Notes under the pieces: model-generated | What the model was told of the DNA's origin: nothing | Database searches by the model: none | The model's input: the letters and a program-made list of their open reading frames with translations, nothing else | In this document: one piece after another, positions 1-64,000 of the stretch | How positions within the stretch are numbered: the first letter of the stretch is position 1 | Layout of the letters: each line of letters begins with the position of its first letter | Source of the DNA: Deroplatys truncata | Taxonomy: Eukaryota > Arthropoda > Insecta > Mantodea > Mantidae | Length of the DNA stretch: 64,000 bases | NCBI GenBank assembly: GCA_030765065.1 | Contig: CM060984.1 | Location: 100,607,488 to 100,671,487 of the forward strand | Reading direction: 5' to 3' | Translations under genes and position numbers: made by a program

Positions 1-16
1 CCAGGACATAAAAAAA
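1..16 (+). repeat. End of the head module of an outer A-run repeat, interrupted by a nested copy
   Basis: The window opens with CCAGGACAT and an A-run, the last bases of the head module of this family. The matching body resumes at 922, so this is the left part of an outer copy split by the copy at 17-922. Confidence 0.75.
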
Positions 17-922
17 TCTGATGTGTTACACTCACATGACTTTCTCTACTCTTGTACAATCTAGTTTTACAAACGCCTATTCTCCATATGCTTTATGTTA
101 ATCGAGATATCGAGATGTCAATCTTATTGTTAATTTTCTTGTAGATGCAAGGGGAATATGGTAGCTTTTAAGCGATGGTCAAATATTTTAACGCTGGTTG
201 CTATGCGGCGCATTCCATTCTCTTTGCAAGTCCAGGACATAAAAAAATGAAGAACGAATTTGAGAAAAAGTATAAGTATTGGAAAATTTAAGGGAATAAC
301 AAGCAATATCTCGAAAACGGTTCACTCAACAAAAGAAATGTATATGACATAAGTTGTGTATTTTAACAAGATCTACATTTTTTGTGTAGTAAAATTTTGT
401 CTATCTCTTATGGTTTACCAGTTATGCAAAAGTCGTTCACAATGAAGAATACTTTTGGAGACATTCCCAGAAAATTCGAGATATACATTTCATTTCTCAT
501 GACATTATCTTAAACATATGATATTTTAATCAAAATCGTTAGAGCCATTTTTGAGAAAATTAAAATTTTCGAAAAATGTTCCATGTAAAGGGTAGTCTGG
601 GGTGGGGGGATTTTCTTGAAAACCTTCGTGTCGCATCTCTGGAAGATACTGAACCTAAATACCAAGTTTGGTGTTTATCCGACTGTTCGTTTTTGAGTTA
701 TGCTGTTCACAGACACACACACACACACACAGACACACACACACACACACAGACACACACACACACACACACACAGACACACACACGGACATGTTTCCAA
801 AAATACTTTTTTTGGATTCAGGAGGTCTCAAAACATGTATTTCCGGTGAAATCTCGGTATCGAATTTTTGGGTGGAATGCAATACTTCCCCTACTTACTA
901 TACGTAGTAGAGAAAGTAAAAA
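17..922 (+). mobile_element. A-run repeat, complete nested copy
   Basis: The copy starts TCTGATGTGTTACACTCACA and ends GAGAAAGTAAAAA. The head runs to about 247, then the body, then a long CA/GACA microsatellite at 711-788, then the tail with the TACTA-TACG-TAGTA hairpin. It sits inside the A-run of another copy. The open frame at 576-929 changes frame across the CA block relative to sister copies, so I do not call it a gene. Confidence 0.85.
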
Positions 923-1546
923 TGAATAACGAATTTGAGAAAATGTACAAGTATTGGAAAATTTAAGGGAATAACAAGCAATATCTCGAAAACGGTTCAC
1001 TCAACAAACAAAATATATATGACATAAATTGTGTATTTTAACGCGATCTACATTTTCTGTCTTGTAAAACTTTGCCTATCTCTTATGGTTTACCAGTTAT
1101 GCAAAAGTCGTTCACAATGAAGAATACTTTTAGACACATTCCCAGAAAATTCGAGATATACATTTCATTTGTCATGAAAATATCTTAAACATATGATATT
1201 TTAATCAAAATCGTTAGAGCCATTTTTGAGAAAATTAAAATTTTCGAAAAATTTTCCATGTAAAGGGTAGTTTGTGGTGGGGGGATTCTCTTGAAAACCT
1301 TCGTGTCGCATCCTTGGAAAATACTGAACCTGAATACCAAGTTTGGTGTTTATCCAACTGTTCGTTTCTGAGTTATGCTGTTCACAGACACACACACACA
1401 CATACACACACGGACATGTTTCCAAAAATGCTTTTTTTGGATTCAGGGGATCTCAAAACATGTATTTCCGGTGAAATCTCGGTATCGAATTTTTGGGTGG
1501 AATACAATACTTCCCCTACTTACTATACGTAGTAGAGAAAGTAAAA
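923..1546 (+). mobile_element. A-run repeat, outer copy: body, CA block and tail
   Basis: The body restarts exactly at the point (TGAATAACG after the A-run) where a normal copy passes from head to body, and continues through a short CA block (1387-1410) to the standard tail. Its head is the fragment at the left window edge. Confidence 0.8.
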
Positions 1547-1968
1547 ATAATGATTTGCTGTTAGTGAAGTGTAAAATAGGATAGTTATACGTGTGGCTTA
1601 GTTTGAAAATAAGTTAGAGTATTTCGGAGTGTTGGGTTATGTGGGATTTCACTCTCAATATGATTTAGGATAATAGAACAGTAGATTTTGCATATAGATA
1701 ATATAAGAACGCGTTTGTACCGGAGAATGCTGCAGTCTCTCTTGATTGTACAACACGTATGGTATTAAAGTTGCGATTAAAGCATACGAAACTTATTAGA
1801 GAAAAAATGAAATAGTTTGTCCGATGTCCATTATACCATCGTACTTGTTTTATTACTGCCAGGTGCTTGATGGTACGGAGGTATTAGCCCTAAGGCCTCT
1901 CCACTACATTCAAATTTGTGACGACTACGTTTGAGAAACAACTTCGACAGGTGTGTTGAGTTAAAAAA
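1547..1968. other. No gene seen
   Basis: AT-rich sequence between two A-run repeats. No long frame, RNA gene or recognisable element. Confidence 0.4.
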
Positions 1969-2857
1969 TCTGATGTGTTACACTCACATGACTTTCTCTA
2001 CTCTTGTACAAACTATTTTTACAAACACTTATTCTCCATATGCTTCATGTTAATGGAGATATCGAGATGTCAATCTTATTGATAATTTTCTTGTAGATGC
2101 AAGGGGAATATGGTAGGTTTTAAGCGATAGTCAAATATTTTAACGCTGGTTGCTATGCGGCGCATTCCATTCTGTTTGCATGTCCAGGACATAAAAAAAT
2201 GAATAACGAATTTGAGAAAAAGTATAAGTATTGGAAAATTTAAGGGAATAACAAGCAATATCTCGCAAACGGTTCACTCAACAAAAGAAAGGTATATGAC
2301 ATAAATTGTGTATTTTAACGCGATCTACATTTTTCGTGTAGTAAAATTTTGTCTATCTCTTATGGTTTACCAGTTATGAAAAAGTCGTTCATAATGAAGA
2401 ATACTTTTGGAGACATTCCCAGAAAATTCGAGATATACATTTTATTTGTCATGACAATATCTTAAACATATGATATTTTAATCAAAATCGTTATAGACGT
2501 TTTTGAGAAAATTAAAATTTTCGAAAAATGTTCCATGTAAAGGGTATTCCGGGGTGGGGATTTTCTTGAAAATCTTCGTGTCGCATCTCTGAAAGATACT
2601 GAACCTAAATACCAAGTTTGGTGTTTATCCGACTCTTCGTTTTTGAGTTATGCTGTTCACAGACACACAGACACACAGACAGACACACAGACACACAGAC
2701 ACACAGACAGACACACACACGGACATGTTTCCAAAAGTGCTTTTTTTGGATTCAGTGAGTCTTAAAACATGTATTTCCGGTGAAATCTCGGTATCGAAAT
2801 TTTGGGTGGAATACAATACTTCCCCTACTTACTATACGTAGTAGAGAAAGTAAAAAA
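1969..2857 (+). mobile_element. A-run repeat, complete copy
   Basis: Starts TCTGATG after six A and ends GAGAAAGTAAAAAA. The microsatellite at 2660-2720 is an interrupted CAGACACA type rather than pure CA. Head, body and tail are collinear with the reference copy at 13522-14360. Confidence 0.85.
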
Positions 2858-5395
2858 GAGCATAAACTCAGGAAGAGGTTGTGATGCTGCTACAAATTAT
2901 TACAGAGCGTAAGTATGATAGAAAATAGAACCATAGTGCAATTTTCGTTAACTTGAATCATTTCCTAACTCTCTCACCCCTCTCTTCGAGATATTATTCC
3001 TATTATATAAATTAGGTCCGAGCATTCACCTCGGCATCGCTACAAAAAGAACTATGTAGGGCTTTCACTAGATTAAAACAATTCGGAATATTAAATTATT
3101 CAGGTTTCGCTATTAACACGCTCCGTGTATTGTGAATGAAATTATTAAAAATGCTTGCATTTAGAAGAAAACCCCCATAAACAAACACAAATGAAAAGCC
3201 TATGTTATGTATGATTTCGCAGTTAACATGCTCTTGTAGATTAGTGTGGAAATATGTTGGGTGATTTCGGAGTAGTAGTTTATATGGATTTTTGTTTTCA
3301 GCTTCCTATAGTTTAGTAGAAAATGGGACATTTTGGCATATAAGATTAAGTTTTGCTGTTATTTTGTGAAGGTTACCTGAAAAATAGGTTAGACGCACGA
3401 ATATTGGGTTAATATCTATTACCTACATTATATATTTAAGCAGACATTGCTGTGTTTGCGTTAAAGAAAAAGAAAATAAAACGATGTGCAAACATGTCTA
3501 AAATAATGCTTGAAGTATTATGCAGCAGAAAATGTGTAATAGAAATTAAGCGTACCACAATCTAATAACCTTTACAAAATTCACCCTCGTCCCAAACCTG
3601 GAAACTACACTTTCGGAAGTCTAATTATTTTGGCTTTCCTCCAGATATATAAATATTGCTCTAATGTTTCGCCTTGGAATCGCTATCGACTGTCAATCGA
3701 GGCCGAAGGTACGCCATTTTTGTATGGTTACCTCCAGGTTAGTACCCTAACCGCTACCGAGGTGGCGGTTACTTCATCCCTAAGAATGACTCCCGGTTCG
3801 CTGTTAACCGAAGATCGTAATGTGAAAATTTGCCCTGACTCGCAGTTAATATCTAACCGGAAGCTTAATCGGAGATCGTAATACAAGTCCTGAGACTTCT
3901 TTGGAGAGCTTTCGAATGATGCGCCAATTTCGTCAATTTTTTCCGCGTTAGAATATACATTTTTTCGTTTCTTTGATTTAGCGATCCCGTTGTCCTAAAC
4001 TTATTAACGAGGCACCTAACGGCATCTCTATTTGGAACTGGAATACCAGAAAATGTCTCCTAGAATTCTCTACGCACCTGTCTACGTGATTTGGTTTTTA
4101 CGTATGTATCATACATAAATTTTTTTGTTTAAGCATGAATTTTTCGGTAGGCATTTCAGTGGACCAATATCAACACAAGAACAGCAATAATATGAATACT
4201 CTAAAGTAATTCATATATAACTTAGATGTCCTGAATAAACTTTCAACTTTGAGATGCAATATAAATAAACTCTAGTCTTTACAGCTCGAACTGTATGCAG
4301 GAACTGACGCAGTATAACATAGTTATCAAACCTAGCCTTGAGCGGGTCGTTCGCATTAGTGTACTGTGAAAAAATACCGAGGTAACTGCGGTGAAGGCGA
4401 ACGACGCATATACGCGATCTGTGGCCCAGTTTTAAACAGAATGCATGGTGGAAGCACACCTAAAATATGAGCAGGAAACGGAATGAAAGCGAAATGGTGG
4501 AAAAGAAATCATGGTAAAAGAGAAACCACACCAGAATTCGCCTACCGACCAGGGAAAACCACGAAAAATCCAAGGTTAGAATGGGCAGTCGACGGAAATG
4601 GAACCGAATGTGAGTCTCACAGTTACCCCGGAGTCATATCACTCATTACCGAGCCCCCTTAAAGACAGATAATGCACATTTATAATTATAGCTTGTTTCA
4701 TCCGTTTAAAGGAGGAAAATGATTTAGATGAGAACTTGTAGAGCAAGGGTCGCTTACTTGAGAATTATAAACAAAATTGTGATTCACATGTGTTCCAGTA
4801 TCATCCGCATAATTTGCCGATCATGCTGCATAGGTCAAGGTGATGAACCCAGAATATCCCAGCGAATTCTCAGAAGGGGAAAAAATAAAGGAAAGAAGTA
4901 GTCCCAGCGGCATGGCAATGGAGTTCATTAAGGTGACAACCGCAAGGCAATACATCGTGATCACGGATGTCAATCAGATCCCAACAGTGTGGGTTTCTAA
5001 TTGAATGGATACACCGCCTTTGTTTTCAACCAAAGTAATAAAAACCCTCGGAACTGAGAGACACGTCCACACACAGCCACGAACAGCTGCGAGAGCAACA
5101 GGTCGATCGTCTTCAGCAAACTCTTGGGACACCAGTAAGTACACCAGAACTATCGTGAGCGTTATTGCAAGCTTTCAAAATAAGAAATAGTGGTAGTTAT
5201 TCTAAAATTCTGGCCTAGAAATAGGTTAAAACAAAAAATAAATATTTAAGGGGAGTTAGAAATGCAAAGTTAAGGTTTTCTTTTTATATCAAATTAATGT
5301 TTACAGTTTCTTGATTAATTTCGTGTAACATAGGTTGATTAGAAATATTTCATTATGCTTTATGATTCATATGCTCTTCCGCACTTGTTCATTTA
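2858..5395. other. Unannotated stretch, no gene recognised
   Basis: AT-rich sequence. The longest open frame (3630-3881, +, 83 codons) resembles nothing I know and has no family motif. 4210-4460 and 5005-5190 have shorter unremarkable frames. Probably intergenic or degraded repeat. Confidence 0.35.
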
Positions 5396-5778
5396 AAAAC
5401 CTGATGTGATATTTTCAGTGACATTCCTTACTCTTCTTTCTTGCAAAAGCTTATTCTCTTATCTGTTTCATTTTAATTCAGATAAACGTTTGTAAAAATC
5501 GTATAATTACACAAGTCATTATAGGCCCCAAGGTATAGGCAAATCTTTGAAAAGGGGTCGCTATATTCTGGCTTTGAAGTTCCATTCTTTGCATGACCGT
5601 GAGGAACGAACGAAAGGTGGCTTAGCATAAAGCATATTGGAAAATCCAAATCAATATCTCAGAAATAGTTAATGCCATAAATAGAAATTTGACATAAATC
5701 GTCCATTTTAACGAAATCTGTATGTTTTGTGTAGTCAGCTGTTGTTTATCTTTTAATGTGTGCCAATTATAAAAAAAA
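5396..5778 (+). repeat. Diverged A-run repeat, head and part of body
   Basis: Starts CTGATGTGATATTTTCAGTG and runs through a recognisable but diverged head and early body, then breaks at GTGCCAATTAT plus an A-run where the next copy begins. It looks older than its neighbour and truncated by it. Confidence 0.65.
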
Positions 5779-6615
5779 TCTGATGTGTTACATTCACATG
5801 ACTATCTCTACTCTTGTACAAACATTTTTACAAACGCTTATTCTCCATATGCTTCATGTTAATCGAGATATCGAGATGTTAATCTTATTGCTAATTTTCT
5901 TGTAGATGCAAGGCGAATTGGTAGGCTTTAAGCTATAGTCAGATATTTTAAGAGCTGGTTCCTATGTGGAGTATTCCATTCTCTTTGCATTACCAGGACA
6001 AAAAAAAAGAATAACGAATTTGAGAAAAAGTATAAGTATTGGAAAATTTAAGAGAATAACAAGCAATGTCTCCAAAATGGTTCACCCAACAAAAAAATGT
6101 ATATGACGTAAATTGTGTATTTTAACGCGATCTACATTTTTTGTGTAGTAAACATTTGTCTATCTCATGGTTTACAAGTTATGCAAAAGTCGTTCACAAT
6201 GAAGAATACTTTTGGAGACATTCCCAGAAAATTCGAGATATACATTTCATTTGTCACGAAAACATCTTAAACATATGATATTTTAATCAAAACGTTAGAG
6301 CCATTTTTGAGAAATTTAAAATTTTCGAAAACTGTTCCATGTAAAGGGTAATATAGGGTGGGGGGATGTTCTTGAAAACCTTCGTGTCGCATCTCTGGAA
6401 GATACTAAACCTAAATACCAAGTTTGGTGTTTATCCGACTGTTCGTTTCTGAGTTATGCTGTTCACAGACACACACACGGACACGTTTCCAAAATTGATT
6501 TTTTTGGATTCAGTGGGTCTCAAAACATGTATTTCCGGTGAAATCTCGATAGAAAAGTTTTGGGTGAAATACAATACTTCCCCTACTTACTATACGTAGT
6601 AGAGAAAGTAAAAAA
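5779..6615 (+). mobile_element. A-run repeat, complete copy
   Basis: Starts TCTGATG after eight A and ends GAGAAAGTAAAAAA. The CA block is short (about 10 bases near 6470). It is inserted in the A-run that ends the older fragment at 5396-5778. Confidence 0.82.
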
Positions 6616-6765
6616 CAGTACGACGTTCATTCAGAATAAAGAAGAATTCATAGGTTATATATAGAAAGTTTAAGATGTATATTTTATGTCTCATGCAAAT
6701 GCCTTAGACATATATTGTTTTAGCCCAAATCCTTAGAGCCATTTTGGAGTAAACAAAACAAAATA
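6616..6765 (+). repeat. A-run repeat body fragment
   Basis: Contains diverged body sequence (TTTAAGATGTATATTTTATG and CCTTAGAGCCATTTT) without head or tail. Probably the remainder of the older copy split by 5779-6615. Confidence 0.5.
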
Positions 6766-7630
6766 TCTGTGATACATACACATGACTTTCTCTACCTTTA
6801 TCTTTATTAACGGGTATGCAAACTATTCTTACTAAAGCTTATTTTTCTATCTACTGCATTTAATCCAAATCAACCTTTGTAAAATAGCTACATTATTCAT
6901 TTCGGTATAAATACAAAGAGAACAGCGATAGTCAAGTGTTTAAGAACTGGATGTTATATGATGGCCTTAAAATTCCATACTGTTTCCATGCAATCGCGAG
7001 AAACAATGGAAATCGATGGGACTTTGAAAGAGTAAGTATTATATAATTTGAACCTATAATAACCGATATCTTAGAAACGGCTTATGCCAAAAAAACTTGC
7101 TTTAAGTAAATTGTGTGTTTTAAAGAGATCCACATTTTTTGTATGGTAAGTTTTGGACTATCGCTTAACGTTTAGAAGTTGTACAAGATTATACAAAATT
7201 CCTTCCGAATGAAGAGGACTTCCTAGGCTATTCCCAGAAAGTTCAAGATATACATTTTATTTGTCACGTAAATATCTTATATATATGATATTTTAATAAC
7301 AATTGTTAGAGGCATTTTTTAGAAAATAATATTTTCGAACAATTTTCCATGTAAACGATAGTTGGGGATTGGGGAATTTTCTTGAAAATCTTCGTGTCGC
7401 ATCCTTGGAGGATACTAAACTCAAATACCAAGTTTGGTATTTATCCGACTTTTCGTTTTTGAGTTATGCTGTTCACAGTCATACACACACGGACATGTTT
7501 CCAAAATGCTGAATTATTTGAATTCAGAACGCCTCAAAACATGTATTTCCGGTGAAATCTCTGTATCGAATTTTTTGTTGGAATGCATTACTTCCCCTAC
7601 TTGTTGTACGTGTAGTGGAGAATGTAATAA
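6766..7630 (+). mobile_element. A-run repeat, diverged subfamily
   Basis: Starts TCTGTGATACATACACATGA and ends with a mutated tail (TACGTGTAGTGGAGAATGT). The head carries CCTTTATCTTTATTAACGGG, a variant shared with 61469-62305, so this is a separate subfamily. Confidence 0.7.
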
Positions 7631-7646
7631 CAAGAAGTATTAACAA

Positions 7647-7880
7647 CATGTAAAGGGTAGCTTATGATGAGTAAGTTTCATAAAAATCAACAAGTTTTCT
7701 CTTTAGAAGGTACTGAACGTAAATACCAAATTAGGTATTTTATATGACTTTTCCTTTTTTATTTATACTGCTCACAGACGACATATATACACACAATTTT
7801 TCTAATAACTTTACTGGATTGGGGGACCTCAAGACATATATTGCCGTTGAAATCTCAATATCGAATTTTTGGTAACACTG
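7647..7880 (+). repeat. A-run repeat body-tail fragment
   Basis: Aligns from CATGTAAAGGGTAG in the body to ATCGAATTTTTGG in the tail, with the terminal hairpin missing. Confidence 0.6.
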
Positions 7881-9553
7881 AAATATTTTAATCTTATTGA
7901 ACACACTTTTCTAATAATTTGGATTTACAGTAATTGGGGCCAGAGTTGTACATTAACGCTGCAAAAGGCTTAATATAAACAAAATGTAAAAATTCAAATT
8001 AAAATTTTAATTTCGTTTTCCCAAACAATCCACTAAGGAAAGAAAATGAATAAATGCATAAAGCACCCAGAGAACATTTTGTTATAGTATCTTTACTACC
8101 AGGGAAAAACCAGTCATGAAACGAGATAACCCGTTTCCCGTTAAACTGAGTGTATGGAACCGGTTTGTCTAGCAAAAGAAATGTCATGAATCTATTTATG
8201 ACAGGAAGCACATTTAGAATCACGTTTATCAAGATTATACCACAAATAAAATACATAAACCGACAGACTTTATCAAAATACAGTGAAAAATAGTGTTATA
8301 CTCATGTCCAAAATGAAGTTCAATAGTTTAAGAATAAAATCACCGTCATTGGGATATCCTGAGTCCAGGAAGTTGATGCCAACGACGGAAGTGAGACTAA
8401 TGGAAACCTCAAAATTAGGAGATTCTTAAATAAGAATATAAAATATAAAATATTTTAGAGAATTGCATACATTTTTGTCCCAATGACTCAAACATCACTA
8501 TAAAGAGTTTCCTACCTGAAAGAAGAGGGGTAACAAACTTGAATCACACATGATTTGCCCATATCATACAGACATCTATGCGTGGAATAATCTGAGAATG
8601 TGCAGAACTTTAATTATTAATTAATTAATAATAATACACCGACTTCAGGATGTCTATAATAATATTAATTATGTGCAACTCAAGTATTATAATATAATTT
8701 AGATTCAGAAGCTAAAAAGTTAGGAAAAATACATAATTCATTCTTTCTTTCTTTTGAGAAGAATAAATCACTACAGTTTCAGGTATCATTGCAAATTCCT
8801 GAAAAATGTTGTATGCAATGTTGCTCTCTGTTTTTAGTATTTCTGCTCGTAAACAAAAGAATATTATACAACAGTGTCTGTGTTTTGGTGCTTTAGCCTC
8901 AAAATACCGAGATACCGCTTTCGGTTCCCGCTATAAGTCTGGGAATGTTTCTTCAGTTAGAATTATCCTCTCTGAATCTGGAAGTAGGAACGAGAGCAAA
9001 TATGTGTGGTATAATCTGTAGGGACCCAGGGATAGAATTTACCATTTTCTGTAGTTTTGAAACTATTTAATTTAAATTTTGTACACATATTTGCTGTCAT
9101 AAAAAAACCCATAGACACAATTGAATTTGATGTGATAATCGCTTTCCAATGCATTAACTATTATATAAGCATTTAATAGAAGGTTTTGATGCTCCTTGAA
9201 GACTCCTTGCAACATAATATTTTAAGTACAGTAATAACTCATTTTCTTGTTTTCTAAGCATAAAAAATGAGACTTTTATGTTTTTAAATTACACTTGTCT
9301 GCATTTCAAAATTTTTGTCAGATGAATTCTTAAAAGTAGGTGTTGTTGAATCAAGTTTTTTTCACGTCAGGTTTTTGCACAAAATAAAAAGTAATGTTTT
9401 GACAATTTTACTAATGAGCGTAGAAAAGTATTTAAATACCATTTCACACAAGGTAAGTTTTTATTCAAGAAACATTTTAAGAATAATCTCAAGAACTCCC
9501 CTAATTTATTTCATGACTACATTTTAACAAAAGAAGAAGCCAAATTGTTTCAT
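7881..9553. other. No gene recognised
   Basis: AT-rich sequence. Short open frames (7999-8256 minus, 8806-9021 plus, 9315-9527 plus) show no family motif. 8600-8640 is a run of TTAATTAATTAATAATAATA. Confidence 0.35.
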
Positions 9554-10140
9554 TTAATTTTTTTTTTCAAATTTTCTCTTCTTTGTCTTCCTTGCAGATC
9601 CTTGAAAATGACTGTCCCTCCTCAACATCCAACAGTAGTCGGCCATCATAGTTTCATTCCATCTCCCCTGGTACCTCCTCTCCATTTCCTTAACATCTTG
9701 GTGAACACGTTCACCCTGCTCTTCACTATAATGTCCCAGATTTTCTGGAAAGTAGTCGATATGTGAATGAAGAAAATGCACCTTTACACTCATGTTACAA
9801 CCCATTTTCTTGAAATTTTCCAACACTGTTTGGACAATGGCCTTGTAATTAGGATCTTTGTTATTGCCTAAGAAGTTTTCAGCAACTGATCGGAAGGCGG
9901 TCCATGCTTCTATTTCTCTCTCATTCATTGTCTTCTCAAAATCTTCATCCTTCATCAGTTTCCTTATTTCAGGACCAACAAAAATTCCTGCCTTTAATTT
10001 GTCTTGTGTAATGAAGGGGAATTTCTTGGAAAGGTACTTGAAGCAGGGCCCATCCTGTGATAGAGCTCTTACAAATTGCTTCATCAAGCCCAGTTTTATG
10101 TGTAGTGGCGGAAGCAATATCTTTATATTTTTGAAGTGAA
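9554..10140 (-). pseudogene. Fragment of a widespread arthropod repeat ORF (transposon-associated, unnamed)
   Basis: The open frame encodes about 195 residues. It has LLPPLHIKLGLMKQFVRAL near its start, then IFVGPEIRKLM, NMSVKVHFLHSHIDYFPENL, EQGERVHQDVKEMERRYQG and WNETMMADYCWMLRRDS, and a basic K/R-rich end. I recall this block from many uncharacterised, multi-copy arthropod and cnidarian proteins, which suggests a transposon-encoded protein; I cannot name its superfamily. The frame continues upstream past 10117 without an ATG (the first codon of the longest frame is TTG), so it is either an internal or 3' exon or a 5'-truncated copy. No terminal repeats are visible. The reading frame is intact, so recent insertion or use as a host exon is possible. 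Confidence 0.6.
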
Positions 10141-10340
10141 ATTGTGAAAAAACTGTACGTGATAGAAAAAAACTAAAAGCAGTTCTGAAATCAGCATAAA
10201 AATTAAGACAGAATCACTTATTATTTTTCAGTCATCCGATATCATGCAGACTAGTGTTATAGTTTACTTACTGAGATAATATTTTTCTTTCTTTTGTGTT
10301 TTTACAGTTAGCATTCCTACACTTTCTATTAAAAATTATT

Positions 10341-11190
10341 TTTATTTTCCCTACTATATAGCGTAAGTAGTGAAAGCATTGTATTCCACCAAAGAGTTCG
10401 ATACCGAGATATCACCAGAAATATACGTTTTTGAGGCACCCTGATTAAAAAAAAACATTGTTAGAAAAAGGTACATGTGTATGTATGTGTGTGTGTGAAC
10501 AGCATAAGTCGAAAACGAAAAGTCGGATAAATACCGAACTTGGTATTTAGGTTCAATGTCTTCCAAGGAAACGACACGAAGATTTTCAAGAAAATCCCCC
10601 AGCTGAAACTACCCTTTACATGGAACACTTTTTTGAAATTCTTATTTTCTAAAAAAAAATGGCTCTAAGATTTTGTTCAAATACAAATCACATATATATC
10701 TTGAGCTTTCTGCGAATAACTTGTGAATTCCACTTCAGTTGGAAGAAATTTTGTATAATCTTGTACAACTGTTAAACGTTAAACGATAGACGAAAACGTA
10801 CTACGCAAAAAATGTAGATCACTTTAAAAAACACATTTCTTCGAGTAAGTTTTTTGTGCCATAAGCCATTTCTGAGATACTCGTATTAATGGTTCGAATT
10901 GTTAATTACTTGTCATTTTTTAAAAGTCCTTTCAAGATTCAATTGTTTCTCGCGATTTCATGGAAACAGTATGGAATTTTAAGGTCAGCATATAGCGTCC
11001 AGTTCTTAAACATTTGACTGTCGCTCTTCCCTTTGTATCTATAACGAAATGTGTGTATGCAAAGATTTATTTCGATTAAAATGTAATAGATAGAAGAATA
11101 AGCTTTAGTAAGAATAGTTTGTATACTCACTAATGAACGATAGAGGGTAGAGGGAATTTAATTGAATGTATCGCATAAGTTTTTTTTAGA
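10341..11190 (-). mobile_element. A-run repeat, diverged copy
   Basis: Minus-strand copy from a mutated tail (TTTTCCCTACTATATAGCG) through a short TG block (10479-10498), body and head. The head has the longer variant also seen at 6766. Its outer end is decayed. Confidence 0.7.
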
Positions 11191-11856
11191 TCTACTCTAA
11201 AACAGTTACTTGTCGGACTTAACAAGCTGAAAAAAATAGTTCTTTAGTGGCTTAGGCGCTAAAGTTATCACTGCAAAGTTTCGCACCATTCCGATTCAAT
11301 GCTTCTGGCTCGGATTGAAATTTCCTCAGAATTATCACTCGTATTTTTCAAAAAAAATTAGATAAATAAGGTGCTTCGTATGCATGTTACAATAGAAATC
11401 CGTATTTATACGCAGCCTATAAACTTCAAAATAATTACCACTTATAATCCCAGTTTAAAGTTGAAACTTTTGTTTGTTTTCTTCAGTTAGAAACATGTTG
11501 GTATACGTCATCATCATTCGTGCAAGGATTGGCCATGCTTGCCTGTTCCGTCTTCACAGCACTATTCCTGGATGTCCAACATATCTTCTACATTGAGGCT
11601 ATAGCTATTCATCAAGGCTTGTGATCCTTTCACTATTCATTCGATCTAGGAGGACTCTCAAGTTGTCCTTATAATGTTCTATTTTTTTATTTATGTTATA
11701 TATGCTTTCCTATACGAATAAATTTAATTTCCATGATTGTATCTTACTTTTATCTCTTTCATACGTTATCCAAGCTTATCCGAACATTAACGCTAGTACG
11801 GCCGTTATCTTATAACATTTTAATGCTGTCCGTAAATACAGCTTATATTATAAAAA
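11191..11856. other. No gene seen
   Basis: AT-rich sequence between two A-run repeats, without a supported feature. Confidence 0.35.
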
Positions 11857-12701
11857 TCTGTGTTACACTCACATTACTGTTTCTACTCTTTACAAACTAT
11901 TTTTACAAACGCTTACTCTCCATCTACTTCATGTTAATCGATATAAAAATTTGCAGAAACTATCGTATTGTTAATTTTCTTGTCGGTGCAAGGGGAATAT
12001 GGTAGGCTTTAAGCGATAGTCAAATCTTTTAAGAGCTGCTTGCTATGTGGCGCATTCCATTCATTCTCTTTGCATATTCAGGACATAAAAAAACGAATAA
12101 CGAATTTCCATTTGAGGAAAACTGTAAGTATTGGAAAATTCAAACAAATAACAAGGAAAATCCCGGAAATGGTTCACTGCATAAAAAATGTATATGACAT
12201 AAATTGTGTGTTTTAATGAGATCCACATTTTTTGTGTGTACAATTTTGCCTGTCTCTTGTGGTTTACCGGTTATGCAAAATGCATTCAGAATGAACGACT
12301 TTTGGGGATAATCCCAGAAAATTCAAGATATACCTTTCATTTGGCATGAAAATATCTTAAACATATGATATTTTAATCAAAATCGTTAGAGCCAATTTTG
12401 AAAAACCCAAATTTTTTAAAAATGTTCCATGTAAATGGTAGTCTGGGGTGGAGAATTTTCTTGAAAATCTTCGTGCCGTATCTTTGAAAGATACTGAACC
12501 TAAATACCAGGTTTGGTGTTTATCTGTTTTTAAGCTATGCTGTTCACAGACACACACGGACGTTCTTCTAAAAATGTTTTTTTCTTTTTTTTGGATTCAA
12601 GAGATCCCAAAACAGGTATTTCCGGTGAAATCTCGATATCTAATTTTTGGGTGGAATGCAATACTTTCCCTACTTACTATACGTAGTAGATAAAGTAAAA
12701 A
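11857..12701 (+). mobile_element. A-run repeat, complete copy
   Basis: Starts TCTGTGTTACACTCACATTA and ends AGATAAAGTAAAAA. The microsatellite is reduced to CACAGACACACACGG. It shares the CGATATAAAAATTTGCAGAA head variant with 58604-59590. Confidence 0.8.
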
Positions 12702-12959
12702 TAAGTTGCTTGTTCCAGCATTTTATTTTATAAACTTATTTTTGAACGCACAGGATATTTACCACAAAGGGCCATAACTTTCATTTTCTTTGTAGATATT
12801 TTCAACTTATATTATTTTCAGATTGATTTATCTTATATACGGAACGCTGTAAATTATCGTCACTATTGCTATCGTATTATTGCTTATACAATTTGCATAT
12901 AATTTAATGCTTACATACTTATTTCTACTTATTGGTATATCTTATTTCATTCTTCCGTT

Positions 12960-13371
12960 TACTACTTATGTCGTCAATATAGACAAAAAAGTGTAGGTGA
13001 TAGACTACAGCCTTATCTCAATCCCTTGTTTATTATTATTGTTTCTGATTTTAACATGATTGTATTATTATTTTTGTACTTCTGTAGAAACATTTAACAG
13101 TTTCTACTAAATGTTTAGGATAGCCATTTTTGTATATTTTCTTTCATAGTTTATTTCTGTCAATATAGTCAGGCTTTTTGAAGTCAATGAATCTAATATG
13201 TGTTTCTAAATTGACATCAGGTCTTTTCTCTGTAATTTCTTTAATGTTAAAAACATTATCACTGCAGGAGCGACCTATCCTAAAACCTGAATGTTCCTTT
13301 TTCGCAGCGTTTGAGATATAATTTTTAATCGACGTATTATTAATACTGTAGCAATGCACCTCCATAAGCAA
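12960..13371 (-). pseudogene. Non-LTR retrotransposon reverse transcriptase fragment
   Basis: On the minus strand, 13371-13144 reads GFRIGRSCSDNVFNIKEI and THIRFIDFKKPDYIDRNKL, the fingers/palm region of a LINE reverse transcriptase (usual form GFRKGRSC...DNVF and FIDFEKAFD). Motif A is damaged: the expected AFD is PDY. Further down, after frameshifts, come an NGYPKH-like stretch and a GCSLSPTLF match (about 13000-13030), the RT motif B. Stops and shifts make it a dead fragment, most like RTE/BovB-type elements. No endonuclease or 3' end is visible. Confidence 0.75.
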
Positions 13372-13408
13372 TTAAGCATTAACTCCATCAGGTTCACATG
13401 CCTTTCTA

Positions 13409-13521
13409 CTTACTTTCTCTACTACGTATAATATGTAGGGGAAGTATTGTATTCCACCCAAAAATTCGATACAGAGATTTCACCGGAAATATATGTTTTG
13501 AGAACCCCTGAATCCAAAAAA
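13409..13521 (-). repeat. Tail of an outer A-run repeat, split by a nested copy
   Basis: Minus-strand tail, ending at TGAATCC plus six A. The same copy resumes at 14361 with GCATTTTTGGAAACATGTCC, the sequence that normally follows this A-run. Confidence 0.88.
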
Positions 13522-14360
13522 TCTGATGTGTTACATTCACATTTCTTTCTCTACTCTTGTTCAATCTATTTTTACAATCGCCTATGCTTCATGTTAGTCG
13601 AGATATCGAGATGTCAATCTTATTGCTAATTTTCTTGTAGATGCAAGGGGAATATGATAGGTTTTAAGCGATAGTCAAATATTTAACGTTGGTTTGCTCT
13701 GCGGCGCATTCCATTCTCTTTGCATATCCAGGACATAAAAAAAATGAATAACGAATTTGAGAAAAAGTATAAGTATTGGAAAATTTAAGGGAATAACAAG
13801 CAATATCTCCAAAACGGTTCACTCAACAACAAAATTGTATATGATATAAATTGTGTATTTTAACGTGATTTACATTTTTTTGTGTAGTGAAATTTTGTCT
13901 ATCTCTTATGGTTTACCAGTTATGTAAAAGTCGTTCACAATGAAGAATACTTTTGGAGACATTCCCAGAAAATTCGAGATATAATTTCATTTCTCATGAC
14001 AATATCTTAAACATATGATATTTTAATCAAAATCGTTAGAGCCATTTTTTAGAAAATTAAAATTTTCGAAAAATGTTCCATGTAAAGGGTAGTCTGGGGT
14101 GGGGGGATTTTCTTGAAAACCTTCGTGTCGCATCTCTGGAAGAAACTGAACCTAAATACCAAGTTTGGTGTTTATCCGACTGTTCGTTTCTGAGTTATGC
14201 TGTTCACAGACAGACAGACACACACACACACGGTTCCAAAATTTTTTTTTTGGATTTAGGGGGTCTCAAAACATGTATTTTCGGTGAAATCTCGGTATCG
14301 AATTTTTGGGTGGAATACAATACTTCCCCTACTTACTATACGTAGTAGAGAAAGTAAAAA
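13522..14360 (+). mobile_element. A-run repeat, complete copy nested in another copy (reference copy)
   Basis: Bounded on both sides by one interrupted minus-strand copy, so the ends are exact: TCTGATG at 13522 and GTAAAAA to 14360, about 839 bp. Head 13522-13742, body to about 14202, CAGA/CA block 14203-14231, tail to 14360. A hairpin TACTA-TACG-TAGTA lies at 14334-14347. The 3' AGTAGAGAAAGT (14344-14355) is the inverse of CTTTCTCTACT at 13545-13555. No target duplication can be seen beyond the A-run. Non-coding. Confidence 0.9.
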
Positions 14361-15206
14361 GCATTTTTGGAAACATGTCCCTGTGTGTGTCTGTGTCTGT
14401 GTGTCTATGAACAGCATAACTCAGAAACGAACAGTCGGATAAACACCAAACTTGGTACTTAGGTTCAGTATCTTCCAGAGATGCGACAAGAAGGTTTTCA
14501 AGAAAATCCCCCACCCCGGATTACCCTTTACATGGAACATTTTTCAAAAGTTTTAATTTTCTCAAAAATGGCTGTAACGATTTTGATTAAAATATCATAT
14601 GTTTAAGATACTATCATGACAAATAAAATGCATATCTTGAATTTTCTGGGAATGTCTCCAAAAGTATTCTTCATTGTGAACGACTTTTGCATAACTGGTA
14701 AAGCATAAGAGATAGACAAATGTTTACTACGTAAAAATGTAGATCGCGTTAAAATACACAATTTATGTCATGTACATTTTTGATGTTGAGTGAACCATTT
14801 TCGAGATGTTGCTTGTTGTTCCCTTAAATTTTTCAATACTTATTTTCTCAAATGGGAATTCGTTATTCATTTTTTTGTCTTGCATATGCAAAGAGTATTA
14901 ATCTGTGACAAAGAGAATGGTGCTGCACCTAGCAACCAACTATTAAGATGTATGTCGATGCTTAAAGTCTACTGTATTTCTATATTGCCCTTGCAAATAA
15001 AAAACAAGGAGAACTTAGTACACCTTAAGCCATAGTCAAATATTTTTAGAACTGGTCGCTATGTGTAAAATGTAATTCTCTTTGCATGTCAAGAGATCGT
15101 TTCTGCAAATGTTTATCTCGAAATATATGAAATAGATGGAGAATAAGAGTTTGTAAACATAGTTTGTACAAGAGTAGAGAAAGTCATGTGAGTGTAATAC
15201 ATCAGA
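14361..15206 (-). mobile_element. A-run repeat, outer copy with fold-back head
   Basis: Continuation of the copy whose tail is at 13409-13521. The body is standard. The head (14880-15206) contains an inverted piece of itself, with CATGCAAAGAGAATG-type sequence appearing more than once. The same rearranged head occurs at 58604-58935, so it is a propagated variant. Confidence 0.82.
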
Positions 15207-15568
15207 TTTTGTTCATATTTTTCAAAGCTTCCTGTAGAATGTAATTAAATCAATCCCCGTATTATATAAATGTTTATGTCTTCTGCAGTTACATCTCCAC
15301 TATACCATAGAAATTTGTAATAATGTTTCCACTGCTCTGGTGTAATTATATGTAAGTATACATCTCGAGTTCTTTTGTGATTGATTTAAATATTTCGGCG
15401 TATTAAATACCGCAACATGTCTTCCATGCACATCGTGTTCCATGATTACAATATATACTTTCCAACATAGAGTAACAAATATAATGAACACACTATGCTA
15501 TAAACTGATAGTTGTTTCATTTATACATATTATAAAACTGATTCAAGCCTGTTGTACATGATCAAACC
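15207..15568. other. No gene seen
   Basis: AT-rich spacer between two minus-strand A-run repeats. One short frame only. Confidence 0.35.
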
Positions 15569-16384
15569 TTTTACTTTCTCTACTACGTATAGTAAGTAGG
15601 GGAAGTATTGCATTCCACTCAAAAATTTGGTACCAGGATTTCACCGAAAATACATGTTTTGAGGCCTCCTGAATCCAAAAAATGATTTTTGGAAACATGT
15701 CTGTGTGTGTCTGTGTGTCTGTGAACAGCATAACTCAGAAACGAACAGCCGGATAAACACCAAACGAAGGTTTTCAAGAAAATCCCCTACACCAGATTAC
15801 TCTTTACATGGAACATTTTTCGAAAATTTTAATTTTCTCAAAAATGGCTCTAATGATTTTGAATAAAATACCATAAGTTTAAGACATTTTTATGGCAAAT
15901 GAATTTTATATCTCGAATTTTCTGGGAATGTCTCCAATAGTATTCTTCATTGTGAACGACTTTTGCATAACTGGTAACCATAAGAGATAGACAAAATGTT
16001 ACTACACAAAAAATGTAGATCGCGTTAAAATACACAATTTATGTCATATACATTTTTTTTTGAGTGAACCAGTTTCGAGATATAGCTTGTTGTTCCCTTA
16101 AATTTTCCAATACTTACACTTTCTCGCAAATGGGAATTCGTTTTTCGTTTTTTTATGTCCTGGTCATGCAATGAGAATAAAATGCTCCACATAGCAACCA
16201 GCTCTTAAAATATTTGACTACCGCTTAAAGCCTACCCTATTCCCCTTGCACCTACAAGAGAACTAGCAATAAGATCGTTTCTGCAAATGTTTATCTCGAT
16301 TAATATGAAATAGATGGAGAATAAGAGTTTGTAAAAATAGTTTGTACAAGAGTAGAGAATGTCATGTGAGTGTAGCACATCAGA
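15569..16384 (-). mobile_element. A-run repeat, complete copy
   Basis: Minus strand, from TTTTACTTTCTCTACTACG to ATGTGAGTGTAGCACATCAG. A short TG block lies at 15700-15722. A small deletion removes the sequence between AAACACCAAAC and GAAGGTTTTC in the body. Confidence 0.82.
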
Positions 16385-16707
16385 TTTTTTTTCAATTCAA
16401 GAGTTTACAGGAAAAACTGTCAAATATTTGACGAGTAGACAAGAATTGACAAGACTTGACAATGTCAAAAATGTGTATTTACACGTTGTTTCTTTGTCAA
16501 ACTCTTCAGAACACATTGATAATTTATCATGTGCAAAGTAAATTACTATTAGCGTCAGAATATAACACTTTGGAATAAAATATTGCCCTCTATGCGTAAA
16601 ATTACATAGTACTTTCACGTATTATAGAACATGAAAGCAGTTTACGATTAAAGAATACAATGGAAATAACACTATTTGGTAGATCAACTACAATATATAA
16701 CATTGCT

Positions 16708-16848
16708 TTAATGCATTATTGTACCTTCAGAAATCTGCCCAACAATTTCTTCATATACTCTCACTTTCTTCTTGTGGTAATCCTCGAAGCCGATGACGTA
16801 TACACGTGGCCAGTTTTCGTATAACCTAATCAGCTCCCAGGTAGCCAT
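16708..16848 (-). CDS. Short ORF resembling the start of a MADF domain
   Basis: Forty-six codons on the minus strand starting MATWELIRLYENWPRVYVIG, then DYHKKK and VYEEIVGQI. The pattern LI-x-LY, W/P, DYHxKxxR, Y-EEI is that of the N-terminal half of a MADF (Myb/SANT-like in Adf-1) DNA-binding domain, found in host factors and in the partner protein of PIF/Harbinger transposons. After Ser-Glu the DNA reads GGTACAATA, a possible splice donor, so this may be exon 1 of a larger gene or transposon. A 50-base A-rich tract (minus strand) precedes the ATG. No second MADF exon is found in the window. The alternative is a chance match. Confidence 0.4.
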   Translation of the reverse strand: MATWELIRLYENWPRVYVIGFEDYHKKKVRVYEEIVGQISEGTIMH

Positions 16849-17930
16849 TTTTTTTATTTTTTTATTTATTTATTTTTTTTTCTTTTTGTTTTCAGTCATG
16901 TTAAGATTTCCTGATGCACTGTAAATAGCCGCATTTCATTGGTGAAAGCCATCAAAACATTGTAAAACCTTTGATCGTTTAGAATACGTCCTTATTTCTT
17001 TCAAGACTTCCAGGGACTTTGAAAGCATTGGAAGCAGTTTAACAAGAAAAGTTGTGAGGTTGTGATAATTCTTGGAAAATTTTGGAAAGCATTGAATTTG
17101 ACAAAACTTTGATCGCGTACAAGGAGCTTTAGAGTATCTAGTATATAACTTTAAGTGCCCAGATAATATACATAGCTTTTTATTAAAACGATTTTATACA
17201 CTACGTACTAAAATTTTTAGCGGACTCCCATATGATGGAGTCCACTCATGTCTCGTAAGGAAATACCGAAATCGCCCATCGAGTTCAAGTAAGCCCTAGA
17301 ATAAGGAACAGTGGCGTGGGTAAATCTACCTAAATAAATTGCCAAGAAACCAAATACATTTTTAAACTTATAAATAAAGACAGCCTTAAGCAACTAATGA
17401 AAAACTAATTAATACAATCACCTTCACCGCTGCTTACCCCCAACGCCCCAACCCTTAATGCTAAGTGGCAGATTCTAGTGCTGCATCCTTTGGCAGATTC
17501 GAAATCTCATGATACGGCAGCAAAGTTGGGTAGAGACTGGGATGGCTGAGCGAGTGCAAGTCTCATCAAGAGTGGAGTTACATAGCTTTTCCACCAAATT
17601 TCGACCTCTCGTTGTAGGAAGACATGCCCATATTTTGTTGTGCATTAAGGGCACAAAGGCAGCAGCAGCAGAGACTTAACACTTTAATGAGGTGTTTAGT
17701 CTCTGTGTAGCTGCTCTCTCCAAGGCCAGGAAACAGGACAATAGGGGTTGGAGACAAGGGTAAGGCAAGGCATTGTAACAATCATTTCATTTCTCAGTTA
17801 TTGGTAAACCAGCATTGTGTGCGTGCAGCCGTGCAGTGCATAAAGTTTTAATTTTACGTAAACCTGTGTACGTGTTTTATTGTGCGTATTTTATTTATGA
17901 TTTTAGAAATATTGACAATTCCATCAATTT
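16849..17930. other. No gene recognised
   Basis: Begins with a T-rich tract (16847-16890). 17219-17245 has a small GGACTCC/GGAGTCC hairpin. The minus-strand frame at 17578-17781 has no known motif. Confidence 0.35.
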
Positions 17931-18080
17931 AATGGATTACTTATTAAAAATTCAGTTTTCGACTCTATCTTATGAGAAAAAGCGTGAACATGAAGGCAAA
18001 AGACAACTTCCTAAGCTTTGACATTGTCTTCCAGGAAAAGAACCAAAAAACGGACATTTCAAACATCCTGGTGCAGTAAA
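17931..18080 (+). pseudogene. hAT / ZMYM-like transposase N-terminal scrap
   Basis: Reads MDYLLKIQFSTLSYEKKREH then RQLPKL, followed after a frameshift by DIVFQEKN and a W-x-x-G-like end. This is the usual order (FSxLSYEEK, LPxL, Q-x-G-K) of the start of hAT-type transposases and their zinc-finger MYM relatives. Stops follow immediately, so it is a dead fragment. Only short motifs support the call. Confidence 0.4.
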
Positions 18081-18416
18081 TTTAATTGGTTAACTGGCAG
18101 TTACATTCATAACAAAGTGTAGATATTGCTTTGTAGGTTTGATTTTTAACGGGGAAAAGGAATGGAGTGTTGAAAGAGTATTAAAGATTAAAAACATTGA
18201 AACAAAAGCTTGCAATAAAAACCGCAAAGTGGAGCTTATATACAAGAAAATTAAGTGATTACCCACATTGTTTTCATGATTTACAATCATACACTTGTTT
18301 GTAGACATTATGTTATGTTACACCTAACGCTATATTTTATAATCTAGTTTAGTTTAAAACGTATTGTGAGTGAATTTCAGCAATTAGTAGTGATGCTAAT
18401 GACAACTAAAGCAACA

Positions 18417-18417
<1 letters not shown>

Positions 18418-18460
<43 letters not shown>

Positions 18461-18464
18461 TAAT
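18418..18464. repeat. (AAT)n microsatellite
   Basis: About 15 AAT units with one AAC interruption. Confidence 0.95.
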
Positions 18465-18920
18465 CGAATCTACATGAAGAATTCACACTATTTTATGACA
18501 CCTTAATGTATGGTAATTTGTGCATCATTTAAAAACTTCTAAATTCAATTTTTGAAATCTAGTTTACCCAGAATACAGTATCAAGCTACGCCACTGATTA
18601 CGAATTAGCATATTTGTATGGGCACATAAATACTATACTACTCCCATTGGAGCTTTTTGGGCTTTTTTGGTTCCTACAGGATGGGACATCAACGCATCTC
18701 TTCAATAAATCCAAGAGAGTGACTAACTCACTGATGCGTTTAAAACAAACGAAGAATTTGCTGGTAATGCAAAGTCCCAATCCAGCATGTTAGCTACAGT
18801 TGGAAAATTAAGTCAGAGCTATTTGAACTGTATTCATAGTCGCGTTACCAGAGTCAACATGAGGTTTTTATGACCATGTGGTTTATTGTTCCACAGATTA
18901 GTTTTTCGCTATTCTATCCA

Positions 18921-18934
18921 TTTTTCTGCACGCA
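18921..18934 (+). promoter_or_regulatory. Possible splice acceptor of a 5' UTR exon of Ilp7
   Basis: A pyrimidine-rich stretch ending in GCACGCAG lies 24 bases before the Ilp7 start codon. It could be the acceptor of a leader exon. No TATA box or initiator is convincing nearby, so the promoter may lie upstream beyond a leader intron. RNA evidence would decide. Confidence 0.3.
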
Positions 18935-18958
18935 GGTTAACGTGAGCTCAAGATCTTG

Positions 18959-19059
18959 ATGCTGTTGCACGTGTCCACAGTCACGGCAATTTGTGTTCTG
19001 ATAGAGCTGTCTGATTCCACTTCTACAGAACAGGAATTGGAGGAGTTGTTTAAAACGAG
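18959..19059 (+). CDS. Ilp7: Ilp7 exon 1: start codon, signal peptide, propeptide N-terminus
   Basis: The ATG at 18959 is the first in frame after an in-frame TAA about 20 bases upstream. It encodes 33 residues plus two bases of a split Arg codon. A hydrophobic run (VSTVTAICVLIEL) follows MLLH and serves as signal peptide. The acidic stretch EQELEELFKT then leads into the B chain, as the corresponding part of Drosophila Ilp7 does. The donor at 19060 reads GTAAGTT, close to consensus. The signal peptide is short and its hydrophobic core contains a Thr and a Cys, so the exact cleavage site is uncertain. Confidence 0.88.
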
Positions 19060-22000
19060 GTAAGTTACTAGACAGCGTAACCCGGTTATGAACTGAAGTT
19101 TCAGAACTAGGGTTGCCAGATTTCCTCTATCCCTGATAGCACTTCATCTCAGTTTCCTCGAATCCTCCGGCACAGCTATTTAGGAAATTTCGCTCGTATT
19201 TTACCTGTGAGTGCCATATTTTATCATTCTTAATTGAAACTGTCATAGGTAAATAACAAAAGTGTGGTTGTTGAGATTGTCGCATAAGATTGTGAATGCA
19301 TAGAGCTGATTAATCTCACAACCTCGAGTGTTATTTATTATAACTATCTCAAGAACAAATCTAAATAAATAATGCCATTGTTATTATAATAAAATATACC
19401 CAAAAAGAGTAATTTCTGCTTTGGTGTGTTGTGTTTAAAAGCAAATAACCATATTATTTGGAACATTACTACCAACTATGAATGATGTGAAGTTGTTTTG
19501 TTTTATTGTTATCTGCCCCACGCTTTGGGAGCCAATCTGAAGTAGGTTGTTGCTTCACGTATGGAAAGCCAATTTGAAGTAGCAGTTGTATTGTAGTTCA
19601 ACTGTTGGAGAGCCGAACTTTAAGTAGTTGCAACAACACGTATGGCAAAATGTTTCCGGTAGTCTTCGTTCCAAAAAATGTTTAAAAAAATATTAACTTT
19701 GTAATTTTGACTGTTTCTTTAAATATTATATGTAATTCTTGACATGATTTTAATAACACTTCACTGATATAGAGAGCTGTGAGATTCTTTTGTTAATTAC
19801 TTGCACTTTTTAACACGTGAACTATTTTCGTCTCACACGAATACGTATTAAAATTTCTCGAGGACAACCAAAGCGTCCAGTTATGAGCACTGCCTACAAG
19901 CAACTGACTTGATTTCTTCCGCCTAAATTTGTAAATTTCTGTATTTCAAGTCTCTGATTGGCTATTCCTAATCCAATAGAATAGTTTTATTTAACTAAAA
20001 CTTTCTCCAGTTGTTGATTGGCTATTTTATAAACTGTCATAAAGATTAAATTATTGTTGCTCCAATAATGACTAGTAGCATTATTACACTTTCTTACTCA
20101 TTATTGTCTCAAGGTTACCTCATTGTTAGCAACTTTTAACCTATTATTCTCAAGGCTCCTACATTATTAAATTACGTATTACATTCACATAACATTATTG
20201 AACATGTATACGATAATATAAACGTTTACAATGACTAATATACACTTTTTTATATTGTTACATACATATTGCTTTAAGGCGGGGTGTTGTTATATTTATA
20301 TTACATAATTTGACTGAAATCATTTAAGTGTTAAAAGTATTGCCTCATATGAAACCACACCTAATCTGTAAAACAGAGGTAAAATGTTAGATACTAAAAA
20401 TGTAAGTCCCCTGGAAGAATAAAATCTACTTTTACAACAATTAATTAAGCTTGACAAATGTTGCAGCTGCCTATTTGTTTTGGATCTCCCACAATCGAAA
20501 CAGATGACGAACGATATTCATATGCGTTTAAATTTGGAAGAGGTATAATACTGGAATGATTATTATTTCTCGAGTTTAATAATTACGTTGCAATCAGGCC
20601 GCCATATGTAAGGAATTCTTAAATATACGTCCCAAATTTTCCAAAAAGTACAAATTATCAACCTTTCCCAACCCATCATTCCTTCCGCCAGAAAAATATT
20701 TGTGTAGAGAACCAAGTCTTTTGATTAAGTTGCATATCCTGGAGATCAACGTAGATTTTCGTGACAACAAATTCCTTAGAACGTTTATAGCCTGGTAAGA
20801 TAGTACTGAGTAAGTTGTTCAAAATAACCTATTCCCTCCACAACACTAATCACTCATTAAAAATGAACTGACTTCTTAGACTTTGTAACATTCAGAACTC
20901 CCTTTTATCGTTGACCTGAGAAATTGTATCTAGCCTTGTATGAAAATGAGTGCACCGTTCTGGAGCGTACATTTTTCTTAGTGTTAGTCACTTGCCAGAC
21001 CTTATGAAGCATATAATTTTTGGTTACTACTAATTAACACGGAAGACGCACTTCTGTCTACTTGGATAAGATACACCTAGTGATCGACGTTGCTCGTGAA
21101 TGACAAAACTGGTCAAGCCCCAGTACTTCATAAACGAACTACTTCATTTGAAAGGCTCCCAATTATTAATTAGCGTGAATGAGTGAGCCAATTAGTAGGA
21201 ATGAACTGCTTCGACCCATCTCTATTTTCAGCTTGGAGATTAAATCATTACCTACGTTTATGTAAAATAAGCTTCATTAATTGAAACTTGTGGATATTTT
21301 AGTGGCTAGTTTTTTTGCATCAAGTGCACAGTCAAAGAAGATAATTACGGTTGATGTGAATAGCGAGCTCTGTTTTGATATAGGTCCTTGTGCACGCAAT
21401 TTCAATTAGGTCTCTGTTTACAAATTAAGCTTTAAAAGATTTGCTTGGTTATCTGTAAAGCGAGATGCTGCATGTCAAGTACGAAATAGAAAAGTGAGTA
21501 ATTGCATGTGTTTAAAAATGTTTAATATGCAAAAAAATAGGATTTAAATCAGACATCACTCATAGTTAATCGGCATTTCCTGTATTTACATCAAGTAAAT
21601 TTATTAATCGACATGCCTTCCCATTTTCATCTTCCGTTCGTTGTGAACTTTATAAACCAACATGACTCAACTATTTCGCTTTCCCTTCTCGTTCCAGTTC
21701 CCATTCACGATATATCTATTATGGAAAACCGAGCGAGATGGCTCGGGCAGCAACGTCTGTACCCCGCATTCGGGTGCTCGTGGGTTCGATTACCATGGAT
21801 GAACTTCCTGACCAATGTGTTTTTTCAGGGGTTTCCGCGGAACGCCAGATGAATGCTGGGAAAGATCATTACACCCTTTGGATTTCCTGTCCCTCCATTT
21901 CATCTCCATTCTCATTTCACTTCACCTTTCATCTGCTTGGTTTCTTCCGGAGTTGCAAGTGTCGACGTGCGCATGACAGGGGAAAAAGATGCTCTGAGAA

Positions 22001-25000
22001 AACCTTCGTCCTCTGGACCGCGAGTGCCCTCTGGGTCCCGGACCCCAGAGGGTTTGTGTAAGCCCACAGGAGGAAGGGAGGCCGGATGCATCAGCCAGCA
22101 CCCGCAAAGTTCAAATTTGTAAATGGTAGGGACCCTGCCCTCTGCCTGTCGTGCTTCCTGGTCCGGCCGCCCTGTCTCCTCTTATCTCATCCCTCCCTTC
22201 CTTCCAGGGTCGCTCCGTCAGGGGAATAGCCACAACACATCTGCGTAGATCGAGGTGCTAAGTCCCCACCGATTCCAATTCTATCCTATCCTATTATGGA
22301 ATAGTCTTAGTAATAGATAAAGCTCAATTATTAAACTGGATTTAAAACAACTACTTACCGTTCCGTTCCCGGTCTGATTGTCCTTTACATTGCCATTCCC
22401 AACGGACCAGGCTATAACTTCCAGGCTATACTCTAAAGCGACAAAATAGCCACTAGGACTGCAAACTGTTGCTGTGTAATGGGCCAGTAGCTAGCGCTGG
22501 GCCTGCTGCCCATTCCATATCCCTCACACACCAGTTACTTAGACTTGGGCCCCACTTACATACACTAAAGCGACAAAATAGCCACTAGGACTGCAAACTG
22601 TTGCTGTACAATGGGTCAGTGGCTAGCGCTGGGCCTGCTGCCCATTCCATATCCCTCACACACCAGTTACTTTGACTTGGGCGCCACTTACATACACTAA
22701 AGCGACAAAATAGCCACTAGGACTGCAAACTGTTGCTGTGCAATGGGCCAGTGGCTAGCGCTGGGCCTGCTGCCCATTCCATATCCCTCACACACCAGTT
22801 ACTTAAGACTTGGGCTACCACTTACATACACTAAAGCGACAAAAATAGCCACTAGGACTGCAAACTGTTGCTGTGCAATGGGCCAGTGGCTAGCAATGGG
22901 CCTGCTGCCCATTCCATATCCTTCAAACACCAGTTACTTAGACTTGGGTCACCACTTACATACACTAAAGCGACAAAAATAGCCACTAGGACTACAAACT
23001 GTTGCTGTGTAATGGGCCAGTAGCTAGCGATGGGCCTGCTGCCCATTCCATATCCCTCACACACCAGTTAGTTAGACTTGGGTCACCACTTACATACACT
23101 AAAGCGACAAAAATAGCCACTAGGACTGCAAACTGTTGCTGTTCATTCTCTCATAACAAGGCTCATCTCTATTTAACTTGCTCCTGTTTGTAGTGACGGT
23201 TATAAGCATGTATGCATTGAATACATTATCGTAAAAACTGTCAAAGTCACAAACTGTCAACAATCCTTCAATCAATGACAGCAATACCTGCTACATTACC
23301 TCCCGCCGTCAAGTACCTTCTACTCTCAAGTGTGCCGCTGGGTGCATACTACAATTGTAAGAAGGAATTATACGATACACTTCTGTTACAGAATTTCCAG
23401 ACCGTTTTAACATCCTGTTTGTCGACATATTTACAGTAACATTCTTCAGAAGCAAATTATTGCTAAGGAGATAAATATACCCAAGTGTGTGAAACAGTAA
23501 TTTCTTTCGGCAGATCAAACGAAGACTGGGAGCAGGCCTGGCATCAAGAGCGCCATGCTAGGTGTCAGGAGAGACTGCTGCGCCATCTTTATTGGGCATG
23601 TGAGAAGGATATCTATCGACTGTATCGCAGAAACAGCCACGACGAGGAGGACCAACCTCCGTCGGAGAACAATTCCAGTAAGTTTATTCCTGACCGCTGT
23701 CCGTAAATGGATATCGTTTGGAACCATGAAGGTGTGCGGGTTTGAGATAAAGCAGAGAACGACACTGTGGTACATCAAGTGTAATGTGTTCTAATGTCGA
23801 ACACGGTACATGATATATACATTGTATTAACTTATAGGGGTAAGAATATGCCACATAGGGTGGCAAAGTGTGATTCAAAAATCGCGCTGGTTTTAATACA
23901 GCATATAGTGAATTTTATTTCTGAAAAGCACATTAAACAGAGGTATTTTAATTTAGAAAATTATATCTTACTGGTATGTAAGAATCTGTCCACGAAATTC
24001 ATGACTACCTCACAAGCTTGCATTTTGATTTCGCCAACAATTCCATAAATTTCCTCCTTTAACTTGCGGATGTTTCGGGATTGTTGACATAAACCAATGC
24101 TTTTATTTTTAATTATCATATATATATAATTAATTGAAATTAATTATAATTTTAGAGACCTTAGCCTAGTCATGGCAAGTTTTTAATATAGAATCAACTG
24201 CAGCTCAGCCGGGATTTAAACACGGTTCTCCCGCTCTCCGTGCGGTTGCTCTAACCATTGAGCTACTGTGACAACATGCCGGTGGAGCATTGAATTCCCC
24301 AATTGATGAAGATGTTTCCTAGATAGACTACTAAGGCATCTCACTAGAGGCATCCCACACTTGTTCGGCCTCATCTTCAAAAAGTAAGCGCCGATGATGC
24401 CACCCATCCAAAATCTACAACAAATATCACTCGCTATGAACAAATTTCGTTTTTATGAATCTACTAAAGATTTTCTGATCTCCCGATGTGGCATTTCTGC
24501 TTATTCACAAATCCATTTAAGCGGAGGTGTGCCTCGTCATTGAACATGGTATTTCGTCGTCAATCTATCGACTTCTTAAAACTCAATCAACAAAATGTGT
24601 CCTTTTCTAGTGATCTGTCACTTTCATGTGTCGTTTTAACTGATTTTCGAAGGGTGGCAATGGAAATCATACTGAAGAATTTGCTGCAATAAAGAATATA
24701 CCATGTGCAATTATTGAGGACGGTGACCAACTGATTTCATTGGACTAACATTCACGTTGCCATGTAATCACCGGCAGAACGAGAATACCTAGAGCTTTTC
24801 ATGGTGACTTTTGAAACTGTTTCGTTAATTTTTTCATAAATCTCTGAACTGTTGATTCATTCGGTGTTTCAATACTCCTAGAATCCCATGGTCTCTGACA
24901 GCTCCTGCACAACTCCGTTTTGACAAACGATTCCACACGTTTGTTAGTTATAACACGTTACATGCGTTAACACACAATGAGGAAAAGCAGACTGAAGTAC

Positions 25001-28000
25001 TAGTCGGCCACAATATGAGTGCTTGCGGTAGGAAGAGGAACTAAACAGTTATGGAACGGAACATGTGGGCGAGTTATCGGAAGGAAAGTCAGGTAAATAA
25101 AACATCCGCAGTTCCTAGTTGCATTTACTGGCGAAGCTGAGGCCTGAAAATGTAGTACTGTTTTCACTGGGTAACTATACATCCCCGTGTTGCCTTGCCT
25201 CTCACTCCCCTCTGATCCCTAGCCTTAATGACGTCCACATCGTCAACAAAAACACTGGCGCCTTCCTACAAGCTCGTTCATGTTGTGGCCAACTAGTAAT
25301 AATCGGAATGTTAATAGATATCAGCATGATGCAGAATTGTTGACAGCCAAAGGACAACTAAATGGCGAGCGATTCGAAACCGCCGCGCTTTTATAATATT
25401 TTGAAGAATCTAATTGCAGTATAAATTACTGATGAGAATCGAGGCAGCTAGTTATGTTACTGTTGCACTACAAGAGAGAGGCACCGGAGTATTATCGGGT
25501 CGCGAGGTGTAGGCGTGCCAATGGCTAACAGGCTTTACCTGCCGTCCCGACTTCACATGTCTCGGTTCCCATCCTGCAGCCAATAACGAAACCGGTTTAC
25601 CTGCTTTCCCAACATAACACGTCTCGATTCCAATCTCCAGCGATAAATCACAACCGCAAAGCAGGCTGTCCTACGAGAAACATGCTTGTCCTATTATATT
25701 TTAAATTCAACTTCTTGATTATTTTGTCATTACCGAAGATACGTAATCACTAAATAGTTTTCTTGATTAGCATGAGTGAATACTAAAATAACACTTTAGG
25801 CTACGATGGATAGGAATATGATATTGAGGCCTGGTAATAAGGACACTTTCTGGAACAATGTCAGATTAATGTCCCTTATTATTGCTTCGAACACTGTATT
25901 CACAAAATTACAGCACAGCTGGAAGCACGACCTAGTTTTTCAAAATTAATTAGTTAGCAATAGAAAATAGGCAATTACTCTTAAAACAGCTGATAGACTT
26001 AAGATGCTGATAATAAGCTGGAAACTTCAATACAGCATTTGCGCTACAATGAAACCGCCCTCCCAACGTTATTCCGCTGTTCACGTGAAGAAGTTATCCA
26101 GATAAAATGACAATCATCGCTCCCGGATAATTGTTTCTATCAATACGTACATACACTGCCGTTTGTGAAAATTGCAACACTAAGAAGGAATTTCCCGAAT
26201 AACCTCAAACTTGGTGGAAGTGTAGAAGAATGTGCAAGCAATAAGTCATTAGGTTTGCAGAGAGATTGGGCACACATAGGCCGAGCAGAGCCCTCTCGTG
26301 TCGGTCTAACAAGGTCATTGTTGCGCCCAGTGTAGTCTGTGCAGAGCTGTCAAACAAGGTGAAAACAGTAAAGTAGGTGCCAGTATGCCTCGTACATGTC
26401 AAAGGGAGCCATATCGGCATGTGAGTGAGTTCGAACGCGGCAGAATGATCGGTCTCCGGGAAGCAGGTTCGTCATACCGTGACATTTCGGCTCGTATAGG
26501 GCCAATGCGTGTGTGGACGCAGTAGATTTGTGAAGGTCGTACGCAGCGAAAAGCTGCGTACTGAACCACGGAACATGAGCACAGCATGGGAAGGAAGACC
26601 GTCATCTTGTCCGCATGGCCATAACGGACCGTACAGCTTCATCCACAGTGTTGGTTCGACGGGAGCACTGCAACAGGTGTGAACTTGTCTGCACCAACGG
26701 TCGCCGTCTGCTGCAGATTGAACTGGTTGCATGCATGCCATTACGTCGGCTTCCATTTTCCAGAAACCACAAGCAATGGGCACGTGAACACCATCACCGG
26801 GGTGCTGTGTGGCAAAATGTAGTCTTTTCGGACGAGTCCCGCTTCAACGTATTCTGCAGTAATGGCCGCATGTCCGGCGGTACCGTGGTGAGCGCAACCT
26901 GGAGGGCTGCATTGTTGAGCGGCATAGCGGACAAACACCAGGTGTGATGGTTTGGGGCACCATTGGTTACAACAACCGATCTCTTCTACTACGAATTGAG
27001 GGTACTTTGAACAGCAACCGGTACCTAACGGCGGGTGTAGAGCCTGAGGTACTCCCCCCTGCTTCAGGCATCTCCACAGGTGGCCACATTTCAGCAGGAC
27101 AATGCCCGGCCACATATTGCGAGGAATGTACAAGCCTTTTTCAAGAGCGATGGGTCCCATTGCTTCCCTGGCCTGCATTTTCCTGACATGTCGCCCATCG
27201 AACATGTCTGGGATATGTTTGGTCGGCACCTGGTGCGCCACGGTCCTCCAGTAACTAGTGTCACGGATTTGTGGGCTCGAATACAAACTGCGTGGAGGGA
27301 AATCCCTCAGGAACTTATTCAGAACCTTTTTGATTCAATGCCACGGCGTATCGTAGCTCTAATTGCAGCGCATGGAGGCCACACCAAATACTGAATATTA
27401 GGGCTCAAAGGTCATGTATAAATTTGAAAAGTGTATCATTTGTTACTTGTCATGTACCTAACCTGTGGTATTAAATTCATTGAATTCATCCGTTTCCTTC
27501 TTGGTGCTGAAATTTTCACAAACGGCAGTATGTATACACACACACACACACAGTATGTATACACACAGTATATACACAGTATGTATACACGCGCACACAT
27601 CCTGTAGAGGATATATTACATTTTTCTTACAATGGTACCGCATAACTGCTCAGTATGAGTACTAATGAGATACTGACTTTCTTCCAAGGAGAAGAAAATT
27701 ATTTATTGCTCCTTGGTAACATTCATTATTCTATTACTATTTTACTTTTTATGGAATAAACACGTATGCTTGCTGCCTTCTACAGATTTTTCTTTACATA
27801 TAAATTTTAACCAAAGTTAGCACGGTTGCTGTCTAAATAAATAAACTCAGCTTATAAATACAAATATAGGTTAATAAAGAACAAATTCTCAATTTCATAA
27901 TAAATAAAATATAATAATTATGATTACAACATCAAAAATGTGCAAGTAGCATAACACATTCATAAATGTAACATTAAATTTAACCAGTTCTGTATATTTT

Positions 28001-31000
28001 ATATTCTTGAGTCAAATACAATTTGCGTTTAAGCTTTCTGCTTCAAGCTGAATCTCGATTCTTAGGAAAGAGTAACTTCATTGTTACTAACCTTGTCGGC
28101 CACATTTTGAAACGTGAACTTTAACCCTAGAGGAAGTGAATTAAATCAGGAATAATGGCAGATTATTATTTGAAAATATATTCCACAAAATAATTAACAA
28201 GCCTAATTTCTTTCTTTTAGTGAACTGACACTTCAATCACATAAACCATTACAATTAACAAACCCTTCTTCGTTCATCATTATTTACATGCTTTACGGCT
28301 TAAATGCTTTACATTTAATTACAATAGTGACAAATTGCTTCCTACTCTCACATTTACCGATATGTTTCAGACCAACCACAATAAGTCTATAGATCCGACA
28401 CTCAATCTTTTTGCGGTGCCTTGTAGACAGCACCCTTGAAGAAAGCTAGGCGTGATCCAGCGCCTGCGCAGACAACGACCACAATCGCCTAACGTACTGC
28501 TTGAGTCAAACCAACTTCGTCCATTCTTGTTGTTGTAGTCGACTCGTTGAGAAGTACTGCCCTAGTCGTTTCCCTTCTATTGCTTTCCTTTAGTACAGCC
28601 CCGTCGCGTACTGTATATTTCTCCGGGGAGGATCAATTTGGCACAATGTTCAAAACCACATGTGTTATTTAGAATTTTCCAATACAACTTTTGGCGAATG
28701 GTCCTTCCATTCGTATCATGTTTACGTTGCCGTTAACTTTATACTTCATTTTAGTACTTCATGCAACATACCGACAAGCTGATCACTGACACTACTAGCC
28801 TCGACGTTGCTCATTTGTTTGTCAGTACTCCCTTCAACATTCCTGGCTCGATTCTGCTCACGAGACCTGTTCTGCACTTACTTTTGTCAGTAGAAGAGAT
28901 TGAGCTTAGTGAGAGCGTTACAGGCTGGACACCCTTACGTAAGTTACACTCAACGTCATTGCACCCCAGCTCTCGTACACTGGCTTCCATTTATGCCGTT
29001 GCCACAGCTTTGGAAGCCATTCTACTGACCTTCACAAGTGAGTATGTATAGCAAAGAAGAGGTGCGTGTATCTGTTTACATTTTCACGCATACAGTGGCG
29101 TCCTGTTTTACTGCACAATTCTAGATTATTCACATATGAATATACAACTTTGAGCAATAGCTTTGCTCGTCATCACTTACATATACGAGGGCTGTCCAGA
29201 AAGTAATTTCCATTCATGCATAGCACGAGAAGTAGTGGCAGTAGCGCCGCTGTTTCGACATCAGCGTGTGCAGTGGCTCAGTACGCTTCTAGCTGTGCAA
29301 GGTAGAGCATCGTACTGTCGCGTGTTTGCTAGTTATAACCCAACAACATAAGCGCCGAAATATCAAATACCGCCAAGTGTGAAGTGCGTGTGAATTGTGA
29401 AAAGGCTAAGAAGAGCAATGCAAAACAAGCGTCGTGGTCTTCTGACTTCTGTTTTTGTGTCTTTGCATGACAACGCTCGCCCTCACACAGCAAACAACAC
29501 AAATGAACTTTTGGACAAGTTCAAATTGGACATTTTTACCATCCCCTGTACAGCCTGCACATGGCCCCTAGCGACTTCCATCTGTTCTCGTACATGGAAA
29601 AGTAGCTTGCAGCTCAGCGTTTTGGCAATGACGAGAGCTTCAAAACACCGTGACAGGTAGGCTTATTTCACAGGCGGCAGAAGTTTATGCAGAGAGTATT
29701 TCAAAGGCTGTGAAAAGGTATGAGAAGTGGATGAATCTGTTTGGAGACTACGTAGAAAAAATAGGGAAAAGCTGTAGTTTTCAGATTATATTGAAAAACT
29801 TTTGAATGTATACCGGTTTTATGTTTATTTCTAAACATTAACTCTACTTTCGTGTGCAAAAACACTCCTCAAAATATTAAAACTTTGTAATTCAAGGCGG
29901 TTAGGGTTAATCAGTGTATACCTAGTAATCTATTCGATTCCGTATTACTACGTTTTAATTATTGGTATATTACGTTGCTTTTGGATCAAAGTATTTGAAC
30001 GAAGATTTTATAGATGAGAGAATTTAGATTCATGCAGTCATATAAGGATCACATTATTGAAATTGGCCATGCTCCTAAAGTTTTGGGGATTTTATATACA
30101 CTGGTGTGCAAAACCTAAGGACAATATGGGTAGTATTATAACAAATGAACTACTTGGTGGAAGTAGATGAAGGTGCGGGAGCATGTTGCCAGAGGTTTCT
30201 CACATGTACACAGAAAGCTGGACGTCACATGGCGTGAGTGTAGCGAGCCTATAGTGCCAAATGGGTCTGGTTTCCGCAACACTGGGCAGTTGACGAAACC
30301 GGAAAAGACGATGTGTGGCAATTGGCGAGCTGTTATGGTGCACTGTAGTGTGTTTTTCATTGCAACATGGCCGTAGACACCATTTGGATGACTTCACACG
30401 GGGAAGAATCATCGAGAAACTGGAAGAAGGGCGAAGTGTGATGAGTGTTGCTCAGGAGTTTGGATTTGCTCACAGCATTGTTTCACGTGCATGGGGAACC
30501 TTATAAACCACACGCACTGCTGTCCCAAGGAGAGGTGGTGGTTAACCACGCTCAAATACAGCAGCAGATGACCGCTACATTGTGCAACAGGCAAGAAGGA
30601 ATCCATGCCAAACAGCGGGTGCAATTGCAACCACGTATAACAGGGCAGCTAGGCACGCAATCTCACGATACACAAGCACGGCGACTACACAGAGGTGTAC
30701 TCCTTGCCGATGGTCATTACGTTGTGTTCCATTGACATCCGCATATCGGCGGCACCGTTCACGATGGTCCCAAGGGCATCAAAATTGGACCAACGAGGTT
30801 TGGGGTCGCGTGCTCTTCTCTGATGAGAGCAGATTCAGTCTAAGTATGATTCTCGACATACCCTCATCTTGCGAGAGGTGGGAACACGCAATGAACCCAG
30901 GAAGATCGTTGAACAAGATCGTTTTGGTGGTCCGGGTGTTATGGTTTCGGGAGGCATAATGTTGCATGGGCGCACCGACCTCCAAATCTTTGAACACGGT

Positions 31001-34000
31001 ACGCTCACTGGTGAACACTATTGTGATACTGTACTCCTCCATGTGCGTCTTTTCAAGGGTGCAGTCGGCCCTGATTTCATTTTTATGGATAACAATGCGC
31101 GACCGCATCGATTGGCGCAGGTTCTAGAGGATATTCAGCGAATGGACTGGCCTGCCCGTTCCCCCGAATTAAATCCCATCGAACACGTGTGGGATGCTTT
31201 GGGGAGACGCATTGCAGCACATCCACATGCACCAACGACCATCCAACTGTTGTCAACAACGCTGGTGGAGAAATGGAACGCTTTACCACAAGAACTGCTT
31301 ACCAACGTTGTAGCCAGCATGGGAGCACGATGCAGAACAAGCATTGCTGTCCGTGGTGATCATATATCCTTTTAAGCACCATGTATCTGTTTCTATAAAT
31401 TTAGACAGCCATTATATGTGGTATTGACTTTAGTGTAGCTTATGGCATATGAATAAAAGTGACATTTCTGTTCGTCTCATTGCATATTTCGTTTAGTTGC
31501 CTACTGTAGCATACCATACCAGTTCCCTCTATGTATGATTCATGTTTCGTCGAGCTATGTTACTCGGCAGTGTCACAGAACACGCAAAGATTACTTTCGT
31601 CCTCCTTAGGTTTTGCACATCAGTGTATATCGTAATTGAAATGGCACAGACCTGGTAATTCATAAGCAATAGGAATAACATCTGATCTACTCTTGTCTTT
31701 TGCATACTCAAGCAACAAAGAGGTTACCATTATCAGGACCATATAAGGTTGCTAAATTTAGTTAGTAATTGATTTGAATGCAGATTCCTAAGGCTTTAAC
31801 TTTTATTAATATTTTATTACTTTTTCTATTACGTATAGTAAGCGGGCAAAGTATTGCTTTCCACCCTAAAATTCGATACCGAGATTTCATCGGAAATATA
31901 CGTTTTGAGACCCTCTGAATCCAAAAAAAAAGAAAAAAGCATTTTTGGAAACATGTACGTGTGTGTGTGTGTGTGTGTGTCTGTGAACAGCATAACTCAG
32001 AAACGAACAGTCGGATAAACACCAAACTTGGTATTTAAGTTCAGTGTCTTCCAGAGATGCGACACGAAGGTTTTCAAGAAAATCCCCCCACCCCAGACTA
32101 CCCTTTACATGAAAAATTTTTCGAAAATTTTAATTTTCTAAAAAATGGCTCTAACGATTTTGATTAAAATATAATATGTTTTAAGATATTTTCTTGACAA
32201 ATGAAATGTATATCTCGAATTTTCTGGGAATGTCTCCAAAAGTATTCTTCATTGTGAATGACTTTTGCATAACTGGTAAACCTTAAGAGATAGACAAAAT
32301 ATTACTGCACAAAAAATTTAGATCGCGTAAAATACACAATTTATGTCATATACATTTCTTTTGTTGGGTGAACCGTTTTCGAGATATTGCTTGTTATTTC
32401 CTTAAATTTTCCAATACTTATACTTTTTTTCAAATTCTTTATTCATTTTTTTATGTCCTGGACATGCAAAGAGAATGGAATGCGCCACATAGCAACCAGC
32501 TCTTAAAATATTTGACTATCGCTTAAAACCTACCAATTCCCCTTGCATCTATAAGAAAATTAGCAATAAGTTTAACATTTCGATTAACATGAAGCATATG
32601 GAGAATAAGCGGTTGTAGAAATAGTTTGTACAAGAGTAGAGAAAGTCATGTGAGTGTAACACATCAGATTTTTTTAGTCCTGGACATGCAAAGAGAATGG
32701 AATGCGCCACATAGCAACCAGCGCTTAAACGATTTGACTATCGCTTATAACCTACCATATTCCCCTTGCATCTACAAGAAAATTAGCAATAAGATTGACA
32801 TTTCGATATCTCGATTAACATAAAGCATATGGAGAATAAACGTTTGTAAAATAGTTTCTACAAGAGTAGAGAAAGTCATGTGGCTGTAACACATCAGACT
32901 TTTTTATGCCCTGGACATACAAAGAGAATGGAATGTGCCACATAGCAACCAGCTCTTAAAAGATTTGACTATCGCTTAAAGTCTACCATATTTCCATTGC
33001 GCCTACAAGAAAATTAGCAATAAGATTAACATCTTGATTAACATGAAGTATATGGAGAATAAGCTTTTGTAAAAATAGTTTGTACAAGAGTGGAGAAAGT
33101 CATTTGAATGTAACACATCAGATTTTTTTCTGTATTAAAATGTTTTTTCTGAAATTGTACAGGCTAAGGAAACTAGGTATATACATACCTGCAATCCTAA
33201 GGTTCGCGTGCAATGTTGGTGTAAATTACTTTGGAAGTAACTTTTACTAAAGAAGTCCGTATTGGAAAGTAACGTTGGATAGCTCAACTACAATTTGCTT
33301 TTATAGTTATTACTACAGAATTACAGTTCATTACTCGCAGAGTATTTTATATTTGCGCAGGTTACTTGAAGTGATTATGTTATGTGTTATGTGGGACACA
33401 AAAGGGGGAAGCGTTAGCGAAAGAGATTGCTTTTGTTGGTAGAGATAATGAAAATCCAATTAAGGAATACACATATACAGCAAAAAAAGAGAATGTATTT
33501 ATAAAGTTCCTGGATAAGAAAATAAATACCTGGAAAGTTGTGATGTATGAATTTAATGCTTCAAAGCTAGGAACAAAGAGCAGAAATCCACGGAAACACA
33601 AGGAACATTTTAAATTGGCGGTAGTTCACACACCTATAACATACTTGGACGATGTTTCGAAAATAATAATTGAAATAATGCCTCAAGTTTCCGAAGAATT
33701 AAACTCAGTTTGTAACATGGTGCAACAGAAGCAAATTTAATCGGAAATAACGGTCATTGCATAAATATTGAAGCTCTCGTGGTGATTTGGAACATCAACT
33801 GGGTCCAAGTTTGGACATTTCGGTAATAATAATCCTGATGACTCCACGAGTGTTATTGCTGTAAGTTCAAAACATGGTTAGTGAAAACTTAACTCTTATT
33901 GTGAAAAGAGATGAACACGTCAGAAGCAGAGATAACCATGAGGTTTTGTTACTTCGAACAATTAAATTTAGGATTGGATTAATAAAAAGCACTAAAATAT

Positions 34001-37000
34001 CTATAGAAGAGTGTGTTACCATCTAAAATATTAAAACATAGTGGTATGTAAATTTTACTACAGAAAATAAATACTTGTCTCTTTCGGCTTCTACAGACTT
34101 ACGATTCAGTAGCGGCTACGGAAATGCTTTAGCAATGCCCTAATACCGCCTTAATTCATGAACACGTCAAAACATCTTTCACGATGCCGTATTGTGGTTT
34201 AATTGACAGATGAGTTACTTCATCCAGGTCATGAGAGAGGTCTGAAGGCCCTCTATAACCACTCGGTTAACTCCAAGCTGGTCTTAAAATGCCGCGCGTT
34301 CCTCACAGCTTCCCACAATTCAGTTCAGCTGAGGTGGGTGTCAGGTCATGTGGGAATTTTGTGCAATGAAAGCGCGGATCAAGCCCCTAAGAAGGGAACT
34401 AAGAAACATTTTAATGGACCCTAACCAGTACTGGGGATGTTATCAGTGCCGGTTAAGCTCGTTACAGGGACTGGTTGCGCAGAGAACCGAGAAATGCTGA
34501 AACTCAATAGGATTCAGGCACTTCAAAGCTGTCATACGGAGATTGGACAGAAGCAGGTAGCGAAAAGTGCAAAACTTAGGCGGGAAAAGCTCTCATTGGT
34601 AACATGAGACAATTGCCCATCTATTGTGCGAGTACCCAGCACTTGCGTCATTAAAGAGCCCTCGTTTTGGTTGTCAATTTCCAAAATTGGAGGATCTTTC
34701 AACCATCACGGACCAACCATCAATTCAGTACCAACGTTAGTATTCTAGATCAAGGATAATAAGACTGGGGATGCGCAATAAATCTACAAAGATCGTAGTG
34801 GAGGACAGTGTCACCTCCCCCTATTGTACTAAATTAAACTGTATTTTGCTCTTTTTAATTTTATAGTAACATAAAACAAGTTGGTGCTCTTTAACATTTA
34901 CTCCCGGAGTATCTGAAAGTAGTTTACTCCGTATGGAAGTTACCGAGTGTTGACTTTAATAGTAGTTTACTACTTACTCTAGGTTGGTGTACTCCGGCCT
35001 ATTATTGCCAAACTCTGCTGCATTTCTTAAGTTTCGGGGATTTCGTCGCTTTGTCTTAAGATTATCGGATTACTGCCAGAGAAATTTTGTTTCGGTTGGT
35101 ATTAAACAAACTATTCACCTGAGTAGATAAACCCCTCTCCCTCTTCACCCAAAAGTAGTATTCTTCTCTGCGAACTATGCACCTCTATTTGTTTGAGGCA
35201 ATGCACCTAATAAAAATAATGAACATTTTAAAAAGACTAAAATTTTCTTCTTTCTTTTTATCATGTTGACCCCTATAATTTCACTTACGACTTCTGGTTG
35301 CTAATTTCAAAAATGTTTAAAGGTCTTAAATACTAATATTAACTACAATACAATACTCTAATGGTCATTCCAATATTAAATGCCATTTTTCTCAAAACCC
35401 TTTTTTTTTTATCGTATTTCATTACTTAAAATGCTCCACAAATAATTATTAAACAATTAACATGAATGTTCAATAAGATTTCAGAAATTATTATTACAAA
35501 GGCTCGCATGTCCGCCTTTAAAAGACTTATTGTTTTTCTTTTATTAAATATTTTCATACTATATATTCATAAAATTTAAACATATAAAACAAACAAACTT
35601 GATCATTTAAATTTTTTTTTTAATTTTTTGAGTCGGAAAATGTAAATTCACATCACATACGTGCGCTAGATGTTATCGCAGGAGCGCTTTCGAGAGATGT
35701 TTCTCTCATCTTCAGCTGAGAGTCGGATTCTCAGCTGAAGATGAGAGAAACATCTCTCGAAAGCCTCCTGCGATAACATCTAGCGCACATATGTGATTGG
35801 AATTTACATTTTCCGACTCAACAAATTTTAAATGTTACATAACATCACTATAAATAATACTTCTGGTTTATCATAAAAAAACTTGATCATTCTTTCGCAA
35901 GGCTTGATTGAAATTTATATAAAAAATCTGATGTGTTACACTCTAATGACTTTCTCTGCTCTTGTACGAACTATTTGGACAAACGCTTATTCTCCATATG
36001 CTTCATGTTAATCGAGATGTTAATCTTATTGCTAACTTTCTTGTAGATGCAAGGGGAATATGGTAGGCTTTAAGCGATAGTCAAATCTTTTAAGAGCTGG
36101 TTGCTACGTGGCGCATTCTATTCTCCTTGTATGTCCAGTACATAAAAAAATGAATAACGAATTCCCATTTGAGAAAAAGTATAAGTATTGGAAAATTAAA
36201 GTGAATAACAAGCAATATCTCGAAAATGGTTCACTCAACAACAAAAAATGTACATGGCATAAATTGTGTTTTTTAACCCGATCTACATTTTTTGTGTAGT
36301 AAAATTTTGTCTATTTCTTATGGTTTACTAGTTATGCAAAAGTCGCTCACAATGAAGAATACTTTTGGAGACATTCCCAGAAAATTCGAGATATACATTT
36401 CATTTGTCATAAAAATATCTTAAATATATGATATTTTAATCAAAATCGTTAGAGCCATTTTTGAGAAAACTAAAATTTTCGAAAAATGCTCCATGTAAAG
36501 GGTAACCTGGGGTGGGAGGTTTTTCTTGAAAACCTTTGTGCCGCATATCTGGAAGATACTGAACCTAAATACCAAGTTTGGTGTTTATCCGACTGTTCTT
36601 TTCTGAGTTATGCTGTTCACAGACAGACACACAGACACACACACCCGGACATGTTTCCAAAAATGCTTTTTTTGGATTCAGGGGGTCTCAAAACATATAT
36701 TTCCGGTGAAATCTTGGTATCGAATTTTTGGGTGGAATACAATACTTCCCCTACTTACTATACGTAGTAGAGAAAGTAAAAACTATTTGATGTTTCCTAT
36801 AAGTTTTTGTTAAAGCCAAAATAACATTTTGAGCATGATGTGACATACCATTTGACAAAAACTTATTGTTCCATTTCTTTGTTTTTTGTTCATTTGATTT
36901 TTTTGTTTTGTTCCATTCATACCCCGCCTCTAACTGCTGTGGTTATATCGGCAGCCTTTTACCTTGCAACATATTGTCTTATCGGCAATCTGGAATGGAA

Positions 37001-39961
37001 CTCGGGACGCTCGCACAGCAAACAGGAGCGCTACCGACTGAGCTCTTCTATTTCTTGTCAGTCAAGATAAACTTTCAGACATTTACGCATTTAGGTATAA
37101 GACGGATACAGTACGATAAAGTAAATGTAATATTGAAAAGAAACGGATCGCTATGTGATGGCTTTAAAATTATCTTTGCATGACCAACAAAAGCAATAAC
37201 GACTTACCACTTGAAAAAGATATGACTACATATGTAATAATTCAAACCAATAACAAAGAATATCTCGGAAATGGTTTACGCCACAGAAATGTTTATTTGA
37301 CATTTTGTCGCTTAATGACATATGCATCTCTACGGTTCTCTTACGGTTTACCATTGTACACAAGTAATTCAGAATATAGAGGACTTAACAGGCAATTCTC
37401 AAAAAAATTCAAGATATATGTTTTATTTATTATGAAAATGTCTTAAACACATGCCATTTTAATCAAAATCCTTAGGGTTATTTTTGTGAAAATAAAAAAA
37501 AATAACCAAAAACGTTCCATGTAAAGGGTAGTCTGGGGTGGAGAGTTTTTCTTGAAAACCTTCCTGAATATGAAATAGTGAATATAAATACCGAGTTTCG
37601 TGTTTAACCGATTTTTCGTTTTTCAATTACACATTTAACATACACACACATTCAAAATTCGATATTCGATATAGAATTTTTGGGTAGAATGCTATAGTCC
37701 TCAATTTACTATAGGTAAGTAGTAGAGAAATTCAAAACTCTGATGTGATACATGCACATGAATCTACTAATGACCAATTCACATTATATCCTACTATAGT
37801 ATGAATACAAAAAGTAATTCTTCTGTCCATCTTACTTTACTCACAATATTTTTTGTGCAGGGACGATTTCAAAATAAGTAATAATGTTTAGTTACAAAAG
37901 CAATCACAAACAGTAATCTATTCGTGGTAATAAGTTCTTGAGATGGAAAGAAGTAAAGAAAGAAAGAAAAACAATCAAAGTTTTTTTTCTCAAAAAATGC
38001 CCCTTCTGGATTCAGAGACTTCAAAACATGTATTTCCAACGAAATACATTGGGTTGAATGTTCTACAGAAAGTAATATACCTGAAAGAAGCACACACTAA
38101 TTTAAATTATGGATGCTGCCTTTATGCTACATTATCCTAGAATAAAAGGTTCAAGTCAAATTAAAACTGTGGATTGTAAGATTTTCACAGGTCCATTGCG
38201 TAAAGGAGTTCCTTGACTTATCTTCCAGAACGGTTAAAATAATTCCTCATTCTGACCTAATGTTTTATGCATTTATACTCGGGGGATGCTACCTATGAGT
38301 ATGTCACATGATCGTTTAGTGGTGAGGTAAGTTATGGCAATCTATCTATGAAATTTGGCAAAAAAGACGAAATTTTCGATTTATTTTGTTTTGTTTTTAG
38401 TTTTTGCATTTTTATTGTTCTTATAAGTTGTAATTTCTTGCTACAATAGTTATTTATGAAACAGATATAGAAAGCGACATATTTTTGAACGCGCGAGAAA
38501 CACGGCTTTCTATAAAAGCTGCATGCATCATTCTTTCCGCTACCTACCTCAAAAGTATGTCATTGTGTCCGTAGTCTGTCATTTTTAAAGTATAGGAGAC
38601 GCAATACGAATTAATGATGAAGTTCTTCTGATAATTAACAGTGAAGTTGCAAGAATCGATTTAGGGTAACACTCGCAAATAAACGAAGTTCTGTGTGGTC
38701 GCCATTTTACGGTTATTGTAACATACGAGTTTCTTAAATTAAAACTGAAATAACAGGAGCTTGGAAAGTGACAAAGGTGTTATTCTACTGGTATACAGGA
38801 ATCAGCAGTACAGTAACAATCAATTTATTAAATAAATGAAAATTCTGTTGTAGGTTATGTTGAATAAAATGTTTGGAGCTCAAGTTTATTTCCTTCTGTA
38901 AAAAAATCAGTCTTGCAAATGACAAGCTTTCGCAACTCCAATCAATTCAAGAAAAATACTTTTGAGGTAGCTAGAGGAAAAATGTTTCAATATCAATATA
39001 TTTTCAAGCCTCAAATTGCTATTTAGTTGTTCTGGCCAATTTAGGAAGCACCGCGCTGAACTTAAACACCATTTTTTTCATTTGTTTTTCTTTGCTAAGC
39101 ATTTTTTACTATTCAAAGTGCTTCATGGACCAGAGTTTATAACTTATTAGTTCATTTTCAAGAGACCTTCAGGAATTATGAATTTAAAAATTCTTGTGCA
39201 GTACCTATAAATATTAAATAGTTCAGCTGAAATTATTTACTTGCTATAACTCATATTGAAGAAGTTAAACAATTAACTATCATAAAATACAAAATCTTGT
39301 TTTACACTAATTAAAATTAAGAAATCCTATTCAACTATTTGTTATCTTTGTATACCAACCTCAAATTAAAAGTTTGGGAGTGATACGATAAGCTGTAAGA
39401 TCCAAGGAGCATTTTATATTACCATAAGTTATTATTTATGAATAAAAAATTAGTATTTTAATAACAGTTCAACCTGTTCAAATTATGCTTTACGTTCCAA
39501 ATAGAACGTACAGTAAAAAGGTCAAAGCAATTAGAAGAAAACTGTGGATTTTTTTTATTTTCATAGATACACTACCTTACACGTATGTCCTATTTTACTG
39601 ACGATTTTTTCTCCTCACTTCTATACCAGCGTTAAAAATATTTTGTCGCAGTCGGTGATTTACTAGGCTAAATCGCAGCTATTAATTCGCCGAATGTGAC
39701 ACAGACTTCATTGTTCTAATACTTTTAGTAATCTAGTTGTATTCTGATGACACTAAAATGCATATGTCCTGATCCACAGGGTGGCCGTTCCTGAGTGTAT
39801 TGGAGGCGCAGGTGTACTTGAGGGATCGCCGTGGCGCCAGAAGACGGAGAGCGGCTACTTCCTCCATCACTGATGAATGTTGTGTCCGTACAGCTGGCTG
39901 CACCTGGGAGGAATACGCCGAGTATTGTCCGAGCAACAAACGCTTCAGAAAATTCGTCTAG
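18959..39961 (+). CDS. Ilp7: Insulin-like peptide 7 (relaxin-type) precursor, three exons
   Basis: Secreted insulin-family prohormone, orthologous by sequence to Drosophila Ilp7 (arthropod relaxin), which is made by neurons and signals through receptors of the insulin/relaxin systems. Joining 18959-19059, 23514-23677 and 39780-39961 gives 148 residues. Residues 1-20 are a short hydrophobic signal peptide. The B chain has C51 and C63 spaced C-x11-C with L55, L59 and Y60 in insulin positions, and ends in dibasic R72-R73. The C-peptide ends in R109-R112. The A chain has C122, C123, C129 and C138. The stretches WACEKDIYRL and CTWEEYAEYCPSNK are the hallmark Ilp7 sequences. Both introns have GT donors and AG acceptors and matching phases (AG|A and A|GG, both Arg codons). 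The reading frame is intact, so this looks like a working gene. Introns of 4.5 and 16.1 kb are packed with mobile elements. I recognised the family from memory; no search was run. Confidence 0.93.
19500..20347 (+). repeat. Dispersed LTR-like repeat, copy 1
   Basis: Matches 56387-57345 over most of its length, for example GTAATTTTGACTGTTTCTTT, ATATAGAGAGCTGTGAGATT and TTTGACTGAAATCATTTAAG. It opens with repeated GxxGCCAATxTGAAGTAG units like inverted retroviral primer-binding sites (reverse complement TTGGCxxCC). Most likely LTR-plus-leader of a minus-strand LTR retrotransposon, but no coding part remains. Confidence 0.55.
20348..21728. other. No gene seen
   Basis: Intron 1 sequence, AT-rich, without open frames or recognisable elements. 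Confidence 0.4.
21729..22270 (+). mobile_element. Long tRNA-derived SINE
   Basis: The head CCGAGCGAGATGGCTCGGGC with GTGGGTTCGATTACC resembles tRNA A and B boxes. It is followed by a GGTTTCCGCGGAACGCCAG-type core and AATGCTGGGA, typical of insect SINEs. The remainder aligns with the minus-strand copy at 59745-60290, including GGGACCCTG and the closing GGTGC-AGTCCCC-CCGAT. A 9 bp stem CCCTCTGGG/CCCAGAGGG sits at 22027-22052. The open frames here are incidental. Confidence 0.65.
22433..23142. repeat. Minisatellite, 132-134 bp period, five units plus a partial
   Basis: The unit start CTAAAGCGACAAA recurs at 22433, 22565, 22697, 22831, 22965 and 23099. The first units are 132 bp and later ones 134 bp. 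Each unit contains AATGGGCCAGTxGCTAGC and GGGCCTGCTGCCCATTCC. Units differ at few sites, so expansion is recent. It lies in Ilp7 intron 1. Confidence 0.95.
23514..23677 (+). CDS. Ilp7: Ilp7 exon 2: B chain and start of C-peptide
   Basis: The acceptor is the AG at 23512-23513 after a pyrimidine-rich stretch, and the donor GTAAGT starts at 23678. The exon encodes a SNEDWEQAWHQ lead, then the B chain with its C-x11-C pair and the diagnostic WACEKDIYRL, then the RR processing site and an acidic C-peptide segment (HDEEDQPPSENNS). The exon is 164 bases: one base completes the Arg codon from exon 1, 54 full codons follow, and one base carries over to exon 3. No stop interrupts it. Confidence 0.95.
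24195..24285 (-). mobile_element. tRNA-derived SINE head
   Basis: On the minus strand, GTAGCTCAATGGTTAGAGCA (A box type) and GTGTTTAAATCCCGGC (B box type) lie about 40 bases apart, as in a tRNA gene. The tRNA fold is not complete and the sequence runs on, so a SINE head is more likely than a functional tRNA. Confidence 0.5.
24286..24950 (-). pseudogene. Tc1/mariner-like transposase remnant
   Basis: The minus strand carries FNDEAHLRLNGFVNKQKCH (about 24480-24550, the first catalytic Asp region, usual form SDEAHFxLNGxVNKQNCR) and, after a frameshift, FWMGGIIGAYFLK (about 24370-24415). Many stops and shifts are present. The SINE head at 24195-24285 abuts its 3' side. Terminal repeats were not found. 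Confidence 0.55.
24951..26153. other. No gene seen
   Basis: Intron 2 sequence between mariner-like elements. No open frame with a known motif. Confidence 0.35.
26154..27530 (+). mobile_element. Tc1-type DNA transposon with terminal inverted repeats
   Basis: The left end CACTGCCGTTTGTGAAAATT and the right end read as its inverse (AATTTTCACAAACGGCAGT) form imperfect terminal repeats of about 37 bp, continuing to CACTAAGAAGG / CCTTCTTGGTG. A TA precedes the left end; the right TA is mutated. Length 1.38 kb is normal for Tc1 elements. The transposase inside is broken. It lies in Ilp7 intron 2, same strand. Confidence 0.88.
26385..27394 (+). pseudogene. Tc1-type transposase, frameshifted
   Basis: Would catalyse cut-and-paste transposition at TA sites. 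The start MPRTCQREPYRHVSEFERGR and SYRDISARIG form the helix-turn-helix that binds the terminal repeats. Stops and frameshifts break the middle. Catalytic blocks remain: FSDESRFNV (first Asp), QQDNARPH (second Asp) and DMSPIEHVWDMFGRHLVRHG (Glu), the DD34E signature. The C-terminus GHTKY and a TGA stop are intact. Several inactivating changes, so non-autonomous today. Confidence 0.88.
27531..29178. other. No gene recognised; CA microsatellite at its start
   Basis: 27534-27595 has broken (CA)n with repeated CAGTATGTATACACA. The rest is AT-rich intron. The open frame 28761-29051 (+, 96 codons) has no motif I recognise. Confidence 0.35.
29184..29820 (+). mobile_element. Mariner element with internal deletion
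   Basis: The left end ACGAGGGCTGTCCAGAAAGT is the classic mariner terminal repeat, and NVKYRQV follows. The sequence then jumps to RLRRAMQNKRRGLLTS and LHDNARPHTANNTNELLDKF, the second catalytic block, and on to a C-terminal MNLFGDYVEK-like end near 29750. The N-terminal and first catalytic regions are missing, so it is an internally deleted derivative. The expected inverted right end is not visible. Confidence 0.75.
30099..31625 (+). mobile_element. Tc1-type DNA transposon with terminal repeats and TA duplication
   Basis: The left end CACTGGTGTGCAAAACCTAA and the right end (inverse of CACTGATGTGCAAAACCTAA) match except one base. TA flanks both ends (30097-30098, 31626-31627). The element is 1,527 bp, in Ilp7 intron 2. 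It is from a different Tc1 subfamily than 26154-27530. Confidence 0.93.
30362..31375 (+). pseudogene. Tc1-type transposase (DD34E), frameshifted
   Basis: N-terminal helix-turn-helix: GRRHHLDDFTRGRIIEKLEE and SVAQEFGFAHSIVSRAW. Then TAADDRYIVQQARRN, FSDESRFSLS (first Asp), GPGVMVSGGIMLHGRTDL, FIFMDNNARPHR (second Asp) and ARSPELNPIEHVWDALGRRI (Glu). The C-terminal SIAVRGDHISF and TAA stop are intact. Frame changes lie near 30506, 30560 and 30850, so no full protein is made. The GRRHH start is out of frame with the nearest ATG (30371). Arthropod Tc1 elements of this type are usually about 340-350 residues, which fits the span. Confidence 0.92.
31812..32668 (-). mobile_element. A-run repeat, complete copy
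   Basis: Minus strand, from a tail with TTTTTCTATTACGTATAG through a (TG)n block at 31959-31981, body and first head (ending CACATCAGA at 32668). Two further heads follow in tandem to 33122. Confidence 0.85.
32669..33122 (-). repeat. Two extra tandem head modules of the A-run repeat
   Basis: On the minus strand, heads start at 33122, 32898 and 32668 (periods 224 and 230 bp). Each runs from TCTGATGTG (or GTCTGATG) to the TCCAGGACAT-plus-A-run end, without bodies between them. The result is a three-headed element. Confidence 0.82.
33384..33740 (+). CDS. Unrecognised 118-codon open frame
   Basis: Uninterrupted frame, rich in Lys/Glu/Ile, with segments EALAKEIAFVGRDNENPIKE, NVFIKFLDKKINTWKVVMYE and VVHTPITYLDDVSKIIIEIM. 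It ends with TAA after MVQQKQI. No signal peptide, membrane segment or motif I can assign. The ATG at 33384 is not in a strong context and the sequence around it is AT-rich. It lies in Ilp7 intron 2 on the same strand. It may be an exon of a nested gene, a transposon-derived fragment, or chance. Confidence 0.25.
   Translation: MLCGTQKGEALAKEIAFVGRDNENPIKEYTYTAKKENVFIKFLDKKINTWKVVMYEFNASKLGTKSRNPRKHKEHFKLAVVHTPITYLDDVSKIIIEIMPQVSEELNSVCNMVQQKQI
34160..34800 (+). pseudogene. LINE RNase H and C-terminal remnant
   Basis: The frame at 34203-34424 reads SHNSVQLRWVSGHVGILCNE then SADQAPKKGT, the C-terminal part of a retrotransposon RNase H domain (usual form WVPGHxGIxGNExAD). Beyond it, shifted frames read REMLKLNRIQAL and, near 34620, a remnant of the cysteine-rich LINE end (CPSIVRVPSTCV). 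This order fits R1/I/Jockey-type LINEs with RNase H. Stops make it dead. Confidence 0.75.
34801..35627. other. No gene seen
   Basis: AT-rich intron sequence with poly-T tracts near 35402 and 35611. Confidence 0.35.
35628..35821. repeat. 194 bp near-perfect palindrome
   Basis: Arms run from TTGAGTCGGAAAATGTAAAT inward to CTTCAGCTGAGA and back, around a 7-base centre GTCGGAT. Each arm contains CTGAAGAT, a GAGAGA/TCTCTC stem and GAAAG (35735-35763 plus, 35687-35715 minus), the same layout as the Penelope terminal motif at 54929-54963. It may be two head-to-head Penelope-type termini. Confidence 0.85.
35927..36782 (+). mobile_element. A-run repeat, complete copy
   Basis: Starts TCTGATGTG after six A and ends GAGAAAGTAAAAA. 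The microsatellite is CAGACAGACACACAG-type at 36620-36644. The copy is well preserved. Confidence 0.85.
36975..37053 (-). mobile_element. tRNA-derived SINE head
   Basis: On the minus strand, GAGCTCAGTCGGTAGCGCTC (A box) and GTCCCGAGTTCCATTCC (B box) are spaced as in a tRNA. Neighbouring sequence is CA/TC-rich, so this is a SINE head rather than a tRNA gene. Confidence 0.5.
37060..37735 (+). repeat. A-run repeat, diverged copy
   Basis: Diverged head end, body (including ATGTAAAGGGTAGTCTGGGG) and a tail reduced to ATTCGATAT-GAATTTTTGGGT and GTAAGTAGTAGAGAAATTC. The microsatellite is only ACACACACA. Confidence 0.65.
37738..38085 (+). repeat. A-run repeat, deletion remnant (head start and tail)
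   Basis: Begins TCTGATGTGATACATGCACA, loses the body, and resumes with tail sequence GATTCAGAGACTTCAAAACA to about 38085. Confidence 0.5.
38940..39600 (+). repeat. Dispersed repeat, copy 1 (unclassified)
   Basis: Aligns at moderate identity with 49590-50040. Shared anchors are AGTTTATAACTTxTTAG, GAATTATGxATTTAAA, AGTGATAxGATAA and TTATGAATAAAAAATxAG. No coding or terminal repeats seen. Confidence 0.55.
39780..39961 (+). CDS. Ilp7: Ilp7 exon 3: C-peptide end, A chain, stop
   Basis: The acceptor CCACAG ends at 39779. The first two bases (GG) complete an Arg codon with the last A of exon 2. The exon encodes WPFLSVLEAQVYLRDRR, then a run of four Arg that should be the C/A processing site, then the A chain with ECC and CTWEEYAEYC. 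The peptide ends SNKRFRKFV and the TAG stop is at 39959-39961. The stretch around residues 90-106 (W, L, V, A, Y/F, L-R, R-R) resembles the same part of Drosophila Ilp7, which supports the splice join. Confidence 0.95.
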
Positions 39962-40108
39962 ATAACCTTCTTATCTTACAGTTGATGTTTTCCTTAATTT
40001 TGGAAAATCTTATACCTTGTATTTAGTGACAGAACTTTTAATGTCTGCGCACTGCTTGTATGTTAAGGATGCCCATCTGCATATTTCAAAAGTCCAAAAT
40101 GTTAGGAC

Positions 40109-40114
40109 AATAAA
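40109..40114 (+). promoter_or_regulatory. Polyadenylation signal AATAAA of Ilp7
   Basis: AATAAA lies 148 bases after the Ilp7 stop codon, with T/G-containing sequence downstream. It is the first canonical signal after the stop and gives a short 3' UTR. Confidence 0.55.
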
Positions 40115-41180
40115 AATAAGGAAGTCCACAACATGTGTTTAAATTATTAGTTCCAGATATACTAGCTTACTGCACCTTTTTACTGTGCTGAATAATTACT
40201 CCACATAGATACAATTATTTTTGAAAAATTAATATGTATTTTATTATTAAACCTAATACTATACTATAAATTTTAGAGGTGAATTATTAATTGTCCAGTC
40301 CAAATAGTTTGCGTGAAAATAAGTATTAAATATGAAACTTACATTTTTCGCGTAAACATTTACACAATGTGACTATTATTTTAGTAACATTACTACAAAG
40401 CATGGCGACGATTATTGGCATAAAAACCCGAGAAATGATAGTTTAAAAAGTATATATGCCTTTACAGACATTATGCTATTAAAAAGCATTTAGTGCATAC
40501 TCAATCACTTCATCTTTTTCTGCTCATCTGCAACTAATTTAGTATTTGAAGGTTCCCGAAGATCTCTCATGAGTGTGTCGTTCACTTTAATCCATTTTAC
40601 TACAGTTTTATAGGAGGATAGGCTTGCAGCAGACATTTAAATCGCTATATGACTTGCTTTAAAAGGTCGTACAGCTATAAAACCTACACAGTACTAAAGT
40701 AGAAGGTTTGTAGTGTTTAATATCACTAAAATCCATATTTATGGATTTTGGCAATTTTAGACCCTTTTTCACAGATGGGCATCAGAAGCATTACATAATG
40801 TATTAATTTAGAAGCTGGTTAACACATCTGCACTGTTACTCGCTTTTTATGATAATAAATATCTGTTACACTTTATACCCAAATCAGAAAAGAAAATAAT
40901 TCTTATTTCTTAAAATCTATGTTAATTGCAATTTTTTGCCTCAGGCAAATACTAACAAAATAGGGCAGAGGATTGTCAGCGCATACCGAAAGCGTAACGA
41001 AACTCCCATTGGCAGTTTATGCCTTATATGCTACACTGGCATTGATGGAAGTTTGAAAAAGACGTAATTAGTTTATAGGGAGTAGTTTATGCTTTTTGCA
41101 GAAATTTTGTCGAACATCAAATTCAATAAGAATGGTAAAGATATGCAATAAGAATGCTAGCTAAGATATGCTAAATGGAC
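40115..41180. other. No gene seen
   Basis: AT-rich sequence downstream of Ilp7 without open frames or recognisable elements. Confidence 0.4.
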
Positions 41181-41540
41181 GATATGACTCCCGGATAAGT
41201 GTGAAGCTCACCTTCGAGGTACCGGGTTCGACTGCAGTCGGGTCAACCACTCTAATCTTAGGTGTTCTCGTGGTTTTCCGAGGTCGGTAGGCTTGGGCGG
41301 TTTCTCTTGTACCACGAATATCCTGCATGTTATTTCCTGTCCCCTGTCGTTTCATCTGTTTTATATTTATTTATTTATTTATTTCAGAGTTTTAGGAATA
41401 TACGACGGCGAACGTGCGCTGTGCGGGACGGTGGAATTTGCGCTGTGTAAAATATTTCTCCCTATCACTTTGTTGGCCGACTAAGGCCACTTCCTGGGAG
41501 TGGCTCGTGAAATTCCGGGTAATTGAAGAACCTTTGGTGG
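41181..41540 (+). mobile_element. tRNA-derived SINE
   Basis: Opens GACTCCCGGATAAGTGTGAA with the B-box-like GGTACCGGGTTCGACTGCAG. It is followed by GTGGTTTTCCGAGG, a TTTATTTATTTATTTA tract, and a core with GTGGCTCGTGAAATTCCGGG. This is the usual insect SINE order. Open frames within are incidental. Confidence 0.6.
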
Positions 41541-42022
41541 GTTCGTGCCAAAGCCAGGATAGTGACATTCTGAATAGTTTGTGACCCCGTCCTTGTTAGA
41601 GTGCATCGTCATACGAATCTAATGACCCTTCGGATCTATCTGTCATGCCTTCCTTTCAGGAGTTGCGTTGGAAGCACAAATGGCCTACTGTAGCCTACTG
41701 GGTGCATACAACCTAAATTCAGAACAAAAATGTTGAGTTCATTAAAATATATAAATTGTATTAAACAATTATTATTCTTATGATAATCGTTTTGAAATAT
41801 TTCACGCTGTATAGTTCAGATGATAGAAGTTTGAATGCTTCAGATTCTTCTCTTCTATGAACTAAGGATTTATTCCTCCGTGCTTCTGATAAACATTTGA
41901 AGGTTGTTTTTGTAGGTCGTGTAGAGCTAAGTACTTAATGGAATCATTTCTAATTAAAATATATCATGAATAAGGCAATAAAAATAATATATACTCTTAA
42001 ATAAATACTATAATTAATAGGG
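41541..42022. other. No gene seen
   Basis: AT-rich spacer between the SINE and the Gypsy element. Confidence 0.35.
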
Positions 42023-42216
42023 TCACACTCTCTTTCTAGCGTGTCCCGTTCTCAATGATATCTAAAGGGGAGTGCAAGAATAACAAAGGAATATACGCAC
42101 CATGGCTAAGGAGCAACTGCCAGACACTAAGTAGGAACTAGGAATGCCCCGCAAAGAACTTGTTGAAAACACACGTGACGTTCATATTCTGGGTTTATTT
42201 GACAAAGCTTTTCACA
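42023..42216 (-). repeat. 3' LTR of the Gypsy element
   Basis: Minus strand starts TGTGAAAAGCTTTGTCAAAT and ends near GTGTGA. Same length as the 5' LTR with scattered differences. A TCAAATAAACCC near the start resembles a poly(A) signal region. Confidence 0.75.
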
Positions 42217-42229
42217 TTACTGGTGTCCG

Positions 42230-43048
42230 TTTGTGAAACAAAACATGTCTATAAATCGTGCTATCCCCGTAACGTTTTGGGCGCGATAAACCCCCTGACT
42301 GCTTTCGTCCTATCTGGGTCGATGGTTATATTCACCGGAGAAACTACATGTCTCAAGAAAGAAATCTGATTAGTAGCAAAAGTGCACTTCACCTTCTTAA
42401 GAGTGAGATTGGCGCGCTACAAACGTGAGCAAACTTCACGGAGGTGGTCCAAATGAGTGTCAAAATACGCGGAATAGATCGCCACGTCATCCAAATAGTG
42501 GTACACAAATTTAAGCTTTACATGAGAAAACAAATTGTCAATCAACGAGGTAAAACCTGAGCACCTTTTGCCATCCCAAAGGGTACTCATTGAAACTCGT
42601 AAAGACGTTCACGGAGTAGCAAAAGCAGTCACGTGTTTAAATGATTCGGCCAAAGGAATTTGAAAATAGGCCTGATTTAAATCTAAGGTTGTAAACACCT
42701 TGACGCCTTTAAAATGGTGAGCAGCTTTAGAAAGTCCGGAATTGGTTGGGCCCCGACACATATTTTCTTATTCAGGTAGCGATAATCTGCTACCAGATGA
42801 AAATCCTTTTGACTTTTTGGTACGAGAAAAATGAATCTACTATACGTAGACGTAGAGGGTCGGATTATATCTTTTGTAAAGGTATCCTCAATTTTATCTT
42901 TCAAAATCGCGATTTTAGGCGGAGTTAAACTATAGGGCGGACGCCTAGCCGGTATAGTGTCCGAAAGCTCAACGTTATATGTGACTAAGTTTGTCACGCC
43001 CAAATTATTAGAAAATAACGCATCGTGCTGTGTCAAAAATTCTTGCAC
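42230..43048 (-). pseudogene. Gypsy reverse transcriptase, broken
   Basis: Minus strand 43048-42683 reads YNVELSDTIPARRPPYSLTP, IIRPSTSTYSRFIFLVPKSQ and FHLVADYRYLNKK, the start of a Gypsy RT (normally ...SPWASPVVLV.KKDGS.R.CVDYR.LN). After a frameshift come KVFTTLDLNQAYFQIPLAES (motif A Asp) and YHYLDDVAIYS at about 42475-42500 (catalytic Y-x-DD). It ends with an ISRFIDMF-like piece at 42235. Stop codons are present near 42600. Confidence 0.85.
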
Positions 43049-43579
43049 ACCGAGACTGCTCGGAGGTCAAATGTGGCAACTGAGCCGTATCAGCAACTAT
43101 TTCCTGAAATAAAGCCTCCCTAGAAACATGAGTAGCCTGTAAAGTTTCGTTACTTAAGAAAGGAATCCTAACATGTGGCGCAAAAGAAAATGGCATTTGT
43201 CGATTTTGAAAGTCGAATTTTAATCCTACCCGAGCCATAAAATCAGCTCCCAAAATTAGTTTGTACGGTAAATCCGGCAATAAATAACACCATGCTTCCA
43301 GGCAAAGCGCGAGAAACGTACCGTAAGCAACGTTTTAGTTTTAACTTGAAACCTCTGCCCATTCACTGAAAGACATTGAAGCTGACATGACAGCGGCTCC
43401 GCCAGAAACTTGCGCGAAGCCTCGCGAAAAAGTTGTTCGTCTACTAACGAGCAAGAACTACCCGAATCTAACAAAGACATAAGGGGAACTTTCCCCACGG
43501 TAACGTGTACTACGTGTTTAACGCCAAAAGGAAGTCCTACAACTCCACGGAAAACTGCATACCAGGCAGCTTCGGGCAT
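43008..43579 (-). pseudogene. Gypsy aspartic protease region
   Basis: Minus strand 43579-43256 contains VPLMSLLDSGSSCSLVDEQL: the D-S-G of a retroviral-type aspartic protease, which cuts the polyprotein. After a frameshift near 43270, LPYKLILGADFMARVGLKFD gives the ILG-x-D-F flap-end motif. Both halves of the fold are present but in different frames. Confidence 0.8.
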
Positions 43580-43589
43580 TAAATAGGAT

Positions 43590-44900
43590 GTTTTTGAAAA
43601 TGGCTACCTGGAGCAATTTTATTGCTTCCAGCACGAAAACGACGATGCGTAGCACACTATCATACATGATTGTCACACGCGCCACAATGAAACCAAGCCG
43701 TGAAAAACTGAAGCTCTCTATCGCGAACTGCTACCGTCAGACGAAAAAGTCGGTGGCAAATGGAGGCGGACGAGAAACGTCACACACGAAGGTTATCTGA
43801 CGCATGCTCTCCTGCTAAAAGGGACAATAACAAGTTTCATTCGGTAAAGCTGGTGGGGTGAGGTGCAACAACCAATGTAGAACTCACAGCAGGAATAACG
43901 TCGCACACCTAACGTTCACTATCAGGTAATCATAATAATTTGCACATAGCTTCACCCTGCCTATACATTCAGCAAAGACGATTAAGCCTGAGGCTTCAAA
44001 TACCGATTTTTCACCAATGAAGCTAATGCCCGATATGGGATAAAACAACGCATAGCGGATGTAACTCACTTTTAGTTCTCCCCAAAATATCCAGCATGGC
44101 CCCTTTTGACTTAGCAGCAATGACCTCTAAAAGCAATGGCATGGAAACATTACAGGCTTGGGCGTACACTTCCGTGTGCACAACAAATTCAAGAAATGCC
44201 AGGGTCAACTGCACATCATTATCTCAAAATATGGCAAATATTGTGTATACTTTTGTAACGGATGCTGCAATTTTAATTGTAGAAAACCCGAAACAGGCTC
44301 GGCATTTCAGGGTATCACAACAACACCAGTGATAAAACCTGCTCATTTGTCTGTCTGGGCACCTTCTCCAATAAAGCCACAAATTCCGCTAGTAACCGTG
44401 GTAAGGGCAAGGTGAACGCCACGTTGGGGGAAAATTTACAAAATAATCAACCCGATGCATATAATGGTTAAGACGTGCAGGTAATTTCCTAGTCTGATAT
44501 TTCGACAACCCGATCTCTAACTCTTGTCGCCCTCCGTAGACTAGGAGTACCTTACTAACCTGTAGTTCCCGAGGTTGTGGGTTTAAACCCGGTGTTAGTA
44601 GTTAAAGAGCGTCCATAAATAAAACTCAACTTCTCTGACTTCCAAATCCCAATCGGCAAAAAACTCCTGAAATCTGGCTGACGCCCTATCACATATTACC
44701 GGAGATTCCGTAACACATGGACATCGCGTAATTTAATCACCTTATTATCCTTGACCTGCCGAAAAGAATCTTAAATGGCCGCAACTTCTGCAGGCGGAAG
44801 TAATACAGCGCTGCGTATAACAAGTTCAAATAATAATTCATGCTTGCGCAGCAAGGCTGCATCCATCACAATAGCCGTAGCATAAAACCCAGTAAAGAAT
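43590..44900 (-). pseudogene. Gypsy gag remnant
   Basis: Minus strand reads MDAALLRKHELLFELVIRSA near 44870 and, further on, FLEFVVHTEVYAQACNVSMP and AAKSKGAMLDILGRTKSELH. A damaged zinc-knuckle-like FHCGACDNH lies near 43680. Multiple stops and frameshifts. The position between the primer-binding site and protease fits gag. Confidence 0.5.
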
Positions 44901-44963
44901 TGTTATATTCACAACAGACAAATTTACGGCACAAATTCTCTCAACCGCGAAATGCTCACCAAT

Positions 44964-45157
44964 TGCGCCTTCCCTCTCTAGCGTGCCCCGTACTCAATGA
45001 CACATCTAAAGGGGAGTGCAAGGACTACAAAGGAATATTCGGATCATGGCTAAGGGGTAACGGCCAGACCCAAAGTAGGAACTAGGAATGCCCCAAAGCA
45101 CTTGTTCAAAACAAGTGAAGTCATATATTCTGGGTTTATTTGACAAACGCTTTCACA
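44964..45157 (-). repeat. 5' LTR of the Gypsy element, followed by a primer-binding site
   Basis: Minus strand starts TGTGAAAGCG and ends GGAAGGCGCA. Two bases later comes TTGGTGAGCATTTCGCGG, placed where a tRNA primer-binding site (TGG...) should be. TG...CA ends fit an LTR. Confidence 0.75.
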
Positions 45158-46060
45158 AAATATAAAATACCTTTTCAGATACGACATGTATTATGAAATT
45201 ATCAGTTCTCATGTGGTTGAAAATTGCAGTACAGTATTACGTAAGATTAATAATGGAAACAGAGAATAACGCTATATAACAGACCCTTGAAACTACAGAC
45301 CCTTGTAACTGTATATTCACTTCTGTCCACCTCATGCTAGGCTAAAAAGAATAAACCCGACTTTAATAAGTTCTCGTGAAACGGTAAATAAGTAATTTAC
45401 AAAACCAACCCTACAAAAAGATTTACACACATCAACAATTAACTATTGAAGCTATAAATAACAATTTAATACACCCTGGAAAAAATTGACAATTTTAATA
45501 AGCAGCCAAATTGAACATAATCTCCTAAACTGCCAACCACCTAACAATTATATAAAACTTAGGACATAACATTAATTTAAAGGTATTAAAAACTCTGAGA
45601 AAAGCTAATTCAGAAATTGTGTACATTAACCAACATGACCAGAATACAATTATAACAGCAATTCAATTTAATAAGCTAGAATTTCATCTCTGGATCCGCT
45701 AAATATTCGCTGCATACAAAACGGAAGGCTTCAGAATAAATAATAAAGGACGAGCCCTGGGAAAAATCCGGTCAGAAATCCTCTAAGAATATACCAAGTT
45801 TCATAGCTTACTAAGCCATTCGGAACTCACCAAACTTAAGATGTGTGCCGTAGCAGCGTAAAACAGAACCCAATCCAAGCCAGGAAAAGCAACGACGGAC
45901 ATCGAGCGGAGAAAAATCAATTTAGTAAGAACCAGGATGCCACCTGCCAAGATCTAATACATCCATCTAAATTTCGCTGAAAAGAAAAAAACGATGTGCG
46001 AACAGCACAGGGAATTTACGAATCGCCGTCCATTTAGTTGGAATATTCAAGCCAAATAAA
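45158..46060. other. No gene seen
   Basis: AT-rich sequence without an open frame of note. Confidence 0.35.
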
Positions 46061-47499
46061 ATCGATATGACGCTGAAGTCAGTTGACAAATGGAAAGCGT
46101 ACGAATCACATCTTGTGTTTATATTTAATTATTTAATTTGTGAAGCTGATCATGGTAAACGACAATGTGCAGTTAATTCATGAAAAACATAGATAATAAA
46201 TTATTAACCTATTTTTGCACGTTTAAAAGTGTTGCTGGGGGATACTTTGAATTGCATGGATGAACTTTTGTTTCAGGTCATCTATAGGTGCTCTCTCTGA
46301 AAAACGTTCTGCTTTAAATACACCATAGAAAAATCAGGGGGAATGAGGTCTGGTGACCGTGGGGGCCACGACTGAGGTCCACTTCGTGTAATCCCTGGGC
46401 ACCGAGCATCTCATTTAATTTATGGTGATCTATCAGAGGATAATGCGGCATGTCTCAACATATTGAAACCTCACTCTTAACCACTGATTTAGTGGCAGTC
46501 CCCATGTATGTACCCGTTTACATCCGCGTCAAGGAAATGTGACACCACGACCAACTATTTCACAACACATCATAACTTTTGGTCCATTACAGTAAGAATA
46601 CGTATTGTTACTAAACAAAACATGCCCAAGAAAGAATCGATCGGAGCACAAACGCTGTGTGATCCAGTTGCAACATGTTCCCTCTTGTATAATTATCTTC
46701 TTTCATATGTGTCAATGCTGTAATTTGAAGGGATGAAAACGTGCTGATTTTAGTATTCTGCGAACAGATTCTCTGCTGATACCACTTTCTCGAGCCATAC
46801 AGTGCACTGGTCTTTTACGGCTGGCTTCGCAATGCCTGGCTGATCTTCGTAATCACATTTATTGAATTCTGTTCCTCAGTAGCAGATTTGGGACCATCAA
46901 TTCGTTTCTTCTCGAGTATATTGAAAGATGTCTTCAATTTATGTGATATTTTGGCTACATTTTCGTGTGATGTTATTGGAATGTCAGGATGACAATGATG
47001 AAACTCAGCTACGGCTTTTCTTGTTCTTCTTGATTGTCTCCCGTAGAGCAACACTAGCTCCAATCCCTCTTCAGGACTCAACATACTTCTTTCTTAAATC
47101 ATCAATATGAATAACCTAACTGGAAACAAACAGTACTGTAATGCTTTCTTACTTTAATTTATACCTCCCAAAGAACAGAATGCTTCAATGCCGCAAAAAA
47201 TAAACGTAACAAAACAAAACTAACTGTAGCACTGTTTATGTATGTCCTACTTCAATGTATACTCCTTTTACTGTATTCCAGAGAAATTAATGGTATGATA
47301 GCCGGTGAGTAATCTTGGGATTGGAAAAGAAAATACATCAGAAACATAAATAATGGGAAAATAATTAATTATAAATTATGTAAAATAGGTATATAATGCG
47401 AGAATTGTCCCATAATACCTTACAAAATATTAACACTTCAATGTAGTTTGCATAGGAAGATTTTTCCCATTTGTCAACTGACTTTTGTGTCTCACTGTG
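46061..47499 (-). mobile_element. Mariner-like DNA transposon with terminal repeats
   Basis: AAGTCAGTTGACAAATGG at 46076-46093 is matched inverted near 47467-47483. Extending outward at lower identity gives ends at about 46061 and 47499, with TA at 47500-47501. Length 1.44 kb. The transposase lies between them on the minus strand. Confidence 0.7.
46240..47084 (-). pseudogene. Mariner-like transposase, frameshifted
   Basis: The frame 47084-46815 begins MLSPEEGLELVLLYGRQSRR and TRKAVAEFHHCHPDIPI, a helix-turn-helix start common in arthropod mariner-like transposases. Downstream, in shifted frames, are RESGIS-like repeat-binding sequence (about 46780), a first-Asp block near 46620 (VLFSNN, with Asp replaced), and a third block near 46360 corresponding to PRSPDLTPLDFF, damaged. 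Several stops. The element is inactive. Confidence 0.65.
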
Positions 47500-48800
47500 T
47501 ACCTATTGTTTTATTATAACATTGCGTAGACTATCTACTTCTGTTTCAGTTATATTATTCTAAGTATTTCTAACACTATCGCCACATACGAGGAAGCTGT
47601 GTTTAGTACTTAGTGTCCTAACATTTACTTTTGATTGTGGCATCAATCTAACCAACATACTGTTTATTTTAATAACATATCGTATAGTATTATAATGTTA
47701 TTAGTACGAATTCTAATGATTATGATGCTTATATCCGCAGCTGTGCTTCTGTGGGAGAGATTAGGGCGGGGTTTCTAACGAAGAGGTTCGAAATTCGAAT
47801 CCCGCTCCCGTCTGCAGAGTATTATATCTGTAATACATACTGTACTTTACATATACAAGTATGCAAAGAGCCACCACTCATAACTGAATAACTGATTAAA
47901 ATCTGTACCACCCTTGCAACATACAAGTAATCAACATTACATGTGCACGCTGCACAACTACCACACATAACTTAAAGAAGTGGACGACCATTCGGGAACT
48001 TGTAATCCGCAAAGGAAAAAGTATGCCTACAACATATCAGAACTTTTTTATATATTGCATAATATTAGACCGTATGTTCGCTTTCAAAGAGAGCTAAAAT
48101 AAAGGAGAGGAGTTATATTTCTGAAAACAAATAATTTATGAACCTAGCATTCCATTCCTGTCAGTGAAGTTCATATCGCAAGAGAGAAATTTGATACCAC
48201 AGGTCTTCTGTTTGGAACAAGAGGTACCCTTCCTAAATAAATAAAAATGCTTTAGAAAACTCTACTTTTAAATTTAAATTCCACGAATTAAAAAATATTC
48301 TCATATAGATACTAAGAGACCCAATACTAATATTTTATTTTCATTTGCATCTGCAGAAAACTATAATTATCTAAGATAATTATTTCTGAATAAACTAGAT
48401 AAAAATATAAATATTGTAATAGAAATAAGTAGGATGTAATTATTTTCAAAAACAGTTGTTAATAGCATACTTATTTTTAAAATAAATTGTAAACAATTTT
48501 AACAAATTGTCTAGTGTCTATATATTCTGGATCCATGTGGTAAACCTCACTGGAGGACAGATGATTTATTTATTTATTTATTTATCTATTAATAAATATT
48601 TCTCTCTGTTCAGAATTCTGATATTCTGTAATTGGGAGACAACGTGTTCTGAAAGTATTCTTTTACCTTTTTTTATTCTTGTGTCACACGAAGACTCCCA
48701 TGCTATATTTGCTACTAAAAACTGATAAAGTTTATACAATAAAACTGTCACATGAACCTTCATAATTGAATATGCAATATAAAGTCTGTCACAGAAATGT
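47500..48800. other. No gene; possible tRNA-like sequence at about 47741-47825
   Basis: GTGGGAGAGATTAGG followed by GGTTCGAAATTCGAATCCCG could be degraded A and B boxes of a SINE. The remainder is AT-rich. 48560-48590 is a TTTA tract. Confidence 0.3.
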
Positions 48801-48819
48801 TTTCTTCTTGTGTATTCTC

Positions 48820-49270
48820 ATCAGCAACTGAGAGCTGATTTCAAAGCACAATAACAATAGCTTTATTCTAAGGTACAGTCGCCTGTTATATAGGTGAATC
48901 AAGTCCTCCTTCCATCGTCTTTTCACTTCCAGGACGTTATGCCGTTGTACTATTCGTGTAGAACTCCGGTTAGAGCAACCAGATGGAAACCGACGGCATT
49001 CACTCGTCGATTCTACCTTTCCGACCTTGTCAACACACGGCTTGTATGTAAGAACAATTAATTCCACCCATCCTTGGATACATGTTCATCCCATTCTTTC
49101 TTCCTCCTTGCGATCTATTGTGTCAGTCTCGATCTTGCATATCTCTCCAATATCTTCATTTCTTACTCGGTCACACAGTGTCTTTCCAGCTATTTTTCTC
49201 AGCACTTTCATTTCGGTTGTTACCATCATTTGTTGTGTTCTTGTGTTCGTTTCCCTCATTTTAATATTGC
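48820..49270 (-). pseudogene. LINE 3' region remnant
   Basis: The minus strand reads KIAGKTLCDRVRNEDIGEIC followed by ARRRKEWDEHVS and, in a shifted frame, LEVKRRWKEDLIHLYNRRLY, matching the C-terminal end of RTE-type LINE polymerases (RDRxRNxxIR... W.GHV.R ... GRPRKRW). Stops break it. The open frames on the + strand here are incidental. Confidence 0.55.
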
Positions 49271-49589
49271 GACATAATTTTCTGTATACGTGAAAAAAAA
49301 GAAATGGGTACCTTAAACCTTTAACGAAAATTAATTTTAGGACACCAATATTCAGTTTTTAAGCATAAACGAAAGCTTAGTTTTATTCACTATAAAAGTA
49401 GCGTGTTAAGACAAATGCATCTTTGGAATTTGGTAAAATATATGAACATTTTCTATTTTTTTGCCTATTGCACTTTTATTATACTAATACGTGTACTTTA
49501 TGACTACATAATGACAATTTTAAAGGCACAATTACCTGTTTAATTGTTCCTGTACCATTTAATTAAAACGCAGCATCGAACTTTAAACT

Positions 49590-50040
49590 CCAGTTTTCTT
49601 AGTTCATTTTTTCAGCGCTTTTCACTACTCAAAACCCTCCTTGGATCACAGTTTATAACTTGTTAGCTTGAAGTTCTTAGAAGAGCTTCATGAATTATGG
49701 ATTTAAACATTTATTTCCCATAAATCACATGAAAACAAACATTTGTTCTGTTAAACTAATTAAATGAATAAATGCTTGCATAATAATTTATTTATATTAG
49801 TAAACTAAGCTCAAATAAGCTTGGTAGTGATATGATAAACCGTGAGGTATAAGGAGATTTATATATTACCATATCAAAAAGTGAGTAATTATGAATAAAA
49901 AATAAGATCTTAACAACAGTTTGACATAGCTCGTTAAAGTTTTATTTACGCTCTGTGTTTTATATTCCGAGTACGTGGTAAAAAAGTCAAATCAATATTT
50001 TTACAGATGCATTGCCTTAAGCACGGGTGTTAAGGCATTC
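49590..50040 (+). repeat. Dispersed repeat, copy 2 (unclassified)
   Basis: Homologous to 38940-39600 in the same orientation; see that entry for shared anchors. Confidence 0.55.
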
Positions 50041-51242
50041 CATTCAAAAAGAGACATATCAGTTACAGGTGATTTTAGTGTTCATTACTCTACAGAATAA
50101 ACACAAAATCTCAATTATTTCGCAACTACTAAGCCAAGGGATAATTTGATGAAACTGGTGGTTCAGTGAAGTGTCATATTTTGTCAAATATCGAAAGAAT
50201 ACAAAAGGTAGGTATCTAATTCTTACAACAGATGTTATGTGAGTTATTCATAAAAATTACTTTTTAAAATAATATAACACATATAAGAAATGTTAACTAT
50301 ATTAGTTATAATGCTTAATTACAGACTTGTACAGCATTGGATAATGAGTAACACAGAAGAGTGTTGTATTTGTACAATATACCTTATATATTTGTTCTTA
50401 AAATAACTTAAGCTACCAAGATGGTATTTCAAGCTTATGCAGTATGTATAAAACAATAATTGTGCCAATGTTATTCTATCAAGGTAAATATATGTCATAG
50501 CATCCTAAATAAATTTTATGGTAAAATTTTCATTTTTCTCTGATAAGTTATGCAATCGTTGTGCCATTTTATAGGTCACTACAGAATAGCTATAGGGTTA
50601 CATGAGTAAAATTATGTCAAAACAAAGCGAGAAATGTTCACTTCTGTGCAGAAGAAGTGGCCCAGTCACCTGACCATATTAGTAATAAATATTCAAGACA
50701 AATCCTCTTCTGTAGATACCAGAATAATAGATTCCATGTTGACTATATGAATACAAGTTGTGCTTAATTTGGGTTTTAGTTGTTTATTTGGGATAACAAA
50801 ACTGTACTCCAAGGATGTTTGTTTTTTTTTCTTTTTTTTTATTTCGTTAAGTTCCAGGTTTACAAAGCTAACCGTCGTCTATACCCTGCCCTTGTCACTT
50901 CTCTCTATGAATCGCTTGAACCAAATTTCAAGACACAAAAATTAACCAATCAACCATTTTATATTCGATATGGAATAAATAGGTGGTCAGAAACAGCCTT
51001 GCTTGATCAATTTTGCTACGATTGAAGTAAATAAGCAAAGGTGGGTAACACTATGAAATATGGATATAGACTCGACCACATGGAGGGAAGAGTGAGAAAT
51101 TATTTACTTTTGTCAAAGTGCAAAACAGTTACAAAAATCAAAAGCTTCTTTGGAAATATACATGGAGACAAAAACTGAAGTAATAGTCGTCATCGAACAG
51201 GGGTATAGCGCTGCAAGGATTGTTGAACTATATGACGTATTG
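50041..51242. other. No gene seen
   Basis: AT-rich sequence with a poly-T tract near 50822. No recognised element. Confidence 0.35.
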
Positions 51243-51386
51243 TTTGTTCAGAGTCTTTTGAGACAATGAAAGGGGGAGATAAGGATATCGGTGGCCGGTG
51301 TAGCAGCCACACGGCGCCGACTTGGGCACGAGCAACCGGTTTTCTATCTTCCCCTTCCATTGTCTCAAAAAAAACTCTGAACAAAG
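51243..51386. mobile_element. Fold-back MITE-like element
   Basis: TTTGTTCAGAGTCTTTTGAG (left) is matched inverted by CTCAAAAAAAACTCTGAACA (right). The arms are about 38 bases with minor differences. The interior is GC-richer (GGTGGCCGGTGTAGCAGCC) than the surroundings. Length 144 bp and no coding capacity fit a miniature inverted-repeat element. Confidence 0.65.
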
Positions 51387-51572
51387 TATAACTCGATGAT
51401 CCTTTGACAGTAAATTTATTAAGAAAGGGACGATTTGGCACATAAACCGGATAAGAAATTCGATGTTTATGTAAAGTTCCGTATATGATTTAGGTCTAGA
51501 TATCAATTATGTAAAATAATAGTAATAATAGTAACAGTTTCATTAAATATATTATGATGATCAGCATTATTG

Positions 51573-51586
51573 ATTCTGCCATGATG
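51573..51586. repeat. Target site duplication, left (14 bp)
   Basis: ATTCTGCCATGATG, repeated exactly at 55023-55036, bounds the Penelope/Jockey composite. Confidence 0.9.
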
Positions 51587-51766
51587 TAAGAACGTAGGTT
51601 TTCACGGCCGGTGTCACAATTATAACTAATATGATTTTCCGGGCTGTTATGCCGTGGTCTGCTGAAGAAAGATTTCCCAGACGTTTCGTCCACAACTGCG
51701 GTGGACATCTTCAGTGGCGCGGACGAAGTCTTCTCGGTGAAAGTATCGCAGCGTCTGATGCGTTGG
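51587..51766 (-). mobile_element. Penelope-like element 3' terminus, inverted copy
   Basis: 51619-51766 is a 148 bp inverted match to 54877-55024. A further 32 bp outward (51587-51618) reads, on the minus strand, GACACCGGCCGTGAAAACCT, a sequence I recall from arthropod Penelope ends. It carries a hammerhead-like motif (51680-51714). Confidence 0.85.
51680..51714 (-). ncRNA. Hammerhead-ribozyme-like motif of a Penelope element
   Basis: The minus strand reads CTGAAGA, one extra T, a GTCCAC/GTGGAC stem, then GAAAC and GTC. CCA/TGG pair outside. Identical in layout to the + strand motif at 54929-54963. Confidence 0.55.
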
Positions 51767-52019
51767 TGCTAAGGTGCTAAGGTTATTTATTGAGGAAATT
51801 ACCTGGTGCCGGTACATTAGGCCCGGCTAACAGGCTTATGTTTACATGTTTTTTACAGTTTACGTGTTAGCATTATACTATGTTTATTGTAGGAAAGAAA
51901 AAACCCATGCGGTGGCCAGCATTAGGCCACCGAGAACAGTTTTAGTTTGTAGTGTTTATCAGTTTTTGTTTTCTTAAATTTGTTTTGAAAGACATTCTTT
52001 TTCATTATGTACATATGTA

Positions 52020-52076
52020 CACACACACATACACACACACACACACACACACGCTCTCACACACATACACACATCT
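52020..52076. repeat. (CA)n microsatellite in the Jockey 3' region
   Basis: Alternating CA with short interruptions (CATACACA, GCTCTC). Confidence 0.9.
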
Positions 52077-52301
52077 GGCCATGCGAAGCACGTCCCAGGA
52101 CTAAAACTAAACACTATCACACGAGATATTTACACTAATTACACAACACAAAAGCACTATTTACACAATATTTACAGTCCGCCGTTTTGCTGTGCGGCAG
52201 CGTGTAGCAGGATGGTTGTTGCGTAGTGACGGCCTCTGCAGTAGTTGGGGTGGCCTGGGGCCTGGTGTGATGGGCGCGCTTAATGGCGAGCCGTGTTGCC
52301 G

Positions 52302-54413
52302 CTAAAACATTTTGATACGGCTGTGCTTTCTGTGTTTCGGCTCGCCACTGCCGATGCTGGAGATTAGGGGGTTTTGGTGTCCCCGTATGCGCGCCCATAC
52401 CGACGAGGCACGTTTAGTAATGGCATCAGGGATGGAGGGCATGTTTGTTTCACGGAGGATGGTTCGGTTGGATGTGAGGAGAGGAACACGAAGGATTTTT
52501 CGGAGGGAGAGGTTTTGAAGGATTTCAACGTGCCTTTTTGCAGATGCAGATGCATTTGCCCAGGCCACACATGCGTAGAGGACCACCGACAGAATGAAGG
52601 ATTTGTACAGAATAAGTTTGGATTTCAAGTTCAGCTGTTTGCTGCGGAAGACGGGGGCGCATAACTTTAACCGCTGCCGCCCTTTGTTGGCGCTATCTTT
52701 TAGGTGGGCAGTCCACCGCAATGTTCGGTCCAAGGTGACGCCAAGGTACTTAACTTGCTGGCGACAGTGCAATCTTTGACCACCGACCGTTAGGTCCATG
52801 GCCGGAAGGCGCAGCTTACGTGAAAAATAAATCAGCTGGCATTTGTTTGCATTAATTTCTATCTTCCAATCGTGGAGCCACGAGAGGAAGCGGTCAATAT
52901 ACCGCTGCATTTCTAAAAGACCGAAACGAGGATTTTTGTGGTGATTGTAGATTGCAGTGTCGTCAGCATACATTGCGATTTTGCATCTGGCGTCCACGGG
53001 AAAGTCATTGGTGAATAATGTGTATAGAAAGGGGGACATTATAGCCCCTTGAGGGACGCCAGCCCGCATAACTCGCTCCCGAGAAGAGGAGCGGCCCACT
53101 TGGACGTAGAAGCGCCGGTTTTCTAAAAAGCTCTGTATGAGGTACATGAAATTTTGAAGGCCGGGAAAATTGTGGTGCAATTTGTAAAGTAGGCCATTGT
53201 GCCAGCACCGGTCGAATGCGGCTTCTACGTCCAAAAATAGCGCCAACGTTGAAGCATCATTGTTGAACTGCTCAGTGACGTCATCCGCAAAGCGTAATAG
53301 TTGCAATTCTGTGGAGTGACCTTTTCTAAAGCCAAACTGAGATTTTGATAATTCATGTATTTCCGAAACTTGTTTTTGAAGTCGACAAAGTATAAGTTTT
53401 TCGAGCAGTTTTCCAACAGCAGACAGGAGACTAATGGGGCGGTAATTTTGTGGTTGCCTGGTGCTTTTCCCTTGCTTCGGGAGCATTATTACCTTGGCTC
53501 GTTTCCAAGTGGTGGGGAAGTAATTATGCCTCAAACAGGCGTTGAAAATCTTTGTGAGCTGCACCAGGGCTTTTCTCGGGAGATGCTTGAGTTCCTCATT
53601 AGTCACCCTGTCCGGGCCGGCGGCTTTTCCATTAGGCAAATGCCTAATTAGCTTGTACACTTCCAGCGGCGTTATGATAGGCAGTTGTTGCTCATGCTTC
53701 TGCGCCACCCAATTTTGTACCCATGTCAGAACCTCCCGTTCTTGTGCGGGGTTCGTCGTAGGATTTTCAGAAAATCTGTCTTGGAGACAGTCGGCGAAAA
53801 CCTCGGCTTTCTCCTCACCGGAGAAGTGCAGGCCGAGGGGAGTGTGAAGCGCCTCAGTGCCGGAGTTGACGCTAGAGGAGACCTTGAATGCCCTTAGTAA
53901 TTTCCATAGAGAATTGTCCGAATGTGTGGTACTTAACATTTTATTTTCCCACTGTTCAATTTTGTTCAGTTGAATTTGTTGCCGAATGATGTTGCGTAGC
54001 CATTTTGCTGCAACTTTGTATTCGGGCTGGCGGGTAAGCCGCCAAAGTCTCGTCAGGCGCCGCCTCCGGGCAATGAGCTGCTCCACCTCCGGGTACGTGC
54101 AAAAACTAGGTGGACTTGTGGTGTACGTGGTAGCGTTTCTTTTGGCCGTGCGTAGCGAGGCAGTGAAGTTTTCAATGGCGGCATCGATGTCTGCCTCGCT
54201 GTAGTATGACAGCTTAGGCTGAGCCATCCTGTGCATGTCCGACGTGAAGTTTGGCCAGTTTGTCTCTGCTCTCCGCGGCGGGCCGCTCCAGCCGGCCGTG
54301 ACTGCGCCGCAGATTTCAAAATGCACAGGTAAATGGTCAGAGTCTAAGCTGTGATACACTGTAAAATTTTGTGAAAGAGCCGCATTTTTTGTCAGCACGA
54401 AGTCACAACACAA
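52302..54413 (-). CDS. Jockey-type LINE ORF2: endonuclease end and reverse transcriptase
   Basis: Uninterrupted 703-codon frame. Residues 1-30 are the end of the AP-type endonuclease (CDFVLT, then SDHLPV, the last catalytic motif). RT motifs: NGKAAGPD at 261-268, NYRPISLLSAVGKLLEK around 323-339, QFGFRKGHST around 359-368, FLDVEAAFD (motif A) at 393-401, GVPQGAIMSP (motif B) at 452-461, MYADDTAIY (motif C) at 481-489, and VKYLGVTLD near 556. The product would copy LINE RNA at a nicked target. The first codon is TTG and the frame runs on upstream into Penelope sequence, so there is no true start: the endonuclease has been cut off. The C-terminus ends SRIKMF and a TAG. The intact RT frame suggests recent insertion. 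Not mobile alone. Confidence 0.93.
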   Translation of the reverse strand: MCCDFVLTKNAALSQNFTVYHSLDSDHLPVHFEICGAVTAGWSGPPRRAETNWPNFTSDMHRMAQPKLSYYSEADIDAAIENFTASLRTAKRNATTYTTSPPSFCTYPEVEQLIARRRRLTRLWRLTRQPEYKVAAKWLRNIIRQQIQLNKIEQWENKMLSTTHSDNSLWKLLRAFKVSSSVNSGTEALHTPLGLHFSGEEKAEVFADCLQDRFSENPTTNPAQEREVLTWVQNWVAQKHEQQLPIITPLEVYKLIRHLPNGKAAGPDRVTNEELKHLPRKALVQLTKIFNACLRHNYFPTTWKRAKVIMLPKQGKSTRQPQNYRPISLLSAVGKLLEKLILCRLQKQVSEIHELSKSQFGFRKGHSTELQLLRFADDVTEQFNNDASTLALFLDVEAAFDRCWHNGLLYKLHHNFPGLQNFMYLIQSFLENRRFYVQVGRSSSRERVMRAGVPQGAIMSPFLYTLFTNDFPVDARCKIAMYADDTAIYNHHKNPRFGLLEMQRYIDRFLSWLHDWKIEINANKCQLIYFSRKLRLPAMDLTVGGQRLHCRQQVKYLGVTLDRTLRWTAHLKDSANKGRQRLKLCAPVFRSKQLNLKSKLILYKSFILSVVLYACVAWANASASAKRHVEILQNLSLRKILRVPLLTSNRTILRETNMPSIPDAITKRASSVWARIRGHQNPLISSIGSGEPKHRKHSRIKMF

Positions 54414-54932
54414 CAGTCGGCCGGTGTTTACCGTATTCCCTGTTCGTGTGGTTCAGTGTATATTGGTACCACACAGCGGAGCGCTAACACCAGACTGAGC
54501 GAACACAAAAGGAACTGCCGCCTGGGCCATACAGAAAAATCGGCAGTCGCCGAACATGCCATTGAAGCCGAGGGCAAACACATCATTAGATTTCAGGACA
54601 CCAACATCCTTTCCTCCATAAAGCATTACCATACCCGGCTACAACGCGAAGCAATAGAGATTTATAAACATCCCAATAATTTCAATAGGAAAGAAGAAGC
54701 ATTGAAACTCAACAGTAACTGGCATCTAGTCATCAAAAACAAGAAAGGTCATACAAAACCGAAAAACACTGCGAGCCAATCAGAAGAGAGCAACAACACA
54801 GCCGGCGCCAGCCCCCTCATACCAGCGGGCCAATCAGCAGAGAGCGCCCACACTATAAAGAGAGTGGCACTAACGGCCAACGCATCAGACGCTGCGATAC
54901 TTTCACCGAGAAGACTTCGTCCGCGCCACTGA
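54414..54932 (+). pseudogene. Penelope-like element GIY-YIG endonuclease domain, 5'-truncated
   Basis: From the junction the frame reads GVYRIPCSCGSVYIGTTQRS, then LSEHKRNCRLGH, SAVAEHAIE, and IKHYHTRLQREAIEIYKHPN. VYRI and VYIG are the GIY and YIG parts; the Arg, His and Glu (REAIEIYK) are the usual catalytic positions. The CxC before YIG and the SAxAEHxxE block are typical of Penelope endonucleases, which sit at the C-terminus after a reverse transcriptase. No ATG lies at the start: the reverse transcriptase is absent and replaced by the Jockey element. The tail (about residues 95-165) is low-complexity and may be less constrained. The frame is intact to the TGA at 54930-54932. Confidence 0.88.
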
Positions 54933-55022
54933 AGATGTCCACCGCAGTTGTGGACGAAACGTCTGGGAAATCTTTCTTCAGCAGACCACGGCATAACAGC
55001 CCGGAAAATCATATTAGTTATA
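54877..55022 (+). mobile_element. Penelope-like element 3' terminus
   Basis: Right arm of the 148 bp inverted repeat (partner 51619-51766). It lies directly after the endonuclease frame and ends at the target duplication, about 32 bp shorter than the left terminus. Confidence 0.85.
54929..54963 (+). ncRNA. Hammerhead-ribozyme-like motif of a Penelope element
   Basis: CTGAAGA box (54929-54935), one extra T, stem II GTCCAC (54937-54942) with GTGGAC (54950-54955), then GAAAC and GTC (54956-54963). Helix I can form CCA/TGG. Helix III is almost absent, as reported for Penelope hammerheads, which are thought to act as dimers. Activity is not shown; the extra T departs from the textbook core. Confidence 0.55.
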
Positions 55023-55036
55023 ATTCTGCCATGATG
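55023..55036. repeat. Target site duplication, right (14 bp)
   Basis: Exact direct repeat of 51573-51586. Confidence 0.9.
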
Positions 55037-55225
55037 ATTATTATTATAATTAATAATAATTTAAAGGTAATCCACTAGTGAGAGGATAGACAACTCCCTG
55101 GCTATGTTACTCTCCGTCCATCTTTTGGAACGAGATAAGCAACTATCAACCAAGTGTCTAAAATGGTACGAGAGGGAGAAAGGAATTACAAACCTAAATA
55201 GACGCAATCCTACTTCCGCTTCTTT

Positions 55226-55340
55226 ACTTTTCCTACTAAGTATATACCTAGTACGCAGAGGAAGTATTGTATTCCACCCATAAGTTCGATACCGAGATTT
55301 CATTGGAAATACACGTTTTGAGAAACCCTGAGTACAAAAG
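55226..55340 (-). repeat. A-run repeat tail
   Basis: Minus-strand tail, from TTTACTTTTCCTACTAAGTA to a GAATCC-like end (GAGTACAAAAGAAGC), followed directly by part of a second copy. Confidence 0.6.
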
Positions 55341-55344
55341 AAGC

Positions 55345-55800
55345 AATTTTACTATCTCTACTACTCATCCATTGTAAGCAGCGGAAGCACTGCGTTCCGT
55401 CCAAAAATTCTATACCGAACTTATAAGTTTTTAAAAAAAAGCTCTGTATGTCTGTGAATAACAGAACTCAAAAACGAAAAGTCTGCTAAGGTTACTAAAT
55501 TTGGTATTTGAATTCAGTGTCTTCCAAGGATGTGACAACAAGATTTTCAAGAAAATTCCTAACCCCAAATTGTCCTTTACATGGAAACACGTTTGTTATT
55601 TTTTATTCTCTCAAAAATGGCTCTAAAGATTTTAATGAAAATACCAAGTTTTTAAAACATTTGCAGCATCACAAATAAACTCTAGATACATCTTGAATTT
55701 TCTGGGAATGGCTGTGTAGTCCTCCTCATTCTGAATTAATTTTGTATATTTGGTAAACCGTAAGAGAGACAGTCTTACTACACAATGAGAAAGGAGTTGT
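55345..55800 (-). repeat. A-run repeat, tail and body, truncated
   Basis: Diverged minus-strand copy, from ACTATCTCTACTACTCATCC through body sequence AAAAATGGCTCTAAAGATTT to TGTATATTTGGTAAACCGTA. The head is missing. Confidence 0.6.
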
Positions 55801-57345
55801 CTTTACTTTGTTTGCCCAACGTATGGGCGCCAATTTTAGAAGATAGTTTTTAGCTCCACGTATTGTCGTATGCCTCACTTTATATTAACTTAGAAATGCA
55901 GATGGGAGCAACTCGCTTGTGAGAGGGATCGTTAAACAAACAAAGAACGTTTAATTTACGAGGCAACGACGAAGGGACGCAGCTAAAGTTAGATTACAAA
56001 ATAATTACTACACCAACACAATGCCTGGCTCAAGGGAGAGGAAAGGATTCTATGCTACCATAATTAAAACTGCAAGAGAATGGATAGCTGGTAGATTTAT
56101 TATAAAAACATTTCATACCCCATGTGTCTGCCGGGCGAGGACGCCATGTCTTAGGCAGTTGCCCGTCCGACTCACTCGAAGCCTACTCACAGAATGACAC
56201 AGAAGCCACGCTAACACCCCAAGCGTCAGTAACGCCATATCCCTTCCAATGACACTGTTTCCTCTCATTCGCCCCTACTCACGGACAAACTGCCGAGCTT
56301 CGGAGTCCAGAGAGCGTCTTAACCTTAATATCTGTGCACATGCCACAGTATGGACGCCAATTTGAGAAAGAATTTGTTTGTTACGTTATTTATTAGCACC
56401 ACGCTTTGGGCGTCAATTTGAAGTAGGTCATATTGAAGGAGTTGTATTATATTTCAACTGTTGGGAAGCGAACTTGAAGTAGTTGCAACCGCACGTATAG
56501 AAAACAGTTTCTGGTAGCCTTCGCCCCAAATGTGCTTTCAGGTGGCCTTTGCCCCAAGTTTAAAAAATATTAACTTTGTAATTTTGACTGTTTCTTTAAG
56601 TATTGATATTTATGTTTGCCTCGGCTGCGTCAGTATTATTGTTAGGGACACGTTTCTCTTAGCAGAGCGTGGTGCGACAAGAATGTAGGCTTACACAGAT
56701 TATAATTTTACTTCACTTCTTTTATTAATGCTTGATACGATTTAAATAACACTTCACTGATATAGAGAGCTGTGAGATTCTTTTTATTAATTAATTGCAC
56801 TTTTTAACACGTAAACTTATTTCTCGTCTCACACGAATACGTATTAAATCTCTCGAGGACGCATCTCGCATCCGGTTACAATCACTGTCTGCAGGCAACT
56901 GAACTGTAAATTTGTAAAATATTCTCCTTTTCAGTTTCTGTTTGGCTAATCCTACTCCAATAGAATACCTTCATTTAACCAAAGCTTTTTCTGGTTGTTG
57001 ATTGGCTATTTTTAAATATCTCAAAATTTACATTATTGTTGCTCCAATAATGACTAGTAGCATTTAAACTTTCAAATTCATTATTGCCTCAAGGTTACCT
57101 CATTGTTAGCAACTTTGAACCTATTATTCTCACAACTCCTACATTATTAAATTACATAATATATTCACATAACATTATTACACATGGATACAATAATATA
57201 CAATAATATAAACATATACAATGACTGTAATATACACTCATATATTGTTACATACACACATTGCTTTAAGGCGGGCCGTTATTGAATTTATATATTATAT
57301 AATTTGACTGAAATCATTTAAGTGTTAAAAATACTACCTCAACAA
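55801..57345 (+). repeat. Dispersed LTR-like repeat, copy 2, with leader-like segment
   Basis: 56387-57345 aligns with 19500-20347, with an insertion of about 130 bp near 56605-56735. The upstream part has GGGCGCCAATTTTAGAAGAT (55838) and two further GxCGxCAATTTGA-type units (about 56346, 56410). Their reverse complement TTGGCGCCC is the retroviral-type primer-binding core, so a minus-strand LTR element is likely. No coding part is visible. Confidence 0.55.
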
Positions 57346-57683
57346 AAATTATAGATCTCTCGCAAAGGAGCACACAAATTATGTTAAATAAATATTTTTG
57401 TGGCGTTAACTATTTCCGAGCTATTCCTTCTTATTAGTTTGAATTTTCAAATACTTATACTTTTTGCTAGAGGTAAGTCACTATTCGTTTTTCTCGTGAT
57501 TATGCAAGAAGGATGAAATTTCAGAGCCATGACTATCCCTTTAGCCTAACGAATCCTTCTTTGTGTAAATTTGTAATGAAAGTGTATCTCGATTAGCAAC
57601 AAGTAGACAGAAGAATAGGATTTTGTAAATACAGTTTTTAGAAGAGTAGATATAGAAAGTGATGTGAATGCAACATATCCGAT
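57346..57683 (-). repeat. A-run repeat, diverged body and head
   Basis: Minus-strand body end and head, with TTTCCGAGCTATTCCTTCTT and a terminal GAATGCAACATATCCGATTT. Tail and microsatellite absent. Confidence 0.6.
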
Positions 57684-58050
57684 TTTCTCCACACAAGTTA
57701 ACAGAGCCGAAGAAGCTGGAGTCTGTTTTAACTCCGTTGCTGCTTTAAAGAGGGCATTGCATTTCATCACTTCATCCTCGTATCGTATTTGCTTTATACT
57801 GATCCCGGGTGGTACGTTCCACAGTACGGAAACCTTTCTTCCAAAGCGAACAAGAAAACACCTCCTTCCCCATGAAGCTCATCAACCGCAATTCTAGCCA
57901 ATAATTACAAACTTGCTAAATTAGTTCGAGTCTAATTAACATGGTGGGTAACACGCAACTTGACATAGGGTGTTTTTCTTTGAAATTTTAATAGAGAATT
58001 GATTAGATTTTCTAAAATAATCATATCTGTTACAAATTATGACTTCAGAT
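57684..58050. other. No gene recognised
   Basis: 57690-57900 is GC-richer than its surroundings with an open + frame (57664-57897), but carries no known motif. Confidence 0.3.
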
Positions 58051-58410
58051 TTTTACTTTCTCTACCATGTACCTAGTAGGTAGAGAAGGTATTCCATTCC
58101 ACCCAAAAGTTCGATATTAAGATTTCATCGGAAATATAATGTTTTGAATCCCCTGAAAAATAAAACCAACTCATTTTTTGGGAGAAGGATCGGTTCGTGT
58201 GTTTGTGTATGTCTGTGCGAGTGCCTGTGAACAGCATAACTCAAAAACAAAAACTAGGATAAATGCGAAACTTGGTATTCAAATTCAGTATCCTTCAAAG
58301 AAGAACATGATTTTCAAGATGATCCCCTCACCTTAAATTACCCTTTATATAGAAAACGTTTTCAAATTTTTTTATTTTCTCAAAAATGGCCCTAGCGATT
58401 TTAATAAGGT
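58051..58410 (-). repeat. A-run repeat, tail and partial body
   Basis: Minus strand from TTTTTACTTTCTCTACCATG to AAAAATGGCCCTAGCGATTT, then broken. A TG block lies at 58196-58232. Confidence 0.65.
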
Positions 58411-58603
58411 TCATTTTCTTAAGGTGCTGTCGCTATTCAGTCGTTTAGCGTAATATCACTGAATAAGTGTGAATTTCTGGGCGCCAGGGTATACCGACTA
58501 GCTTGTAAATATCTGAGTAGCGACTCAGTTTCCTCTATCTCCCTTGTATCTACAAAGAAAATGTATGTAGACACAAAATGCTAACAAATCGACCTCAAAA
58601 AGA

Positions 58604-59590
58604 TCTGATGTGTTACACTCACATGACTTTCTCTATTCTTGTACAAACTATTATTACAAACTCTTATTCTTCATCTATTTCATATTAATCGAGATAAAAA
58701 TTTGCAGAAACAATCTTTTGGCATGCAAAGAGAATTACATTTTACACATAGCGACCAGTTCTAAAAATATTTGACTATCGCTTAAGGCGTACTATGTTCC
58801 CCTTGTTTAGTAATTGCAAGGGCACTATAGAAATACAGTAGCCTCTAAGCATCGACATTTATCTTATTAGCTGGTTGCTAGGTGCAGCACCATTCCCTTT
58901 GCCACAGATTAATACTCTTTGCATATTACTCCAAGTCAAAAAAATGAATAACGTATTCCCATTTGCGAAGATAAGTATTGAAACATTTAAGGAAATAACA
59001 AGCAATATCTCGAAAATGGTTCACTCAACAACAAAAAAATGTGCATGACATAAATTGTGTATTTTAACGCGGATCTACATTTTGTGTGTAGTAAAACTTT
59101 CTCTATCTCTTATGGTTTACCGGTTATGCAAAAGTCGTTCACAAGGAAGAACACTTTTGGAGACATTCCCAGAAAATTCAAGATATACGTTTTATTTGTC
59201 ATGAAAATATCTTAAACATATGATATTTTAATCAAAATCGTTAGAGCCATTTTGAGAAAATTAAAATTTTTGAAAAATGTTCCATGTAAAGGGTAGTCTG
59301 GGGTGGGGGAATTTTCTTGAAAACCTTCGTGTCGCATCTATGGAAGATACTGAACCTAAATACCAAGTTTGGTGTTTATCAGACTGTTCGTTTCTGAGTT
59401 ATGCTGTTCACAGACACACACACACACACACACAGACCACAGACACACACACGGACATGTTTCCAAAAATGTTTTTTTTTTGGATTCCGGGGTTCTCAAA
59501 ACATATATTACCGGTGAAATCTCGGTATCGAATTTTTGGGTGGAATACAATACTTCCCCTACTTACTATACGTAGTAGAAAAAGTAAAAA
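58604..59590 (+). mobile_element. A-run repeat, complete copy with fold-back head
   Basis: Starts TCTGATGTGTTACACTCACA and ends AGAAAAAGTAAAAA. The head (58604-58935) contains an inverted internal piece, the same rearrangement as in 14880-15206 on the other strand. The CA block is at 59411-59455. Confidence 0.83.
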
Positions 59591-59744
59591 GGGGGATATA
59601 GAATCCCTTTCAAACTTTATAGAGCAATTTAACACCCGTCAGCTTAGTTGAAGTTGAAGCTCTTACTGGATGATATTGAAATACTAAATAAACTGCAAGT
59701 CACTCTTACCACATGCTATACCAACCATCAATAATATCACTTCA

Positions 59745-60290
59745 TATGGAATGGAATGTGTATCGGAGGGGACTCGGCACCGATCCAGTGTACCTCTGCC
59801 CTCGAGGGGGCACCAACTAGAAGAGAGGGATGAGGTGCGAGAAAACACCGGTCGGCGGAACCAGCAGTGACGGCACAGAAATGACAGGGTCCCTATAGTT
59901 TCCAGATTGAGACGCCCCCACAGTCGAACAGGCAAATCGGGGACCCCACCCCACATAGAGGGTCCAACGCACCCCCAAGGGACGGTCCGTGTACCCGGCA
60001 ACCAACGAAGGCCGAGGGACGGAGAAAGTTCTAGAGAGAGCATTCTTTTCCCTGCCACGCCGTACCGGAACCCATCGCCGACATTTCCAACCCTGAAAAA
60101 GACTTAACGGGGTGAAGGACGATTTAAATGATTAATAGGGCGATATGAAGGAACAGGAAATTCGAGGATGAGAGAAGCTACTCCAGCATTCACCCTACGA
60201 TCCGGAAAAGCCCCCGTAAAAACCCATAGGTCGCTTAGAGTCGAGCCCGGGACCTGAATGCAGGCCTCCTATCCCGCTCGGTATCACCTC
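59745..60290 (-). mobile_element. Long tRNA-derived SINE, second copy
   Basis: The minus strand begins CCGAGCGGGATAGGAGGCCT with a B-box-like GTCCCGGGCTCGACTC, continues GTGAATGCTGGAGTAG, and ends GGTGCCGAGTCCCCTCCGAT, collinear with 21729-22270. The open frames within (for example 59684-60058 minus) follow from its high GC content. Confidence 0.6.
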
Positions 60291-60489
60291 ATATAGTTAC
60301 AGTCTCACTGATCAACTGCATTATTACTCACCATAACTACTGTGTGTTTCACTCACTGTCATTCTTCACTTGTTCTAAACAAAGAATTTTATAGCATGCT
60401 ACTTGCTGTATTATGTATTATCTTGTAAAGTTTGCTATAAGACCTAAGACACTTTAGCGACTATAAATAAATTTAAATTTAAAAACGAA

Positions 60490-60625
60490 ATGTGTGAGGA
60501 AACTATTTCTAAAAATATTTATTTCTATTAACACGAAAAATAAGCTTTCGTAAGAATAGCCTATACAAGCTACACAAAAATAAACATAGTGGGTAGAGAA
60601 AGGCATGTGCAGCACAGCATACTTT
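60490..60625 (-). repeat. A-run repeat head fragment
   Basis: Minus-strand head end: TAAGCTTTCGTAAGAATAGC to GTAGAGAAAGGCATGTGCAG. Confidence 0.5.
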
Positions 60626-61242
60626 CTCTACTACTTTAAGTATTACTTTTCAATCTAAAAATTCGAAATCGATATTTCACCGGAAATACACGTTTTGAGT
60701 CTCCATAAATCAGAAAAAATAATTTTTAGAAAAAGGCCCGTGTGTATATGTGTGTGTGCGTAAAAGTAAAAAATAAAAGTCGTTTAAGCACTAAACTTTA
60801 ATTGCTGCGTCTTCCAAGGATTCGAACTGAAGATATTCAAGAAACTACCCTTTATGTTTTTGTTATTATTTTTATATTCTCAAAAATGGCTGTAACAATT
60901 CTGATTAAAATATCATATGTTTAAGACATTTGCATGGCAAATAAAATGTATAGCTTATATTTTCTGGGAATAATTGTAAAGTCCTGTTCATTCTGAATGA
61001 CTTCTATACAACTGCTAAGCCGTAAGATATATAGACAAAAAAGTAGATCTCGTTAAAGGACACATTTATGTAAAAAATTGTTGTGGCATTAACAATTTCC
61101 GAGATATTCTTTGTTATTGGTTTGAATCTTCCAGTACATCTGACTTCGATTGGATTTCCTCTATCCCCTTTAATCTACAACGAAATGTGTAGTGAAGCTA
61201 TTTTGCAAAGGTTTATCTCGATTAACATGAAGTAGATAGAAA
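60626..61242 (-). repeat. A-run repeat, diverged copy
   Basis: Minus-strand tail, short TG block (60738-60760), body and part of the head, ending at CATGAAGTAGATAG. Confidence 0.65.
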
Positions 61243-61247
61243 AAAAA

Positions 61248-61466
61248 TTCTGATGTGTTGTATTCACATGACTTTCTCTATTCACAATTATAAAAACTGT
61301 GTTTACAAGACCCTATTATTCTGTCTACTTCTTGTTAATCTAGATAAACCTTAATTACACATTTACACATTTTGTTGTAAGTATAAGAAGCACACAGCAG
61401 CAGGCGAAAGCGGATCGCTATGTGTCAGCTTTGAAATGCTATGCTCTTTGCATAACCACGAGAAAA
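61248..61466 (+). repeat. A-run repeat head
   Basis: Plus-strand head TTCTGATGTGTTGTATTCAC to CATAACCACGAG plus an A-run, directly followed by the head of another copy. Confidence 0.65.
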
Positions 61467-61468
61467 AA

Positions 61469-62305
61469 ATCTGTGTTACATTCACATGTCTTTCTCTACT
61501 CTCTGTCGTTTATTAGTGGGTATACAAATTTATCCTTACGAAAGTTTATTTTTCTATCTGCTTCATTTTAATCCAAATAAACAGCTACAGGAATAGCTAC
61601 ATTACGCTATAGATACAAAGGAAACAGCAAGTCAAATATTTGGGAATTGGACAATCGCATGTCCAATGTTTCCATGCAATCGCGAGGAACAACCGAAAAT
61701 CGAGGGACTTAAAAAAATTGACAAAGTATTGAACAAATGAAAGCATTAATAGCGTATATCTCGGAAATGATGATGCTACAAAAATGATTGTGCTACAAAA
61801 AAGTTATTTGGAAATAAATTGTGTGCTTTAAACAGTTCTACGTTTTTTTGTGGTAGGTTTTCGTCTATTGCTTAACGTTTACCACGAATACAAAATTATG
61901 CAAAACTCCTTCCGGATAAAGAGAACTTCATAGGCTATACTCAGAAAATTCAAAATATACATTTTATTTGTAATGTAAATATCTTTAATATATGATATTT
62001 TAATCGAAATCATTAGAGCCATTTTTTGAGAAAATCAGAGGTTTTCTTGAAAACCTTCGTTTCACATCTTTGGAAGGTACTGAACCTAAATACCAAGTTC
62101 TGTATTTATCCGACTCTTTGCTTTTGAGTTCTAAGTTCACAGACAGACACAGGCGCACACGCCACGCGAAGACCTTTTTCTAGTATGCCTTTTTTAAACA
62201 GTGGGTCTCAAAACGTCTATTTCCGGTGAAATCTCCATATAGAATTTTTTGATGGAATGCAATATCTGCTCTACGTACTATGTACGTGGTAGAGAAAATA
62301 AAAAT
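61469..62305 (+). mobile_element. A-run repeat, diverged copy
   Basis: Starts TCTGTGTTACATTCACATGT after the A-run of the previous head and ends GTGGTAGAGAAAATAAAAA. Same subfamily as 6766-7630. Confidence 0.7.
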
Positions 62306-62324
62306 CGAATAGAGACTTACCGTT

Positions 62325-63116
62325 TTGCGTTACATTCACATGACTTTAACCACTATATTTTATTTTTCTAGAGCTTCTACAGTGTATTTTTACAAAAGCT
62401 TATTTTTCTATCTGTTTAAGATTAATCGAGATAAACGTTACAGAAATAGTTTCATTACAGATTTTGTTGTAGACAAAAATGGGATACAGGAAACCCATAA
62501 GTCAGACGTTTAAAAAGCGGGTCGCATTATGATAGTCTAGAAATTTCATACTATTTCCATGACATCGCGAGAAAGAAGTGAATAGTGTCAGCACTTTAAA
62601 CAAATTACAAAGCATTTAAAAATCCAAAATAAAATTAACGGGATTCTCGGGAATGGCTGGTGCTACAAAAATGTTATCTGAAATAAATTGAGTGTTTTAA
62701 AGAGATATATATTTTTATGTAGTGCTTTTTCATCTATCGCTTAACGTTTACCAGTGATACAAGATTATATAACATTCCTTCGGAATGAATGACTTCACAG
62801 GCTATTCCTATAAAATTTAAGATATGCCTTTATATTTAAAAATTTTTGAAAAATGATCGAAGTTCAGGGACTTGGGGTGGGGGAATTTTCTTGAAAATCT
62901 TCGTATCGCATCTTTGAAACTACTAAACAAAGTTTGGTATTTATCCGACTTTTTGCTTTTGAGTTATGCTGTTCACAGACACACACGGGCCTTTTTCTAA
63001 AAATGCTTTTTTGGATTCAAGGGTCCTCGAAACAAATATTTCCGGTAAAAACATGGTATCGAATTTTTGTATGGAATGCGGTACCATTTGTACCTACTAT
63101 GTAATAATAAAGTAAC
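62325..63116 (+). repeat. A-run repeat, old diverged copy
   Basis: Head-like GCGTTACATTCACATGACTT, body, short CACACACGGGCC block and a decayed tail (TACTATGTAATAATAAAGTA). Confidence 0.6.
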
Positions 63117-63763
63117 AATTGTTATATGTTTGCTAACAGGTTAGAAATTTAAAGGACGAGGACAGCCCAGGTTACGGTACAACAAATGTTTTTTCTGCAA
63201 TTTTTATTGAAATGATAAATGTTTCTGGACATAGTAATTACAGTATTCCCAAACAGTTCCAGCCTTCAAACAACAGATTGTTACAACTTTTAAATACCAA
63301 GAAATGCCATCTCTCAGCACACGCATCATTTGACTATGAAAATGGATATAAGAGCGAATACCTCGTTATATAGTTCTTTCTGAAGTATATGCGCAGTTTA
63401 TTTGCAGATAAAAACAAGCATGTAAAAATACTTGAATACCTCTTGTACCGGTTGCACGACAGCTCTTGGGGGCACTGGCAAGTAGCAGAACCAGGCCAAT
63501 GAAGAAGTATGTAATTCTCAGAACATTATAATTGTATTCAAACACCTCTTGCTCGAAAAGTTTCACGGTATATTCCAACTAACAGCGTAGGAGTTCTTAT
63601 TTTTAAAAACTTGTTACGCGTGTGTTTCTGCCATTACGTCATATTGCCAATTATATGTTTAATAAGGGAACACTTACGTAAACAGCGAATAGAAAGATTT
63701 CCGCATTACTGGCGTGAGGCAAAGTTATTGCATAACTTCACGCTATGGCAGCAAGGTTAACAC
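63117..63763. other. No gene established; hydrophobic frame at 63420-63540 (minus)
   Basis: The minus-strand frame reads NVLRITYFFIGLVLLLASAP then KSCRATGTRG, like a signal peptide, with a possible donor after ACAAGAG. There is no in-frame ATG (the frame starts at TTG), so I do not call a gene. Confidence 0.2.
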
Positions 63764-63930
63764 TTTTATTCTCTTCTACTACTAGATGCAATATTCCAAT
63801 CCAACCAAAAATTCCAGATTTCACCGGGAATATGTTCTTTTAGAAAAAGGACCGCGCGTGCGCACTCGTGTGTGTGTGTGTTTATACACAGAATAACTAA
63901 GAAATGAATAATCGGTTAAATAAAATAAAT
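63764..63930 (-). repeat. A-run repeat tail and partial body
   Basis: Minus-strand tail from TTTTATTCTCTTCTACTACT through a TG block (63869-63882), interrupted at 63931 by another repeat. Confidence 0.6.
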
Positions 63931-64000
63931 AAATCCCATGGTGCCATAGCCGCGAAAGGCCTGAGCCTACTAAACCACAGTCGTCCTCACGCTCACGTGC
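63931..64000 (-). mobile_element. 3' part of a SINE-like element, cut by the window end
   Basis: AATCCCATGGTGCCATAGCC and GAAAGGCCTGAGCCTACTAA match my memory of a common insect SINE-like repeat (CCATGGCGCTACAGCC...GGGCC type). It lies within an A-run repeat body. Confidence 0.45.

Follow-up and report, generated by a model that had tools for sequence, protein, structure and literature searches.

The Dilp7-type genes are the closest described systems to the locus analysed here, and we cite the published work, throughout, from the portions of each source available to us. A pair of introns, one in phase 2 between the signal-peptide and B-chain exons and one in phase 1 within the C-peptide, marks the Dilp7-type genes and sets them apart from the relaxin/Dilp8-type genes, which are described as having the phase 1 intron only (PMC11863921). 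The dilp7 genes of ambulacrarians have the same two introns, and the account that reports this also names a conserved F-domain and denies that the relaxins of arthropods and of vertebrates are orthologous (PMC8286064); 'relaxin' is an older name of the arthropod peptide (PMC7357564). The genes for dilp7, IGF and gonadulin are reported as neighbors in several insects, namely cockroaches, termites, stick insects and a mantis (PMC7357564, PMC10148640, PMC11874938). The pairing of Dilp7 with LGR4 in Drosophila is stated to be confirmed in one account (PMC8286064) and described as indirect evidence in another (PMC11863921). Flies null for dilp7 are fertile (PMC2829060) and the fly Dilp7 neurons are linked to responses to heat and diet (PMC8353279), which cautions against taking a role in reproduction for granted, and the termite data add nothing on Ilp7 function by that paper's own account (PMC10148640).

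The window, the whole stretch of 64,000 nucleotides that was analysed, contains three coding exons that almost certainly make up one working Ilp7/Dilp7 orthologue; the insect is polyneopteran and probably belongs to the cockroach-termite-mantis group. The gene spans positions 18959-39961 on the + strand, and direct reading of the sequence showed the coordinates of the first-pass annotation to be exact. Its features, in window positions, are as follows.

18934-18935, + strand: AG preceded by pyrimidine-rich sequence, 23 bases upstream of the ATG
18959-19059, + strand: coding exon 1 (101 nt), with the start codon, the hydrophobic signal-peptide region and the start of the pro-region
19060-23513, + strand: intron 1 (4454 nt), phase 2, gtaagt...cag
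23514-23677, + strand: coding exon 2 (164 nt), with the F-domain (N-terminal extension), the B chain, RR and the start of the C-peptide
23563-23601, + strand: B-chain C-x11-C, within exon 2
23626-23631, + strand: predicted RR cleavage site, within exon 2
23678-39779, + strand: intron 2 (16102 nt), phase 1, gtaagt...cacag
39780-39961, + strand: coding exon 3 (182 nt), with the end of the C-peptide, RRRR, the A chain and the stop
39839-39850, + strand: predicted RRRR cleavage site, within exon 3
39878-39928, + strand: A chain CCVRTAGCTWEEYAEYC, within exon 3
39959-39961, + strand: TAG stop, at the end of exon 3
40109-40114, + strand: first AATAAA 3' of the stop, a possible polyadenylation signal

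The first and last of these rest on sequence only. When the exons were read and joined, they gave the complete six-cysteine precursor that had been proposed: the spliced coding sequence is 101 + 164 + 182 nt, or 447 nt, and encodes 148 residues and the TAG with no internal stop. Both introns run from gtaagt to ag with the matching phases that had been claimed for them, and the B-chain and A-chain motifs, the dibasic and tetrabasic sites, the stop and the AATAAA are all present at the places given for them. The six cysteines are in the insulin order, C-x11-C and then CC-x5-C-x8-C, with the basic sites RR and RRRR flanking the C-peptide. Exon 1 encodes residues 1-33 and two bases of codon 34, and 25 of the 33 residues are identical to Periplaneta P0001. 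In alignments the hydrophobic N-terminus of the precursor is homologous to the N-termini of its relatives, and the F-domain RSNEDWEQAWHQERHAR, which precedes the B chain, aligns with theirs as well. The AG at 18934-18935 could be the acceptor of a non-coding 5' exon; no such upstream exon was located in the sequence. An in-phase alternative acceptor is situated at 23558-23565 (CTAG|GTGTCAG), and its use would drop 16 residues of the F-domain, exactly those absent from the Blattella model P0005; either both species use this alternative splice or the Blattella gene model is wrong.

A search of the joined 148-residue product against 5.8 billion proteins returned 108 matches at E <= 0.001. The best is Periplaneta americana Ilp7 (P0001; 72% identity over 100% of the query, E 1.7e-63), and Zootermopsis (66%), Cryptotermes (65%), Timema tahoe (61%) and Blattella (61%) follow, each over 100% of the query; all five are annotated as (probable or putative) insulin-like peptide 7. 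The joined product thus matches Ilp7 orthologues over its full length in the comparison that the first-pass annotation had proposed as a check. In a tree of 25 rows it groups with four blattodean proteins at 91/84, below the program's mark for strong support, with Periplaneta the nearest of them by tree path (0.57 changes per column); Anabrus (Orthoptera) Ilp7 is on a long branch outside the other polyneopterans. The evidence on the host thus extends to Polyneoptera, probably Blattodea or a closely allied lineage (Dictyoptera).

The exons were also examined one by one, using tblastn with 126 known relatives as queries against the window (E <= 0.01). These comprise the 108 proteins above and 18 new ones among the 120 matches listed of 181 in a second search, and some of the other 61 of the 181 may be among the 108. 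Exon 1 was matched by 31 of the 126 queries (best E 1.5e-11), and exons 2 and 3 by 125 each (best E 2.6e-21 and 1.1e-21, respectively). The great length of the introns (4454 and 16102 nt) and the repeat-rich nature of the region would suit a reading in which the exons are separate pseudogene copies that together resemble one gene, but we find this scarcely credible, as the window showed a single instance of each exon type, all in the right order and on the + strand, and their phases are complementary. A fourth region could be taken as a trace of such copies, since 4 of the 126 queries matched 63216-63332 on the - strand (best E 0.002), where the open stretch CCLKAGTVWEYC is loosely A-chain-like; however, it is without the third A-chain cysteine and is at chance level, because the same tblastn gave matches in two of ten shuffled windows with a best E of 0.003. 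The A-chain cysteine pattern is by itself weak evidence: it has one match in the six frames of the window, and 200 shuffles gave a mean of 0.16 matches per window. In searches of the insect's own genome (4.29 Gb, 818 contigs), an exact 30-base pattern from the B-chain exon has a single occurrence, a count that diverged copies would escape.

The product scores 21 bits on Pfam Insulin (PF00049; E 6.6e-4) against a cut-off of 23 bits, and because none of the 108 relatives from the protein search shows a precomputed Pfam domain, the model is a poor one for the Ilp7 branch. The search of solved structures with the product gave no significant match (best E 0.16), and the predicted structure of Periplaneta P0001, used as a stand-in (mean pLDDT 72.1, pTM 0.43), matched no solved structure.

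The distribution of sequence changes bears on whether the gene is a working one. At positions where the lettered rows of Periplaneta, Zootermopsis, Cryptotermes and Blattella agree, the window product differs at one of 20 in the B chain, two of 24 in the A chain, seven of 25 in the C-peptide, five of 30 in the signal/F region and one of five in the tail. Since the differences concentrate in the C-peptide, the B and A chains are the most constrained parts, and the pattern is as would be expected of a working two-chain hormone. The frame could still be open in a gene that was silenced recently through loss of expression or splicing, and losses within the Ilp7 system do occur in relatives, as gonadulin has decayed in some termite species (PMC10148640) and locusts are without dilp7 and LGR4 altogether (PMC8220825); few dilp7 reads are reported in termites (PMC10148640), and none of the seven body-part libraries presented for a mantis in PMC11874938 has any. 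We nonetheless consider recent silencing very improbable, because no stop or frameshift is present, both pairs of splice sites, the six cysteines and both basic sites are intact, the changes cluster in the C-peptide, and low read numbers are what we would expect of a neuropeptide from few cells. We therefore favor the working gene.

The window gene has both of the Dilp7-type introns, in phase 2 and phase 1, together with the F-domain, and is therefore of the Dilp7 type. A vertebrate-type relaxin/Dilp8 gene was considered and rejected, as the phase 2 intron and the F-domain separate the signal peptide from the B chain. The original description of the gene as an insulin-like peptide 7 of the relaxin type is thus upheld for Ilp7 orthology, whereas the relaxin kinship finds no support, the available portions of PMC8286064 and PMC11863921 keeping the two apart. 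The further suggestion that the gene could easily be missed finds no support at the level of the family, given the many matches already named (probable or putative) insulin-like peptide 7, and because so many carry that name, Ilp7 is evidently commonly found in annotated genomes. What the window holds is an ordinary, well-conserved and intact example of a hormone gene long familiar from insects, set in repeat-rich DNA. Some Ilp7 gene models are in error, the Blattella model P0005 being 16 residues short and that of Timema douglasi (P0010) having an unrelated N-terminus.

The repeats surrounding the exons are of several kinds. Intron 1 contains a tandem array at 22428-23142 (132-bp unit, 5.4 copies, 95% matches) that stops about 370 bp upstream of the B-chain exon. 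Intron 2 holds transposon-derived frames at about 26.5-27.4 kb, with no Pfam match, and at 30.5-31.4 kb, with a DDE_3 match; the latter, at 30546-31375 on the + strand, are the remains of a Tc1/mariner-like transposase in two frames (DDE_3 E 6.1e-7; HTH_Tnp_Tc3_2 E 0.0055, under cut-off). Also within this intron, 24201-24272 on the - strand has an Rfam tRNA match of 33.5 bits for which ARAGORN makes no call, and which we take to be perhaps part of a tRNA-derived SINE. Dispersed repeat families at 11-7611, 12093-14363, 36150-36785 and 59037-62285 are present in up to 10 same-strand copies, some of them with an internal CA run. The 716-aa open frame at 52302-54452 on the - strand has an RVT_1 reverse transcriptase domain (E 2.9e-39) and is a LINE-type retrotransposon, while the 185-aa frame at 54375-54932 on the + strand, with no Pfam match, resembles the GIY-YIG endonuclease of a Penelope-like element. 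A 219-aa open frame at 9554-10213 on the - strand likewise has no Pfam match.

No second insulin gene was found within the window, but other members of the superfamily lie elsewhere on the same contig (C10). A Pfam Insulin search of the genome, in which 16 candidates were scored and matches listed at E <= 10, gave seven matches, five of them above the cut-off and all on C10; it is no test for Ilp7-like or gonadulin-like genes, since Ilp7 itself is absent from its list. The features of this neighborhood are as follows.

C10:100978920-100979082, + strand: first exon of the IGF-like gene, with signal peptide and B chain, ending in phase 1
C10:100998452-100998583, + strand: Pfam match to the A-chain exon of the IGF-like gene, the exon itself beginning at 100998483
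C10:101048190-101048240, - strand: cysteines of an A-chain-like exon behind a phase 1 acceptor
near C10:101076156, - strand: possible first exon of the gonadulin candidate, with a phase 1 donor
G000:C10:203913347-204136708, - strand: the other six Pfam Insulin matches (L002, L004-L008), with A- and B-chain exons separate

The two coding exons within G000:C10:100978920-100998583 (+ strand), which score 47.2 bits on Pfam Insulin when joined, we take to be the first two of an arthropod IGF-like (aIGF-like) gene; two stops in the Pfam match at C10:100998452-100998583 precede its acceptor and are thus outside the exon. Its ATG at C10:100978920 is 331 kb downstream of the Ilp7 end at C10:100647448 and on the same strand. 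This arrangement is in keeping with the dilp7-IGF-gonadulin cluster known from the literature, on a reading that covers the window, which ends at C10:100671487, and then resumes 228 kb further on at C10:100900000. G000:C10:101048190-101076300 on the - strand, with two exons and matching phase 1 splice sites, is a possible gonadulin but only a lead; it would have a Cx9C B chain, and the candidate went unrecognised in both the protein search and Pfam. The group at 203.91-204.14 Mb, on the same contig but about 103 Mb away, probably encodes short IGF-related peptides and resembles the clusters of such peptides described in cockroaches and termites (PMC10148640).

The A chain offers one point of difference within the family. 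The window Ilp7 (39878-39928) has the spacing CCx5C, which is shared by 10 of the 126 relatives examined, namely Periplaneta, Zootermopsis, Cryptotermes, Blattella, five Timema species and Anabrus, all of them polyneopteran, while 114 have CCx4C and two have no readable A chain. The CCx4C relatives include flies, beetles, a sawfly, a lacewing, a flea, a springtail and decapods, as well as unnamed rows, and because the springtail and the decapods have x4, the extra residue, which sits in the loop from the second to the third A-chain cysteine, would most simply be a gain in Polyneoptera. The insertion is not stated in the portions of text available from PMC7357564, PMC8286064, PMC10148640 and PMC11874938, figures and supplements apart, and may already be known. 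It is conceivable, although rather unlikely, that CCx5C is clade-wide in Polyneoptera, arose once and co-evolved with LGR4; were this so, polyneopteran and other Ilp7s would not be fully interchangeable. The insertion is a small point, but testable by receptor assays.

By analogy, the Ilp7 precursor would be secreted, with a putative signal peptide in its hydrophobic N-terminus; the C-peptide would be excised at RR and RRRR, the F+B chain would be joined to the A chain by disulphide bonds, and the mature peptide may act on LGR4. For a 4.29-Gb insect genome, the analysis provides a firm model of one intact Ilp7 gene and shows that its linkage to the IGF-like gene, 331 kb away on the same strand, persists. 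Since the function of Ilp7 outside flies is little settled in the parts of the literature consulted, such a model has practical value.

Among known systems, the window gene is closest to Periplaneta americana P0001, followed by those of Zootermopsis, Cryptotermes, Timema and Blattella, with which it shares full-length homology, both chains, RR and the basic site between C-peptide and A chain, and CCx5C; 28% of residues differ from Periplaneta, mostly in the C-peptide. Drosophila Dilp7, as in Drosophila birchii (P0061), has the same F-domain, WACEKDIYRL-type B chain and GCTWEEYAEYC A chain, and Dilp7-type genes share the phase 2 and phase 1 introns of the window gene (PMC11863921, in part), but the Drosophila, holometabolan and decapod proteins have CCx4C where the window Ilp7 has CCx5C. 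The aIGF-like gene on C10 belongs to the same insulin superfamily and is linked on the same strand, but a single exon encodes both its signal peptide and its B chain, with no phase 2 intron between them, and its A chain is CCx3C. Vertebrate relaxin and Dilp8 (gonadulin) share the two-chain insulin-family precursor and the phase 1 C-peptide intron and, like the Dilp7 type, are ligands of leucine-rich-repeat GPCRs, whereas their genes, as far as the available part of PMC11863921 goes, are without the phase 2 intron and without sequence between the signal peptide and the B chain.
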